Source of the DNA: Lysobacterales bacterium
Lineage (GTDB): Bacteria; Pseudomonadota; Gammaproteobacteria; Xanthomonadales; Xanthomonadaceae
Assembly (NCBI GenBank): GCA_015655355.1
Contig: JAATFG010000069.1
Coordinates: 1 to 51,400, forward strand
Direction of reading: 5' to 3'
DNA length: 51,400 nt
This document shows positions 1 through 51,400 of the stretch, one piece after another. The notes beneath the pieces are model-generated. The model saw only the letters and a list, made by a program, of their open reading frames with translations. It ran no database searches and was not told the origin of the DNA. The number at the start of each line of letters is the position of its first letter. Position 1 is the first letter of the stretch. Position numbers and translations under genes: made by a program.

Positions 1-1165
1 AGATCACGTAGGCGTTCGCCGCGATCAGCGCGAGCATGCCCATGTGCGGCGAGAGTTGCAGCTTGCCGTCGACGAGGCTGCCGCTGGCGAAGGCGATCGC
101 GACCAGGCCAAGCGTGATCGCCATGCCCAGCGAACCGATCCACAGGATCGGCTTGCGCCCGATCCGGTCGATCATCGCGATCGTCAGCAGGCACGCGCCG
201 ATGCTCAGCGCGCCGGAAATCACGTTGATCAGCAGCGAATCGCTTTCGGAAAAACCGACCGCCTGCCACAGCACCGCGCCGTAGTAGAACACCACGTTGA
301 TGCCGACCAGTTGCTGGAACATCGCCAGGCCGATGCCGATCCACACGATCGGGCGCACCCGGCGCGAGGCATCGAGCAGGTCGGACAGGCGCGGCTGGTG
401 TTCGCCGGCCAGCGAGGTTTCGATGTCGGCAAGCTTGGCCGCGCCGGTGTCGGCGCCGTAGAGTTTTTCCAGCACCGTGCGCGCGCGTGCGCGCTTGCCG
501 CGCGCGACCAGGAAGCGCGGGCTTTCCGGGATCAGCAGCAGCGACAGGCCGAACACCGCCGCCGGCACCAGCATCATCCAGAACATCCAGCGCCACGCCG
601 CGTAGCCGCCCCACAGCGGCGACAGCGACGAGCTGGCGACTTTCGCCAGCAGGTAATTGCTCAGGAACGAGGCGAACAGGCCGGCGATGATCGCGATCTG
701 TTGCAAGGTCGCCAGGCGCCCGCGGTAGTGCGCCGGCGCGACTTCGGCGATGTACGCCGGCGACATCACGCTGGCTGCGCCGACGGCGAGGCCGCCGATC
801 ACGCGGAACAGGATGAACTCCGGCGAGGAATGCGAAGCCCCCGCGCCGAACGCGGAAACGAGGAAGAATGCGGCCGCCCACAATTGCATCGTGCGCCGGC
901 CGTAGCGGTCGGCGAGGGTGCCGGCGAACCACGCGCCGACCGCGCAACCGAGCAGGATCGAAGCGACGTTGAAGCCGGTGACGGCCGCGTCGGAACTGAA
1001 GGCGTGTTTCAGGCCTTCGACGGTGCCGTTGATCACGCCGCTGTCGAAGCCGAACAGGAAGCCGCCGATGGTGGCGACGCAGCTGATCAGGATGATGAAG
1101 CCGGTGTTCTCGGCGTGGCCGGCGATGCCGCTGGCCGTGTTCTTGTCGTTGGTGATGCCGTGCAT
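1..1165 (-). CDS. xylE: D-xylose:H+ symporter, MFS sugar porter (3' end cut by window edge)
   Basis: Inner-membrane importer of the sugar-porter MFS family, expected to bring D-xylose into the cell with protons. About 388 codons are visible; the C-terminus lies beyond position 1. The first membrane segment carries GGFLFGFDSGVING, typical of sugar porters. A DRYGRR loop motif, PESPRFLVARGK after TM6 and DRIGRKP in the second half follow, in family order. The start at 1165 has GGGAGAGGAC just upstream. It is the third gene of a leftward xylB-xylA-xylE operon, 78 bp after xylA, with a hairpin in that gap. Xylose is inferred from the neighbours; the family also carries galactose, arabinose and glucose. 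Confidence 0.88.
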   Translation of the reverse strand, partial: MHGITNDKNTASGIAGHAENTGFIILISCVATIGGFLFGFDSGVINGTVEGLKHAFSSDAAVTGFNVASILLGCAVGAWFAGTLADRYGRRTMQLWAAAFFLVSAFGAGASHSSPEFILFRVIGGLAVGAASVMSPAYIAEVAPAHYRGRLATLQQIAIIAGLFASFLSNYLLAKVASSSLSPLWGGYAAWRWMFWMMLVPAAVFGLSLLLIPESPRFLVARGKRARARTVLEKLYGADTGAAKLADIETSLAGEHQPRLSDLLDASRRVRPIVWIGIGLAMFQQLVGINVVFYYGAVLWQAVGFSESDSLLINVISGALSIGACLLTIAMIDRIGRKPILWIGSLGMAITLGLVAIAFASGSLVDGKLQLSPHMGMLALIAANAYVI

Positions 1166-1194
1166 GAAGTCCTCTCCCCAGCGTGTTCTTGCAA

Positions 1195-1226
1195 CGCGGT
1201 ACCGTGGACTTTGCCACGGCACCGCG
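1195..1226. repeat. Strong hairpin in the xylA-xylE gap
   Basis: A 13-bp inverted repeat with one internal mismatch: arms CGCGGTACCGTGG (1195-1207) and CCACGGCACCGCG (1214-1226), six-base loop. The T6 run (1227-1232) follows only on the + strand, which is antisense to the xyl operon. In the xyl mRNA the hairpin is preceded by A6 and has no downstream U-run, so a role in mRNA stability or differential xylA/xylE expression is more likely than termination. Confidence 0.6.
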
Positions 1227-1243
1227 TTTTTTGCGGCATGACT

Positions 1244-2581
1244 TTAGGCGCGGACGAGGTACTGGTTGATCAGGTTCTCGTAGCGTTCCTGCTTGCCCGA
1301 GGCCTGCCGCGGTTCGCCGATCGATGTGGCCATCGCGGTCAGGTCGGTCAGCGACAGCTTGCCGTCCTCGAAGTCCTTGCCGGCGCCGGTGTCGAAGCTG
1401 GCGTAGCGCTGCTTGCGCCACCGTTCCCACGGCGAATCGTTGAGCAGCGCATGGGCGACTTCGAGGCCGTGCGCGAACGCGTCCATGCCGCCGATGTGGG
1501 CGATGAACAGGTCTTCCATGTCGGTCGATTCGCGGCGCGGCTTGGCGTCGAAGTTGAGGCCGCCGGCGAGCCCGCCCTGGCGCAGCACGACCAGCATGGC
1601 GCCGATGGTGTCGTACAGGTCGGTCGGGAACTGGTCGGTGTCCCAGCCGTTTTGCGCGTTGCCGCGGTTGGCGTCGATGCTGCCGAGCAGGCCGTGGTCG
1701 GCGGCGACCTGCAGGTCGTGCTCGAAGGTGTGGCCGGCGAGGGTGGCGTGGTTGGCTTCGATGTTGAGCTTGAAGTCCTTTTCCAGGCCGTGCTTGAGCA
1801 GGAAGCCGGCGACGGTGGCGCTGTCGAAGTCGTACTGGTGCTTCATCGGCTCCATCGGCTTGGGTTCGATGAAGAAGTAGCCCTTCAGGCCGATGCTGCG
1901 GCCGTAGTCGCGCGCGGCGGCGAGGAAGCGGGCGAAGTGTTCGACCTCGCGCTTCATGTCGGTGTTGTGCAGGGTCGCGTAGCCTTCGCGGCCGCCCCAG
2001 AACACGTAGTGTTCGCCGCCGAGCTCGACGGTGGCGTCGAGCACGTTCCTGACCTGCACCGCGGCGCGGGCGACGACGGCGAAGTCCGGGTTGGTCGAAG
2101 CGCCGTTCATGTAGCGCGGGTGCGAGAACAGGTTGGCGGTGCCCCACAGCAGCTTGATGCCGGTGGCGGCCTGGCGTTCTTTCGCCAGCGCGACGATGTG
2201 CTTGAGGTTCTTCTCGTATTCGTCGATGTCGTCGCTGTCCGGGGCGATGTCGACGTCGTGGAAGCACCAGTACGGGGTGCCGAGCTTGCTGATGAATTCG
2301 AACGCGGCATCGACCTTGTGCTCGGCCGCCTGCAGCGGCGAGGCGCCGTCCCACGGGAACCTGCGCGTGCCCGGGCCGAACGGGTCATGGCCGGCGTTGT
2401 TGAAGGTGTGCCAGTAGCAGGTGGCGAAGCGCAGGTGCTCGGCCATGGTCTTGCCGCCGATGACCTTGTTGGCGTCGTAGTGCTTGAACGCCAGCGGGTT
2501 GTCCGAGCCGACGCCCTCGAACTTGATCTGGCCGATGCCCGGGAAGTATTCCTTGGCGCCGATGAATTGCTTGATGCTCAT
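1244..2581 (-). CDS. xylA: Xylose isomerase
   Basis: Cytoplasmic enzyme converting D-xylose to D-xylulose, first step of the isomerase pathway. 445 residues, the usual length of class II xylose isomerases. FHDVDIAP carries the catalytic His/Asp pair; [18 protein letters not shown] and GSIDANRG, which hold metal-binding Glu/His/Asp residues, follow in family order. The start at 2581 (MSIKQFIG) has AGGA about 7 nt upstream. It sits 45 bp after xylB in the same leftward operon and is probably controlled by the xyl-box upstream of xylB. Confidence 0.97.
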
Positions 2582-2626
2582 GTGCGAATCCTGTGGTTGA
2601 CGTGTGTGAGGGTGGAGGGGGATGGA

Positions 2627-4138
2627 TCAGCCGCGCGCTGGCGGATGCTCCGCGTAAAGTCGTTTCGCATCGTCCAGATGGCGCAGGAATTTGCGGTACG
2701 GCGATTGGTAGGCCGCTACCGATCGTGCCTCCGGCGTGGCCGCCAGGGCGGGATCGAGCTGCACGTGTTCGCGCGCGATCGCGCCCAGGTCCGCGCTGGC
2801 GCCGCTGGCCTTTTCCAGCGCCCACAGGGCCTGCAGCGCGGCGCCGAGGGCGGCGCCTTCGGCCTGCTGCGGCACTTCCACCGGCAGGCCGAACACGTCG
2901 GCGACCATCTGCCGCCATGTCGCGCTGTTGCCGCCGCCGCCGGTCAGGCGGATCGCGTCGAAGCGCATGCCCGCCGCGCACAGCAGGTCGTAGCCGTAGC
3001 GGATCGCGTAGGTCGCGCCTTCCATCGCCGCGCGATAGGCGTTGGCGCGGTTGAAGTTGTCCAGGTCGATGCCGTGCCAGCTGGCGCGCGCATGTGGCAG
3101 GTCCGGGGTGCGTTCGCCGTTGTAGAACGGCAGCATCGTCAGACCGCCGGCGCCGGGCGCGGTGCCGGCGAGGATCGCATCGCCATCCTTCGCGCTGAAG
3201 CCGAAGGTGCGCGCGACGGTTTCGGTGGCGACGGTGCAGTTCATCGTGCAGATCAGCGGCAGCCAGCCGCCGGTGGACGAGCAGAACGCGGCCCAGCCGC
3301 CGGCGTCGTCGACCACCGGTACGTCCGAATACGCGAACAGCGTGCCGGAGGTGCCGAGGCTCAGGCTCAGCATGCCGGGGGCGACGTTGCCGGTGCCGAC
3401 CGCGGCCATCATGTTGTCGCCGCCACCGGCGGAGATGCGCACGTTGCGCGGCAGGCCGAGTTCCTCGGCGGTGGTCGCGGCGATCGGGAAACTCGCGTCG
3501 GCGGCGACCAGCGGCGGCAGCCACGCGGCGATGTCGTGCTGCGCGTCGGTGGCCGCGAGCATTTCCCGCGACCACTGGCGCGTGCGCACGTCGAGCCAGC
3601 CGGTGCCGGAGGCGTCGCCGTGTTCCATCCACTTCTCGCCGCTGAGCCAGAAGTTCACGTAGTCGTGCGGCAGCATGATGCTGGCCAGGCGCGCATACGC
3701 TTCGGGGCGGTGCTTGCGCGTCCATGGCAGCTTGGACGCGGTGTAGCCGGCCAGGATCGGATTGCCGGCGAGCCGGATCGCCCGCGCCGCGCCGCCGACC
3801 GCGTCCATGATTTCGTCGCATTCGGCCTGGGTGCTGGTGTCGTTCCAGAGTTTCGCCGGCGCCAGCGCCTTGCCGGCGGCGTCCAGCGGCACGAAGCCGT
3901 GCTGCTGGCCGGACACGCCGATCGCCGCGACGCGCGCGCGCAGCGCCGGGTCGAGCCTGGCGAAGCAGGCGCGGATCGCGTCGATCCACCATTCGGGACG
4001 CTGCTCGCGGCCGCCGTCATCGTGGGCGATCAGCTCCAGTGCGTGGCCGTGCGTGGCCAGCACGCGACGGCTGGAAGGATCATAGGCGACGAGCTTCACG
4101 CTCTGGGTGCCGACATCAAGACCAACGACAAGACTCAT
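2627..4138 (-). CDS. xylB: Xylulokinase
   Basis: FGGY-family sugar kinase, phosphorylating D-xylulose to xylulose 5-phosphate for the pentose phosphate pathway. 503 residues, normal for XylB. The N-terminal ATPase motif is GLDVGTQSVKLVAYD; a glycine-rich TGGGGNSATW segment near residue 405 belongs to the C-terminal FGGY domain. The start at 4138 is chosen because homology begins at once (MSLVVGLDVG); a start 75 bp further upstream would add a non-homologous tail and run across the operator. First gene of the leftward operon, with a xyl-box ending 25 bp upstream of its start. Confidence 0.95.
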   Translation of the reverse strand: MSLVVGLDVGTQSVKLVAYDPSSRRVLATHGHALELIAHDDGGREQRPEWWIDAIRACFARLDPALRARVAAIGVSGQQHGFVPLDAAGKALAPAKLWNDTSTQAECDEIMDAVGGAARAIRLAGNPILAGYTASKLPWTRKHRPEAYARLASIMLPHDYVNFWLSGEKWMEHGDASGTGWLDVRTRQWSREMLAATDAQHDIAAWLPPLVAADASFPIAATTAEELGLPRNVRISAGGGDNMMAAVGTGNVAPGMLSLSLGTSGTLFAYSDVPVVDDAGGWAAFCSSTGGWLPLICTMNCTVATETVARTFGFSAKDGDAILAGTAPGAGGLTMLPFYNGERTPDLPHARASWHGIDLDNFNRANAYRAAMEGATYAIRYGYDLLCAAGMRFDAIRLTGGGGNSATWRQMVADVFGLPVEVPQQAEGAALGAALQALWALEKASGASADLGAIAREHVQLDPALAATPEARSVAAYQSPYRKFLRHLDDAKRLYAEHPPARG

Positions 4139-4162
4139 TTGGGGCGTTTCCGAAGACTGCAG

Positions 4163-4176
4163 TGTTAGCGCTATCA
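4163..4176 (-). promoter_or_regulatory. xyl-box operator upstream of xylB
   Basis: On the minus strand this reads TGATAGCGCTAACA, built on the palindrome AGCGCT. It differs at one position from the xyl-box TGGTAGCGCTAACA described for the XylR (LacI-family) xylan/xylose regulon of Xanthomonas, as I recall that consensus. Its position just upstream of xylB fits repression relieved by xylose. No xylR gene is in the window. Confidence 0.8.
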
Positions 4177-4394
4177 AAAATGGTGCAGGAAATGCGCCGG
4201 ACTGACAAGGCATGGCGGTGTACAGGCGGCGCAGGTGGGTGATTTACCGGTTGCGCGGCAGGAAGTCACGCCGCGTTGCAAAACGACCCCGTTGGTCGGA
4301 TGCCGACCAAAGTCGGATGCGCATTGGTGCGTGTTGCAATCTCGTGCGCGTTTAAGATGCGCCCGCGGCACAGACCGTTTCGCAGACTGAAATT

Positions 4395-4408
4395 AGATAG
4401 CGCTAACA
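4395..4408 (+). promoter_or_regulatory. xyl-box operator upstream of the TonB-dependent receptor gene
   Basis: AGATAGCGCTAACA, identical over GATAGCGCTAACA to the box before xylB, but in the divergent orientation. It ends 20 bp before the receptor start, so a repressor bound here would block transcription or early elongation. The pair ties the receptor to the xylose genes. Confidence 0.8.
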
Positions 4409-4428
4409 ACGAGAGAGGGGGTTCCACC

Positions 4429-7400
4429 ATGAGCGACAAGATTCATGCGCGGCCGCAACGGCTGCGCCGCGCCGATTCGTCGAAGCCGGCGGCCACGCGT
4501 CTGGCCAGCGCCATCGCATTGGGCCTGGCCCTGACGTGCGCGCAGGCAACGCTGCATGCGCAGGAGGTTACGGGTCAGGCCCAGCCGGCGCAAGCGGCGA
4601 CCAGCCAGGCGGCGGGCGCCGATGCGCAGTCGGGCGAACAGGGCCAGAGAGCCAACAACCAGGAGGCGCAGAACCTCGGCACCGTCACGGTCACCGGCAT
4701 GCGCGCGAGCCTGGAGTCGGCGCAATCGCTGAAGCAGAATGCTTCGCAGATCGTCGATTCGGTCACTGCCACCGACATCAACGCGCTGCCCGACCGCAGC
4801 GTCACCGAAACCCTGCAGCGCATCAGCGGCGTGACCGTCGACCACTTCCTCGCCGACGACGATCCGGACCATCCGTCCGCCGAAGGCAGCGGCGTGTTGA
4901 TCCGCGGCCTGACCTACGTGGCCAGCGAATTGAACGGCCGCGACAGCTTCTCCGCGAACAATGGCCGCGCGCTCGGCTTCGAAGACGTGCCGGCCGAGTT
5001 GATGGCCGGCGTCGACGTGTACAAGAACCCGTCGGCGGAACTGATCGAAGGCGGCATCGGCGGCACGGTCAACCTGCGCACGCGCATGCCGTTCGATTCG
5101 CAAGGCCAAACCACCGCGGCGTCGATCGGCTGGAACGAAGGCGACATGGCCAAGAAGGGCAAGCCCGAAGCCTCGGTGCTGTGGAGCGATCGCTGGCACA
5201 GCGACAGCGCCGGCGACTTCGGCTTCCTGTTCGACGCAGCCTATTCGGAACTGGCCACGCGCGACGACGGCATCCAGACCAACCCGTACTTGCTTGAACC
5301 CAGCGACAATCTTGGCGCTGGCCCGTACGAACCGACGTCCCTCGCCGGCCAGAACGGCACGGTCGCCATCACGGGCGGCATCAACTGGCAGGAAATGGAC
5401 ATGCAGCGCAAGCGCCTGGGCTTGTACGGCGCATTCCAGTGGCGTCCGACCGACGATCTCGAAATCTACTCGACCGTGTTCCGCTCCACCTACAGCCTGC
5501 AGTGGAACGAGCACGAGGTGCAGAACAACGAAGGCCAGTATTACGACATGGCGTCGGTGCCGGGCACCGACTTCACCTACGACGACAACGGCGTCTACCA
5601 AGATGGCGACATGGCGGCCTACTCTTGGCAGGGCGGTCCTCCTGGGGCCGCACCGACGCTCAACCACGGCGATTACTCGGATGGCACGCCGCTCCATGGC
5701 GCCAACTACTACGCCGACAACCGCATGAACACGCAGTACACGACCACCACCGACTGGTCGAGCGGTTTCAAGTTCAACCTCAGCGATCACTGGAAAATGA
5801 GCGGTGACTTCCAGTTCGTGAAGTCGACCAGCAACACGCTCGATTTCTCGGTCTACAACCAGTTCTACATGCCGCCGGGCGACGTCAACCTGTCCGGCAG
5901 CGTGCCGAGCATGACCCTGGGCAATCCGGCCTACCAATACACGCCGGACAAGGGCAGCGTCATCACCACCAATCCGAACAGCCTGGCCGATCCGTCGAAC
6001 TACTACCTCGGCGCGGCGATGGACCACCTGGAATACGACTACGGCATCGAGCGCGCGCTGCGCCTGGATTGGGAATACAGCTTCGACGGCGGCTGGTTGC
6101 AGACCTTCAAGTTCGGCGTGCGCGGCACCGACCGCGATGCGCACAGCAACAACTTCAGCAGCAACTACAACTGGGGTCCGATCAGCCAGGTGTGGTCAGG
6201 TGGCTACACCGGCCCGAGCAGTCTCGACTGGCTGCCGAACATCCCGTCGTCGATGTACGAGCAGTACAACATGTCGAACTTCTACCGCGGCGCGAACCTG
6301 CCGAGCACGTTGTACTTCGCCAGCAACGCACTGGTAAAGAATTACTACAAGGCGATCCAGCAGTTGTACGCGCTGGAACTGCCCGGCGGCGGCGGCTGGT
6401 GCGCGCAAGGCACGCCGGCCGGCGTGTGCGACAGCCCGGCCACGAGCGTGGGCATGTACAGCAACAACATGGACGAAAAGACCGAAGCGGCCTACGCCAC
6501 GCTGTATTTCGGCAGCCCGGACGACAGCTTCGATGGCAACGTCGGCGTGCGCCTGATCCATACCCAGGACGAGGCCAACGGTTCGATCACCTATCCGACG
6601 GCTGCGGCCATCACCGGCGATTCCAGCACGATTTCGGACGCGCAGATGGCGCTGTTCACCGGCGCGGTGGTGCCGACCAGCGGCAAGAGCGATTACAACG
6701 ACGTGTTGCCGAGCTTGAACCTGCGCTACAAGTTCACCAATACGTTGCAGTGGCGCTTCGCCGCGTCCAAGGCGATGACCCGCCCGAACATTTCCCAGCT
6801 CAATTCGTACACGATCATCGGCACGGCGTGGAGCGAGGCGGGCGGGCAGGAGGCGAGCTTCGCCGGCTTCACCGCCGTCACCGGCGGCAATGCAAACCTG
6901 AAGCCGATGACCGCCAGCCAGTTCGACACCGCGCTGGAATGGTATTTCTCCAAGAGCGGCGAGCTGTACACCACGCTGTTCTACAAGGACATCCACGACT
7001 ACATCAATACGGAAACCAGCAATGAAGTGATCGATGGCCAGAACGTCGCCGTGACCGGCCCGGTCAACGCCGGCAATGGCACGGTCAAGGGCTTCGAGGT
7101 TGGCTACTCGCAGTTCTTCGATTTCCTGCCGGGCGCGTGGAGCGGCTTGGGCGTGCAGGCCAACTACACCTTCCTGCAAAGTACCAAGGTCGCCGGCACT
7201 ACCTCCCAGGATCCGAACCATCCCAACGGTTCGGCCACTGCGGACGACACCGTCACCAACCCGCCGCTGCCGATGGCCGGCCTGTCGCCGCACAACTACA
7301 ACCTGACCGCGATGTACGAACACAGCAATTGGTCGGCGCGTCTGGCGTGGTCGTGGCGCAGCCGCTACCTGATCACCAGCGAAGATTCCGGCGACACCTA

Positions 7401-7629
7401 CTTGCCGATGTGGAGCGCGGCGTCCGGCCAGTTGGACGGCTCGGTGTTCTACCACGTCAACAAGAGCGTGCAGGTCGGCTTGCAGGCCAACAACATCACC
7501 AACACCACCACCAAGGTGTTGATGGGGCCGACGACCTACACCAACGGCACCATCGACTGGAACCTGTACACCCGCAGCATCTTCCTCAACGATCGCCGTT
7601 ACGAGATCGTGCTCCGCTCCACGTTCTGA
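4429..7629 (+). CDS. TonB-dependent receptor, probable xylose / xylo-oligosaccharide transporter
   Basis: Outer-membrane active transporter of 1,066 residues, typical of the large Xanthomonas/Caulobacter carbohydrate receptor subfamily. A signal peptide (about residues 1-45, ending LHAQ) is followed by a Q/A-rich stretch, a TonB-box-like LGTVTVTG, the plug domain (IVDSVTATDINALPDRSVTETLQ; GVDVYKNPSAE) and a long beta-barrel ending in the usual aromatic residue (RSTF). The start at 4429 follows GAGAGAGGGGG and begins the signal peptide; an earlier in-frame start would cross the operator. Divergent from xylBAE with its own xyl-box, so a xylose-containing substrate is inferred; it resembles the XytA/XytB role in Xanthomonas. 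Confidence 0.9.
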   Translation: MSDKIHARPQRLRRADSSKPAATRLASAIALGLALTCAQATLHAQEVTGQAQPAQAATSQAAGADAQSGEQGQRANNQEAQNLGTVTVTGMRASLESAQSLKQNASQIVDSVTATDINALPDRSVTETLQRISGVTVDHFLADDDPDHPSAEGSGVLIRGLTYVASELNGRDSFSANNGRALGFEDVPAELMAGVDVYKNPSAELIEGGIGGTVNLRTRMPFDSQGQTTAASIGWNEGDMAKKGKPEASVLWSDRWHSDSAGDFGFLFDAAYSELATRDDGIQTNPYLLEPSDNLGAGPYEPTSLAGQNGTVAITGGINWQEMDMQRKRLGLYGAFQWRPTDDLEIYSTVFRSTYSLQWNEHEVQNNEGQYYDMASVPGTDFTYDDNGVYQDGDMAAYSWQGGPPGAAPTLNHGDYSDGTPLHGANYYADNRMNTQYTTTTDWSSGFKFNLSDHWKMSGDFQFVKSTSNTLDFSVYNQFYMPPGDVNLSGSVPSMTLGNPAYQYTPDKGSVITTNPNSLADPSNYYLGAAMDHLEYDYGIERALRLDWEYSFDGGWLQTFKFGVRGTDRDAHSNNFSSNYNWGPISQVWSGGYTGPSSLDWLPNIPSSMYEQYNMSNFYRGANLPSTLYFASNALVKNYYKAIQQLYALELPGGGGWCAQGTPAGVCDSPATSVGMYSNNMDEKTEAAYATLYFGSPDDSFDGNVGVRLIHTQDEANGSITYPTAAAITGDSSTISDAQMALFTGAVVPTSGKSDYNDVLPSLNLRYKFTNTLQWRFAASKAMTRPNISQLNSYTIIGTAWSEAGGQEASFAGFTAVTGGNANLKPMTASQFDTALEWYFSKSGELYTTLFYKDIHDYINTETSNEVIDGQNVAVTGPVNAGNGTVKGFEVGYSQFFDFLPGAWSGLGVQANYTFLQSTKVAGTTSQDPNHPNGSATADDTVTNPPLPMAGLSPHNYNLTAMYEHSNWSARLAWSWRSRYLITSEDSGDTYLPMWSAASGQLDGSVFYHVNKSVQVGLQANNITNTTTKVLMGPTTYTNGTIDWNLYTRSIFLNDRRYEIVLRSTF

Positions 7630-7652
7630 TCCGGATGGCGTGATGGAACGAG

Positions 7653-7692
7653 GGCCGTGGTCGCCGGCATTGCCGGTGGCCACGGCCTTTTT
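7653..7692 (+). terminator. Rho-independent terminator after the receptor gene
   Basis: GGCCGTGG (7653-7660) pairs with CCACGGCC (7680-7687), and inside it CCGGC (7664-7668) pairs with GCCGG (7672-7676), followed by T5 (7688-7692). It lies 23 bp after the receptor stop codon and isolates the receptor from the peptidase gene. Confidence 0.92.
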
Positions 7693-7781
7693 GGTTCGTG
7701 GGTTTCCTGGCGTGGCGTTGCCGGGATTTTCATTTGCGCCGCGTTACAGTGCGCGCACTTGCGAAATTGCGGAGATTGCCC

Positions 7782-9377
7782 ATGGCCGTCCAGACCCGTC
7801 GCGAATTTCCCCCCAGCCTGCGCGCCGCGCCGGCGGCGTCCGCGCAGCATCTCGGCAAAGTGCCGTCGCGCCAGCGCATCGAGATCAGCCTCTACCTCAA
7901 GCCGCGCAAGCGCCGCCCCGCCGGCTGGATCGCGTGCGGCAATGCGCGCCGCGATCTCAAGTCGAAGCGCAAGCTGCAGCACGCCGGCGACATCAAGCAG
8001 GTACGCGCCTTCGCCAGGGAACACCAGCTCGACATCGTCGCGGTCGAACCGGAGCGGCGGCGCATTCGCCTCGGCGGCTCCGCGGCGCGGATGCAGGCGG
8101 CCTTCGGCGTCGAACTGGCGCGCTATCGCGAGGGCGGAAAAACCTTCCACGCCTGTTGCGGGGCGCCGAGCCTGCCGCGGCACCTGCATGGCATCGTCGA
8201 ATCCGTGCTCGGGCTGGACGCGCGGCCCATCGCCCAGCCGCATTTCATCGTCCATCCGCACGCGGCCAGCGCTTCGCCGCATCTGCCCAATGCGGTGGCC
8301 GCGCTGTATGGTTTTCCGGCGTCCGCCACCGGCGCGGGGCAATGCATCGCGTTGATCGAACTTGGCGGCGGGTTCAACGCCAGCGACACCAGGACCGCGT
8401 TCAAGGCGATGGGACTGACGCCGCCGAAGATCGTCGCCGTGCCGGTCGATGGCGGCAGGAACAAGCCCAGGCCCGACGACGGCGCCAACGGCGAAGTCGC
8501 GCTGGACATCCAGGTCTGCGGCGGCGTGGCGCCGGGCGCGGCGATCGCGGTGTATTTCGCGGCGAACACCGATGCCGGCTTCGTCGATGCGATCAGCCAC
8601 GCGGTGCACGATGCGGCCAACAAGCCGAGCGTGGTGTCGATCAGTTGGGGCGCGGTCGAATCGGCGTGGACGCAACAGGCGCTGGACTCGATGAACGGAG
8701 CATTGCAGGACGCCGCTGCGCTCGGCGTGTCGGTCTTCGTCGCTTCCGGCGACAACCTCGCCACCGACGGCGTCGATGATGGCCACGCGCACGTCGACTT
8801 CCCGGCGTCGAGCCCGTGGGCGATCGGCTGCGGCGGCACCGTCATCGACGTGGCCAACGATGCGATCACCAGCGAGTCGGTCTGGAACGACGGCGTCAGC
8901 GGCGATGGCGGCGGCATCAGCGATGTGTTCGCCGTGCCGAACTTCCAGCGGGATACGAAGCTGCCACCGAGCGTGAACGATGGCAAGCAGCGCCGCGGCG
9001 TGCCGGACGTCGCCGGCAACGCTGCACCGGATTCGGGCTATCGCATCGTCGTCGCCGGCGAAAACCAGGTGATCGGCGGCACCAGCGCGGTGGCGCCGTT
9101 GTGGGCGGGCTTGGCGGCGCTGGTCAACGAACGGGCGGCCAAGCCGGTCGGTTTCTTCCTGTCGAAATTGTATGCGCACGGTACATGGCTGCGCGAAATC
9201 ACCCGCGGCGACAATAACCGCAACGGCGGCAAGATCGGCTATGCGGCGGGCGCGGGCTGGAACGCATGCACGGGCCTGGGCGTGCCGGACGGGCAAGCGC
9301 TGTTCGCCGGCCTGGGCGGTCGGTCGGCCAGGCCGGGGAAGTCACGCGCCGGCGCGCGGCGCACGCATGCGAAGTAG
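7782..9377 (+). CDS. Sedolisin-family serine peptidase (S53, pro-kumamolisin type)
   Basis: Serine-carboxyl peptidase of 531 residues. Residues about 1-150 form the pro-domain. The catalytic domain shows the E238/D242 pair (NGEVALDIQV), oxyanion D324 (ASGDN) and nucleophile S435 (GGTSAVAP). The C-terminal calcium loop is altered: the usual Asp-Ile and Gly-x-Gly-x-Asp ligands appear as E472-I473 and AGAGWN (N494). The start at 7782 has GGAG 7 nt upstream. Its N-terminus (MAVQTRREFPPSLRAAP) has no hydrophobic signal peptide, unlike most secreted sedolisins, so location is uncertain. Single-gene unit between a terminator and the convergent LysR gene. Substrates unknown; acid protease activity is the family expectation. 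Confidence 0.9.
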   Translation: MAVQTRREFPPSLRAAPAASAQHLGKVPSRQRIEISLYLKPRKRRPAGWIACGNARRDLKSKRKLQHAGDIKQVRAFAREHQLDIVAVEPERRRIRLGGSAARMQAAFGVELARYREGGKTFHACCGAPSLPRHLHGIVESVLGLDARPIAQPHFIVHPHAASASPHLPNAVAALYGFPASATGAGQCIALIELGGGFNASDTRTAFKAMGLTPPKIVAVPVDGGRNKPRPDDGANGEVALDIQVCGGVAPGAAIAVYFAANTDAGFVDAISHAVHDAANKPSVVSISWGAVESAWTQQALDSMNGALQDAAALGVSVFVASGDNLATDGVDDGHAHVDFPASSPWAIGCGGTVIDVANDAITSESVWNDGVSGDGGGISDVFAVPNFQRDTKLPPSVNDGKQRRGVPDVAGNAAPDSGYRIVVAGENQVIGGTSAVAPLWAGLAALVNERAAKPVGFFLSKLYAHGTWLREITRGDNNRNGGKIGYAAGAGWNACTGLGVPDGQALFAGLGGRSARPGKSRAGARRTHAK

Positions 9378-9539
9378 CGCCTGAAACCGCAGTCGCGCGC
9401 GGCGATACATGCGGAATCGGCATCCCGGTTTTGCAAGGTGCCGCACATGATCCTGATGGCCGACATCTATCACGGATTTGTGGGAGCCACTTGAGAGCCG
9501 TTGCATGCGCCGCCCGACCATCGATACCCGAAATAAGGG

Positions 9540-10427
9540 TCAGCGACTGCGGCTGATCAGGTGATTGACCATGTCGCGAGCGATTTGTGGCAGCGCATCG
9601 AGGCTCTTGACACACAGGTGTATTTTCCGATGCGCCCAAGGGTCTTGCAGTTGCAGCGTGCGAATGCGCTTTTCGCGGACATAGCTGCGTACCACGCTCT
9701 GCGGCAACACTGCCACGCCCAATCCGGCTTCGACCATGCGGCAGACCGCTTCGAAGCTGCGCACTTGCACGCGCAGACGCAGTGTGCGTCCCCTTGACAT
9801 TGCCTCCAGCAGCAATCGTCGGGTCAGCGCGGTGCCGCTTTCCAGCGACACGAAGTCGAAGCGCAGCAGATCCGCGAATTCGACCGTGCGCCGGCTAAGA
9901 GGGAAGCCGTTGGGCGTAATCACAACCAGGTCGTCCTCGCGATACTCCAGCCGAGTCAGGTCGTCGTAGGCATCACCTTCAACCACCACGCCGATGTCGG
10001 CGCTGCCATCACGGATGGATTCGGCAATTTCGATGCTCAGGCGCTCCTCCAGATCAAGTTTTACATGCGGATGCGAGATCGCGAACGAGACGAAGTCATC
10101 GGCCAGGAACTGGGCGAGCGCCGACATATTGGCGTGGATACGGATGTGGCCTTGCACGCCATTGGCGTAGTCGCTCAGGTCGGCATCCAGCTTCTGCATC
10201 AGGTTGAGCATCTGCCGCGCCTGCAATAAAGCGGCGCGGCCTGCGGCAGTCGGCTCCACTCCACGGGAGGTCCGGTTAAGCAATCGAACGCCGTAATGAT
10301 GTTCCAGCAGGCCGATGCGGCGACTGGCGGCGGCCAACGCGATATGCGAAATCTCGGCGGCTTTGGAGATGCTGCCGAGGTCGACGGCATTCACAAACAA
10401 GGCGAGCGAAGTGGTGTCTGGAAGCAC
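9540..10427 (-). CDS. LysR-family transcriptional regulator
   Basis: 295 residues: an N-terminal winged helix-turn-helix (about residues 4-63, including ALAAASRRIGLLEHHYGVRLLNR) and a periplasmic-binding-like effector domain to the end. The start is a GTG at 10427; Shine-Dalgarno complementarity is weak. It is divergent from the outer-membrane channel gene that heads the catabolic cluster, the classic LysR arrangement, and a T-N11-A palindrome lies in the shared promoter region. It probably activates that cluster in response to a pathway intermediate; the ligand is unknown. Confidence 0.92.
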   Translation of the reverse strand: MLPDTTSLALFVNAVDLGSISKAAEISHIALAAASRRIGLLEHHYGVRLLNRTSRGVEPTAAGRAALLQARQMLNLMQKLDADLSDYANGVQGHIRIHANMSALAQFLADDFVSFAISHPHVKLDLEERLSIEIAESIRDGSADIGVVVEGDAYDDLTRLEYREDDLVVITPNGFPLSRRTVEFADLLRFDFVSLESGTALTRRLLLEAMSRGRTLRLRVQVRSFEAVCRMVEAGLGVAVLPQSVVRSYVREKRIRTLQLQDPWAHRKIHLCVKSLDALPQIARDMVNHLISRSR

Positions 10428-10502
10428 GATGGGTCAGCTCTGGAATTGCGTTGCCACGCAGTATTGGGTGGGCGGCAGGTGCGAGGGTTGAAGTGTTTTT
10501 TG

Positions 10503-10521
10503 CCTTCGCATTCGGCGAAGG
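10503..10521. promoter_or_regulatory. Candidate LysR operator (T-N11-A palindrome)
   Basis: CCTTCGC (10503-10509) and GCGAAGG (10515-10521) are perfect inverted 7-bp arms around ATTCG, and contain T-N11-A (T10506 to A10518). It lies in the 191-bp divergent region, 76 bp from the regulator start and about 97 bp from the channel gene start, a usual place for a LysR recognition site. Confidence 0.55.
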
Positions 10522-10618
10522 TGGGCTACTCGAAATTCTAATTCCGCTAAGGCAACGGGTTGAACAGAATGCATCCACCGTCGCCAATTCGGCAACGGCC
10601 ACATCCTTGGGAGGGGAT

Positions 10619-11509
10619 ATGCGCCGGATTCGTTCCAGCTTGTTTGGTTTCATTCGTACTTCGTCCGTCTTGCCACTGGCCCTGGTCAGTGCCCACGCCG
10701 CTGCCATAACTGTGGACCCCGGTGATTACGTGCCGCCGCCGCCGGGTACGGTGGTCGGCTTCGTCTATCTCACTCATAGCGAAAGCGACCGGCTGTATCA
10801 GAACGGCAGGCTGGTGGACGACAGTGTCCGATTCTCTGCCGACACTGCGTTGCTGCGCGTGGCTCGGTTTGGCGAAGTCGGCGGGCTGACCTACAACATC
10901 CAGTTGCTGTTGCCGTATGCGCACCTGAATGCCGGCGGTTCGATCGGCGCGGAAGGCAGCACCAGCGGCATGGGGGATCCGATCCTCGCCAGCAGCCTGT
11001 GGGTGGTCAACAACCCTGAAACGCACACCTATCTGGGCATGACCGGTTACCTGTGGGTGCCGGCAGGCAGCTACGACCGCAATCGCCCGCTCAACGTGGG
11101 CGAGAACCGGTGGAAAGCCGACTATCAGATGGGCGCGTCGAAGGGCGTCGGCAAGCATCTTGTGTTCGAAGCGTCGTGGGACGTGATGGCCGCCGGCGAG
11201 AACGATGACATGCCTGGCGGCGCGACGCGCATGCAGTCCGCTTCCTGGGACTGGGAGGCCACTGCACGCTACATCGCAACACCCACCGACGAATTCAACA
11301 TCCGCTTGCGCAAGGTCACCGGCGGCGAGGATCGCATCGACGACGTGGATCAGGACGACAAGTCCGGCGAGTTCTCGATCCTGCTGGGCTACAACCGCTG
11401 GTTGAATCCGAAAACCCAACTTGTGGTCCAGGGCGGACGCGATCTTTCGGTCGAGAATGGATTGCGCGAACAGAGCCGCGTGCAGCTGAGATTGCTGCGG
11501 GTCTTCTGA
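10619..11509 (+). CDS. Outer-membrane channel of the phenol-degradation MetA family
   Basis: 296 residues with a signal peptide (about 1-30, ending SAHAAA) and a beta-strand-rich barrel ending in a terminal Phe (LLRVF). GMGDPILASSLW, TYLGMTGYLWVPAGSYDRN and NVGENRWKADYQMGASK are characteristic of the family annotated as "protein involved in meta-pathway of phenol degradation". These proteins are thought to pass hydrophobic substrates across the outer membrane. The start at 10619 has GGAGGGG at the right distance; a longer in-frame start would put 56 unlikely residues before the signal peptide. First gene of the catabolic cluster, suggesting a poorly soluble or aromatic/terpenoid-like substrate. 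Confidence 0.85.
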   Translation: MRRIRSSLFGFIRTSSVLPLALVSAHAAAITVDPGDYVPPPPGTVVGFVYLTHSESDRLYQNGRLVDDSVRFSADTALLRVARFGEVGGLTYNIQLLLPYAHLNAGGSIGAEGSTSGMGDPILASSLWVVNNPETHTYLGMTGYLWVPAGSYDRNRPLNVGENRWKADYQMGASKGVGKHLVFEASWDVMAAGENDDMPGGATRMQSASWDWEATARYIATPTDEFNIRLRKVTGGEDRIDDVDQDDKSGEFSILLGYNRWLNPKTQLVVQGGRDLSVENGLREQSRVQLRLLRVF

Positions 11510-11542
11510 TCGCCCCCTCCACTTACGGAACCAGATGCAGCC

Positions 11543-13213
11543 ATGGGTCAGTCAGATATTTCCATCGACACTTTCGATTTCGTCATCGTCGGCGCGGGCG
11601 CGGCGGGTTGCGTGCTTGCCAATCGCTTGACGGCCGATGGCCGCACGACGGTCTGTCTGCTGGAGGCCGGACCGCCGGATCGCAATCTTTTCATCCATGT
11701 TCCGGCGGGTTTCATCAAGCTGGCGTACGACCCGAAATGGACCTGGCAGATCAAGACCGAACCCAACGCGAATACCGATGGCCGGCGGATCCCGACCACC
11801 GGCGGGCGTACCTTGGGCGGTTCCAGTTCGATCAATGGATTCAATTGCGTCCGCGGCCAGGCCGAGGACTATGACGGCTGGGCCGAAATGGGCAACACCG
11901 GCTGGTCGTATGCCGAGGTGTTGCCTTATTTCAAACGCAGCGAACGCCGCATTGGCAACGCCGATCCGCGTTACCGCGGCGTCGATGGGCCGATGCCGAT
12001 CACCGATCCGCAATGGCGCCACACGTTGTGCGATGCCTTCATCGAAAGCGCGCATGCCCACGGTGCGCCACGCGGCGTGGACTACAACGCCGTGCGCCAG
12101 GAAGGCGCGGGGTATTACCAGCGCTGGATCCACAAGGGCCGCCGCCGCGGTGCTGCGCAGACTTTCCTGCGTGAGGCGCGTGGCCGCCGCAACCTTGAAA
12201 TTCGTACTGACGCTTGCGCAACCGGGCTGGTGTTTGAAGGCGCGCAAGTGGTTGGCGTCGATTATCGCTGCAGCGGCGATGCCACGCCGCGGCGGGTCAG
12301 GGCGCGGCGCGAGGTGGTGGTCGCGGCCGGTGCGGCCAATACCCCCAAGCTGCTGATGCTGTCAGGCCTGGGGCCGGCGGCGCACCTCAACGACCACGGC
12401 ATTCGCGTGCGCCGTGCGATCGAGGCGGTGGGACGCAACCTGCAAGACCACCACATGCTGCGTTCCGTGTGCCGCGTACGTGGCACGGACACGCTCAATC
12501 AGAGCGCCCGCGGATTGAAGTTGCTGGGCGAAATCGCCAAATGGACGCTTGGCCGCCCCAGCTTGCTGGCGATCAGTCCGTCGGTTGCCTACACCTTCAT
12601 GAAGTCCGACCCGTCGCAGGTGCGCAACAACCTGCAGTTCCACTTTTCGCCGGGCAGTTACAAGGAAGGCGTCGCCGGATTGCTGGACGACTTCCCCGGA
12701 ATGACGCTGGGGTTCTACAACCTGCGGCCCAGAAGCACGGGATCGGTGGCGCTGGCGTCGTCCAATCCGGAAGATTTTCCGGTCGTGCAGCCGAACTACA
12801 TGGCGCACGAAGACGATCAGAGGGTCATCGTGGATGCGTTGCGCCTTACCCGGTCGCTGCTGCATGGCGATGCTTTGCGGCCCTACATCGTCCGCGACGA
12901 GTACCCCGGCGAAGACATCAAGAGCGACGACGACCTGCTGACGTTCGCGCGGCGTCGCGGCGGTACCGCATGGCACCTGATGGGAACCTGTCGCATGGGC
13001 CGGGCAGGCGACCCCAATGCGGTTGTCGATCCGCAATTGCGTGTCGTCGGCGTGCCTGGCTTGCGCGTGGTCGACGCGTCGGTGATGCCGGCGATGCCAT
13101 CGGGCAACACCCAGATCCCCACGATGATGATTGCCGAAAAGGCAGCCGACCTGCTGCTCGGTCGTACGCCGCCGCCAGCGGAATTCCCCGAGCGGGGCAA
13201 TGCGGGCACATAA
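11543..13213 (+). CDS. GMC-family FAD-dependent alcohol dehydrogenase
   Basis: 556 residues of the glucose-methanol-choline oxidoreductase family. The FAD-binding motif VGAGAAGCVLANRL is near residue 17. GRTLGGSSSINGF is GMC signature 1, and GAANTPKLLMLSGLGP is signature 2. The catalytic His lies in AWHLMGTCRMG and the partner Asn/His position in PSGNTQIP near the C-terminus. Closest in type to choline/alkanol/polyethylene-glycol dehydrogenases. Second in the cluster; with the aldehyde dehydrogenase at its end it could oxidise an alcohol to an acid. Substrate not deducible. Confidence 0.92.
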   Translation: MGQSDISIDTFDFVIVGAGAAGCVLANRLTADGRTTVCLLEAGPPDRNLFIHVPAGFIKLAYDPKWTWQIKTEPNANTDGRRIPTTGGRTLGGSSSINGFNCVRGQAEDYDGWAEMGNTGWSYAEVLPYFKRSERRIGNADPRYRGVDGPMPITDPQWRHTLCDAFIESAHAHGAPRGVDYNAVRQEGAGYYQRWIHKGRRRGAAQTFLREARGRRNLEIRTDACATGLVFEGAQVVGVDYRCSGDATPRRVRARREVVVAAGAANTPKLLMLSGLGPAAHLNDHGIRVRRAIEAVGRNLQDHHMLRSVCRVRGTDTLNQSARGLKLLGEIAKWTLGRPSLLAISPSVAYTFMKSDPSQVRNNLQFHFSPGSYKEGVAGLLDDFPGMTLGFYNLRPRSTGSVALASSNPEDFPVVQPNYMAHEDDQRVIVDALRLTRSLLHGDALRPYIVRDEYPGEDIKSDDDLLTFARRRGGTAWHLMGTCRMGRAGDPNAVVDPQLRVVGVPGLRVVDASVMPAMPSGNTQIPTMMIAEKAADLLLGRTPPPAEFPERGNAGT

Positions 13214-13294
13214 CCACCCCACCTCGAAGCGGGCGTCCGGAAAGGCGTCCATCCATTCAACGACACATCCAGACACCCTGGGAGGGGTATGGAA

Positions 13295-14602
13295 ATGAAC
13301 GAAACAAAGAAGACGGTATTTGCAGCGGACAGGATGCCTGCCGCCGGCGGCGGCGGGCTGGTGGCGCTGTTGGGGCTGAATGGCGTTCCCGGCCGCACCT
13401 GGCGCGTGGTCGTGCTGTCATTGCTGGGTTGGTTGCTGGTCAATGCCGATGGCAGCCTGTTCAACTTCGCCTACCCGCTGATACAGAAAGACCTGGGCCT
13501 TACCGATGGCCAGATCGCATTGATCTACACCGGCCTGTATACGGTGGGGGCGTTGTCCACCTTCGTTGCCGGGCCGCTGATGGACCGCATCGGACGCAAG
13601 CCGATCTATCAGGCGTGTCTGCTCGCTTCGATCCTGGGCAGTCTGGTCACTGCCGCGGCGCCTGGCTTCCTTGTCCTGCTGCTGGGTCGTGCGATTACCC
13701 AGATCGGTGCTTCGACCGAGTGGATGGCCGGGCAGGTGATGGTGGCCGAAGAAGCCCCGGCACGTGTGCGTGGCCGTTTGATCGGCATTGCCCAGATCGG
13801 TTACCCGCTTGGCTTTTTCCTTGGCGCGTTGATGGCGATGGCCATTCTCGACCGCTTCGGTTGGCGCGTGCTGTTTGCTTGCGGCGTGCTGCCAGTGGTT
13901 CTGATGATCTGGGCGCGTCGCGGCGTCGAGGACACGGAACGCTTCCAGGCCGAACGCATGAAGGAACTTGCCGGCCGCGCGTTGCAACAGGGGCGTTTCT
14001 CGCAACTGTTCGGGCCGGGGTTGCGCCGCGCTTCGGTCTGCATTGCGCTGTGGCACTTCTGCTATGCGTTCGGCATCGCCGGCATCATCAGCTACCTGCC
14101 CACCGTCTACCAGCATTTCGGCATTCCGCTGTCGGGCGTGTTCTCGTCGTCGGCCATCGCCACCGGCATGGCGGCCTTCGGCTACCTGCTGGCGGCGTAT
14201 CTGGGCGAACGTTTCGGGCGCCGTGAAATCTCCGCGCTTTTCCTGGTGCTGGGCGGAATCTCGGGCGCGTTGCTGGCGTACTACGGCAGCAGCTGGCTGA
14301 TGCTCACGGTGTTCTACAGCCTGTTCTATTTCTTCACCCTGGGACACATCACCTCGGCGGTGGGCTTCGCGGCCGAAGTGTTCCCGACCCGCGTCCGCGG
14401 CACCGGCGCAAACCTCGTTGCCGGCTCGGAATGGGTGGGTTTCGTCGTCGCCGCCGCCACCGGCCCGTGGCTGCTGGCCAATGCCGGCTTCAACGGGACG
14501 CTGATGATCTGGTGCCTGATCGCGGAAGTGGCGGCCGCGTTCTTCGCGATGTGCATCAAGCGCATCCCGCCGAACAAGGTGCTGGAAGAAGTGTACGAAT
14601 GA
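13295..14602 (+). CDS. MFS transporter (organic-acid / aromatic-acid type)
   Basis: Inner-membrane permease of about 435 residues with twelve predicted helices in two halves. DRIGRKP sits in the TM2-3 loop, ERFGRREISA in the matching second-half loop, and EVFPTRVRGTGAN after TM10, as in acid:H+ symporters. Two ATGs are possible, at 13289 and 13295. GGAGG at 13281-13285 is too close to the first and about 9 nt from the second, so 13295 is preferred. It presumably imports the substrate of the surrounding enzymes. Confidence 0.88.
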   Translation: MNETKKTVFAADRMPAAGGGGLVALLGLNGVPGRTWRVVVLSLLGWLLVNADGSLFNFAYPLIQKDLGLTDGQIALIYTGLYTVGALSTFVAGPLMDRIGRKPIYQACLLASILGSLVTAAAPGFLVLLLGRAITQIGASTEWMAGQVMVAEEAPARVRGRLIGIAQIGYPLGFFLGALMAMAILDRFGWRVLFACGVLPVVLMIWARRGVEDTERFQAERMKELAGRALQQGRFSQLFGPGLRRASVCIALWHFCYAFGIAGIISYLPTVYQHFGIPLSGVFSSSAIATGMAAFGYLLAAYLGERFGRREISALFLVLGGISGALLAYYGSSWLMLTVFYSLFYFFTLGHITSAVGFAAEVFPTRVRGTGANLVAGSEWVGFVVAAATGPWLLANAGFNGTLMIWCLIAEVAAAFFAMCIKRIPPNKVLEEVYE

Positions 14603-14641
14603 CCCGGTACCGCCACACCGCGTCCGGAACGGCATCGCTCC

Positions 14642-14695
14642 ATGAAAACCATCATGCAACCGCAACAGGAGAAGCGTTCGCGCTCAACGTTATGA
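14642..14695 (+). CDS. Possible 17-codon leader ORF before the lactonase gene
   Basis: An ATG at 14642 opens a 17-codon frame whose TGA stop overlaps the lactonase ATG (ATGA, 14692-14695). The leader contains AGGAG (14667-14671), otherwise too far from the lactonase start. It could couple lactonase translation to the leader, or be chance. No homology can be judged at this length. Confidence 0.2.
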   Translation: MKTIMQPQQEKRSRSTL

Positions 14696-15600
14696 AAACC
14701 GCAAAAATCGTTTACGAAAACATGAAGTTCGGCGAAGGTCCCGGTCAGGGTCCCGATGGCAAGGTCTACGTCAGCGACTTCTACGCGTTCGAGGTGCTGC
14801 GCTTCGACACGCAGGACTGGCAGGCCGAGGTGGTGGCGAAGATTCCGCAGCAGCCTTCCGGTCTGGGCTGGCTGCCCGACGGGCGCTTGCTGATCGTCTC
14901 GATGTTGGACCACAAGATCCTGCGCCTGGAAACGGATGGCTCGTTGAGCGAACACGCCGACGTGTCGGGCATTTCCCGCGGCGCGACCAATGAAATGCGC
15001 GTCGATCCGGATGGTGTGGCCTGGGTGGGCAACTTCGGTTTCGATTTCTACGCCGAACTGGCCGCCGACCCGAATGCCGACCCGCTGTTCGGCCCGGACG
15101 CCAATCCGCCGACCGCCGAGATTGCCCGCGTCGACCCGGATGGCAGCGTCCACGAAGTCGCGCAAGGATTGCGCTTCCCCAATGGCACGGTGCGCCTGTC
15201 CGACGGCACGCTGGTGATCGCCGAAACATGCGGTTCCTGCCTGACCGCGTTCGACGTGGACGCCGGTGGCATGCTGGTCAATCGGCGCGTGTGGGCCGAC
15301 ATGTCGGCGCTGGGTCCGAATGGCGTGCCGATCCGCCCCGACGGCACCTGCGTCGATGCCGAAGACGCCATCTGGGTCACCGATCCGAACCACAACCGCG
15401 TGGTGCGCCTGGCTGAAGGCGGCAAGGTGCTGGACGAAGTGCACACCTCGCAGGGCTGTTTTGCCGTGGCGTTGGCGGGCGAAGACGGCAAGACGCTGTT
15501 CTGCTGCACCGCGCGGACGTCCAATCCGAACATTGCCGCGCACCAGCGCACCGGCAAGATCGAGATAGCGCGCGTCGAGGTTGGCCTGCCCGGAATCTGA
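14692..15600 (+). CDS. SMP-30/gluconolactonase-family protein
   Basis: 302-residue predicted six-bladed beta-propeller of the SMP-30/gluconolactonase/LRE family, metal-dependent lactone hydrolases. Family landmarks: GEGPGQGPDGKVYVSDFY near the N-terminus (metal-binding Glu), NEMRVDPDGVAWVGN in the middle (metal-binding Asn), FPNGTVRLSDG, and RPDGTCVDAEDAIWVTDP (metal/catalytic Asp). The start at 14692 is where homology begins; an in-frame ATG at 14599 overlapping the MFS stop would add 31 residues and has a GGAAG nearby, so the start is uncertain. In the pathway it would open a lactone formed by, or fed into, the dehydrogenase steps. Confidence 0.85.
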   Translation: MKTAKIVYENMKFGEGPGQGPDGKVYVSDFYAFEVLRFDTQDWQAEVVAKIPQQPSGLGWLPDGRLLIVSMLDHKILRLETDGSLSEHADVSGISRGATNEMRVDPDGVAWVGNFGFDFYAELAADPNADPLFGPDANPPTAEIARVDPDGSVHEVAQGLRFPNGTVRLSDGTLVIAETCGSCLTAFDVDAGGMLVNRRVWADMSALGPNGVPIRPDGTCVDAEDAIWVTDPNHNRVVRLAEGGKVLDEVHTSQGCFAVALAGEDGKTLFCCTARTSNPNIAAHQRTGKIEIARVEVGLPGI

Positions 15601-15603
15601 GCG

Positions 15604-16815
15604 ATGACGCCGACACCGAACATGCTTCCCCTGGAAGGGATAACCGTGGTCAGCCTGGAGCACGCGATTGCCGCCCCGTTCTGCACGCGGCAGTTGGCGG
15701 AACTGGGCGCGCGGGTCATCAAGCTGGAACGCCCCGGCGTCGGCGACTTTGCCCGCGCTTACGACGCGCGCGCACGCGGCATGGCCTCGCACTTCGTATG
15801 GAGCAACCGTTCCAAGGAAAGCATGGCCCTGGACCTGAAGGCCGATGGCGCGGACGCGATCCTGCAGGCCTTGCTGGCCAGGGCCGACGTGCTGGTCCAG
15901 AACCTTGCGCCCGGCGCCGCCGAGCGCATGGGCCTGTCCTACGCGCAGTTGAAGGATGCGCACCCGGGGTTGATCGTCTGCGACATCTCCGGCTACGGTG
16001 CCGATGGACCGTACCGCGACCGCAAGGCCTACGACCTGCTGATCCAGGCCGAGTCCGGATTCCTGTCGGTCACGGGAACGCCGGAGGAAATGGTCAAGGC
16101 CGGGTGTTCCATCGCCGACATCGCCGCGGGCATGTATGCCTACAGCAACATCCTCGCGGCGCTGCTTCGGCGTACGCGCACCGGGCAGGGCTGCCGGATC
16201 GACGTGTCGATGCTTGAAGCGATGGTCGAGTGGATGGGGTATCCCCTGTATTACTCGCTGGACGATGCGGCCGCGCCGCCGCGCACCGGCGCCTTCCACG
16301 CGACGATCTATCCGTATGGGCCGTTCGAGACAGGCGACGGCAAATCGGTTTTCATCGGCATCCAGAACGAGCGCGAGTGGGTCGTGTTCTGCGAGCGGGT
16401 GTTGCAGCGAGCGGAACTGGCGCAGGATCCGCGCTTCGCGTCGAACGCGCTGCGTTCGGTCGCGCGCGACGAACTGCAGCCGGTCCTGCGCGAGGTATTG
16501 CGGTCATTGACCGCCGAGCAGTTCATCGAACGGCTGGATGCGGCGCGCATCGCCAACGGGCGGGTCAACCAGATGAGCGATGTCTGGCGCCATCCGCAAT
16601 TGGCGGCGCGCGACCGATGGAGCGAGGTGGCGACTCCCGTTGGGCCGATGCCGGCACTGAAGGCGCCGGGAGTGCCTGACGTGATGCGGGCGCCGATGCG
16701 GCCGGTACCGGAGGTGGGTGAACACACCCAATCCCTGTTGCTCGAGTTGGGATTTCCCGCCGATGCACTGGGGCCAATTCCGTCGACCTCGATCACGGGG
16801 ACTGAAGATGATTGA
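15604..16815 (+). CDS. Family III CoA-transferase (CaiB/BaiF)
   Basis: 403 residues. N-terminal GITVVSLEHAIAAPFCTRQL and GARVIKLERPGVGDFAR are typical of family III CoA-transferases, and the catalytic Asp is in RKAYDLLIQAESGF. These enzymes move CoA from a donor such as succinyl-CoA to a carboxylic acid. It starts 3 bp after the lactonase stop and overlaps the lyase gene by 8 bp, so the three are translationally coupled. Next to a CitE-type lyase it resembles citramalate or itaconate CoA-transferase/lyase pairs, which suggests a hydroxy-dicarboxylate substrate (inference). Confidence 0.92.
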   Translation: MTPTPNMLPLEGITVVSLEHAIAAPFCTRQLAELGARVIKLERPGVGDFARAYDARARGMASHFVWSNRSKESMALDLKADGADAILQALLARADVLVQNLAPGAAERMGLSYAQLKDAHPGLIVCDISGYGADGPYRDRKAYDLLIQAESGFLSVTGTPEEMVKAGCSIADIAAGMYAYSNILAALLRRTRTGQGCRIDVSMLEAMVEWMGYPLYYSLDDAAAPPRTGAFHATIYPYGPFETGDGKSVFIGIQNEREWVVFCERVLQRAELAQDPRFASNALRSVARDELQPVLREVLRSLTAEQFIERLDAARIANGRVNQMSDVWRHPQLAARDRWSEVATPVGPMPALKAPGVPDVMRAPMRPVPEVGEHTQSLLLELGFPADALGPIPSTSITGTEDD

Positions 16816-17614
16816 TTTGCATCGCGCGCATTCGTTCCTGTTCGTACCGGGACATCGACCTGAGCGATTCGACAAGGCGATGCAAAGCGGTGCGGGTGCG
16901 GTGATCCTTGATTTGGAAGACGCCGTTGCGGCGGCCGATAAGGCCGCAGCCAGGCGCGCGATTGCAGACTGGCTGTCGCCTGCGCGACCGGTGCTTTTGC
17001 GCATCAACGGCTTCAACGATTGCGGGCATGAGCAGGATCTTGCGGTTGCAAATACGCCGGGCGTGGCAGGAATCATCGTGTCCAAGGCGGAGTCGCCGGA
17101 CCAGTTGGCCGAAGTGTCCCTGCGTTGCCCGGGGATCCCGTTGCTGCCTCTGATAGAAAGCGCGCGTGGCCTTGCGCATTGCGAAGCCATGGCGGGCCAT
17201 TCCGGCGTCGCGGCGTTGGTGTTTGGCGCGATCGATTTCTGTCTTGATGTGGGCGTGCTGGACGAGGATGCATTGGACAGCGTGCGCCTGCGGCTGGCCA
17301 TCGCGTCGCGTGTAGGAGGGTTGGCGCGCCCGATTGACAGCGTGACCACCGAATTCCGTGATGCTGCGCCTGTGCATGCGGCCGCCGCGCGTGCGCGTGC
17401 GCTCGGTTTTGGCGGCAAGCTTTGCATTCATCCGGCACAGGTCGCCGTGGTCAATGCGGCGTTCCGGCCCAGCACGGAATTGATCGAATGGGCGCGCCGC
17501 GTGCTCGCCGCAGAGGCGGCGTCCGCAGGCGCCGCCACCGCGCTTGACGGGCAAATGCTGGACCTGCCCGTATTTGAAGCCGCGCGTCGTTTGCTGGCCG
17601 ACGCGGGACAATGA
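16808..17614 (+). CDS. HpcH/HpaI / citrate-lyase-beta-like (CitE-type) C-C lyase
   Basis: 268 residues, TIM-barrel Mg2+-dependent lyase. The opening HSFLFVPGHRPERFDKAM, then GAGAVILDLEDAVAAADK (acidic Mg site), LLPLIESARGL and FGAIDFCLDVG, and the terminal FGGKLCIHPAQV (acyl-CoA binding) mark the CitE/malyl-/citramalyl-CoA lyase branch. Such enzymes split a 3-hydroxyacyl-CoA into acetyl- or propionyl-CoA and a 2-oxoacid. The start at 16808 overlaps the CoA-transferase stop and begins the conserved region. Its likely job is to cleave the CoA thioester made by that transferase. Confidence 0.9.
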   Translation: MIDLHRAHSFLFVPGHRPERFDKAMQSGAGAVILDLEDAVAAADKAAARRAIADWLSPARPVLLRINGFNDCGHEQDLAVANTPGVAGIIVSKAESPDQLAEVSLRCPGIPLLPLIESARGLAHCEAMAGHSGVAALVFGAIDFCLDVGVLDEDALDSVRLRLAIASRVGGLARPIDSVTTEFRDAAPVHAAAARARALGFGGKLCIHPAQVAVVNAAFRPSTELIEWARRVLAAEAASAGAATALDGQMLDLPVFEAARRLLADAGQ

Positions 17615-17719
17615 GCTTTCTGCAGGTGAATCTCGTGTCCACTTGCCCCTATTCCGGTTTCGCGGGAATCCCGCTTGGCTGCCCCACAGGTTGTATTCCA
17701 AATGTTTCGGGAGCGATCC

Positions 17720-19162
17720 ATGAGTCCTAACTGCAACTTCATTGCCGGCACGTGGGTACCTGCCAACAGTGCGGCTACATTGCCGGTAATCGATCCGGCG
17801 ACGGGCGCTGGCATTGGCAGCATTGCCGATAGTGATGTCGAAGACGTCGACCGCGCGGTCAAGGCCGCTCGTGCGGCCTACGACACGGGCGACTGGGGGC
17901 GCACCTCTGCAGTTGAACGCGGACGGATGTTGTCTCGCTTCGCCGCACTCGTCGCGACGCGTGCCGAGGAGATTTCCGCACTGGAGTCGCGTGATACCGG
18001 CAAGCCACGCAGCGTGGCTGCGGCCGACATAGCCGCGCTTGTACGCTATTTCGAGTTCTACGGCGCCGCTGCCGACAAGCTGCACGGCGAGACCATTCCA
18101 TACCAGAATGGTTTTCTGGTGGCGACAATTCACGAACCCTACGGCGTGACCGGCCATATCCTGCCCTGGAATTACCCGGCGCAGATGTTCGGGCGGACGC
18201 TTGCCCCGTCGCTCGCCGTCGGCAACGCGACGGTGCTCAAGCCGGCCGAAGACGCCTGCGCCAGTGCGTTGTATCTGGCCGAGTTGTCGAACGAGGCGGG
18301 GTTTCCCCCGGGAGCCATCAATGTCGTGACCGGGCGCGGTGCCGGCACGGGAGCTGCGTTGGCTTCGCATCGCGGCATCGACTTCATGTCGTTCACCGGT
18401 TCGCCGGAAGTCGGGCAGATCATCCAGAAGTTGTGCGCCGACCACTTCATTACCTGCACATTGGAACTCGGCGGGAAATCGCCGCACATTGTCTTCGCGG
18501 ACGCCGATCTTGATCTGGCGGTTCCGGCAATCATCCGTGCCATCGTGCAAAACAGCGGCCAGACTTGTTCTGCAGGCAGCCGTGTCTTGGTCGAACGCAG
18601 CGTATACGAGGAACTGGTGCCGAGGCTTGCGGACGCCTTCGCCAAGGTGACGGCGGGTGCGCCCGATGACGACCATGCTTGCGGTCCCCTGATTTCCGCA
18701 CGGCAGCAGGCCCGCGTGCAGGCGTTTGTGTCGCGGGCCGAGGCGGCGGGGATACCGGTGCTGTCGCGTGGCACTGTCGATTCATGTGCGAATGCAGGCG
18801 GTTTCTACGTGACGCCGACGCTGTTTGGGCCGGTACCGCGCTACAGCGAGTTGGCCCGCGAAGAAGTATTTGGCCCGGTGCTGTCGGTGTTGCCATTCGA
18901 AGATGAGGAAGATGCCGCATTGCTGGCCAACGATACGGACTATGGCCTGATTGCCGCGGTATGGACGCGCGATGGCGGGCGGCAGTTGCGGCTGGCGCGC
19001 AAAGTGCACAGCGGACAGTTCTTCGTCAATTGCTACGGCGCCGGTGCCGGCATCGAGTTGCCGTTTGGCGGTACCGGAAAGAGCGGGCATGGCCGGGAGA
19101 AGGGGCTGGCGGCGATGCACGATTTCAGCATGAGCAAGACCATTGTCATCCAACATGGATAG
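17720..19162 (+). CDS. Aldehyde dehydrogenase (NAD(P)+)
   Basis: 480 residues of the ALDH superfamily. Motifs in order: HILPWNYPAQMFGRTLAPSL (catalytic Asn), FTGSPEVGQ (Rossmann-type NAD contact), LELGGKSPHIV (general-base Glu), NSGQTCSAGSRV (nucleophilic Cys), EEVFGPVLSVLPF (cofactor Glu). The start at 17720 has CGGGAG about 7 nt upstream; an earlier ATG at 17675 lacks a ribosome binding site. Last gene of the cluster, 105 bp after the lyase. It probably oxidises the aldehyde produced by the GMC dehydrogenase. Confidence 0.94.
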   Translation: MSPNCNFIAGTWVPANSAATLPVIDPATGAGIGSIADSDVEDVDRAVKAARAAYDTGDWGRTSAVERGRMLSRFAALVATRAEEISALESRDTGKPRSVAAADIAALVRYFEFYGAAADKLHGETIPYQNGFLVATIHEPYGVTGHILPWNYPAQMFGRTLAPSLAVGNATVLKPAEDACASALYLAELSNEAGFPPGAINVVTGRGAGTGAALASHRGIDFMSFTGSPEVGQIIQKLCADHFITCTLELGGKSPHIVFADADLDLAVPAIIRAIVQNSGQTCSAGSRVLVERSVYEELVPRLADAFAKVTAGAPDDDHACGPLISARQQARVQAFVSRAEAAGIPVLSRGTVDSCANAGGFYVTPTLFGPVPRYSELAREEVFGPVLSVLPFEDEEDAALLANDTDYGLIAAVWTRDGGRQLRLARKVHSGQFFVNCYGAGAGIELPFGGTGKSGHGREKGLAAMHDFSMSKTIVIQHG

Positions 19163-19362
19163 GTCATTGGCACGTATCCCGAATTCTCGGCGGATATGGC
19201 CGAACCATGGCGGACCTGGTGTTGCCGCACATCGCCACGCTGCATAGCTCCCAGTCGGTTTGCTTGCCGCTGCGGCGGCGAAGCAATCGCTGCAGTGCAC
19301 GATATCCAAGCATCGCCGGCTCCGATATAGTCCGTCGAACATATTGGATCGATGGAGGCCGC

Positions 19363-19908
19363 ATGAGCCGTTTTGCCGGAATGCTGGCGTGCGCGCTGGT
19401 CGTGTCCTTCGCGGCGCATCCAGCCGCATCCGCTGCGGAAACGCCCGCGACCGGGTGCAGCGCCTTCACTTGGGACGTGTCGCGCGAATTGTCGCTGATG
19501 ACGGCGGACGCGACTGCGACGAATGCCGCGACCAGCGCCAAAACGCCGGCGCGGATCGAACTCGACCGGCACTACCTCGCGCACCTGTCGCCGCAGAAGG
19601 ACGTGGAGCTGCCAGCGAAACCGGGCAAGCCAATGCTTGACGACGGCGCGAACGCGGGCCTGCTGACGTTCCGCGTGCCGAAGGACGGCCTGTACCGGGT
19701 CGCGATCAACAGCGGCCACTGGATCGACGTGGTCGATGCCGGTGTCGTGGTGCCGTCGCGCGATTTCCAGGGCCAGCGCGGCTGCATGGCGATCCACAAG
19801 GTCGTCGAGTTCGACCTGCATGCCGGGCGCGATCTGGTGCTGCAATTCAGCGGTGGCACCGACGCGGACGTCGGCATCGCCATCACCGCCGCGCCACCGG
19901 GCAAGTGA
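19363..19908 (+). CDS. Conserved secreted protein of unknown function
   Basis: 181 residues. A clear signal peptide (MSRFAGMLACALVVSFAAHPAASAAE) precedes a mature part starting CSAFTWDVSRELSLM, with a middle segment LTFRVPKDGLYRVAINSGHWIDVVD and a second Cys in GQRGCMAIH, so one disulfide or heme/metal use is possible. Relatives I recall in proteobacteria are sometimes named homogentisate 1,2-dioxygenase, but no cupin motif is visible and I do not accept that name. GGAGG precedes the ATG at 19363. The stop overlaps the start of the di-heme oxidoreductase gene, so the pair is one unit, both exported. Confidence 0.75.
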   Translation: MSRFAGMLACALVVSFAAHPAASAAETPATGCSAFTWDVSRELSLMTADATATNAATSAKTPARIELDRHYLAHLSPQKDVELPAKPGKPMLDDGANAGLLTFRVPKDGLYRVAINSGHWIDVVDAGVVVPSRDFQGQRGCMAIHKVVEFDLHAGRDLVLQFSGGTDADVGIAITAAPPGK

Positions 19909-21221
19909 TGCGCGGCCTGGTCGGGCTGATGCTCGCGGCGGCTGCCGCGGTGCTCGGCGTGACCGGGCGCAACGCGGATCGCTCGCCGCAAGCGTGGCGC
20001 GAATTGAGCACCGAAGAGGCGCGCGGCTTCGACTTGGGCTATGCGGTGTTCAACACGCAATGGGTCGAGGCGAATCGGCCGGCGGGTCGCCGCGACGGAC
20101 TCGGGCCTTTGTTCAATTCGTCTTCGTGCGATGCCTGCCACAACAGCCGCCGGCGTGGCAATGGCCCGCTCGATGCCGGTGTTGCGCCGCAGGATCTGGT
20201 GATGCAAGTCGGCACGATGCAGCCTGACGGCCGCGTCGTGCGCGGCACTTCGCGCTTCGGCTACATCGTCAACACGTCGGCGAACGCGGGCTTGTCGCCG
20301 GAAGCCGGCGTGACGATCGATTACCGCGAGATCGCCGGGCAACGCGCGGACGGTTCGCGGTTCGCGTTGCGCGTGCCCACGTATCACGTCGCACCGTCCG
20401 ACGGGATCTCGCTGTCGCCCGATCTGGTGCTGATGCCGCGCATGCCGCCGGCAGTGCAGGGCGATGGCTTGCTCGAACAGGTGCCGGAAGCGCAACTGGC
20501 CGAACTGGCGCAAGCGCAGGCGCGTGCCGGCGACGGCGCGCGCGGACGCATCGCATGGCTCGATGCGGAAGGGGGCCATCGCATCGGGCGCTTCGGCTGG
20601 CAAGCGACCGAACCAGGCGTGGCCGACCAGATCGGCGTGGCTTTTTCGCGTGAAATGGGCATGACCACCGCGACGGTTCCGGACATCGATTGCGGTGCCG
20701 ATGCGCGCGCTTGCAAGACTGCACCGAACGGTGGCGATCCCGAAGTCGAACCGGAATTGCTCGATGCGGTGGTCGCGTTCCAGCGCCTCGAAGCGGTTGG
20801 CCGCACCGACGACGCGGTGCGGCGGCTCGTCGCTGCGCGCGCGGGCGAGCAGTTGTTCGCTCAAACCGGTTGCAGCGCGTGCCATGCGCCGCGCTTGCGC
20901 ATCGATTCCGCGACGGATGGCGGCGAGCGGCAAATCGAGGCTTACACCGACTTGCTATTGCACGACATGGGGGCCGGGCTGGCCGATCGCAGCGTCGATG
21001 GCCGCATCGTGCACAGCGCGTGGCGCACCGCGCCGCTGTGGGGACTCAACCTGTCCTTCGCCACCGGCCGTCCGGTACGGCTGTTGCACGATGGCCGCGC
21101 GCGCGGCATCGACGAGGCGATCGAATGGCACGGCGGCGAAGCGGATGCGTCGCGGCAACGCTACGAACGCCTGCATGCGGACCAACGCCAGGCGTTGATC
21201 GATTGGGTCGCTTCGCTGTAG
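19908..21221 (+). CDS. Di-heme oxidoreductase (DUF1111 / DHOR family)
   Basis: 437 residues, exported by an N-terminal signal/anchor (GLVGLMLAAAAAVLGVTG). Two c-type heme sites: CDACH at residues 74-78 and CSACH at 322-326. The layout matches the putative thiol-oxidoreductase/peroxidase family DUF1111: short first heme region, beta-rich middle, second heme near the C-terminus. DMGAGLADRS and RTAPLWGLNL are also typical. Start: ATG at 19908 overlaps the upstream stop (TGATG); a GTG one codon earlier is possible. Function is not established for the family; some members sit beside iron-uptake genes. Here it lies between the secreted protein and a TonB receptor. Confidence 0.88.
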   Translation: MRGLVGLMLAAAAAVLGVTGRNADRSPQAWRELSTEEARGFDLGYAVFNTQWVEANRPAGRRDGLGPLFNSSSCDACHNSRRRGNGPLDAGVAPQDLVMQVGTMQPDGRVVRGTSRFGYIVNTSANAGLSPEAGVTIDYREIAGQRADGSRFALRVPTYHVAPSDGISLSPDLVLMPRMPPAVQGDGLLEQVPEAQLAELAQAQARAGDGARGRIAWLDAEGGHRIGRFGWQATEPGVADQIGVAFSREMGMTTATVPDIDCGADARACKTAPNGGDPEVEPELLDAVVAFQRLEAVGRTDDAVRRLVAARAGEQLFAQTGCSACHAPRLRIDSATDGGERQIEAYTDLLLHDMGAGLADRSVDGRIVHSAWRTAPLWGLNLSFATGRPVRLLHDGRARGIDEAIEWHGGEADASRQRYERLHADQRQALIDWVASL

Positions 21222-21291
21222 GCGCGGCGAAGCCGGCATTTCGCGACGGGAAGGCGTCGTTTCGCGCAACGCGGATTGACGCCGGGATATT

Positions 21292-21316
21292 CGATGTATT
21301 CGCATGGATATATCGG
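21292..21316 (+). promoter_or_regulatory. Candidate ModE-type operator before the TonB receptor gene
   Basis: The sequence fits CGATGT-N10-AYATATCGG. The same pattern with the same 10-bp spacing recurs 17 bp upstream of modA (23959-23983). It is an imperfect inverted repeat and resembles the E. coli ModE consensus (CGTTATATT...TACATAACG) in its outer halves. It ends 107 bp before the receptor start, inside a locally AT-rich patch with three GGATAT repeats (21285, 21306, 21320). Confidence 0.6.
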
Positions 21317-21422
21317 TGCGGATATTTGTGCAGCACCGCATAACCGCCGGAAAAGAGGGATTCCTGCGCAATCAGCACGCACACCACGCACCAGCAGTTC
21401 CACTGGAGAGGGAGGATTTGCC

Positions 21423-23498
21423 ATGCGTTGTATCCAATCGAAAATATCGATTGCAGTTGTATTGGCGCTGGCCATCGCACCGGCTGCGTTGGCCGCGGAG
21501 GGGGACGGCGACGATCCTAAAAACCCCCGCGATGGCGTGTTCACGCTCGGCCGGCTCGAGGTCAAGGGCGAACGCATCGGCAAGTCGCAGGCCGACAGCG
21601 CGGTCAGCCTCGACGAGATCCGCCTGATCAATGCGGACACCCTGGATCAGGCGGTCAAGCTGGTGCCGGGGGTGATGGCCACGCTCGATACCAACAGCCG
21701 GCGCAACGAGCACAACATCTTCGTGCGCGGGTTCGATCGCTGGGAGGTGCCGCTGTCGATCGATGGCGTGCGCATCTACCTGCCGGCGGACAATCGCATC
21801 GACTTCAGTCGCTTCCTGACCGCGGACGTGGCCGAAATCCAGATCCAGAAAGGCTACGCGTCGGTGATTGACGGACCGGGCGCGCTGGGTGGCGCGATCA
21901 ATCTGGTCACGCGCAAGCCGACCAAGCCGTTCGAGGCGGAATTGCAGACCGGCGTCGATCTGGGCCGCAACGCCGATTACAACGCATGGAACGGCTATGC
22001 GATGGTCGGCACGCGCCAGGACAAGTTCTATGCGCAGGCCAGCATCAGCTATCTCGATCGCGACCAATGGGATTTGTCGGACGATTTCCGCCCGACCGGC
22101 ATCCAGGCCGGCGGCGACCGCGATCGTTCGTTCAACCGCGATTCGCGGGTCAACGTCAAGTTCGGCTTCACCCCGAACGACACCGACGAATACACGCTCA
22201 ACTACACCAAGCAGGACGGCAAGAAAGGCGCGCCGCTGAACGTCTACAACGACCCGCCGAATCCGCCCAACAGTTACTGGGACTGGCCGTGGTGGGACAT
22301 CGACAACCTGTATTTCCTGTCCAACACGAGTTTCGGCGAGCGTGGTTACGTCAAGACCCGCGTGTTCTACAACAAGTTCGACAACGCGCTGTACGCCTAC
22401 GACGATGCGACCTACACCACGCAGTCGCTCAACGGCCGCTTCCAGAGCATCTACGCCGACACCGGCGCCGGCGGCAGCGTCGAGGCCGGTTTCGGCCTGT
22501 CCGAGAACAACGATTTGCGCCTGTCGCTGAACTACCGCATCGACAAGCACACCGAATACAACATCAACCGCCCGACCAATCCGACGATGAGCTCGACCGA
22601 GCCGATGCAGCACACCCGCGAGGAAACCCTGTCGCTGGCCGCCGAGGACACTTGGCACGCCGGCGATGACGTCGATCTGGTCGTCGGCGCCAGCTACGAC
22701 AGCAACCGCATCGGCCTGGCGCAGGAATACAACGCCACGCAGGGCCTGTTCGAGTATCCGACCGGCGGCAGCCATGCCTTCAACGGCCAGGGCTCGGTGC
22801 GTTGGCGCTATGCCGAGGATGCGTCGCTGAGCGCGAGCGTGTCCTCGCGCACGCGTTTTCCGACCGTGTTCGAGCGCTTCAGTACCCGCTTCGGCACCGC
22901 GGTGCCGAACCCCGACCTCGGGCCGGAGCGCGGCACCAACTACGAGCTGTCGTGGGATCGCGCGTTTTCCGAGGACACGAAGCTGACCGCCTCGCTGTTC
23001 TATTCCGATGTTTCGGACATGATCCAGACCGTGGTGGTGCAGGCCTCGCCGCAACTGACGCAGTCGCAGAACGTTGGCGACGGCAAGTACTACGGCGCCG
23101 AGTTCGGTGCCGACACGCGGCTCGGCGAGCACTTCACGCTCGGCGGCAACTACACCTGGCTGCATCGCCAGATCGATGACGCATTGCAGCCGGGCCTGCG
23201 CCCGGTCGGCACGCCGAAGCATCAGGCCTTCCTGTACGCGACGTGGACGCCGGTCGAGCGCTTCTCGCTTACGCCGAACCTGGAGTACGCCAACGACCGC
23301 TGGAGTGACGTGACCAGCGGCGGCTACGTCGAAACCGGGCGCTACCTGCTGCTGAACCTGCAGGCGCAGATTCGCCTGCGCGACGACATCGAGGTGGATG
23401 TTGGCGGACGCAACCTGCTGGACGAAAACTACGAACTGGCCTGGGGCCTGCCGGAACCGGGGCGCACGCTGTACGCGAAGTTCCGGATCAGCTTCTGA
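21423..23498 (+). CDS. TonB-dependent receptor, candidate molybdate receptor
   Basis: 691-residue outer-membrane receptor. Signal peptide 1-25 (ends PAALAAE), TonB-box-like FTLGRLEVKGE, plug domain with VKLVPGVMATLD, NIFVRGFDRWEVPLSIDGV and GPGALGGAINLVTRKP, then a 22-strand-type barrel closing with FRISF. The start at 21423 has GGAGG 9 nt upstream. It is tail-to-tail with the ModE-type gene (14-bp gap), and the next gene beyond is modA. The shared operator-like motif is the main reason to suspect molybdate (or a Mo chelate) as substrate; from the protein alone it could be a siderophore or other receptor. Confidence 0.88.
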   Translation: MRCIQSKISIAVVLALAIAPAALAAEGDGDDPKNPRDGVFTLGRLEVKGERIGKSQADSAVSLDEIRLINADTLDQAVKLVPGVMATLDTNSRRNEHNIFVRGFDRWEVPLSIDGVRIYLPADNRIDFSRFLTADVAEIQIQKGYASVIDGPGALGGAINLVTRKPTKPFEAELQTGVDLGRNADYNAWNGYAMVGTRQDKFYAQASISYLDRDQWDLSDDFRPTGIQAGGDRDRSFNRDSRVNVKFGFTPNDTDEYTLNYTKQDGKKGAPLNVYNDPPNPPNSYWDWPWWDIDNLYFLSNTSFGERGYVKTRVFYNKFDNALYAYDDATYTTQSLNGRFQSIYADTGAGGSVEAGFGLSENNDLRLSLNYRIDKHTEYNINRPTNPTMSSTEPMQHTREETLSLAAEDTWHAGDDVDLVVGASYDSNRIGLAQEYNATQGLFEYPTGGSHAFNGQGSVRWRYAEDASLSASVSSRTRFPTVFERFSTRFGTAVPNPDLGPERGTNYELSWDRAFSEDTKLTASLFYSDVSDMIQTVVVQASPQLTQSQNVGDGKYYGAEFGADTRLGEHFTLGGNYTWLHRQIDDALQPGLRPVGTPKHQAFLYATWTPVERFSLTPNLEYANDRWSDVTSGGYVETGRYLLLNLQAQIRLRDDIEVDVGGRNLLDENYELAWGLPEPGRTLYAKFRISF

Positions 23499-23512
23499 TG
23501 CGCGGCCGGCTA

Positions 23513-23866
23513 CTAGCGCAGGCGCCGGCGCAACGCGGCCAGTTCGTCGCGCGCGGCGCAGGCGCAGGCATCCTGCATGCGCCGGTACAGTTCCAGCACG
23601 TCCTCGCCCATCGCGGTCAGCTCGCCGCCGCCGCCGCCGCTGCCGCCCTTGCTGGTGCTGACCACCGGCTGCTTGAAGCTGCGGTTCATTGCGTCGATCA
23701 GCTCCCAGGCGCGCCTGTAGCTCATTTTCATGCGCCGGCCGGCGGCGGAAATCGAGCCGGTGTCGCGGATGCCTTCGAGCAGGTCGGCCTTGCCCGGGCC
23801 GAGCGCGACGTCCGGGCTGAAGGTCACCCGCAACCTGATCTGTTCGCGTGGGGATGGCTTGGCCAT
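23513..23866 (-). CDS. modE: ModE-type regulator lacking the molybdate-binding domain
   Basis: 117 residues, consisting only of the ModE/LysR-like winged helix domain: DLLEGIRDTGSISAAGRRM, then MSYRRAWELIDAMNRSF, VSTSKGGSGGGGGELT (a glycine loop typical of ModE) and a Leu/Arg helix. E. coli ModE is about twice as long, with tandem TOBE/MOP domains that bind molybdate; these are absent. The start at 23866 has GGAGAAC upstream; longer upstream starts would cross the modA promoter region. Divergent from modA, with a candidate operator in between. How it senses molybdate is unclear; it may need a separate Mo-binding protein. Confidence 0.85.
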   Translation of the reverse strand: MAKPSPREQIRLRVTFSPDVALGPGKADLLEGIRDTGSISAAGRRMKMSYRRAWELIDAMNRSFKQPVVSTSKGGSGGGGGELTAMGEDVLELYRRMQDACACAARDELAALRRRLR

Positions 23867-23958
23867 GCACTGTTCTCCGTCGGTCGGCGGGGATGGTCGA
23901 GCCCAAAGAATGATCGCGACAGGCGCGCTTGTCACCTGCGGGCACATTCGCGGTTGTA

Positions 23959-23983
23959 CGATGTTTCCAAACCGACATATCGG
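23959..23983 (+). promoter_or_regulatory. Candidate ModE operator before modABC
   Basis: Matches the pattern CGATGT-N10-AYATATCGG seen also at 21292-21316. It lies in the 134-bp spacer between the divergent modE and modA genes, ending 17 bp before the modA ATG, a position suited to repression when molybdate is sufficient. An overlapping inverted repeat GTTTCC-N14-GGAAAC (23963-23988) covers the same stretch. Confidence 0.6.
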
Positions 23984-24000
23984 GAAACCGGGAGGACGCC

Positions 24001-24792
24001 ATGATTCGCCGAATGATCGCTTGCATGCTGCTGTTGTCGGGTTCGATGTTGTTCGCCGCGTCGACGGTGCAGGCGCAGGACGGCAGCGCAAAGCTGACCA
24101 TCGCCGCCGCCGCCGACCTGCATTACGCGCTGGACAATGTCGTCGCCGCGTACAAACACGAGCATCCCGCCGCCGCGGTCGATGTGGTCTATGGCTCGTC
24201 CGGCAAGTTGACCACGCAGATCGAACAGGACGCGCCGTTCGACCTGTTCTTCTCCGCCGACAGCGATTACCCGAAGCAGTTGGCCGACGAAGGCAAGGCC
24301 GGCGGTGCACCGGTGGCGTATGCGATCGGCCACATCGTGCTGTGGAGCGCGAGCCTGGACATGCGCGGGGTGAAGGTGGCCGACCTGGCGCAAGAAAAAT
24401 ACGGGCGCATCGCGATCGCCAATCCGGAGCATGCGCCCTACGGCAAGCGCGCCGAGCAGGCACTGCGCGCGGCGGGAATCTGGGATCAGCTGCAGCCGCG
24501 GCTGGTTTTCGGCGACAACATCGCGCAGACCGCGCAATTCGCCGGCACCGGCAATGCGCAAGTCGGCATCATCGCCGAATCGCTGGCGCTGGACCCGAGC
24601 ATGGCCAAGGGCAGTTACGCCGCGGTTCCGCAAGCGGCATACGAACCGCTGTTGCAGAGCTTCGTGCTGACCAGGCACGGCGAGGGCAATGCGCTGGCGA
24701 AGGATTTCGCGCAGTACGTGCAGGGCCGGCAGGCACGCGCGACCCTGGCGCGCTATGGATTCGCCTTGCCGAAGTCGATGCCTCCGCATTGA
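24001..24792 (+). CDS. modA: Molybdate ABC transporter, periplasmic binding protein
   Basis: 263 residues. Signal peptide about 1-25 (ends TVQAQD). Mature protein begins KLTIAAAADLHYALDNV, the ModA entry motif whose Ser/Ala residues contact the oxyanion. VVYGSSGKLTTQIEQDAPFDLFFSAD and GRIAIANPEHAPYGKRAEQAL are family hallmarks. GGAGG precedes the ATG at 24001. First gene of a nine-gene unit modABC-moeA-moaA-moaC-mobA-moaD-moaE. It captures molybdate (or tungstate) in the periplasm for ModBC. Confidence 0.96.
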   Translation: MIRRMIACMLLLSGSMLFAASTVQAQDGSAKLTIAAAADLHYALDNVVAAYKHEHPAAAVDVVYGSSGKLTTQIEQDAPFDLFFSADSDYPKQLADEGKAGGAPVAYAIGHIVLWSASLDMRGVKVADLAQEKYGRIAIANPEHAPYGKRAEQALRAAGIWDQLQPRLVFGDNIAQTAQFAGTGNAQVGIIAESLALDPSMAKGSYAAVPQAAYEPLLQSFVLTRHGEGNALAKDFAQYVQGRQARATLARYGFALPKSMPPH

Positions 24793-24811
24793 ATCGAAAC
24801 GGAGGCTTGCG

Positions 24812-25486
24812 TTGCCCGCACAGGATGTCGATGCGTTCGCGCTGACGCTGCGCTTGGCCGCAGTCGTCACTGCGGCGCTGTTGCTGCTCGGCACGCCGTT
24901 GGCGTGGTGGCTGGCGCACACGCCATCGCGCTGGCGCCGGCCGGTGGCGGCGCTGGTCGCGCTGCCACTGGTATTGCCGCCGACCGTGCTCGGATTCTAT
25001 CTGTTGGTACTGATGGGGCCGCAAGGCTGGATCGGCAAACTGACGACGATGCTGCACGTCGCCTCGTTGCCGTTTTCGTTCCGCGGACTGGTCGCTGCGT
25101 CGATGCTGTATTCGTTGCCGTTCGTGGTGCAGCCGTTGCACGCCGCGTTCGAGGCGGTGGGCAAGCGCCCGTTGGAAGTGGCGGCGAGCCTTGGCGCCGG
25201 TCCGCTGGATCGCTTCTTCACCGTCGCCTTGCCGCTGTCGCTGCCGGGATTCGCCAGCGCAATCGTGCTCGGTTTCGCGCACACCATCGGCGAATTCGGC
25301 GTGGCGCTGATGGTCGGCGGCAATATCCCGGGACGCACCCGGGTGGTGTCGATGAGTCTTTACGATCACGTTGAAGCGGGGCAATACGCGCAGGCGCACG
25401 TGTTGTCGTTGTTGCTGGTCGTGTTTTCGTTTGCCGCCCTGCTGGCGATGACGTACCTGCGCCCGCGCGGAGCCACGCATGCCTGA
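24812..25486 (+). CDS. modB: Molybdate ABC transporter, permease
   Basis: 224 residues with about five membrane helices. The cytoplasmic coupling (EAA-like) loop is EVAASLGAGPLDRFFTVALP, followed by TIGEFGVALMVGGNIPG, nearly invariant in ModB. Start: no good ATG; TTG at 24812 has GGAGG (24801-24805) at 6 nt and gives normal ModB length, so it is chosen. It lies 19 bp after modA and overlaps modC by 8 bp. Confidence 0.94.
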   Translation: MPAQDVDAFALTLRLAAVVTAALLLLGTPLAWWLAHTPSRWRRPVAALVALPLVLPPTVLGFYLLVLMGPQGWIGKLTTMLHVASLPFSFRGLVAASMLYSLPFVVQPLHAAFEAVGKRPLEVAASLGAGPLDRFFTVALPLSLPGFASAIVLGFAHTIGEFGVALMVGGNIPGRTRVVSMSLYDHVEAGQYAQAHVLSLLLVVFSFAALLAMTYLRPRGATHA

Positions 25487-26570
25487 GGCGCGGGCGAACG
25501 CAGGCCTGGTCGCGAACCTGCGCTGGAAGCGCGGTGCGCTGGACATCGCTTTCGACGCGGCATTGCCGGCACGCGGCATCACCGCGCTGTTCGGCCCGTC
25601 CGGCGCGGGCAAGAGCAGTTGCCTGCGCGCGATCGCCGGGCTTGACCGCGATGTCGAAGGCACGCTGCGCCTCGATGGCGCGACATGGCAGGACAGTGCG
25701 CGCAGGGTTTTCGTGCCCTCGCACAAGCGCCGGATCGGTTACGTGTTCCAGGACGCCGGCCTGTTCGCGCATCTGTCGGTGCAAGGCAATCTCGACTATG
25801 GCCATCGCCGCGCTGGCCGGCCACCGCATCTTGATCGGGAGCGATTGATCGACGTGTTCGGCTTGCGCCACCTGCTCGCGCGCCGCGTCGATGCCTTGTC
25901 CGGCGGCGAACGCCAGCGCGTGGCGATCGTGCGCGCACTGCTGGCCGACCCGGCACTGCTGCTGTTCGACGAGCCGCTGTCGGCATTGGATGCGGTGGCG
26001 CGTTCCGGATTGCTCGCCGCGCTGGAAACGCTGCACTCGACCTTGGCATTGCCGATGATCTACGTCAGCCACGCGGTCGACGAGGTGGCGCGCCTGGCCG
26101 ATCACCTGGTGCTGCTCGATGCCGGTCGCGTTGTCGCGCAAGGCGCATTGCAGGAAACCCTGACACGGATGGACTTGCCTGCGGCGCTGGCGGAGGCGGC
26201 AGGCACGGTGATCGAAGGCCGCATTGCCGGTTTCGATGCACGTGATCACCTGGCCGAATTCGTGTTCGACGGCGGCACCTTGTGGCTGCCGCGCGATGCC
26301 GAGGCGCGCGGAAAGACGCTGCGCTGCCGCATCGCCGCGCGCGACGTCACCCTTTCGCTGGCGCCGCAGGCCGGCAGCGCGCTGAACCAGTTGCGGTGCC
26401 GCGTCGTTGCCATCGGCGCCGCGGAACATCCGGCGCACTGCGTAGTGCAGCTGCTCGCGGGCAGCAACCGGTTGTTGGCGCGGATTACCCGCCGTTCGCG
26501 CGATGCGTTGGCGTTGCAGCCGGGCATGGAGGCATGGGCGCAGGTGAAGGCGACCGCACTGGGCGGATGA
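25479..26570 (+). CDS. modC: Molybdate ABC transporter, ATPase
   Basis: 363 residues. Walker A GPSGAGKS at 39-46, ABC signature LSGGERQRVAIVRALL about 140, Walker B LLLFDEPLSALD about 165, switch His in YVSHAVDEV. The C-terminal 120 residues form a MOP/TOBE domain, which can bind molybdate and, given the lack of such a domain in the local ModE, may be the only Mo-binding regulatory domain encoded here. Overlaps modB, ensuring coupled synthesis. Confidence 0.96.
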   Translation: MPEARANAGLVANLRWKRGALDIAFDAALPARGITALFGPSGAGKSSCLRAIAGLDRDVEGTLRLDGATWQDSARRVFVPSHKRRIGYVFQDAGLFAHLSVQGNLDYGHRRAGRPPHLDRERLIDVFGLRHLLARRVDALSGGERQRVAIVRALLADPALLLFDEPLSALDAVARSGLLAALETLHSTLALPMIYVSHAVDEVARLADHLVLLDAGRVVAQGALQETLTRMDLPAALAEAAGTVIEGRIAGFDARDHLAEFVFDGGTLWLPRDAEARGKTLRCRIAARDVTLSLAPQAGSALNQLRCRVVAIGAAEHPAHCVVQLLAGSNRLLARITRRSRDALALQPGMEAWAQVKATALGG

Positions 26571-26649
26571 AATGCGTTGCGGCGCGGATTGTCATTGACG
26601 AGGGGCGTCACCATACTTGCCCGAACATGACATGCACATCGAGCCTGGA

Positions 26650-27894
26650 ATGTCTTCATCCGCAGCGCCCATCGTCGCGAGCGAGCGGCCGATGGACGGA
26701 CTGATCAGCGTCGCCGTCGCCGAAGCCCTGATCGCCGAACACATGCCGGCGTTCGCCAGCGAGCGCGTGCCCTTGCAACGCGCTGCCGGCCGGATATTGC
26801 GGCAGGCGGTGCTGGCCGAACGCGACCAGCCGCCGTTCGATCGGGTGATGATGGACGGCATCGCGATCCGCTGGCGGGAAACATTGCCCGCCGCGTTCAA
26901 GCGGGTCGGGGTGCAACTGGCGGGCGCGCCGATCGCCGTGCTGGACGACACGGACGCGTGCATCGAAGTGACCACTGGCGCGGTGTTGCCGCGTGGCTGC
27001 GACTGCGTGATACCGGTCGAACAGACCCGGTGCGGGGGCGAGCGCTATCACCTGCGCGAGGGCGTCGCGCCGCAACGCGATCAATTCATCCATTGCCGCG
27101 GCAACGACTGCGTCGCCGGTGCGAAAGTGCTCGACCCGGGTGCCCGCATCGGGCCGACCGCGATGGCACTGCTGGCGGCCAATGGCGTCGCTCAGGTCGA
27201 AGTGGCGAAAGTGCCTTCGATTGCGATCATTGCCACGGGCGACGAACTGGCCACGGTCGATGCCGTGCTTGAAGAAGGGCAGATTCGTCGTTCCAACGAT
27301 TTCGCGCTGGCGAGCGCATTGCAGGCCCACGGTTTCGATCGCGCGACCTCGCACCACGTTGGCGATGATGCGCAACGCACGCGCGAACTGCTCGCGCGGC
27401 TGCTCGACGAAAACGACGTGTTGCTGCTGTCCGGCGGCGTGTCGATGGGCCAGCGCGACCTGGTGCCGGCGGCGCTGGAGGCGCTCGGCGTGCGGCGCGT
27501 GTTCCACCGCATCGCGCAGCGTCCCGGCAAACCGATGTGGTTCGGCATCGCGCCCGGCGGACGCGCGGTGTTCGCGTTGCCGGGCAATCCGGTGTCGTCG
27601 CTGGTATGCGCGATCCGCTACGCGCGCCCGGCGTTGTTGCGCGCAATGGGCTTGAGCGCCGCCTTGCCGGAACGGGTGACGCTGGCTGCCGACGCCGAAA
27701 CCAATCCGGCGCTGACCTGCTTCATTCCCGTGCACGTGCATCAGGATGCGTCCCGCTTGTGGGTGGCGCAGGCGGTGGAATCGCGCAATTCCGGCGATTT
27801 CACCTCCTTGGCCGGCACCGACGGCGTGGTCGAAGTGCCGCCCGGGCAATCCGTTGCGCGTGCCGGCGCTGCGGTCGTGCTGCATCGCTGGTGA
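26650..27894 (+). CDS. moeA: Molybdopterin molybdenumtransferase
   Basis: About 414 residues. MoeA inserts molybdate into adenylated molybdopterin. Motifs in order: RAAGRILRQAVLAERDQPPFDRVMMDG near the N-terminus (shown in part: DQPPFDRVMMDGIAI), TTGAVLPRGCDCVIPVEQT, IIATGDEL, LLLSGGVSMGQRD and ALPGNPVSSLVCAIRYARP. Start is uncertain: TTG at 26617, ATG at 26632, ATG at 26650 and ATG at 26695 are all in frame and none has a good ribosome binding site. 79 bp after modC, 4 bp before moaA, same strand. Note MMDG where most relatives have AMDG. Confidence 0.93.
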   Translation: MSSSAAPIVASERPMDGLISVAVAEALIAEHMPAFASERVPLQRAAGRILRQAVLAERDQPPFDRVMMDGIAIRWRETLPAAFKRVGVQLAGAPIAVLDDTDACIEVTTGAVLPRGCDCVIPVEQTRCGGERYHLREGVAPQRDQFIHCRGNDCVAGAKVLDPGARIGPTAMALLAANGVAQVEVAKVPSIAIIATGDELATVDAVLEEGQIRRSNDFALASALQAHGFDRATSHHVGDDAQRTRELLARLLDENDVLLLSGGVSMGQRDLVPAALEALGVRRVFHRIAQRPGKPMWFGIAPGGRAVFALPGNPVSSLVCAIRYARPALLRAMGLSAALPERVTLAADAETNPALTCFIPVHVHQDASRLWVAQAVESRNSGDFTSLAGTDGVVEVPPGQSVARAGAAVVLHRW

Positions 27895-27898
27895 TGGC

Positions 27899-28948
27899 AT
27901 GAACGAAGCCGCCGACATCGCCTTCGTCGAAGCGCCGGTCGCCGACCGGCTCGGCCGGCCGCTGCGCGACCTGCGCATCTCGGTGATGGATCGCTGCAAT
28001 TTCCGCTGCACGTATTGCATGCCGGCGGAAACCTACGGCGAGGACTACGCCTTCCTGCGCAATGACGAACGCTTGAGCTTCGATGAAATCGAGCGCGTAT
28101 GCCGCGCGGCGGCGCAGCTCGGCGTCAGCAAGCTGCGCCTGACCGGCGGCGAGCCGCTGCTGCGGCCGAAGCTGGCGGAACTGGTCGCGCGCCTGCGCCG
28201 CATCGACGGCATCGACGACATCGCGATGACCAGCAACGGCGTGCTGTTGCCGCGACATGCGCGCGAATTGCGCGACGCCGGGCTGGACCGCATCACCGTC
28301 AGTCTCGACACGCTCGATGCGGAACTGTTCAGGCGCATCAGCGGCGGTCGCGGCGAACTGGCCGACGTGCTTGCCGGCATCGACGCGGCGCAAGCGGCCG
28401 GTTTTGCGCAGGGCGTCAAGCTCAACGCGGTGATCCAGCGCGGCGTCAACGAGGCTTCGGTGCTGCCGCTGGTCGAGCGTTTCCGCCACACCGGCGTGGT
28501 CGTGCGCTTCATCGAATACATGGACGTCGGCAACCGCAACCACTGGACGCCGCAGGCGGTGGTGCCGTCGGCGGAAGTCGTCGAGCGCATCGATGCGCGC
28601 TGGCCGCTGCACGCGGTGCCGGCGAAACATGCAGGCGAAGTCGCCACGCGCTATCGCTTCGTCGATGGCGCTGGCGAGATCGGTGCGATCTCCTCGATCA
28701 GCCAGCCGTTCTGCGGTGCCTGCAACCGTGCGCGGCTGTCATCCGAAGGCGTGTTCTATACCTGCCTGTTCGCCAACCACGGCAGCGATTTGCGCAGCTT
28801 GTTGCGCGCTGGCATCGACGATGGCGCGTTGACCGGAACCCTGCGCAGCATCTGGCTCGGCCGCGGCGACCGTTACAGCGAACAGCGCGCCATGCACCGG
28901 CGCGACGGCGATGGTCGCAAGATCGAGATGTACTATATCGGCGGCTGA
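27899..28948 (+). CDS. moaA: GTP 3',8-cyclase
   Basis: 349 residues. Radical SAM enzyme starting molybdopterin synthesis from GTP. The N-terminal cluster motif is CNFRCTYC, and the second cluster is CGACNRARLSSEGVFYTC near the C-terminus. LRLTGGEPLLRP binds SAM, and the C-terminal Gly-Gly (MYYIGG) is present. The start at 27899 lies 4 bp after the moeA stop, so translation is probably coupled. Confidence 0.97.
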   Translation: MNEAADIAFVEAPVADRLGRPLRDLRISVMDRCNFRCTYCMPAETYGEDYAFLRNDERLSFDEIERVCRAAAQLGVSKLRLTGGEPLLRPKLAELVARLRRIDGIDDIAMTSNGVLLPRHARELRDAGLDRITVSLDTLDAELFRRISGGRGELADVLAGIDAAQAAGFAQGVKLNAVIQRGVNEASVLPLVERFRHTGVVVRFIEYMDVGNRNHWTPQAVVPSAEVVERIDARWPLHAVPAKHAGEVATRYRFVDGAGEIGAISSISQPFCGACNRARLSSEGVFYTCLFANHGSDLRSLLRAGIDDGALTGTLRSIWLGRGDRYSEQRAMHRRDGDGRKIEMYYIGG

Positions 28949-28972
28949 CGCGCCGGTTCTCACGAGGATGCG

Positions 28973-29461
28973 ATGAAACCTTCGATTGCCCCGTTGTCGC
29001 ATGTCGATGAAGCGCAGCAGCCGCGCATGGTCGATGTCGGCGGCAAGCCGGCGACGCGACGCACCGCGCAGGCGCGCGCGCGGGTGCTGTTTCCGCCGGA
29101 AGTCGCCACCGCGTTGCGCGACGCCGGCTACGTCACGCCGAAGGGCGCGGTGCTGACCGTCGCCCAGATCGCCGGAGTGATGGGCGCCAAGTCCACGCCG
29201 CAGCTGATTCCGTTGTGCCATCCGCTGGCGATCGACAAATGCGACGTCGCCATCCGCATCGAAGGCGACGAGGCGCTGATCGACTGCATCGTTTCCTGCG
29301 AAGGCCGCACCGGCGTGGAAATGGAAGCGTTGACCGGCGCCTGCATCGCCGCGCTGACCATTTACGACATGTGCAAGGCGATGTCGCATGCCATCGTCAT
29401 CGCCGACATCCGCCTGCTGGCGAAAAGCGGCGGCAAGAGCGACGTGCAGGTGGCGGCATGA
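28973..29461 (+). CDS. moaC: Cyclic pyranopterin monophosphate synthase
   Basis: 162 residues. Second step of molybdopterin synthesis. Conserved segments: MVDVGGKPATRRTAQARA, IPLCHPLAIDKCDV (catalytic region), CEGRTGVEMEALTGA, YDMCKAM and LAKSGGKSDV at the end. GAGG lies upstream of the ATG. Overlaps mobA by 4 bp (ATGA). Confidence 0.97.
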   Translation: MKPSIAPLSHVDEAQQPRMVDVGGKPATRRTAQARARVLFPPEVATALRDAGYVTPKGAVLTVAQIAGVMGAKSTPQLIPLCHPLAIDKCDVAIRIEGDEALIDCIVSCEGRTGVEMEALTGACIAALTIYDMCKAMSHAIVIADIRLLAKSGGKSDVQVAA

Positions 29462-30060
29462 ATGCATGCACGGATGCGCCGGTTTACGGCCTGTTGCTCG
29501 GCGGTGGCGCGAGCAGGCGCATGGGCCGCGACAAGGCGGCGCTGGTTTACCACGGCGAGCCGCAGCTGCAACGCGCATGGCGCCTGTTGCAAGGCGTGGT
29601 CGAGCGTGCCTTCGTCTCGGTGCGGGAAAGCCAGCGCGACGATCCGCTGCGCGCCCGTTTGCCGCAGATCGTCGATACCCGCGATGCGGTTGGCCCGGTC
29701 GCCGGCATCCTGTCGGCGCAGGATGCGTATCCGCACGCCGCGTGGCTGGTGCTCGCCTGCGACTTGCCGTTGCTCGATGCGGCGACGTTGCGCGAGTTGC
29801 TCGCGCAGCGCGATGCGAACGTCGATGCCACCGCTTTCGCCAGCCGCTTCGATGGCTTGCCGGAACCGCTGTGCGCGCTGTGGGAACCGCGCAGCCATGC
29901 GCTGCTGGCCGAGCGTTGCGCCGGCGGCCATTACTGCCCGCGCAAGGCGCTGCTGAAGTCGGACATCCGCCTGCTGCCATCGCCGGGCGAAGCGCTGGAC
30001 AACATCAATACGCCGGAGGAATTCAGACAGTTGCAGCAACGCCGGGAGGTGCACGCATGA
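29458..30060 (+). CDS. mobA: Molybdenum cofactor guanylyltransferase
   Basis: 200 residues. Nucleotidyltransferase fold with YGLLLGGGASRRMGRDKAAL (nucleotide and Lys motif), GPVAGILSAQ and ACDLPLLD (Mg-binding Asp). Closer to MobA than to the two MocA-like genes in the window, so it probably makes the MGD form of the cofactor used by DMSO-reductase-type enzymes. Overlaps moaC and moaD by 4 bp each. Confidence 0.92.
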   Translation: MNACTDAPVYGLLLGGGASRRMGRDKAALVYHGEPQLQRAWRLLQGVVERAFVSVRESQRDDPLRARLPQIVDTRDAVGPVAGILSAQDAYPHAAWLVLACDLPLLDAATLRELLAQRDANVDATAFASRFDGLPEPLCALWEPRSHALLAERCAGGHYCPRKALLKSDIRLLPSPGEALDNINTPEEFRQLQQRREVHA

Positions 30061-30299
30061 TCACGGTCAACCTGGAGTACTACGCGCAGTTTCGCGAGCA
30101 GGCGAAGACCGGCGAAGAACAGTGGAGCACGGCTGCCGGCTCGATCGCGGAGTTGTACGAGGAATTGCGCGCGCACCACGGGTTCCAGCTGCCGCGGCAG
30201 GTGCTGCGCGCGGCGGTCAACGCGGAATTCAGCGAATGGAGCCGGCCATTGCACGAGGGCGACACCATCGTGTTCATTTCCCCGGTGGCCGGCGGATGA
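30057..30299 (+). CDS. moaD: Molybdopterin synthase sulfur carrier subunit
   Basis: 80 residues, ubiquitin-like. Ends in the required Gly-Gly (SPVAGG), activated by adenylation and thiocarboxylation. VNAEFSEWSRPLHEGDTIVF is the typical C-terminal half. Overlaps mobA and moaE by 4 bp (ATGA junctions), matching the 1:1 need with MoaE. Confidence 0.94.
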   Translation: MITVNLEYYAQFREQAKTGEEQWSTAAGSIAELYEELRAHHGFQLPRQVLRAAVNAEFSEWSRPLHEGDTIVFISPVAGG

Positions 30300-30781
30300 A
30301 GCGCTTCGACGTCTCCGCCGAGGCCATCGATGCGATCGCGTTGCGCACCGCGTTGCATCGTCCCGACAGTGGCGGCTTCTGCTGCTTCGAGGGCTGGGTG
30401 CGCGACCACAACGACGGCCGCGCGGTCGATGGCCTCGAATACCAGGTCTATGTGGAACTCGCGTTGCGCGAAGGCGAGCGCATCGTCGCCGAAGCAATCG
30501 GGAGATTCGGTATCGCCGATGCGCGCTGCGTGCATCGCAGCGGCGATCTGAAGGTCGGCGACATGGCGGTTTGGGTCGGCGTTGCGTCCGGCCATCGCGG
30601 CGAAGCCTTCGCCGCGTGCCGCTACATCATCGACGAGGTCAAGCATCGCTTGCCGGTGTGGAAGAAGGAGCGCTACCTCGACGGCGACAGCGCGTGGGTG
30701 GCCTGTTCCCACGATGATGGTCCGCACCACGGGCATGGCGGGGATGAGCCGCATCGCCATCGTCACGACGTGGCGGTGTGA
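30296..30781 (+). CDS. moaE: Molybdopterin synthase catalytic subunit, with His-rich tail
   Basis: 161 residues. MoaE core to about residue 137: GFCCFEGWVRDHNDGR, VHRSGDLKVGDMAVWVGV, and the catalytic-lysine segment KHRLPVWKKE (119-125 region). It converts precursor Z to molybdopterin with MoaD. Beyond the usual end, residues 139-158 hold seven histidines plus acidic residues, a possible metal-binding tail not needed for the reaction. Its 3' end overlaps the convergent MocA-like gene by 19 bp; the tail is encoded in that overlap region. Confidence 0.94.
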   Translation: MKRFDVSAEAIDAIALRTALHRPDSGGFCCFEGWVRDHNDGRAVDGLEYQVYVELALREGERIVAEAIGRFGIADARCVHRSGDLKVGDMAVWVGVASGHRGEAFAACRYIIDEVKHRLPVWKKERYLDGDSAWVACSHDDGPHHGHGGDEPHRHRHDVAV

Positions 30782-31332
30782 GCCTGCTCCTGCAGCAATC
30801 GTTGCGCTGCGCGCAGGTCGTCGAGCGTGTCCATGTCGAAGCAGGTGCCGGGGTCGTCGAGCGGCAAATCCAGCGCGTTGCCTTGTTCGCGCCGGGCATG
30901 CACCAGCGCGGCGGCACCGGTGTCGCCGGACAACTGGGTCAAGCCGTCGAAACATTCCTTGCGAAAACCGACCGGATGCCCGCGTTGTCCCTGGTAATGC
31001 GGGACGACGACGTGATTCGCGGTTTCGGCCAGCGCTTGCGCCACGCGCCGCAGCGACGAGGCGCGCACCAGCGGCAAGTCGCCGGGCAGGATCAGCCAGC
31101 CATCGGCATCGGCCGTGGCGCGCACGCCGAGCGCAATCGAATCGCCCATGCCCGCGGTGCCGCCCGCGGGGCGGACGAGATGGCAGTCCAGTCTTGATGC
31201 GGCCACGGCGTCAAGCACGTGCTGCAGCACCGGCTTGCCGCACAACAACGCGTCGAGCTTGTGCGTGCCGCCGCCGGAGGCGAGGAAGCGTTCGCTGCGG
31301 CCTGCCGCCAGCACGATCACCACGGTGCGCAC
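30763..31332 (-). CDS. mocA: MocA-type molybdenum cofactor cytidylyltransferase
   Basis: 189 residues. VVIVLAAGRSERF with a following Lys (THKLDALLCGKPVL), LILPGDLPLV (Mg site), GQRGHPVGFRKECF and CFDMDTLDDL identify the MocA/MobA-like family; the GHPVGF and DMDT segments favour MocA. It makes MCD cofactor for xanthine-oxidase-type enzymes, fitting the hydroxylase genes just upstream. GTG start at 31332, 7 bp after the cytochrome gene, so the last gene of the leftward rcoM operon. Converges on moaE with a 19-bp overlap. Confidence 0.88.
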   Translation of the reverse strand: MRTVVIVLAAGRSERFLASGGGTHKLDALLCGKPVLQHVLDAVAASRLDCHLVRPAGGTAGMGDSIALGVRATADADGWLILPGDLPLVRASSLRRVAQALAETANHVVVPHYQGQRGHPVGFRKECFDGLTQLSGDTGAAALVHARREQGNALDLPLDDPGTCFDMDTLDDLRAAQRLLQEQAHTATS

Positions 31333-31339
31333 GGCAGGC

Positions 31340-32686
31340 TCAACGCATCTGCAGGACGATGACGTTGCTGCTGGCCGGGTTGGTCTTGTCGCGCAGCGCC
31401 GTCACTTCTTCCGGCTTCACCGCGCCGCCGTGGTTGCCCCAGGAGGTGCGGACGAAGCTCAGCACGTCGGCGATTTCCTGGTCGCCGAGCTGGTTGCGGA
31501 ACGGCGGCATGCGGTAGGCGTCGGGAATGCCGGCGGCGACCACGCGTGCCGAACCGTTCAAGGCGGCGTTGATGCTCGAAGCATTCTCCTTCGCCAGCGA
31601 GGCGGCGCTGCCGGCCAGCGGCGGAATCCACGGCGCCTGTCCGCGTCCGTCCGCGCCATGGCAGAAGCTGCAACGCGCGGCGAAGATTTGCGCGCCGGGC
31701 GCGTCCGCCTGGGTGTCGTCCACTGCCGCGTATTGCCACGGCGCGCCATCGCGCCGCGCATCGCCCGGCAGCGACTTGAGGTAATGCGCGATCGCCTTGA
31801 GGTCGTCGTCGCTCATGTACTGGGTCGAATTGTTGAACGCATCGACCATCGAACCGAACACGACGGCGTGGCCGTTGCGCCCGGTTTTCAGGAACTGGCG
31901 GATGTCGTCCTCGCTCCAGCGGCCGAGGCCGGTGTTCGCATCCGCGCGCAGGCTCGGCGCGAGCCAGCCATCGAGCAGGGCGCCGGACAGATAGCGCGGA
32001 CTGTTGTCGTTCAGCGCCTTTTCGTTCATCGCCATGCCGCGCGGCGTGTGGCAACTGCCGCAATGGCCGGGACCCTGGACCAGATACGCGCCGCGGTTCC
32101 AGAGCGCGTCGGCGGACGCCTTCGGCCGGTACGTGCCCGCTTCGGTGAAGGCCACGCTCCACAGCGCCAGCGGCCAGCGCAGGTTCAACGGCCAGGAAAT
32201 CCCGCTCGGCGTGTTCGCCTGGCGCACCGGTTGCACGTCGTGCATGAACCACGCATAGAGCGCACGCACGTCGTCGTCGCCGAGCTTGGCGTAGGACGGA
32301 TACGGCATCGCCGGATACAGCCGGTGCCCGTCCCTGGCGACGCCATGGCGCAGCGCGCGGTCGAAATCCGCCAGCGTGTATTGGCCGATGCCGGTTCCCG
32401 CATCGGGGGTGATGTTGGTGGCGAAGATCGAACCCAGCGGCGTGGCCATTTCCAGGCCGCCGGCGAAGGGCTTGCCGTCCGCCGTGCTGTGGCAGGCGAC
32501 GCAATCGCCGAGGCGGGCGACGTATTCGCCGCGCCTGAGTTGGTCGGGCGATGGCGTTGCGTTGCCGGCCACGCCATCGAATGCTGAAGCCGGCGTGTGC
32601 GTCGCCACTGCGGTCACGCCGACAACGACGATGACGCAGACCGCCAACAGCGCGGCGAGGATTCGTTTCGTGCGGGTTTTCATCAT
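31340..32686 (-). CDS. Triheme cytochrome c, electron acceptor of the Mo hydroxylase
   Basis: About 448 residues. N-terminal signal/anchor helix (RILAALLAVCVIVVVGVTAVA) and three heme-binding motifs, CVACH, CGSCH and CSFCH, each starting its own cytochrome c domain, with Met ligands such as PYPSYAKL/PAMPYPS and RMPPFRNQL. This architecture is the membrane-bound cytochrome subunit found with alcohol, gluconate and IorAB-type aldehyde dehydrogenases. It lies 16 bp after the large subunit gene. Start is GTG at 32689 or ATG at 32686/32683. It would pass electrons from the periplasmic hydroxylase to the respiratory chain. Confidence 0.92.
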   Translation of the reverse strand: MMKTRTKRILAALLAVCVIVVVGVTAVATHTPASAFDGVAGNATPSPDQLRRGEYVARLGDCVACHSTADGKPFAGGLEMATPLGSIFATNITPDAGTGIGQYTLADFDRALRHGVARDGHRLYPAMPYPSYAKLGDDDVRALYAWFMHDVQPVRQANTPSGISWPLNLRWPLALWSVAFTEAGTYRPKASADALWNRGAYLVQGPGHCGSCHTPRGMAMNEKALNDNSPRYLSGALLDGWLAPSLRADANTGLGRWSEDDIRQFLKTGRNGHAVVFGSMVDAFNNSTQYMSDDDLKAIAHYLKSLPGDARRDGAPWQYAAVDDTQADAPGAQIFAARCSFCHGADGRGQAPWIPPLAGSAASLAKENASSINAALNGSARVVAAGIPDAYRMPPFRNQLGDQEIADVLSFVRTSWGNHGGAVKPEEVTALRDKTNPASSNVIVLQMR

Positions 32687-32702
32687 CACGGTCGCGTGCG
32701 GC

Positions 32703-34964
32703 TCAGGCTTTGAAGTCGTAACGCGACAGCGGCATGCTGCGGACGCGCTGGCCGGTCAGGTGCGAAACCGCGTTCGCCACCGCCGGCGGCACTGCCGGCA
32801 GCGGCGGTTCGCCGATGCCGCCCATGGATTCGCCGCTTTCGATGATGCGCACGTGCACGCGCGCCATGCGTTGCGGCGGCAGGATCGGATACATGTCGTA
32901 ATTGCGCGCGACCGGCTTGCCGTCCTCGTACACGGCTTCTTCCAGCAACACCTGCGACAGCCCGAGCGCCGCGGCGCTGTTGACCTGGGCCTCGACCAGC
33001 GCAGGATTGACCACGCTGCCCGGATCGATCGCTTCCCACACGTCGTGGACCTTGACCCGGCCATGCTCGATCGACACTTCCGCGATCGCCGCCGCATGCG
33101 AGCCGAACGGCGAGGCCATCGCCACGCCGCGCGCGCGGCGGGTGCCGTCGGCGGCGGTGAACGGGCCGCGCTTCCAGCCGCCGGACAATTCGCCGACCGC
33201 TTGCAGCAATTTGCCCAACCGCGCGTTGCCTTGCAGCAGCTTCATGCGCAATTCGTAGGGATCGTGCCCACCCTTGTCGGCGAGTTCGTCGAGGAAGGAT
33301 TCGTACAGGAAATCGTTCATCGAATTGCCGACCGAGCGCCAGTAGCTGAGCGTCACCGGTGTCTTCGAGTACAACTGGGCGATGCGCCGGTTCGGGATCG
33401 CATACGCCTTGCCGGTCAGGCCTTCGAGCGCGGTGTCGTCGAGCTTGGGGCCGCGCTTGTTGGCGATGCCTTCGGCCGGCCCTTCGGTCGCGCTGACCGC
33501 TTCGATGGCGACGGGCATGCCGTTCGCGTCCAGTCCGGCGCGGAAATGGACCACGGCCATCGGTCGCATCGGGTCGCGCAGGAATTCTTCCTCGCGGCTC
33601 CAGATCAGCTTGATCGGGCGCCTGGTTTCCTTCGCCAGCTGGATCGCCTGCGGATACGGATTGCCCTGGTCGTACAGGAAATGACGGCCGAAGAAACCGC
33701 CGAGCAGCGGCGAGTGCAGGATGACTTTCGACGGATCGATGTCCGCATGCCTGGCGATGTCGGCGAGGAACATGTCCGGCGCCTGGTTCGGCAGCCAGAT
33801 TTCGAGCGTGCCGTCCGGGTTGAACTTCGCCAGCGCAGACGGCGGTTCCAGTTGCGCGTGGTGGACGTGCTGGCTGTGGTAGGTCGCGCTGACCCGGGTG
33901 TGCGCGTTCTTCAGCGCGTTGGCGACGTCGCCGGCGGTTTCCGCGGTCTCGCCGGCGCCGGTGCTGTTGACGAGTTTGTCGCGGAACGCCGCGGTGGAGA
34001 AATCGGCGGGCATCGTGCGCAGCGGCGAATCCGCGGCTGCTTCCTGCCAATCGACTTGCGCCGCTTCCGCCGCGCGCTTGGCGTGCCACCAGCGCTCGGC
34101 GACGACCGCGACGGCGCCGGGCAGGCGATGCACCGAGTGCACGCCTTTCATCGCCTTGAGCTGCGCTTCGTTGCGGATCGTGCCGGGCGTCATGCCCAAG
34201 CGCGGCGCGTGTTGCACGGCGGCGTGCAACATGCCGTCAACCTGCACGTCGATGCTGTAGACCGCCTTGCCGGTGGATTTTTCGTAGGCATCGAGGCGCT
34301 GCACCGGCTTGCCGATCCAGCGGAACTGCTTTGGGTCCCTGAGCTTGACCTTGGTCGGATCGGGGATCGGCAAGTCCATCGCGTGCGGCGCCAGTTCGCC
34401 GTAGCTGAGCGAGCGGTTCGAGGCCGCATGCACGACCTTGCCCGGCTGCGTCGTGAGTTCGCTCACTGGCACGCGCAAACGCTGCGCGCCGGCCTGCAGC
34501 AGCATCGTCCGCGCCAGTGCGCCGAGGCGACGCATCGGCGCATAGCCGAAACGCACCGACATGCTGCCGCCGGTGATGCGCAGGCCGCCGTCCATCACTG
34601 CATAGGTGTCGCCGGGCGGGGCGCTCTCGACGATGAACGTCGACGGATCGGCATCGAGTTCTTCGCCGACGAGCTGCGCCATCGCGGTGAACGTGCCTTG
34701 CCCGCCTTCGATGAACGGGCTTTGCAGGCGGATGCTGTTGTCCGGGCGGATTTCGAGGAAAGCCGGCACCTTGGTGCCGCGCAGGTTCTGTGCCGCGGTG
34801 ATCGCCTGCGCGCGCGCGGTGCCGAGCGGCAGGCCGAGGCCGAGGACGAAGGCGCCGCTCGCGGTGCCGGCCGAGGCCAGCAGGAAACGGCGCCGGGAAA
34901 CGTTGACCGGCTCCCCGCTCGGGAGAATTTCGTCTTCGATGGATTTGTCCGCGAGCTGGTTCAT
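32703..34964 (-). CDS. Periplasmic molybdenum hydroxylase, large subunit (isoquinoline 1-oxidoreductase beta type)
   Basis: 753 residues. A Tat signal (VSRRRFLLASAGTASG, about 23-38) sends the folded enzyme to the periplasm. Mo-pterin contacts include PFIEGGQGTFTAMAQLVGEEL and SPLLGGFFGRHF; the catalytic Glu is in GGIGEPPLPAVPP near the C-terminus. It is not a CO dehydrogenase: the AYxCSFR loop is absent and the sequence there is VTLSYWRSVG, typical of IorB-like aldehyde or N-heterocycle hydroxylases. The start overlaps the small subunit stop (ATGA) behind GGAGG. Substrate unknown: aldehydes, isoquinoline or nicotinate-like compounds. Confidence 0.92.
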   Translation of the reverse strand: MNQLADKSIEDEILPSGEPVNVSRRRFLLASAGTASGAFVLGLGLPLGTARAQAITAAQNLRGTKVPAFLEIRPDNSIRLQSPFIEGGQGTFTAMAQLVGEELDADPSTFIVESAPPGDTYAVMDGGLRITGGSMSVRFGYAPMRRLGALARTMLLQAGAQRLRVPVSELTTQPGKVVHAASNRSLSYGELAPHAMDLPIPDPTKVKLRDPKQFRWIGKPVQRLDAYEKSTGKAVYSIDVQVDGMLHAAVQHAPRLGMTPGTIRNEAQLKAMKGVHSVHRLPGAVAVVAERWWHAKRAAEAAQVDWQEAAADSPLRTMPADFSTAAFRDKLVNSTGAGETAETAGDVANALKNAHTRVSATYHSQHVHHAQLEPPSALAKFNPDGTLEIWLPNQAPDMFLADIARHADIDPSKVILHSPLLGGFFGRHFLYDQGNPYPQAIQLAKETRRPIKLIWSREEEFLRDPMRPMAVVHFRAGLDANGMPVAIEAVSATEGPAEGIANKRGPKLDDTALEGLTGKAYAIPNRRIAQLYSKTPVTLSYWRSVGNSMNDFLYESFLDELADKGGHDPYELRMKLLQGNARLGKLLQAVGELSGGWKRGPFTAADGTRRARGVAMASPFGSHAAAIAEVSIEHGRVKVHDVWEAIDPGSVVNPALVEAQVNSAAALGLSQVLLEEAVYEDGKPVARNYDMYPILPPQRMARVHVRIIESGESMGGIGEPPLPAVPPAVANAVSHLTGQRVRSMPLSRYDFKA

Positions 34965-35422
34965 GCCGCACCTCCCGCGGGGCCGGCCACGTCGTGCACG
35001 GCGGCGCTGATCGCGTTGTAGGTGCCGCAGCGGCACAGGTTGACCATCGCCGCGGCGATCTGCGCATCGTTCGGATGCGCGTTGCGCTTGAGCAGCGCGG
35101 TCGCCGCCAGCACTTGCCCCGACTGGCAGTAGCCGCATTGCGGCACCTGGTGCTTGATCCAGGCCGCGACGACGCGCTTGCCGACGGCGTCTTCCTCGAT
35201 CGCTTCGATCGTGGTGATGTGCTTGCCCGCCATGCCCGCGACCGGGGTGACGCAGGAACGCACCGCCACGCCGTCCACCAGCACGGTGCAGGCACCGCAT
35301 TGGGCCAGGCCGCAGCCGTATTTGGTGCCGGTCAGGCCGAGGTCGTCGCGGATTACCCACAACAGGGGCGTATCGGCATCCGCCGCGACCTCGCAGGTCT
35401 TGCCGTTGATCTGAAGCTGCAT
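34961..35422 (-). CDS. Molybdenum hydroxylase, 2x[2Fe-2S] small subunit (isoquinoline 1-oxidoreductase alpha type)
   Basis: 153 residues. First cluster: GCGLAQCGACTVLVDGVAVRSC without the leading Tyr-Gly (four Cys, plant-ferredoxin type; shown in part as CGLAQCGACTV). Second cluster: QCGYCQSGQVL and NLCRCGTYNAI. No signal peptide, so it must be carried out with the Tat-bearing large subunit. GGAAGGTG precedes the ATG at 35422. 62 bp after xdhC, overlapping the large subunit gene by 4 bp. Confidence 0.95.
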   Translation of the reverse strand: MQLQINGKTCEVAADADTPLLWVIRDDLGLTGTKYGCGLAQCGACTVLVDGVAVRSCVTPVAGMAGKHITTIEAIEEDAVGKRVVAAWIKHQVPQCGYCQSGQVLAATALLKRNAHPNDAQIAAAMVNLCRCGTYNAISAAVHDVAGPAGGAA

Positions 35423-35484
35423 GGCACACCTTCCGTTCGCTTGACGCGGGACCCGCCTAACTTAGCAAATGGCGTTGCCGTCCG

Positions 35485-36582
35485 TCAGCCGTGGATGGTG
35501 CCGCCGAGCGAATACAGCGGGCCACCACCGCGACGATTGAGTGCCATCAGGATTTCCGCGACCACCGACATCGCGATTTCGGTCGGCGTTTCCGAGCCCA
35601 CATCGAGTCCGGCCGGTGCATGCAGGCGCCGCGCACTCGAGTAGCCGCCATCATCGCGCATGCGTTCGGCGCGTTCGCGCGAACCGAGCGCGCCGATGTA
35701 CACGGCCGATGAATCGCGCAGCGCGGCCAGGTAGGCAATGTCCTGCTCGACGTTGTGGGTCATCACCAGCACCGAGCTGTCCGCGTCCAGCGGCAGCAGC
35801 TCGCGCACGCGCGCCGGCCCGGCGCAGATCGCGCGCACGCCGGGCGCGAGTTGTTCCGCGGCGAGTCGGCGCGGATCGGAATCGACCAGGGTGAGCTGCC
35901 AGCCGAGCAGGTCGATCACCGGCACGAAGGCCTTGGCCGCGGCGTTGGTGCCGATGATCGCCAGCGCATGCGGCGGCGACACCGGTTCGACCAGCACTTC
36001 GGCTTCGCAACCGAGCGCGGGCAGGCGCAGCGTCAGCGCGTGACTGAGGCCATCGCGTTCGACCACGGCGGCGACCGCACGCGCCAGTACCGCATCGTCG
36101 AATTCGTCGTGGACGACGCCGTCCGCGTTCCAGATCAAATGCCGCGTCGGCGCGGGCCTGCCGTCGCGGCCGAACCATGTCGCCAGCCACACGTGGCGGC
36201 GGTTCTCGATGCAGGCCAGCAGCGGCTTGGCGAAGGCGGTCGATGCGGGGTCGAGCAACGGTTCGATCAGCACTTCGAGCTCTCCGCCGCAGCCCATTTC
36301 CAGCAGCACGTCCATGCCGGATTCGGCGTTGTAGGCCACGGTTTGCGGCGTGCCGTCGGCGATCGATTCCTGCGAGCGCAGCACGATGTCGCGCTGCGGG
36401 CAACCGCCGGAAAGTTCGCAGACCACGCGGCTGTCGGCGTGCACCAGCATGCGCGTGCCGGCGCGGCGGAAGGTGGAGCCGTGGGTGCGCACCAGCGTGA
36501 CCAGCGCGGCATCGGCGCTGGCCGCGGCGCGAAGATCGCGCAGCGCGTGCAGCAGGATGCGCCATTCCTGTGCCGAATTCAT
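35485..36582 (-). CDS. xdhC: XdhC/CoxI-family molybdenum hydroxylase maturation factor
   Basis: 365 residues. N-terminal XdhC domain (TLVRTHGSTFRRAGTRMLVH, LSGGCPQRDIV, EMGCGGELEVLIEP) and a C-terminal Rossmann-like XdhC domain (LAIIGTNAAAKAFVPVIDLL, VYIGALGSRERAERM, TPTEIAMSVVAEI). These proteins bind the Mo cofactor, help install the terminal sulfido ligand and insert it into xanthine-oxidase-type enzymes. GAGGAA precedes the ATG. It starts 22 bp after rcoM and leads into the hydroxylase genes, so it probably serves the IorAB-type enzyme. Confidence 0.92.
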   Translation of the reverse strand: MNSAQEWRILLHALRDLRAAASADAALVTLVRTHGSTFRRAGTRMLVHADSRVVCELSGGCPQRDIVLRSQESIADGTPQTVAYNAESGMDVLLEMGCGGELEVLIEPLLDPASTAFAKPLLACIENRRHVWLATWFGRDGRPAPTRHLIWNADGVVHDEFDDAVLARAVAAVVERDGLSHALTLRLPALGCEAEVLVEPVSPPHALAIIGTNAAAKAFVPVIDLLGWQLTLVDSDPRRLAAEQLAPGVRAICAGPARVRELLPLDADSSVLVMTHNVEQDIAYLAALRDSSAVYIGALGSRERAERMRDDGGYSSARRLHAPAGLDVGSETPTEIAMSVVAEILMALNRRGGGPLYSLGGTIHG

Positions 36583-36604
36583 GTCGTGTTCCTCACGGGT
36601 GGCC

Positions 36605-37381
36605 TCACAGGCCGACGATGTCGCGCAGCGTGCGCGTGTGCGAACGGCTGACCGGGATGCGGGTCAGTTCCGGGCGGTCGAACACGATGAACATGGTTTC
36701 GCCGTCGCGCTCGATCTCGCGCACGTGGGTCAGGTTGACGATGTGGCTGCGATGGCAGCGGAAGAACACCTCGGGATCGAGGCGTTCCTCCAGGTCGCTC
36801 AGCGACAGGTTGCTCAGGTAGCGTTCCGATGCGGTGACGATCCAGGTGTAGTGATCGTTGGATTCCAGCCGCAGCGTGTCCTCCAGGTCGATCAGCACGA
36901 GACGGTTGGCGCGGTACACGGGGATCTTGTTCAGGCGCCGCAGCGGCAACTGGGCTTCGTTGCCGACGTCGTGTTCGGCGGGCAGGGTGGTGAACTCGGT
37001 CAGGTCGTAATAGATCATGCACGTGCCGACGATGCCGCCATCGGTGCCGATCATCTTCGACACCTTCAGCAGCAGCACGCGGTCGGGGATGTTGATCATC
37101 ATCGTCACCGGCGGCGGCGATGGCACCGGGCATGCGCCCGCTTTCTTCGGGTCTTCGCCGCCGAGCAGCAGTTCGAGCTTGTCGCGGCTTTTGGGCGGAT
37201 GCAGCTTGAGCAGGTCGATGCCCATCAACTGGTCGCGCGGCACGCCGAGGGTCTGCTCGCTGGCGCGCGCCAGCAACTGCCAGGCGAGGTCGTTGAAGCC
37301 GGTGACGTGGTTCTCCTTGTCCAGCCAGACCATGCCAACGTCGAGCCGCTGCAATTGGTACTGCAGGCTTTCGTGATCCAT
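36605..37381 (-). CDS. rcoM: RcoM-type CO-sensing heme PAS-LytTR transcriptional regulator
   Basis: 258 residues. N-terminal PAS domain (about 8-130) and LytTR DNA-binding domain (about 152-256, with YLSNLSLSDLEERLDPE and FFRCHRSHIVNL). It matches Burkholderia xenovorans RcoM closely, as I recall that sequence. The known haem ligands His74, Cys94 and Met104 correspond to His61 (LHPPKSRDKL), Cys84 (ACPVPSPPPV) and Met94 (VTMMINIPDR); the Cys-to-Met spacing of 10 is the same. So it should bind heme, sense CO and activate transcription when CO is bound. GGGAGGGGAA precedes the ATG at 37381. It heads a leftward operon and is divergent from ompW and the cox genes. Confidence 0.92.
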   Translation of the reverse strand: MDHESLQYQLQRLDVGMVWLDKENHVTGFNDLAWQLLARASEQTLGVPRDQLMGIDLLKLHPPKSRDKLELLLGGEDPKKAGACPVPSPPPVTMMINIPDRVLLLKVSKMIGTDGGIVGTCMIYYDLTEFTTLPAEHDVGNEAQLPLRRLNKIPVYRANRLVLIDLEDTLRLESNDHYTWIVTASERYLSNLSLSDLEERLDPEVFFRCHRSHIVNLTHVREIERDGETMFIVFDRPELTRIPVSRSHTRTLRDIVGL

Positions 37382-37412
37382 TTCCCCTCCCGTGGTTGGT
37401 GGCGCACAGCGG

Positions 37413-37470
37413 CATTGGCTGCCGTTGACGATTCGATTCGTTCCGGTCGCGCACGCATGCCGCCGTTGGC
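37413..37470 (+). promoter_or_regulatory. Repeated C(A/G)TTGGC elements between rcoM and ompW, candidate RcoM sites
   Basis: CATTGGC at 37413-37419 is followed 10 bp later by CGTTGAC (37423-37429), a one-helical-turn direct repeat of the kind LytTR domains bind. CGTTGGC recurs at 37464-37470, and GGCGAACGTC occurs twice (37468-37477, 37559-37568). CATTGGC occurs again at 38293-38299 before coxM. I do not remember the published RcoM site well enough to score a match. Confidence 0.35.
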
Positions 37471-37589
37471 GAACGTCGCATTGCAACCGCGTTGCGCACC
37501 TGCCCATGGTCTGCGCGCGTTTGAGGCCGTGGTGCCCTGCGTTCCGCAGGCGGCGACCGGCGAACGTCATCGAAAGGAGGATAGTACCC

Positions 37590-38210
37590 ATGAGTACGTT
37601 ACGCATGTTTTGCGGCGCGGCATTGTTGTGGTCCGCGATCTCCGTCACGGCGCATGCGCAGGACGCGCCGGGCTGGTTGATCAAGCTCGGCGTGCACGAC
37701 GTGGCGCCGAAGTCGGACAACGGCACGTTGGCCGGTGGCGCGCTGGCGGTGGACGTCGACGATTCGGTGCGACCGACCGCGACCTTCGAGTATCTGTTCA
37801 CGCCGCACCTCGGCGTCGAGGCGATCGTGGCCTGGCCGTTCCAGCACAAGGTCGAGTTGAATGGCGCGCAGGCGGCGAAGGTGGAGCAGTTGCCGCCGAC
37901 GGTCTCGCTGCATTACCACTTCAACCCGGGTGGCACGGTTTCGCCCTTCGTCGGCGTCGGCGTCAACTACACCCGTTTCTTCGACATCCAGGAAGAAGGC
38001 CCGCTTGAAGGCGCCAACCTCGATCTCGATTCGTCGTGGGGCGTGGCCGCGCATGCGGGCCTGGATTTCCGCATCGACGCGCACTGGCTGGCGGGCGTCG
38101 ACGTGCGCTGGATCGACATCGACACCAAGGCCAAGGTCAACGGCGCCGATGTCGGCACGGTGAACATCGACCCGTGGGTGTATGGCGCCTACGTCGGCTA
38201 TCGCTTCTGA
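37590..38210 (+). CDS. ompW: OmpW-family outer-membrane protein
   Basis: 206 residues. Signal peptide 1-24 (ends VTAHAQ), then GWLIKLGVHDVAPKSDNG, the OmpW opening. TFEYLFTPHLGVEAIVAWPF, LPPTVSLHYHFNPGG, SPFVGVGVNYTRFF and the terminal YVGYRF complete the eight-strand barrel pattern. AAAGGAGG precedes the ATG at 37590. It has its own terminator, so it is a separate unit between rcoM and coxM. OmpW proteins are thought to pass small hydrophobic molecules; a link to CO metabolism is only positional. Confidence 0.92.
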   Translation: MSTLRMFCGAALLWSAISVTAHAQDAPGWLIKLGVHDVAPKSDNGTLAGGALAVDVDDSVRPTATFEYLFTPHLGVEAIVAWPFQHKVELNGAQAAKVEQLPPTVSLHYHFNPGGTVSPFVGVGVNYTRFFDIQEEGPLEGANLDLDSSWGVAAHAGLDFRIDAHWLAGVDVRWIDIDTKAKVNGADVGTVNIDPWVYGAYVGYRF

Positions 38211-38245
38211 GGCAGCGCATTCGCCGCGACGAAAAAACGCCGGGA

Positions 38246-38271
38246 GGGTTGTGCGATGCACAACCCTTTTT
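38246..38271 (+). terminator. Rho-independent terminator after ompW
   Basis: GGGTTGTGC (38246-38254) pairs perfectly with GCACAACCC (38258-38266) around a GAT loop, followed by T5 (38267-38271). It separates ompW from the cox operon, so coxM should have its own promoter in 38272-38400. Confidence 0.92.
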
Positions 38272-38292
38272 CGTTCGCGCGAAGGCTGCGGC

Positions 38293-38299
38293 CATTGGC
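38293..38299 (+). promoter_or_regulatory. CATTGGC element upstream of coxM
   Basis: Same heptamer as at 37413 in the rcoM-ompW spacer, 101 bp before the coxM start. Proposed as a possible RcoM half-site in the cox promoter region; a seven-base match is weak evidence by itself. Confidence 0.2.
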
Positions 38300-38400
38300 G
38301 GTGGAATGCCGCCGTTTCGCGAAACCAGGTTTGCGCCGATGCGCCCGACAGGCTTTGCTGTGCGCAGAGTGCCATCACGACACACCGGAGGGGTTTGACG

Positions 38401-39267
38401 ATGATTCCGCGTCCGTTCGAGTACCACGCACCATCGTCGGTGGACGACGTGGTGAAGTTGCTGGTCGATCTTGGCGACGATGCCAAGCTGCTTGCCGGCG
38501 GCCACAGCTTGCTGCCGATGATGAAGCTGCGCTTCGCCGAACCCGGTCACCTGATCGACCTCGGACGCATCCCGGCGCTGAAATACATTGCCCAGGAAGG
38601 CAACGAAATCCGCATCGGCGCGATGACCAGCGAGAACGAGCTGATCTGGTCGCCGTTGCTGAAGGAAAAAATCCCGTTGCTGGTCGAAGCGGCCGGGCTG
38701 ATCTCCGATCCGCAGGTGCGCTACAAGGGCACCATCGGCGGCGACATCTCGCATGGCGATCCCGGCAACGACCATCCGGCGCTGATGCTGTGCCTGGGCG
38801 CGTCGTTCGTGTTGCGCGGGCCGAAAGGCGAGCGCGTGGTGCCGGCGGCCGGCTATTTCCTCGGCACCTACATGACCGCGATCCAGCCGGACGAGCTGAT
38901 GACCGAGGTACGCATCCCGGTTCCCGCGGCCGGCAGCGGCTGGTGCTACGCCAAGCTCAAGCGCAAGACCGGCGATTTCGCCACCGCGGCCACCGCGGTG
39001 CAGTTGCAGATGCAGGGCGACACGGTGCAGTCGGTGTCGATCGCGCTGACCAATGTCGCCGATACCGCATTGAAGGCGAGCGATGCCGAAGCCGCACTGC
39101 TCGGCAGGAAACTCGACGATGCCGCGATCGAAGACGCTGCGCGGAAGGCGATGGCGATCTGCAGTCCGGTCGAGGATTTGCGCGGCGACGTCGAATACAA
39201 GACCGCGATGGCCGGCGAGATGACCCGGCGCGCGCTGCACACCGCTGCCGCGCGCGCGAAACGCTGA
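38401..39267 (+). CDS. coxM: Aerobic CO dehydrogenase, medium (FAD) subunit
   Basis: 288 residues, about the length of Oligotropha CoxM. FAD-binding motifs AGGHSLLPMMKLRFAEP (residues about 32-48) and TIGGDISHGDPGNDHPA (about 110-126) are both intact. CoxM carries electrons from the iron-sulfur clusters to quinone via FAD. GGAGGGG lies 9 nt before the ATG at 38401. First gene of the cox operon; 13 bp before coxS. Confidence 0.96.
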   Translation: MIPRPFEYHAPSSVDDVVKLLVDLGDDAKLLAGGHSLLPMMKLRFAEPGHLIDLGRIPALKYIAQEGNEIRIGAMTSENELIWSPLLKEKIPLLVEAAGLISDPQVRYKGTIGGDISHGDPGNDHPALMLCLGASFVLRGPKGERVVPAAGYFLGTYMTAIQPDELMTEVRIPVPAAGSGWCYAKLKRKTGDFATAATAVQLQMQGDTVQSVSIALTNVADTALKASDAEAALLGRKLDDAAIEDAARKAMAICSPVEDLRGDVEYKTAMAGEMTRRALHTAAARAKR

Positions 39268-39280
39268 TTGAGGAACGACG

Positions 39281-39832
39281 ATGGCAACGAAGAAAACCCT
39301 GGTCAGCTTCAAGCTCAACGGCGGCGACGTCGACGTCGCGGTCGAGCCGCGCGAGCTGCTGATCCACACCTTGCGCGAAAAGCTCGCCCACACCGGCCCG
39401 CACATCGGCTGCGAGACCACGCATTGCGGCGCATGCACGGTCGATTTCAACGGCATCTCGGTGAAGTCGTGCACGGTGTTGACGGTGCAGGCCGAAGGCG
39501 CCGACATCCTCACCATTGAAGGCATCGCCGCGAAAGCGAAGGAAGGCGAGACCCTGCATGCATTGCAGGAGGGCTTCACCCAGGAACACGGCTTGCAATG
39601 CGGCTTCTGCACGCCGGGGATGATTACCCGCGCCTACCGCCTGTTGCAGGAAAACCCGAGCCCGAGCGACGAGGAAGTGCGCTACTGGATGGCCGGCAAC
39701 CTGTGCCGCTGCACCGGCTACCAGAACATCGTCAAGGCGATCCAGTACGCGGCGAAGAAACTGCGCGGCGAGCCGGTCGAAACCTCGCACCCGCTGATGG
39801 GCGAATCCACCGAACCGGCGGCCACCGCCTGA
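39281..39832 (+). CDS. coxS: Aerobic CO dehydrogenase, small (2x[2Fe-2S]) subunit
   Basis: 183 residues. Cluster motifs: [19 protein letters not shown] with a following SC (plant-ferredoxin type), [10 protein letters not shown] and [12 protein letters not shown] (alpha-helical type). It relays electrons from the Mo-Cu site in CoxL to FAD in CoxM. GAGGAA precedes the ATG. A C-terminal tail of about 25 residues (after AAKKLRGE) is present as in other CoxS proteins. Confidence 0.96.
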
Positions 39833-39852
39833 GCGCGACAGGAGAGAACGAC

Positions 39853-42264
39853 ATGGGTCTGCTCGAAAAGAACGACGAACGCCTGGAAAAACTCGAAGGC
39901 ATCGGCTGCGCGCGCAAGCGCCGCGAAGACCCGCGCTTCATCCAGGGCAAGGGCAACTACGTCGATGACGTGAAGATGCCGGGCATGACCTTCGGAGTGA
40001 TGGTGCGCAGTCCGTATGCGCACGCCAAGATCAAGAGCATCGACACCAGCAAGGCCACCGCGCTGCCGGGGGTGATCGCGGTGGTCACCGCGGAAACGCT
40101 CAAGCCGTTCAAGCTGCACTGGATGCCGACGCTGGCCGGCGACGTGCAGGCGGTGCTGGCCGACGGCAAGGTCAGTTTCCAGAACCAGGAAGTCGCCTTC
40201 GTCGTCGCCGAGGATCGCTACATCGCCGCCGACGCGGCCGATCTGGTCGAAGTCGAATACGAGGAACTGCCGGTCGTGGTGGATCCGTTCAAGGCGCTGG
40301 AGCCGGATGCGCCGGTGATCCGCGACGATCTGGCCGGCAAGGACACCGGCGCGCACGGCCCGCGCAAGCACCACAACCACATTTTCAACTGGCAGGTCGG
40401 CGACAAGGACAAGACCGCGCGTGCGTTCGACGCGGCCGAAGTCACCGTCAAGCAGGACATGCAGTACCAGCGCGTGCATCCGTGCCCGCTGGAAACCTGC
40501 GGCTGCGTCGCTTCGTTCGACAAGATCAAGGGCGACCTCACCGTCTACATCACCTCGCAGGCGCCGCACGTGGTGCGCACCGTGGTCGGCCTGCTGTCGA
40601 GCATTCCCGAATCGAAGATCCGCATCATCTCGCCGGACATCGGTGGCGGTTTCGGCAACAAGGTCGGCGTGTATCCGGGCTATGTCTGCGCGATCGCCGC
40701 GAGCATCGTGCTCGGTCGCCCGGTGAAGTGGATCGAATCGCGTGCCGAGAACCTCACCACCACCGCGTTCGCGCGCGATTACTGGATGACCGGCGAACTG
40801 GCCGCGACGAAAGAGGGCGTGATCAAGGCGCTGCGCGTGCACGTCACCGCCGACCACGGCGCGTTCGACGCCTGTGCCGACCCGACCAAGTGGCCGGCTG
40901 GCATGTTCCATGTCTGCACCGGCTCGTACGCGATTCCGAACGCGCACGTCGAGGTCGATGGCGTCTATACCAACAAGTTCCCCGGCGGCGTCGCCTATCG
41001 CTGCTCGTTCCGCGTCACCGAGGCGGTCTATCTGATCGAGCGCATGATCGACGTGCTCGCGCAGAAGCTTGGCATCGACAAGGCCGAAATCCGCCTGCGC
41101 AACTTCATCCAGAAGGAACAGTTCCCGTGGCAGACGCCGCTGGGGCTGGAATACGATTCGGGCGATTATCCGACCGCGCTCAAGAAAGTGCTCGATGCGG
41201 TCGATTACAAGGCTTTGCGCGCCGAGCAGGCGGCCAAGCGCGCCGATCCGAATTCGGAAACGCTGATGGGCATCGGCATCGTCACCTTCACCGAGATCGT
41301 CGGCGCCGGCCCCTCGAAGATGTGCGACATCCTCGGCGTGGGCATGTTCGATTCCTGCGAAATCCGCGTGCATCCGGACGGTTCCGCGATCGCGCGCATG
41401 GGCACGATCACCCAGGGGCAGGGCCACCAGACCACCTATGCGCAGATCATCGCCACCGAGACCGGCATTCCCGCGTCGGTGATCCACACCGAGGAAGGCG
41501 ACACTTCGACCGCGCCTTACGGCCTGGGCACCTACGGTTCGCGCTCGACGCCGGTGGGCGGCGCGGCCACCGCGCGCTGCGCGCGCAAGATCCGCGAGAA
41601 GGCGCGGCGCATTGCCGCGCATCTGCTCGAAGTGTCGCCGGACGATCTCGAATTCGACCTGGATCGCTTCGTGGTCAAGGGCAATCCCGAGCAAGCGAAA
41701 ACGATGAAGGAAATCGCCTGGGCCGCATACAACAACGTGCCGCCGGGCGAGGAGATGGGGCTGGAGGCGGTCGATTACTACGATCCGCCGAATTTCACCT
41801 TCCCGTTCGGTGCGTACCTGTGCGTGGTCGACATCAACAGGTTCAGCGGCGAAACCAAGGTGCGCCGCTTCTACGCACTGGACGACTGCGGCACGCGGAT
41901 CAACCCGATGATCATCGAAGGCCAGATCCACGGCGGCCTCACCGAAGGCCTCGCGGTGGCGATGGGCCAGGAGCTGCCGTTCGACGAACAAGGCAACGTG
42001 CTCGGCGGCACGCTGATGGACTACTTCGTGCCGACGATGATGGAAACGCCGGTGTCGGAAACCGATTACACGGTCACCCCCAGCCCGCACCATCCGATCG
42101 GAGCGAAGGGCGTGGCCGAATCGCCGCACGTCGGTTCGATCCCGACCTTCACTTCGGCGGTGGTCGATGCGTTTTCGCATCTGGGCATCACCCACATGAA
42201 CATGCCGCACAACGCGTACCGCGTGTGGCAGCAATCGCACGCCCTCGGACTGGACAAGCACTGA
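39853..42264 (+). CDS. coxL: Form I aerobic CO dehydrogenase, large (Mo-Cu) subunit
   Basis: 803 residues (Oligotropha CoxL is 809). The form I signature AYRCSFR spans residues 381-387, with Cys384 as the copper ligand; form II enzymes have AYRGAGR instead. The catalytic Glu is Glu756 in GAKGVAESPHVGS. Mo-cofactor contacts include DIGGGFGNKVGVYPGY and ITQGQGHQTTYAQI. It oxidises CO to CO2, giving electrons to the respiratory chain. AGGAGA precedes the ATG at 39853. This gene is the strongest evidence for CO oxidation in the organism. Confidence 0.97.
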   Translation: MGLLEKNDERLEKLEGIGCARKRREDPRFIQGKGNYVDDVKMPGMTFGVMVRSPYAHAKIKSIDTSKATALPGVIAVVTAETLKPFKLHWMPTLAGDVQAVLADGKVSFQNQEVAFVVAEDRYIAADAADLVEVEYEELPVVVDPFKALEPDAPVIRDDLAGKDTGAHGPRKHHNHIFNWQVGDKDKTARAFDAAEVTVKQDMQYQRVHPCPLETCGCVASFDKIKGDLTVYITSQAPHVVRTVVGLLSSIPESKIRIISPDIGGGFGNKVGVYPGYVCAIAASIVLGRPVKWIESRAENLTTTAFARDYWMTGELAATKEGVIKALRVHVTADHGAFDACADPTKWPAGMFHVCTGSYAIPNAHVEVDGVYTNKFPGGVAYRCSFRVTEAVYLIERMIDVLAQKLGIDKAEIRLRNFIQKEQFPWQTPLGLEYDSGDYPTALKKVLDAVDYKALRAEQAAKRADPNSETLMGIGIVTFTEIVGAGPSKMCDILGVGMFDSCEIRVHPDGSAIARMGTITQGQGHQTTYAQIIATETGIPASVIHTEEGDTSTAPYGLGTYGSRSTPVGGAATARCARKIREKARRIAAHLLEVSPDDLEFDLDRFVVKGNPEQAKTMKEIAWAAYNNVPPGEEMGLEAVDYYDPPNFTFPFGAYLCVVDINRFSGETKVRRFYALDDCGTRINPMIIEGQIHGGLTEGLAVAMGQELPFDEQGNVLGGTLMDYFVPTMMETPVSETDYTVTPSPHHPIGAKGVAESPHVGSIPTFTSAVVDAFSHLGITHMNMPHNAYRVWQQSHALGLDKH

Positions 42265-42267
42265 CGC

Positions 42268-42930
42268 ATGAAACTCGATCTCGACAAAACCTTTCCCATG
42301 CCCGGCAGCGTCGATGCCGCCTGGGCGTTCCTGCAGGACATCGCGGGCGTGGCCGGCTGCATGCCCGGCGCGAAGATCACCGAGAAGATCGACGACACCC
42401 ACTACAAGGGCACGGTGTCGGTGAAGGTCGGCCCGGCCAGCCTGTCGTTCAAGGGCGACATCGAAGTGCTGCAAGTCGATGCGGCCACGCGCACGGTGCA
42501 CCTGCTCGGCAAGGGTTCGGACACCACCGGCAGTTCCGGCGCATCGATGGATCTGGTTGCGCACGTCGAGGCTGGCGCCGATGCAAACAGCAGCAACCTG
42601 GTCGGCAAGAGCGAGATGACCGTCAACGGCAAGGCCGCGGCGTTCGGCGGACGCATGATGGGCAGCGTCACCGAGCAGATCCTCAAGCAGTTCGCCGACA
42701 ACTTCGCCGCCAACGTGCAGCAGTTGCAGGCGCAAAGTACGGCTCCAGTTCCTGCCGCGAACGATGCGAATGGCGCCGAACCGGGTGCCCCCTCTTCCGT
42801 CACGCCGGTGTCCGCCCCTTCCCAGGCGCCGGTTGCGGCCAAGGCCAATGCCGAGCTCAACGCCTTCGCCCTGTTCTGGGCGGTGGTACGCGACTGGTTC
42901 CGCAACCTGTTCCACCGCAGCACGGCCTGA
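42268..42930 (+). CDS. coxG: CoxG, SRPBCC-domain CO dehydrogenase partner
   Basis: 220 residues. Residues 1-150 form the CoxG/SRPBCC lipid-binding-like fold (MPGSVDAAWAFLQDIAGVAG, CMPGAKI, GDIEVLQVD). A Pro/Ala-rich linker (about 150-195) leads to a C-terminal amphipathic or membrane-binding helix (NAFALFWAVVRDWFRNLF). CoxG is reported to help membrane attachment of CO dehydrogenase and, from mycobacterial work, to bind quinone for it. It begins 3 bp after coxL; in Oligotropha coxG lies later in the cluster. Confidence 0.92.
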   Translation: MKLDLDKTFPMPGSVDAAWAFLQDIAGVAGCMPGAKITEKIDDTHYKGTVSVKVGPASLSFKGDIEVLQVDAATRTVHLLGKGSDTTGSSGASMDLVAHVEAGADANSSNLVGKSEMTVNGKAAAFGGRMMGSVTEQILKQFADNFAANVQQLQAQSTAPVPAANDANGAEPGAPSSVTPVSAPSQAPVAAKANAELNAFALFWAVVRDWFRNLFHRSTA

Positions 42931-42946
42931 GCGCAGGACACCGCCG

Positions 42947-43837
42947 ATGGGCAGCCGCATGCAATCCGTTGTCGCACTGCAACAGAGCCTGCAGGACGCC
43001 GGCTACATCGCCGAACGCCCGCTGGCGGCCACGTTGCTGTTGATGGATGAGCTGAAACGGCCGTTGCTGCTGGAAGGCGAGGCCGGTGTCGGCAAGACCG
43101 AGATCGCGAAAGTGCTGGCGCGCCTGCATGCCACCGACTGCATCCGCCTGCAATGCTACGAAGGCCTCGACGTGCATTCGGCGATGTACGAATGGAATTA
43201 CCAGCGCCAGTTGCTCGCGATCCGCCTGCTCGACCGCGATGATCGCTCGATGCAGGCCAAGGAGGAGGACATCTTCTCCGAGCGTTACTTGCTCAAGCGC
43301 CCCTTGCTGGAATCGATCACCCGCGAGCACGCCGTCGTGTTGCTGATCGACGAGATCGACCGCGCCGACGAAGCCTTCGAGGCCTATCTGCTTGAATTGC
43401 TTTCCGATTTCCAGCTGTCGATTCCCGAACTGGGCACGATCACGGCGATGTCACGGCCGTGGGTGGTGCTGACCAGCAACGGCACGCGCGAGTTGTCCGA
43501 CGCGTTGCGCCGGCGTTGCCTGTACCACTACGTCGAATACCCGGATTTCGCCAAGGAATTGCGCATCGTCGAAACGCGCCTGCCGCAGGCGCCGGCGACG
43601 TTGGCGCGGCAATTGGTCGAGTTCGTGCAATCGCTGCGCGGCCTCGATCTGCAACGCAAGCCGGGCATCGCCGAAACGCTCGACTGGGCCGCGGCGCTGC
43701 TGCGCCTCGACGTCGAACGGCTGGATGCGGCGGAACCGGAAGCGATCCTCGAAAGCCTGTCGGCCCTGTTGAAGACGCGCGGCGATCGTGCCGGCATGAC
43801 CGCGGACGTGGTGCAGCGACTGGTGGCCGCATGTTGA
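42947..43837 (+). CDS. coxD: CoxD, MoxR-type AAA+ ATPase
   Basis: 296 residues. Walker A GEAGVGKTE (about 42-50), Walker B VVLLIDEIDRADE, sensor/arginine region LTSNGTRELSDALRRRC. In Oligotropha, CoxD is needed for building the [CuSMoO2] active site (sulfuration and Cu insertion), probably by remodelling apo-CO dehydrogenase. Start at 42947 with AGGA upstream; a second in-frame ATG lies four codons later. Overlaps coxE by 7 bp. Confidence 0.94.
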   Translation: MGSRMQSVVALQQSLQDAGYIAERPLAATLLLMDELKRPLLLEGEAGVGKTEIAKVLARLHATDCIRLQCYEGLDVHSAMYEWNYQRQLLAIRLLDRDDRSMQAKEEDIFSERYLLKRPLLESITREHAVVLLIDEIDRADEAFEAYLLELLSDFQLSIPELGTITAMSRPWVVLTSNGTRELSDALRRRCLYHYVEYPDFAKELRIVETRLPQAPATLARQLVEFVQSLRGLDLQRKPGIAETLDWAAALLRLDVERLDAAEPEAILESLSALLKTRGDRAGMTADVVQRLVAAC

Positions 43838-45030
43838 ATGCCGACGCCCGCATGCACGCTTCGGGCACGCCGTCGCCGGGCGATGCGCTGCGCGCGCGGT
43901 TGACCGGATTCGTTTCGTTCCTGCGCGAAAACGGCTTCAACGTCGGCCTCGACGACGCGGCGTTGCTGATCGACGCGGCGGCGCATGGCGATGTGTTCGA
44001 GCGCGAATTGCTGCGCTGGAACGCGCGCGCCTTGTTGTGCCGGCGCGCCGAAGACCTCGAACGCTTCGATGCGCTGTTCGATGCATGGTTCCTGCCGCCG
44101 AACCGGCGCAAGCTGGTGCAAAGCCGCGGCGGCGGCATCGGTGCGCTGGAACGTCCGCGCGGCGAGCGCAACGACGAAAGTCGCGATGGCAGTGAAGGCA
44201 TGCCGGTCGCCGCCAATGACGATTCCGGCGGCGATGCGATGCCCGACGGCGGTGCGGCGCAGCGCGGCGCCAGCGATGCCGAAGCGCTGGGCAATGCCGA
44301 TTTCCGCCACCTGCACCAGCCGAACGAGATGCGCGCGATGGATGCGTTGATGCGCCAGTTCGCGCGCGAACTGCGCACGCTGATGTTGCGTCGCGAACGC
44401 AGTGGCGGTGGGCAACGCATCGACCTGCCGGGCACCGCGCGGCGCAGCGTTGGCCACGGTGGCGAACCGATCGAACTGGCGTTCCGCGAGCGCCGCCGCA
44501 CCAAGCCGCGCCTGGTATTGCTGCTCGACGTCAGCCGCTCGATGAATCTTTACAGCTTCTTCTTCCTGCGCTTGGCGCGTGCGTTGCAGGGTGCGCATTT
44601 CGACACCCAAGTGTTCGTCTGGCACACGCGGTTGACTGGCGTCAGCGAGGCGCTGCGCGATGCCGACCCGTGGCGCGCGGCCGAACGCCTGCAGATGTTC
44701 TCGGCTGGCTGGGCAGGCGGCACCCGCATCGGCGAATGCCTGCTCGAATTCGAGCGTATGCAGCTGGCGCTGGTGCACTCGCGCACCGCGCTGCTGGTGG
44801 TCAGCGATGGTTACGACACCGGTGAGCCGGCGCTGCTGTCGTCGGTGCTGGGGCGCCTGCGCCGGCGCGCGCGGCGCATCGTGTGGTTGAACCCGCTGGC
44901 CGGTCGTGACGGCTACGAACCCTTGGCGCAGGGCATCCGCGCGGCGTTGCCGCATCTGGATCTGCATGCGCCCGCGCACGACCTGGCCAGCGTCGCCCGC
45001 GTGCTGAAACCGCTGGCGCGCGCGTTGTGA
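43831..45030 (+). CDS. coxE: CoxE, von Willebrand A-domain maturation protein
   Basis: 399 residues. N-terminal VWA-CoxE helical region (FVSFLRENGFNVGLDDAALL), an acidic low-complexity linker (about 110-150), and a C-terminal VWA domain with an intact MIDAS motif, VLLLDVSRSMN. CoxE works with CoxD in copper insertion into the CO dehydrogenase active site. GWAGGTRIGECLLEF is typical of the family. It overlaps coxD and is 16 bp before the XdhC-YHS gene. Confidence 0.94.
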   Translation: MLNADARMHASGTPSPGDALRARLTGFVSFLRENGFNVGLDDAALLIDAAAHGDVFERELLRWNARALLCRRAEDLERFDALFDAWFLPPNRRKLVQSRGGGIGALERPRGERNDESRDGSEGMPVAANDDSGGDAMPDGGAAQRGASDAEALGNADFRHLHQPNEMRAMDALMRQFARELRTLMLRRERSGGGQRIDLPGTARRSVGHGGEPIELAFRERRRTKPRLVLLLDVSRSMNLYSFFFLRLARALQGAHFDTQVFVWHTRLTGVSEALRDADPWRAAERLQMFSAGWAGGTRIGECLLEFERMQLALVHSRTALLVVSDGYDTGEPALLSSVLGRLRRRARRIVWLNPLAGRDGYEPLAQGIRAALPHLDLHAPAHDLASVARVLKPLARAL

Positions 45031-45046
45031 ACAACGGAGGACTGCC

Positions 45047-46093
45047 ATGAGCCATGTCGAATTGATCGATCTTTCCCGTGATTTCCTGCGCCAGGCGCAC
45101 GCGCATGCATGGGTCACGGTGATCGCTGTGAAATCGCCGAGCTCGGCCTATCTCGGTGCGCAGGCGCTGGTCGAGGCCGACGGCACGATGCACGGCTGGA
45201 TCGGTGGCGGCTGCGTGCAAGGCGCGGTGAAGGCGGCGGCGATGCGCGCGATCGCCGCGGACAAGCCGGTGCGCTTGCGCCTGAGCAACGATGGCGAGGA
45301 AATGGAGGGCGTGGACGTGCAACCGATGCTGTGCGCCAGCAATGGCGAAGTGGAGCTCTTCATCCAGCCGGCGGCGGTCGCGCCGCGCCTGCGCGTCTAC
45401 GGCGGCACGCCGACGGCGAAGTCGGCGGCGTGGTTCGCACGCGAAGCCGGCTTCGAGGTCACCACCGATGCTTCCGTGGCCGAGGCGAAGCGCTTTGCCG
45501 ATGCCGGCGGCGCGGCGCAGGCGCATCTGTCCTCGCAGCCGGAGCCGGAAGCCTATGCGCTGGTCGCGACCCAGGGCGACAACGACGAACTCGCGCTGGA
45601 AGACGCATTGCGTTCGCGCGTGCGTGCCGTGCTGGTGGTCGCCAGCGCGCGCAAGGCCGAGCGCCTGCGTTCGGTGATGCGGATGCGCGGCATGACCGAG
45701 GAGCGTCTTGCCGACATGCACGCGCCGGCAGGCCCGGATCTCGGCGCGGTGACGCCGAACGAAATCGCGTTGTCGGCGGTAGCGGGACTGGTTGCCTTGC
45801 GTCGCGGCAAGCGCATCGTCGGCAAACCGGCGAAAGAGACGGAAAAATCGCACGGCCATGCCGCCGCTCAGGTGAAGCCGATTGCGTTGCCATCGGTCGG
45901 CGCGGGTGGCTACGTCAATCCGGTGTGCGGCGCGGCGGTCGATCCGGCCACCGCGATGAGCAGCCTGACCATGCAAGGGCAAACCCATTATTTCTGCTGT
46001 ACCGGCTGCCGCGCCGAATTCGAGCGCGACCCGGCCAAGTACCTGGCCATCGGTGCGCAGATGCATGGCAGTGGCGCGGGAGTGGAAGCATGA
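45047..46093 (+). CDS. coxF: CoxF/XdhC-family maturation factor fused to a C-terminal YHS domain
   Basis: 348 residues. XdhC N-terminal part (WVTVIAVKSPSSAYLGAQAL, GWIGGGCVQGAV with Cys56) and XdhC Rossmann part (LRVYGGTPTAKSAAWFARE; VTPNEIALSAVAGLVALRRG), then a linker and a YHS domain from about 287 to 333 with Cys294, Cys317, Cys318 and Cys321 (NPVCGAAVDP, HYFCCTGC). YHS domains occur in copper-transport proteins and bind metals. So this protein may link Mo-cofactor insertion with copper delivery for the Mo-Cu site. The xdhC at 35485 has no such domain. GGAGG precedes the ATG at 45047. Confidence 0.9.
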   Translation: MSHVELIDLSRDFLRQAHAHAWVTVIAVKSPSSAYLGAQALVEADGTMHGWIGGGCVQGAVKAAAMRAIAADKPVRLRLSNDGEEMEGVDVQPMLCASNGEVELFIQPAAVAPRLRVYGGTPTAKSAAWFAREAGFEVTTDASVAEAKRFADAGGAAQAHLSSQPEPEAYALVATQGDNDELALEDALRSRVRAVLVVASARKAERLRSVMRMRGMTEERLADMHAPAGPDLGAVTPNEIALSAVAGLVALRRGKRIVGKPAKETEKSHGHAAAQVKPIALPSVGAGGYVNPVCGAAVDPATAMSSLTMQGQTHYFCCTGCRAEFERDPAKYLAIGAQMHGSGAGVEA

Positions 46094-46740
46094 ATGCCAT
46101 CGCGCCGTATTCCGTGGTGCTGCTCGCGGCCGGTTCCTCGACGCGGATGGAAGGTCGCTTCAAGCAACTGTTGCCGCTGCCGACCCGCGAGGGCGAACAG
46201 CCGGCGGTGCGCATCACCGCGCAGGCGTTGCTCGCCGCCGGTGCCGAGGAAATCGTCGTCGTCACCGGCCATCGCGGCCGCGAAGTGATGGAGGCGCTGG
46301 GTGATCTGCCACTGGATTTTCGCAGCAATCCGCGCCACGCCGAAGGCCAGATGACCTCGGTCATTGCCGGCCTGTCCGCGTTGCAGCGGCCGTGCCTGTC
46401 GGTGATGGTGTGCCTGGCCGACATGGTTTTGTTGGGTGCGGACGATTACCGTGAACTGGCTGCGGCGTTCACTGGGTTGCCGCGCGATGCGATCCTCGTG
46501 CCGTACCACGGCGGCCTGCGCGGCAATCCGGTGCTGTTCGCCGCCAGCCGCGTGCCGGAAGTGCTGAGCGGACAGATCAATCCTGGTTGCCGCAAGCTGA
46601 TCCAGGACCATCCCGACGACGTGGTGAAGCACGAGGTTGGCCACGACCGCTGCACCACCGACATGGACACGTGGGACGACTACCTGCGCATCCGCGCGCG
46701 TTTCGCCGGCGAACGCGCGCCGGCGGCGAAGGTCGCCTGA
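46090..46740 (+). CDS. mocA: MocA-like molybdenum cofactor cytidylyltransferase of the cox operon
   Basis: 216 residues. VVLLAAGSSTRMEGRFKQLLPL (nucleotide/Lys motif; first 12 residues most diagnostic), VCLADMVLL (Mg-binding Asp), LRGNPVLFAASRVPEVL and TDMDTWDDYLRI mark the MocA branch. CO dehydrogenase uses the MCD form of the cofactor, which this enzyme should make. It is the second MocA-like gene in the window, each in the operon of one Mo hydroxylase. Overlaps coxF by 4 bp. Confidence 0.88.
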   Translation: MNAIAPYSVVLLAAGSSTRMEGRFKQLLPLPTREGEQPAVRITAQALLAAGAEEIVVVTGHRGREVMEALGDLPLDFRSNPRHAEGQMTSVIAGLSALQRPCLSVMVCLADMVLLGADDYRELAAAFTGLPRDAILVPYHGGLRGNPVLFAASRVPEVLSGQINPGCRKLIQDHPDDVVKHEVGHDRCTTDMDTWDDYLRIRARFAGERAPAAKVA

Positions 46741-46741
46741 C

Positions 46742-47266
46742 GTGCACGCCGCGCGCATGTCCGCCGCGATGCCGTCGCGTCGTTCCGGCATGTGGCCGAT
46801 GCTCGCCTTCGGCACGGTGGGCATGCTGCTGGGTCTGTGCCTCGACGCGCGGCGCGGTGGATTGCTGCAATTGACGAGTTGGTGCGGGCTCGGCGATGGC
46901 GCGCCGTGGCAATCGCTGCGCCTGCATTGGCTGCAACTGCCGGCGATGCACGCCGGAATGTTGTTGGGCAGCCTGTGCGCGCTGCCACTGGCGCACTACA
47001 TCGCCGCGCGACCGCGCGCATGGAAAACCGACGTGGCCTGCAGCCTTGCGTGTTGTGCGTGCATGGCTGCGGGCATGGATATCGCCGCGATTTCTTGTTC
47101 GCGCGCAGGCGGCATCGGCGCGAACGCGATGTGGTGGCTGATGTTCGCCGGCATGCTCGCCGGCATGGCGTTCGCGCGGTTCGCCGTTGCCTGCGCCGCT
47201 TCCATGCGGCACCGCGTTTCCAGTGTCATGCTGCGCTGCAGCCATCGCTTCGATCCCCGCGTCTGA
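46742..47266 (+). CDS. Met/Cys/His-rich four-helix membrane protein of the cox operon
   Basis: About 174 residues with four predicted membrane helices: WPMLAFGTVGMLLGLCLD, LQLPAMHAGMLLGSLCALPL, TDVACSLACCACMAAGMDIA and NAMWWLMFAGMLAGMAFARF. I do not recognise a family. The helices carry many Met, Cys and His (for example PAMHAGM, CSLACCACMAAGM), a pattern seen in copper-handling membrane proteins. A GTG start at 46742 lies 1 bp after the mocA stop, with GAAGG upstream; ATG at 46757 is an alternative. Position at the end of the cox operon suggests a role in Cu supply or membrane anchoring; this is inference. Confidence 0.65.
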   Translation: MHAARMSAAMPSRRSGMWPMLAFGTVGMLLGLCLDARRGGLLQLTSWCGLGDGAPWQSLRLHWLQLPAMHAGMLLGSLCALPLAHYIAARPRAWKTDVACSLACCACMAAGMDIAAISCSRAGGIGANAMWWLMFAGMLAGMAFARFAVACAASMRHRVSSVMLRCSHRFDPRV

Positions 47267-47410
47267 ATGCGAGGAAGGGCGCGCGCGTGACGAAATCCGA
47301 CGCGCAGCATTGCAAACTGTGACGTGCGGCGGCTTGTTTTCCCGGTAAAAAGTGCATTGTCGGCGCGAGGGATCGTGTAATCGAAATCCGACTGGGCATA
47401 GGGGAGTGCC

Positions 47411-48166
47411 ATGATCGACGTCGAATTCCGCATCGTTTCGGACCATCGCGATGGGCTGATGCTGGGCATGGGCCAGATCATCATGGCCAGTGGCTTCGAA
47501 GTGTTGCGCCCGAAGATCAGCGCATGTGACGAAGGCACGCTGTTGGCCGTCACCGCGCGTGGCCCGCAGCAAAAGTTGCTGGAATTGCAGGATCGGCTTG
47601 GCAGCCATCCGCTGGTCAGGAGTTTCGAGGCGCGCTTGCCGGAAACGGCGCTGGCAGAGGCCGGGAAAACGCCCGTGGATGCCGTGGTCATCGCTTCGGT
47701 TCCCGCCGATGCGATGCCGGACCGCGCCGCCGCCGAACTCTTGTTGCCGCAACTGGCGCGCGACTACCCGAAGATCGCCAAGAAGCTGCTTGATTTCGAC
47801 CGCGGCCTCGATTCAGGCAAGCGTGAGGCGACGATGCGCTATGTCGGCACGCGCGTCGGCGCATGGCTGTACAAGCGCGATTACACGCTCGGCGCGCGCT
47901 TGGATTTGGCCGATTCGATCCGCCAGATCGCGCTGCCGGCGTTGCGCCAATGGCTGGGTGCGGTTGAAGCCTCCGGCGCAAACTTGCGCGTTTCCGACAG
48001 CCCGTTCTGCGGCAGCGGATTGCATCACGGCCACAGTTGCCACTTCATCCGCGGCGAACTGGAAGGACTGCTCAACGAGTCCGGGCACCTGGGCCGACTG
48101 CGTGTCGTGGAAAGCGAATGCCGCAACGCCGGCAACGCTGCCTGCGTTTTCGAGTTCACCACCTGA
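47411..48166 (+). CDS. V4R-domain protein (small-molecule / hydrocarbon binding)
   Basis: 251 residues. The C-terminal 150 residues look like a V4R (4-vinyl reductase) domain, ending with CHFIRGELEGLLNE and VVESECRNAGNAACVFEF, the typical G-x-L-x-G and C-x(8)-C-x-F pattern. The first 80 residues resemble an ACT-like fold (MIDVEFRIVSDHRDGLMLG). V4R domains bind small ligands in regulators such as XylR/DmpR; here no output domain is attached, so it may be a stand-alone sensor or carrier. GGGGAG precedes the ATG. Separated from the cox genes by 144 bp and from the MHYT gene by 63 bp. Confidence 0.75.
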   Translation: MIDVEFRIVSDHRDGLMLGMGQIIMASGFEVLRPKISACDEGTLLAVTARGPQQKLLELQDRLGSHPLVRSFEARLPETALAEAGKTPVDAVVIASVPADAMPDRAAAELLLPQLARDYPKIAKKLLDFDRGLDSGKREATMRYVGTRVGAWLYKRDYTLGARLDLADSIRQIALPALRQWLGAVEASGANLRVSDSPFCGSGLHHGHSCHFIRGELEGLLNESGHLGRLRVVESECRNAGNAACVFEFTT

Positions 48167-48229
48167 TCGGCGCCGGAACGATTCCGTTCTCCGTCGCCAC
48201 ACGTTGCAAGACCAACCGAGGGGGTTCAC

Positions 48230-48988
48230 ATGAACATGCACGACCATGCCATCCAATGCGTACACGATCCGGTGCTCGTCACCTTGTCGTACCTGATCGC
48301 GGTACTGGGTTCCTACACGGCGCTGCAACTGGCCATCGGCATTCCGGCGGCGCGTAGCGCTGGCGAACGCTGGGGCGCGATCACCGCTGCCGCTGCCGCG
48401 ATGGGCGGCGGTGCGATCTGGGCGATGCATTTCATCGCGATGCTTGCCTGCAAGATGGACATGGCGATCAGCTACGACGCGCCGTTGACGGTGCTGTCGG
48501 CCTTGATCGCGATCGCATCGTGCATGGTCGGTTTGGCGATTGCCGGCGGTGGCGTGTTCACTGCCTCGAAGCTGGCGCTCGGCGGCATCTTCATGGGCTT
48601 GGGCGTCGCCGGCATGCACTACACCGGCATGCAGGCGATGCGGATGCCGGCCACGCTCCATTACAACGTCGAGCTGGTGCTGGCGTCCATCGCGATCGCG
48701 GTGGTCGCATCGATCGCGGCGTTGTGGCTGGCCTTCCACATGCGTGGCGTGGTGCAGATGATCGGCAGCGCGCTGGTGATGGGCGTGGCGGTGTGCGGCA
48801 TGCACTACACCGGCATGTACGCCGCCAGCTTCGAGCCGAACGGCGTGGATGCCGCGACGGCGACGCAGAATGGCCTCAGCGGCGCGAACCTGGGCACGAC
48901 GGTGTTCGTCGTGGCTGCGGTGCTGCTGGTCAGCGTGCTGACGATCAATGTCGTCCGCCAGCGGCGCAGGGCGATGGTGCAGATCTGA
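48230..48988 (+). CDS. Stand-alone MHYT-domain membrane sensor (CoxC/CoxH/CoxK-like)
   Basis: 252 residues, seven predicted membrane helices and three MHYT-type motifs: AIWAMHFIAML, GVAGMHYTGMQAM and AVCGMHYTGMYAA. The conserved Met, His and Cys near the outer membrane face are proposed to bind copper and sense O2, CO or NO. MHYT domains are found in CoxC, CoxH and CoxK of Oligotropha. No kinase, GGDEF or DNA-binding output domain follows, so signalling must go through a partner. GAGGGGG precedes the ATG at 48230. Its place after the cox operon supports a role with CO metabolism. Confidence 0.9.
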   Translation: MNMHDHAIQCVHDPVLVTLSYLIAVLGSYTALQLAIGIPAARSAGERWGAITAAAAAMGGGAIWAMHFIAMLACKMDMAISYDAPLTVLSALIAIASCMVGLAIAGGGVFTASKLALGGIFMGLGVAGMHYTGMQAMRMPATLHYNVELVLASIAIAVVASIAALWLAFHMRGVVQMIGSALVMGVAVCGMHYTGMYAASFEPNGVDAATATQNGLSGANLGTTVFVVAAVLLVSVLTINVVRQRRRAMVQI

Positions 48989-49175
48989 CGCATGTCGCTG
49001 CACAGGCTGATCGGAGACAGTTGTCATCGCAAGGATGCGGGCTGTTGAAGCCCTCCAGTTCGTTGGATAATGGCGTTTCAGGGCTGCTTGGCGGCTGCCG
49101 ATGCGTGTGATGGAATGTGCATCGGAGTCGTCAAAATCCTGAAATGTCCTTTGAAATCAATTGGATGATGCAGAC

Positions 49176-49754
49176 GTGCTCTTGATGCTCGACAACTACG
49201 ACAGCTTCACCTGGAATATCGTCCAGTACCTGCAGACGCTGGGCGCGGACGTGCAGGTGGTGCGCAATGACGCGTTGAGTGTCGATGAAATCGCCAGGCT
49301 TGCGCCGGACAAGATCGTGGTTTCGCCGGGCCCGTGCACGCCGAACGAAGCCGGCGTTTCACTCGAAGTGATCGAAAAGCTCGGACAGCACACGCCGATC
49401 CTCGGCGTGTGCCTCGGCCACCAGAGCATCGGCCAGGCCTACGGCGGCAAGGTGATCCGTGCCGGCAGGATCATGCACGGCAAGGTCTCGAAGATCCGCC
49501 ACGAAGGCAAGGGCGTGTTCGCCGGCCTGCCCGATGCCTACGAAGCCACGCGCTACCACTCGCTGGTGGTCGAGAAGTCCTCGTTGCCGGTCGCGCTCGA
49601 AGTCACCGCGTGGAGCGAGAACGAGGACGGCAGCGTCGAGGAAATCATGGGCCTGCGCCATCGCGAATTCCCGGTCGAAGGCGTGCAGTTCCATCCCGAG
49701 TCGATCCTCACCGAACACGGCCACGCGCTGCTGAAGAATTTCCTGGAGCGCTGA
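49176..49754 (+). CDS. trpG: Anthranilate synthase component II (glutamine amidotransferase)
   Basis: 192 residues. [17 protein letters not shown] at the N-terminus, oxyanion [13 protein letters not shown], nucleophile [15 protein letters not shown] and the His/Glu of VQFHPESIL. It supplies ammonia to TrpE for anthranilate; such proteins often also serve PabB. Start is uncertain: GTG at 49176 gives the usual N-terminus; TTG at 49161 would add five residues. trpE is not adjacent; upstream is the MHYT gene. The 187-bp region before it (48989-49175) shows no gene; a GGGCT/AGCCC hairpin near 49040 is the only structure seen. Confidence 0.95.
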
Positions 49755-50263
49755 TGGCCGCACGGGAAAAATTGTTCGTGGTGATGCTCGGCGGGACGCA
49801 TCCGCGGACGAGGATCGAATTGCACGACGTGGCCTTCGCCGTCGGCGACACGCTCGAATCCACCTGGCCGCAACTGCGCGGGCAGTGGTTCGGCGAGCCG
49901 CGCGGGGCGCACGTGGATTCGTGGATGATCGTCGATGGCGTCGAGGACTGGCAGGTGCGTTTCTCCGCGATGCCGGCGCCGGCAGATGCGCCGAAGCTGT
50001 TTTTCGTCAACCTCGGCGGCTATGTGCGCGGCGAATTCGGCGAGGCGCACAAGTACCTGCTCGTCGCCGCGCGCGACGTGGCCGAAGCCAAGCGCAAGGG
50101 CAAGGCGCGGGCCGATGCGAACTGGACGCTGCCGCACAAGGACGCGTTGTACGAAGTCGATGCCTGCTTGCCTGTCGATGCCGTCGATGGCCGCCATGTC
50201 GTGCTGATTGAGGGCGCGCATCACGGCGTCGAAAACCACAGCGATTATCTGCCCATTTCCTGA
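49754..50263 (+). CDS. DUF1543 protein
   Basis: 169 residues. [21 protein letters not shown] at the start (first 20 only partly diagnostic) and [20 protein letters not shown] in the second half are the two DUF1543 repeats, each with a Leu-Gly-Gly followed by a conserved His-containing turn. Function unknown. The ATG overlaps the trpG stop by one base and trpD follows 7 bp later, so it is co-transcribed with tryptophan genes. It may be a passenger or an unstudied accessory. Confidence 0.85.
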
Positions 50264-50270
50264 GTTGCCC

Positions 50271-51305
50271 ATGTCGATCACCGCGCAAGAAGCCCTGCAA
50301 CGCACCATCGAGCACCGCGAAATCTTCCGCGACGAGATGGTCGATTTGATGCGCCAGATCATGCGCGGCGAAGTCTCGCCGGCGATGACCGCGGCGATCC
50401 TCACCGGCCTGCGGGTGAAGAAGGAAACCGTCGGCGAAATCGCCGGTGCGGCGATGGTGATGCGCGAGTTCTCGCGCCCGGTCGAAGTCGCCGAGCGCGC
50501 GCATCTGGTCGACATCGTCGGTACCGGCGGCGACGGTTCGCATACTTTCAACATTTCGACCTGCTCGGTGTTCGTCGTCGCGGCGGCCGGCGCGCGCGTG
50601 GCCAAGCACGGCAACCGCAGCGTGTCGTCGAAATCCGGCAGTGCCGATGCGTTCGAGGCGCTTGGCGCCAACATCGAACTGCAGCCGGAGCAGGTTGCGC
50701 ACAGCCTCGGGAAAACCGGCATCGGCTTCATGTTCGCGCCGATCCATCATCCGGCGATGAAAGTCGTCGCGCCGGTGCGTCGCGAAATGGGCGTGCGCAC
50801 GATCTTCAACATCCTCGGCCCGTTGACCAATCCGGCCGATGCGCCGTCGATCCTGATGGGCGTGTTCCATCCCGACCTGGTCGGCATCCAGGCGCGCGTG
50901 TTGCGCGAACTCGGCGCGCAGCGCGCGCTGGTGGTGTGGGGCCGCGACGGCATGGACGAGATTTCGCTCGGCGCCGGCACCATGGTCGGCGAACTGCGCG
51001 ACGGCAAGGTCAGCGAATACGAAATCCATCCGGAGGATTTCGGTTTGTCGATGTCGCACAGCCGCAACCTCAAGGTCGACAATCCGCCCCAGTCGATCGC
51101 GATGCTGCGCGGCGTGCTCGAAGGCGAAACCGGGCCGGCACGCGACATCGTCCTGCTCAACGCGGGCGCGGCGCTGTACGTGGCCGGTGTCGCCGATTCG
51201 GTCGCGACCGGCATCGGCAAGGCGCGCGCGGCGATCGACAGTGGTGCGGCACGGGCGAAGCTGGACGAATTCGTCGCGGCCACGCAGGCGCTGGCGAAAG
51301 GTTAG
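50271..51305 (+). CDS. trpD: Anthranilate phosphoribosyltransferase
   Basis: 344 residues. [18 protein letters not shown] binds [24 protein letters not shown] binds PRPP/Mg, and [11 protein letters not shown] with HGxDGMDE-like [11 protein letters not shown] follow in family order. Catalyses transfer of phosphoribose to anthranilate. Start at 50271 gives the usual N-terminus ([14 protein letters not shown]). Confidence 0.96.
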
Positions 51306-51335
51306 AATCCCCCACTTTCCGCTGCAGTCCCGCGC

Positions 51336-51400
51336 ATGTCCGCCGTTCCCGCCAATGACGTCCTCGAAACCATCCTCGCGCGCAAGCGGATCGAGGTCGC
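51336..51400 (+). CDS. trpC: Indole-3-glycerol phosphate synthase, N-terminus only
   Basis: Twenty-one codons are visible before the window ends. NDVLETILARKRIEV matches the TrpC opening (ILxxIxxxKxxEV). Placement directly after trpD, 30 bp on, supports the call. A TAGAAT hexamer lies in the gap (51303-51308) but no matching -35 box is clear. Confidence 0.85.
   Translation, partial: MSAVPANDVLETILARKRIEV

Follow-up and report, generated by a model that had tools for sequence, protein, structure and literature searches.

Can a heterotrophic bacterium of the Xanthomonadales (Lysobacterales) use carbon monoxide (CO), and with which genes would it do so? The question arises from a gene for the CO sensor RcoM that lies beside a set of cox genes in a MAG (GenBank assembly GCA_015655355.1; 94% complete, 7.49% contamination). 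We analysed 51,400 nucleotides of its contig JAATFG010000069.1, hereafter the window, and found that these genes belong to a molybdenum island which, judging from its gene content, very probably lets its host oxidise CO.

A predicted form I CO dehydrogenase operon beside rcoM

The preliminary description of this DNA had read the locus as rcoM next to a complete form I CO dehydrogenase operon. RcoM and the operon held up under our analysis, and the genes that it named are present; it had overlooked the molybdenum island, the ompW gene between rcoM and coxM, which was missing from its inventory, and the protein encoded at 46757. The features of the locus are as follows, with the strand in brackets.

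36605-37381 (-): rcoM, haem-type CO sensor with a LytTR DNA-binding domain, 258 aa (similarity and domain match)
37425-37473 (+): predicted RcoM triplet operator before ompW, TTGACGAT-N13-GTCGCGCA-N12-TTGGCGAA
37590-38210 (+): ompW family outer membrane protein (PF03922, E 4.3e-41)
38274-38323 (+): predicted RcoM triplet operator before coxM, TTCGCGCG-N13-TTGGCGGT-N13-TTCGCGAA
38401-39267 (+): coxM, FAD subunit (PF00941, PF03450)
39281-39832 (+): coxS, 2Fe-2S subunit (NCBIfam matches under cut-offs; 80% to Dyella CoxS)
39853-42264 (+): coxL, form I CO dehydrogenase large subunit with Cys384 (TIGR02416; AYRCSFR)
42268-42930 (+): coxG (PF06240, E 9.4e-20)
42947-43837 (+): coxD, AAA+ ATPase (AAA domains; 82% to the Dyella gene in the same position)
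43831-45030 (+): coxE, VWA protein (PF05762, E 2.7e-56)
45047-46093 (+): coxF, XdhC-type with a C-terminal YHS domain (PF13478, PF02625, PF04945)
46090-46740 (+): mocA-type MCD cytidylyltransferase (TIGR03310, 113 bits, under the cut-off of 186)
46757-47266 (+): unnamed Met-rich membrane protein tied to rcoM/cox loci (four hydrophobic segments; no family match)

From 38401 to 46740, coxM, coxS, coxL, coxG, coxD, coxE, coxF and mocA lie contiguously on one strand, with the subunits in the order M-S-L, and make up what we predict to be a complete form I CO dehydrogenase operon. CoxL (803 aa from an ATG at 39853, in a reading frame without an internal stop) scores 1449.4 bits against the TIGR02416 equivalog cut-off of 991, and its AYRCSFR stretch with Cys384, which we take to be the active-site motif with the copper ligand, aligns to the same motif in H. 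pseudoflava CutL (1ffu). A position of CoxL outside form I, raised earlier as a possible outcome, is not borne out by this score and motif. In the CoxL tree the window joins two Dyella sequences (SH-aLRT 98) among Burkholderiales and Acidocellaceae rows. The order of coxG directly after coxL had been described correctly but is no novelty, since coxG directly follows coxL in 75/75 of the surveyed rcoM-linked loci holding both; the Oligotropha (A. carboxidovorans) cluster is presumably one in which coxG does not adjoin coxL. A YHS domain on CoxF was recognised by a regular expression in 24/63 sequences, and inspection by eye of the tails of the other 39 gave 30 with it and 9 without, or about 54/63.

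A molybdenum island and its host

The rcoM-cox locus sits in an island of about 23 kb whose predicted functions comprise molybdate transport, cofactor synthesis and a second molybdenum enzyme.

23513-23827 (-): ModE-like HTH regulator, a weak assignment named by eye (HTH_1, E 1.5e-4, under the cut-off)
24025-31332: modA, modB, modC, moeA, moaA, moaC, mobA and moaE (+), and a mobA/mocA-like gene at 30763-31332 (-); molybdate transport and molybdenum cofactor (Moco) synthesis
31340-32689 (-): cytochrome c (PF00034, PF13442), perhaps the electron acceptor of the second molybdenum enzyme
32703-35422 (-): second molybdenum hydroxylase (2Fe-2S subunit 34961-35422; Mo subunit 32703-34964)
35485-36582 (-): second XdhC-type maturation protein (PF13478, PF02625)

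Much of this arrangement recurs in Dyella sp. RRB7 (NZ_JAKWJS010000002.1; L041 = G382), a member of another family, in which mocA-coxFEDGLSM-ompW faces rcoM and is followed by a cytochrome c, a second molybdenum hydroxylase and xdhC, and then by moaE-mobA-moaC-moaA-moeA. Identity to the window's proteins is 60-89% for RcoM, OmpW, the Cox proteins, XdhC and the Moa/Moe/Mob set (CoxL 89%, RcoM 73%; the products of moaE, mobA, moaC, moaA and moeA 64-77%), as against 54% for the 2Fe-2S subunit of the second enzyme, 36% for ModC, 35% for the cytochrome c and 29% for the Mo subunit, the genes of that enzyme being reordered. We did not find modA or modB in the 32 kb around this locus, while homologues of the ModE-like regulator (42-45%) adjoin mocA at both Dyella loci. 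The island MoaA, which is the only MoaA of the genome, joins the MoaA of the genus Dyella in the MoaA tree, apart from the usual MoaA of the host's own genus. Only 4/82 loci have Moco genes in the neighbourhood of rcoM, so that the combined cox and Moco package is not general, and none were found in the examined stretch at the Dyella sedimenti locus. Since MoaA was not detectable in G002 and G031, the two closest genomes by TrpD, such a package could equip hosts that lack molybdenum-cofactor synthesis.

The window's CoxL occurs in 1/38 genomes of the genus and in 2/398 genomes sampled from the order, the other being Dyella, which bears out the earlier remark that this group is not best known for the trait; search results from the open-access literature included no paper on CO genes in xanthomonads or Dyella. 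A misbinned or chimeric contig, or island part, with a cox island from another genome of the same sample, is the alternative that survives best, and we consider it improbable. It would fit the contamination of the MAG, the lack of this CoxL in all 37 other genomes of the genus, and the fact that DNA homology to relatives sets in at the start of trpG, a gene that in three relatives stands, by eye, directly after trpE or one gene on, the trpE of this MAG being apparently truncated where another contig stops. Sequences at either end of the window's contig, however, match the genus (84% DNA identity to G002 for a xylulokinase-type gene, 86% to G002 for TrpG and TrpD), the V4R-MHYT pair adjoining the island is also paired in two genomes of the genus, G025 and G033, and the identities of CoxL and RcoM to the nearest Dyella mean that the contig does not come from those Dyella species.

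With the island taken as part of its host's genome, its G+C content (0.656-0.681) hardly differs from that of the flanks (0.649-0.651) and marks no clear compositional anomaly; tRNA-linked insertion was rejected, as there is no tRNA in the window. Given the spread of identities to Dyella (60-89% versus 29-54%), the 69% and 74% identity of the core protein TrpD in two genomes of Dyella's family, and the modA and modB not found there, the island could go back either to an old transfer, the horizontal route that we infer, or to vertical descent with many losses.

RcoM and its predicted operators

RcoM is not unique to the window, as 90 relatives were confirmed in GTDB species genomes, 80 of which were kept. 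The window's protein is 73-74% identical to Dyella RcoMs and 53% to both RcoM-1 and RcoM-2 of P. xenovorans; in the RcoM tree it groups with two Dyella sequences and a contig labelled Labilithrix (SH-aLRT 99), among Burkholderiales and Acidocellaceae rows. Pfam matched a C-terminal LytTR domain (E 7.8e-26) and no PAS domain at E 1e-3, and we therefore assigned the sensor domain from full-length similarity to known RcoMs. The haem of RcoM is liganded by His and Met, with Cys as a ligand in the ferric state. His61, Cys84 and Met94 of the window's protein, placed at the ligand positions in the preliminary description, do align to the P. xenovorans columns with the published ligand spacing (H-C 20, C-M 10 residues), residues that we take to be His74, Cys94 and Met104. 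When the window's RcoM is aligned with those of 81 loci, His and Met are each present in 82/82 sequences and Cys in 76/82. Met104 of RcoM is also named in the title of a reference.

Using the RcoM half-site from the available part of PMC11347149, which together with that of PMC9670170 served as background on earlier RcoM work, we predicted two triplet TTCNNGCA-type sites at the target promoters, the one on the ompW side being weak. A bare-consensus scan, done before the matrix scan, placed the coxM-side site first (p ~0.07, 60 mononucleotide shuffles of the region). To make the matrix we took the top-scoring spacer site from 45 of 52 divergent loci, leaving out the window and Dyella; among the 410,800 placements that it scored across the window, the coxM-side site came first, at a score reached by 1/100 dinucleotide shuffles, and the ompW-side site second, at a weak score of 15.98 (0.40 sites at this level for each shuffled window). 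The latter site aligns with the Dyella spacers. The spacer held the best matrix site in 50/52 divergent loci, a partly circular figure given that 45 of them had trained the matrix, and the best two in 23/52; for co-directional loci the search zone held the best site in 18/24 and the best two in 6/24. In 6/82 rcoM loci, rcoM and coxM have an ompW gene between them, and in the six other loci of this kind the two best sites of the locus fall in the same two spacers (6/6), four having entered the matrix, two of which are identical in CoxL and RcoM. The two predicted operators agree with CO-inducibility of the cox genes, and their pairing makes an ompW/cox regulon directly testable. Open-access search results contained no paper joining OmpW with RcoM, or YHS with CO dehydrogenase.

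Another sensor is encoded 1.5 kb past mocA, namely an MHYT protein (48230-48988; MHYT domain E 4.2e-47), and literature accounts of Afipia CoxC attribute CO sensing to MHYT. It would nonetheless be very surprising if this protein, and not RcoM, controlled the cox genes, since Pfam detected no DNA-binding domain along its 252 aa, its homologues (63-67%) occur in 5/36 same-genus relatives, none with the window's CoxL, and the predicted operator sites suit RcoM. That this standalone MHYT protein belongs to the CO system at all is unlikely, the V4R-MHYT pair occurring in relatives without cox.

A proposed route of CO oxidation

With RcoM as the likely regulator, CO would bind at its His/Met haem, and CO-bound RcoM would act at the two triplet operators to switch on ompW and coxMSLGDEF-mocA. 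CoxMSL would then oxidise CO at its Mo-Cu site and pass the electrons to the respiratory chain, a step from which we infer that energy is gained. Following the Cox maturation roles in the available part of PMC4240915, CoxD would sulphurate the active site, and CoxE and CoxF, with its YHS domain, would insert copper; MocA together with the island's modABC, moeA, moaA/C/E and mobA would provide the molybdopterin-cytosine cofactor.

That the enzyme is instead a form I-like hydroxylase acting on a different substrate, or that CO oxidation has decayed, is hardly credible: the neighbouring second molybdenum hydroxylase is not a CO dehydrogenase, and CoxL also matches a glyceraldehyde dehydrogenase profile, under that cut-off, yet CoxL stands 458 bits over the CO dehydrogenase equivalog cut-off, carries the Cys motif, has coxD/E/F alongside and has no internal stop.

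For a host with a working CO dehydrogenase, we rejected autotrophy on CO, since the RuBisCO large subunit was not found in the 94% complete MAG and a CO-fuelled heterotroph is therefore likelier. The earlier term CO oxidiser should accordingly read carboxydovore.

A methionine-rich membrane protein after mocA

The 46757 protein gave no Pfam, NCBIfam or PDB sequence match, and its model gave nothing at E 0.001 in Foldseek (best match E 0.4); nothing recognisable as a known copper transporter or chaperone, by domain or by fold, came out of these Pfam, PDB and Foldseek searches. Nineteen family members searched in Pfam gave one stray match only (E 0.065), and none for the window's protein. Within the family, all 19 aligned members keep C43, H57, M103, M107, M129 and M133, at least 90% of the 19 keep M64, H65, M125 and M137, and the final hydrophobic stretch carries an MxxxMxxxMxxxM ladder.

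Homologues occur in 28/82 rcoM loci (18 of which supplied the profile), either after mocA or facing rcoM, and for the 12 loci with the facing arrangement every gap holds a predicted triplet RcoM site reading toward the homologue, 8 strong and 4 weak. At L102 the 450-base gap scan gave no site (-2.7), and a site scoring 15.7 lies farther from rcoM, still inside the gap. In a class sample of 369 genomes the sole other carrier of the family has the homologue on its rcoM contig, and the profile had no match in the third rcoM genome of that sample (G538). The protein is optional, as the profile matched nothing in 32 kb at the Dyella sp. RRB7 locus, and no homologue was found near the P. xenovorans clusters in the stretch examined.

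We put forward, as a tentative and rather doubtful idea, that the 46757 protein may supply copper for assembly of the Mo-Cu site, acting with the YHS domain of CoxF, and so be one of the missing CO dehydrogenase maturation factors, whose identification is called a future challenge in the available part of PMC4240915. We lowered our confidence in this copper reading slightly because no homologue was found at the Dyella locus. The protein is nevertheless a concrete candidate for the copper route to the active site.

Comparison with known systems

The combination of rcoM and cox genes is itself already known from Burkholderia relatives, and it is the host that is unusual. Cupriavidus ulmosensis CV2 and Paraburkholderia terrae COX, which both oxidise CO, share coxMSL, coxGDEF, rcoM and mocA in an identical layout (PMC11771112); their hosts are Burkholderiaceae, and the available part of that paper mentions no linked Moco-synthesis block. 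The P. aromaticivorans plasmid pBN2 (NZ_CP022992.1), from the Burkholderiales, shares rcoM, ompW, coxMSLGDEF, mocA and a 46757-type protein with the window, followed on the plasmid by XdhC (CoxL 85%, RcoM 51%); no Moco block was found in the stretch examined. P. xenovorans RcoM-1 and RcoM-2 share with the window's RcoM the ligand columns, the LytTR domain and triplet operator sites, but no ompW was found there between rcoM and coxM. With the present locus, the range of RcoM-linked CO dehydrogenase genes reaches beyond Burkholderiales into two families of Xanthomonadales (Lysobacterales), and in the window these genes come packaged with what would be their own cofactor supply. In A. carboxidovorans, too, the literature places the cox genes under a LytTR-type CO-responsive regulator; there CoxC is described as a membrane MHYT repressor, in contrast to the window's RcoM, a predicted soluble haem activator.

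A known kind of CO dehydrogenase locus in an unexpected host

The genes named in the preliminary description, which placed the CO sensor RcoM beside a complete form I CO dehydrogenase operon, are all present: CoxM, S, L, G, D, E, F and MocA are found in the window together with RcoM.

36605-37381, minus strand: rcoM, with a LytTR domain
39853-42264: coxL
45047-46093: coxF, with a YHS domain at the C-terminus
46757-47266, plus strand: Met-rich membrane protein, directly after mocA

The haem-ligand positions of RcoM match the columns of P. xenovorans RcoM, and CoxL, which exceeds the TIGR02416 cut-off, carries the AYRCSFR motif with its Cys at residue 384, both as first described. Across the RcoM alignment, the Cys ligand is replaced in 6 of 82 homologues (His in three, Gly in two, Tyr in one), with His and Met kept; these six are natural variants for the redox ligand switch. 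The YHS domain is found on about 54 of the 63 CoxF homologues of rcoM loci, as judged by eye from their printed tails, and is lacking in the Acidocellaceae proteins and a few others. The available text of PMC4240915, in which the word "YHS" is absent, assigns sulphuration to CoxD and copper insertion to CoxE and CoxF.

The gene order, which had been described as different from that of Oligotropha, is ordinary, since coxG directly follows coxL in 75 of the 75 loci that have both. These come from a survey of 82 rcoM loci (two on plasmids), 78 with CoxL and 75 with CoxG. A scan of the RcoM alignment against GTDB species genomes confirmed 90 relatives, of which 80 were kept, and the 82 rows of the RcoM tree include 54 labelled Burkholderiales, four Acetobacterales and two Lysobacterales (both Dyella). 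According to the accessible part of PMC11771112, an identical layout (coxMSL, coxGDEF, rcoM, mocA) is found in C. ulmosensis CV2 and in Pb. terrae COX, both of them CO oxidisers. The window locus is a true finding, a further member of an already known kind in an unexpected host.

The expectation that the host group is unusual for this trait held: among 38 genomes of the genus, CoxL of the window type is confined to the window's own, and a sample of 398 genomes from the order yields two carriers. Dyella sedimenti, located through its name, adds a third in the order. RcoM proper was found in 3 of 369 genomes sampled from the class (the window's own counted) and in none of 60 relatives, in which the matches listed begin at residue 101 at the earliest. 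In midpoint-rooted trees built by a quick method with SH-aLRT support only, the window CoxL groups with two Dyella (98). The window RcoM groups with the same two, joined by a 4.3 kb Labilithrix-labelled contig (99), in a tree with flagged long branches. That contig, from a Myxococcota MAG labelled Labilithrix luteola, encodes an RcoM with 71% identity to that of the window, adjoined by coxD/coxE-like genes, and is perhaps misbinned.

Predicted RcoM operators

The portion of PMC11347149 available to us describes the RcoM operator as three copies of the half-site TTCNNGCA, spaced 12-13 bp. We built a matrix from the best spacer site of 45 of 52 divergent loci, excluding the window and Dyella, and scanned 410,800 placements in the window.

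37425-37473: predicted operator before ompW, score 15.98, second best in the window
38274-38323: predicted operator before coxM, score 22.67, best in the window

The coxM score was attained in 1 of 100 dinucleotide shuffles. Because 0.40 sites per shuffle reach the ompW score, that putative operator is convincing mainly through its location and its alignment with the Dyella spacers. The best site lies in the spacer in 50 of the 52 divergent loci, and the best two in 23. In the other six loci with ompW between rcoM and coxM (L037, L041 from Dyella sp. RRB7, L043, L053, L062 and L074; four of them contributed to the matrix, and L037 has the same CoxL and RcoM as L074), the top two sites fall one per spacer.

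A Met-rich membrane protein behind mocA

More surrounds the rcoM-cox locus than was first seen. The protein directly behind mocA has 169 residues, 15 of them Met, and four hydrophobic segments in a simple hydropathy scan (one to five in homologues); Pfam and NCBIfam searches gave no match. Its family, represented by a 19-member profile, occurs in 28 of the 82 rcoM loci (18 of them profile members) and in a stretch of genome G758. Across the class sample of 369 genomes the profile matches only the window's own genome, itself a profile member, and G758, there on the same contig as rcoM; the third rcoM genome, G538, is without a match. Invariant residues include C43, H57, M103, M107, M129 and M133, and M64, H65, M125 and M137 are nearly so. 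An AlphaFold2 model is helical (mean pLDDT 82.7), with a best Foldseek match at E 0.4. From these residues and the gene company we infer a putative copper role.

The homologue faces rcoM in 12 loci, close relatives rather than independent cases. In all 12 the gap holds a site that reads towards the homologue and ranks first or second in its locus, under the matrix trained without these loci. Scores are 15.7-22.0 in eight and just 11.8-12.6 in four, a level also attained by sites elsewhere, and the site could serve rcoM itself. No homologue turned up in 32 kb surrounding the locus of Dyella sp. RRB7 or in 1.1-1.2 kb beyond mocA in P. xenovorans; the protein is therefore not essential in every host, unless encoded elsewhere.

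A molybdenum island with its own cofactor genes

On the opposite side of rcoM from cox, all on the minus strand, lie xdhC, the 2Fe-2S and Mo subunits of a second hydroxylase, and a cytochrome c.

31340-35422, minus strand: second Mo hydroxylase (N-terminus Tat-like by eye) and cytochrome c

Beyond the cytochrome c follow, in order, mobA-like, moaE, mobA, moaC, moaA, moeA, modC, modB and modA. We read the island as a package that would carry its own cofactor supply. Within the stretches examined, Moco genes occur in only 4 of the 82 rcoM loci. Dyella sp. RRB7 likewise has moaE, mobA, moaC, moaA and moeA (64-77% to the window) and xdhC (60%) beside cox, together with a cytochrome c and second hydroxylase of lower similarity, the large subunit only 29% alike; the internal order of the block differs, and a search of the surrounding 32 kb found neither modA nor modB.

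In a MoaA tree with 20 further stretches chosen from MoaA matches, the island MoaA forms a clade (support 99) with two Dyella-genus genomes and the second copy of genus member G030 (one place entered twice), separate from 11 same-genus rows. The own genome has a single MoaA copy, the island's. Of 37 same-genus relatives, five gave no MoaA match, among them G002 and G031, the nearest by TrpD. Transfer between families and descent with many losses are both possible origins: G+C composition is flat across island and flanks, and the window-Dyella divergence resembles the TrpD divergence between the two families. The TonB-dependent receptor at 21489-23498, which adjoins a ModE-like gene and modABC, may serve to take up a metal or chelate across the outer membrane.

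Soundness of the contig and its flanks

The MAG that includes the window as its contig 106 totals 2.65 Mb in 138 contigs and is 94.2% complete, with 7.5% contamination.

47411-48166: protein matching V4R weakly, under the cut-off (E 6.6e-6)
48230-48988: standalone MHYT protein, directly following

At 49161, trpG stands without its usual upstream neighbour, through either a rearrangement or a join error. In three relatives trpG comes after trpE or one gene later (by eye), but in the window after the MHYT gene, and trpE is apparently cut off by an end (the start) of contig 7 in the own genome, G000. A join error near 49.1 kb is conceivable, and even so would leave the island unaffected. In favour of a sound contig, both ends and the V4R-MHYT pair match the same genus. 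The xylulokinase-type gene at the left end is 84% identical to G002 in DNA, and TrpG and TrpD at the right end are 86% identical in protein. The V4R-MHYT genes also stand together in G025 and G033, genus members that both lack window-type CoxL, and are possibly a sensing pair of their own.
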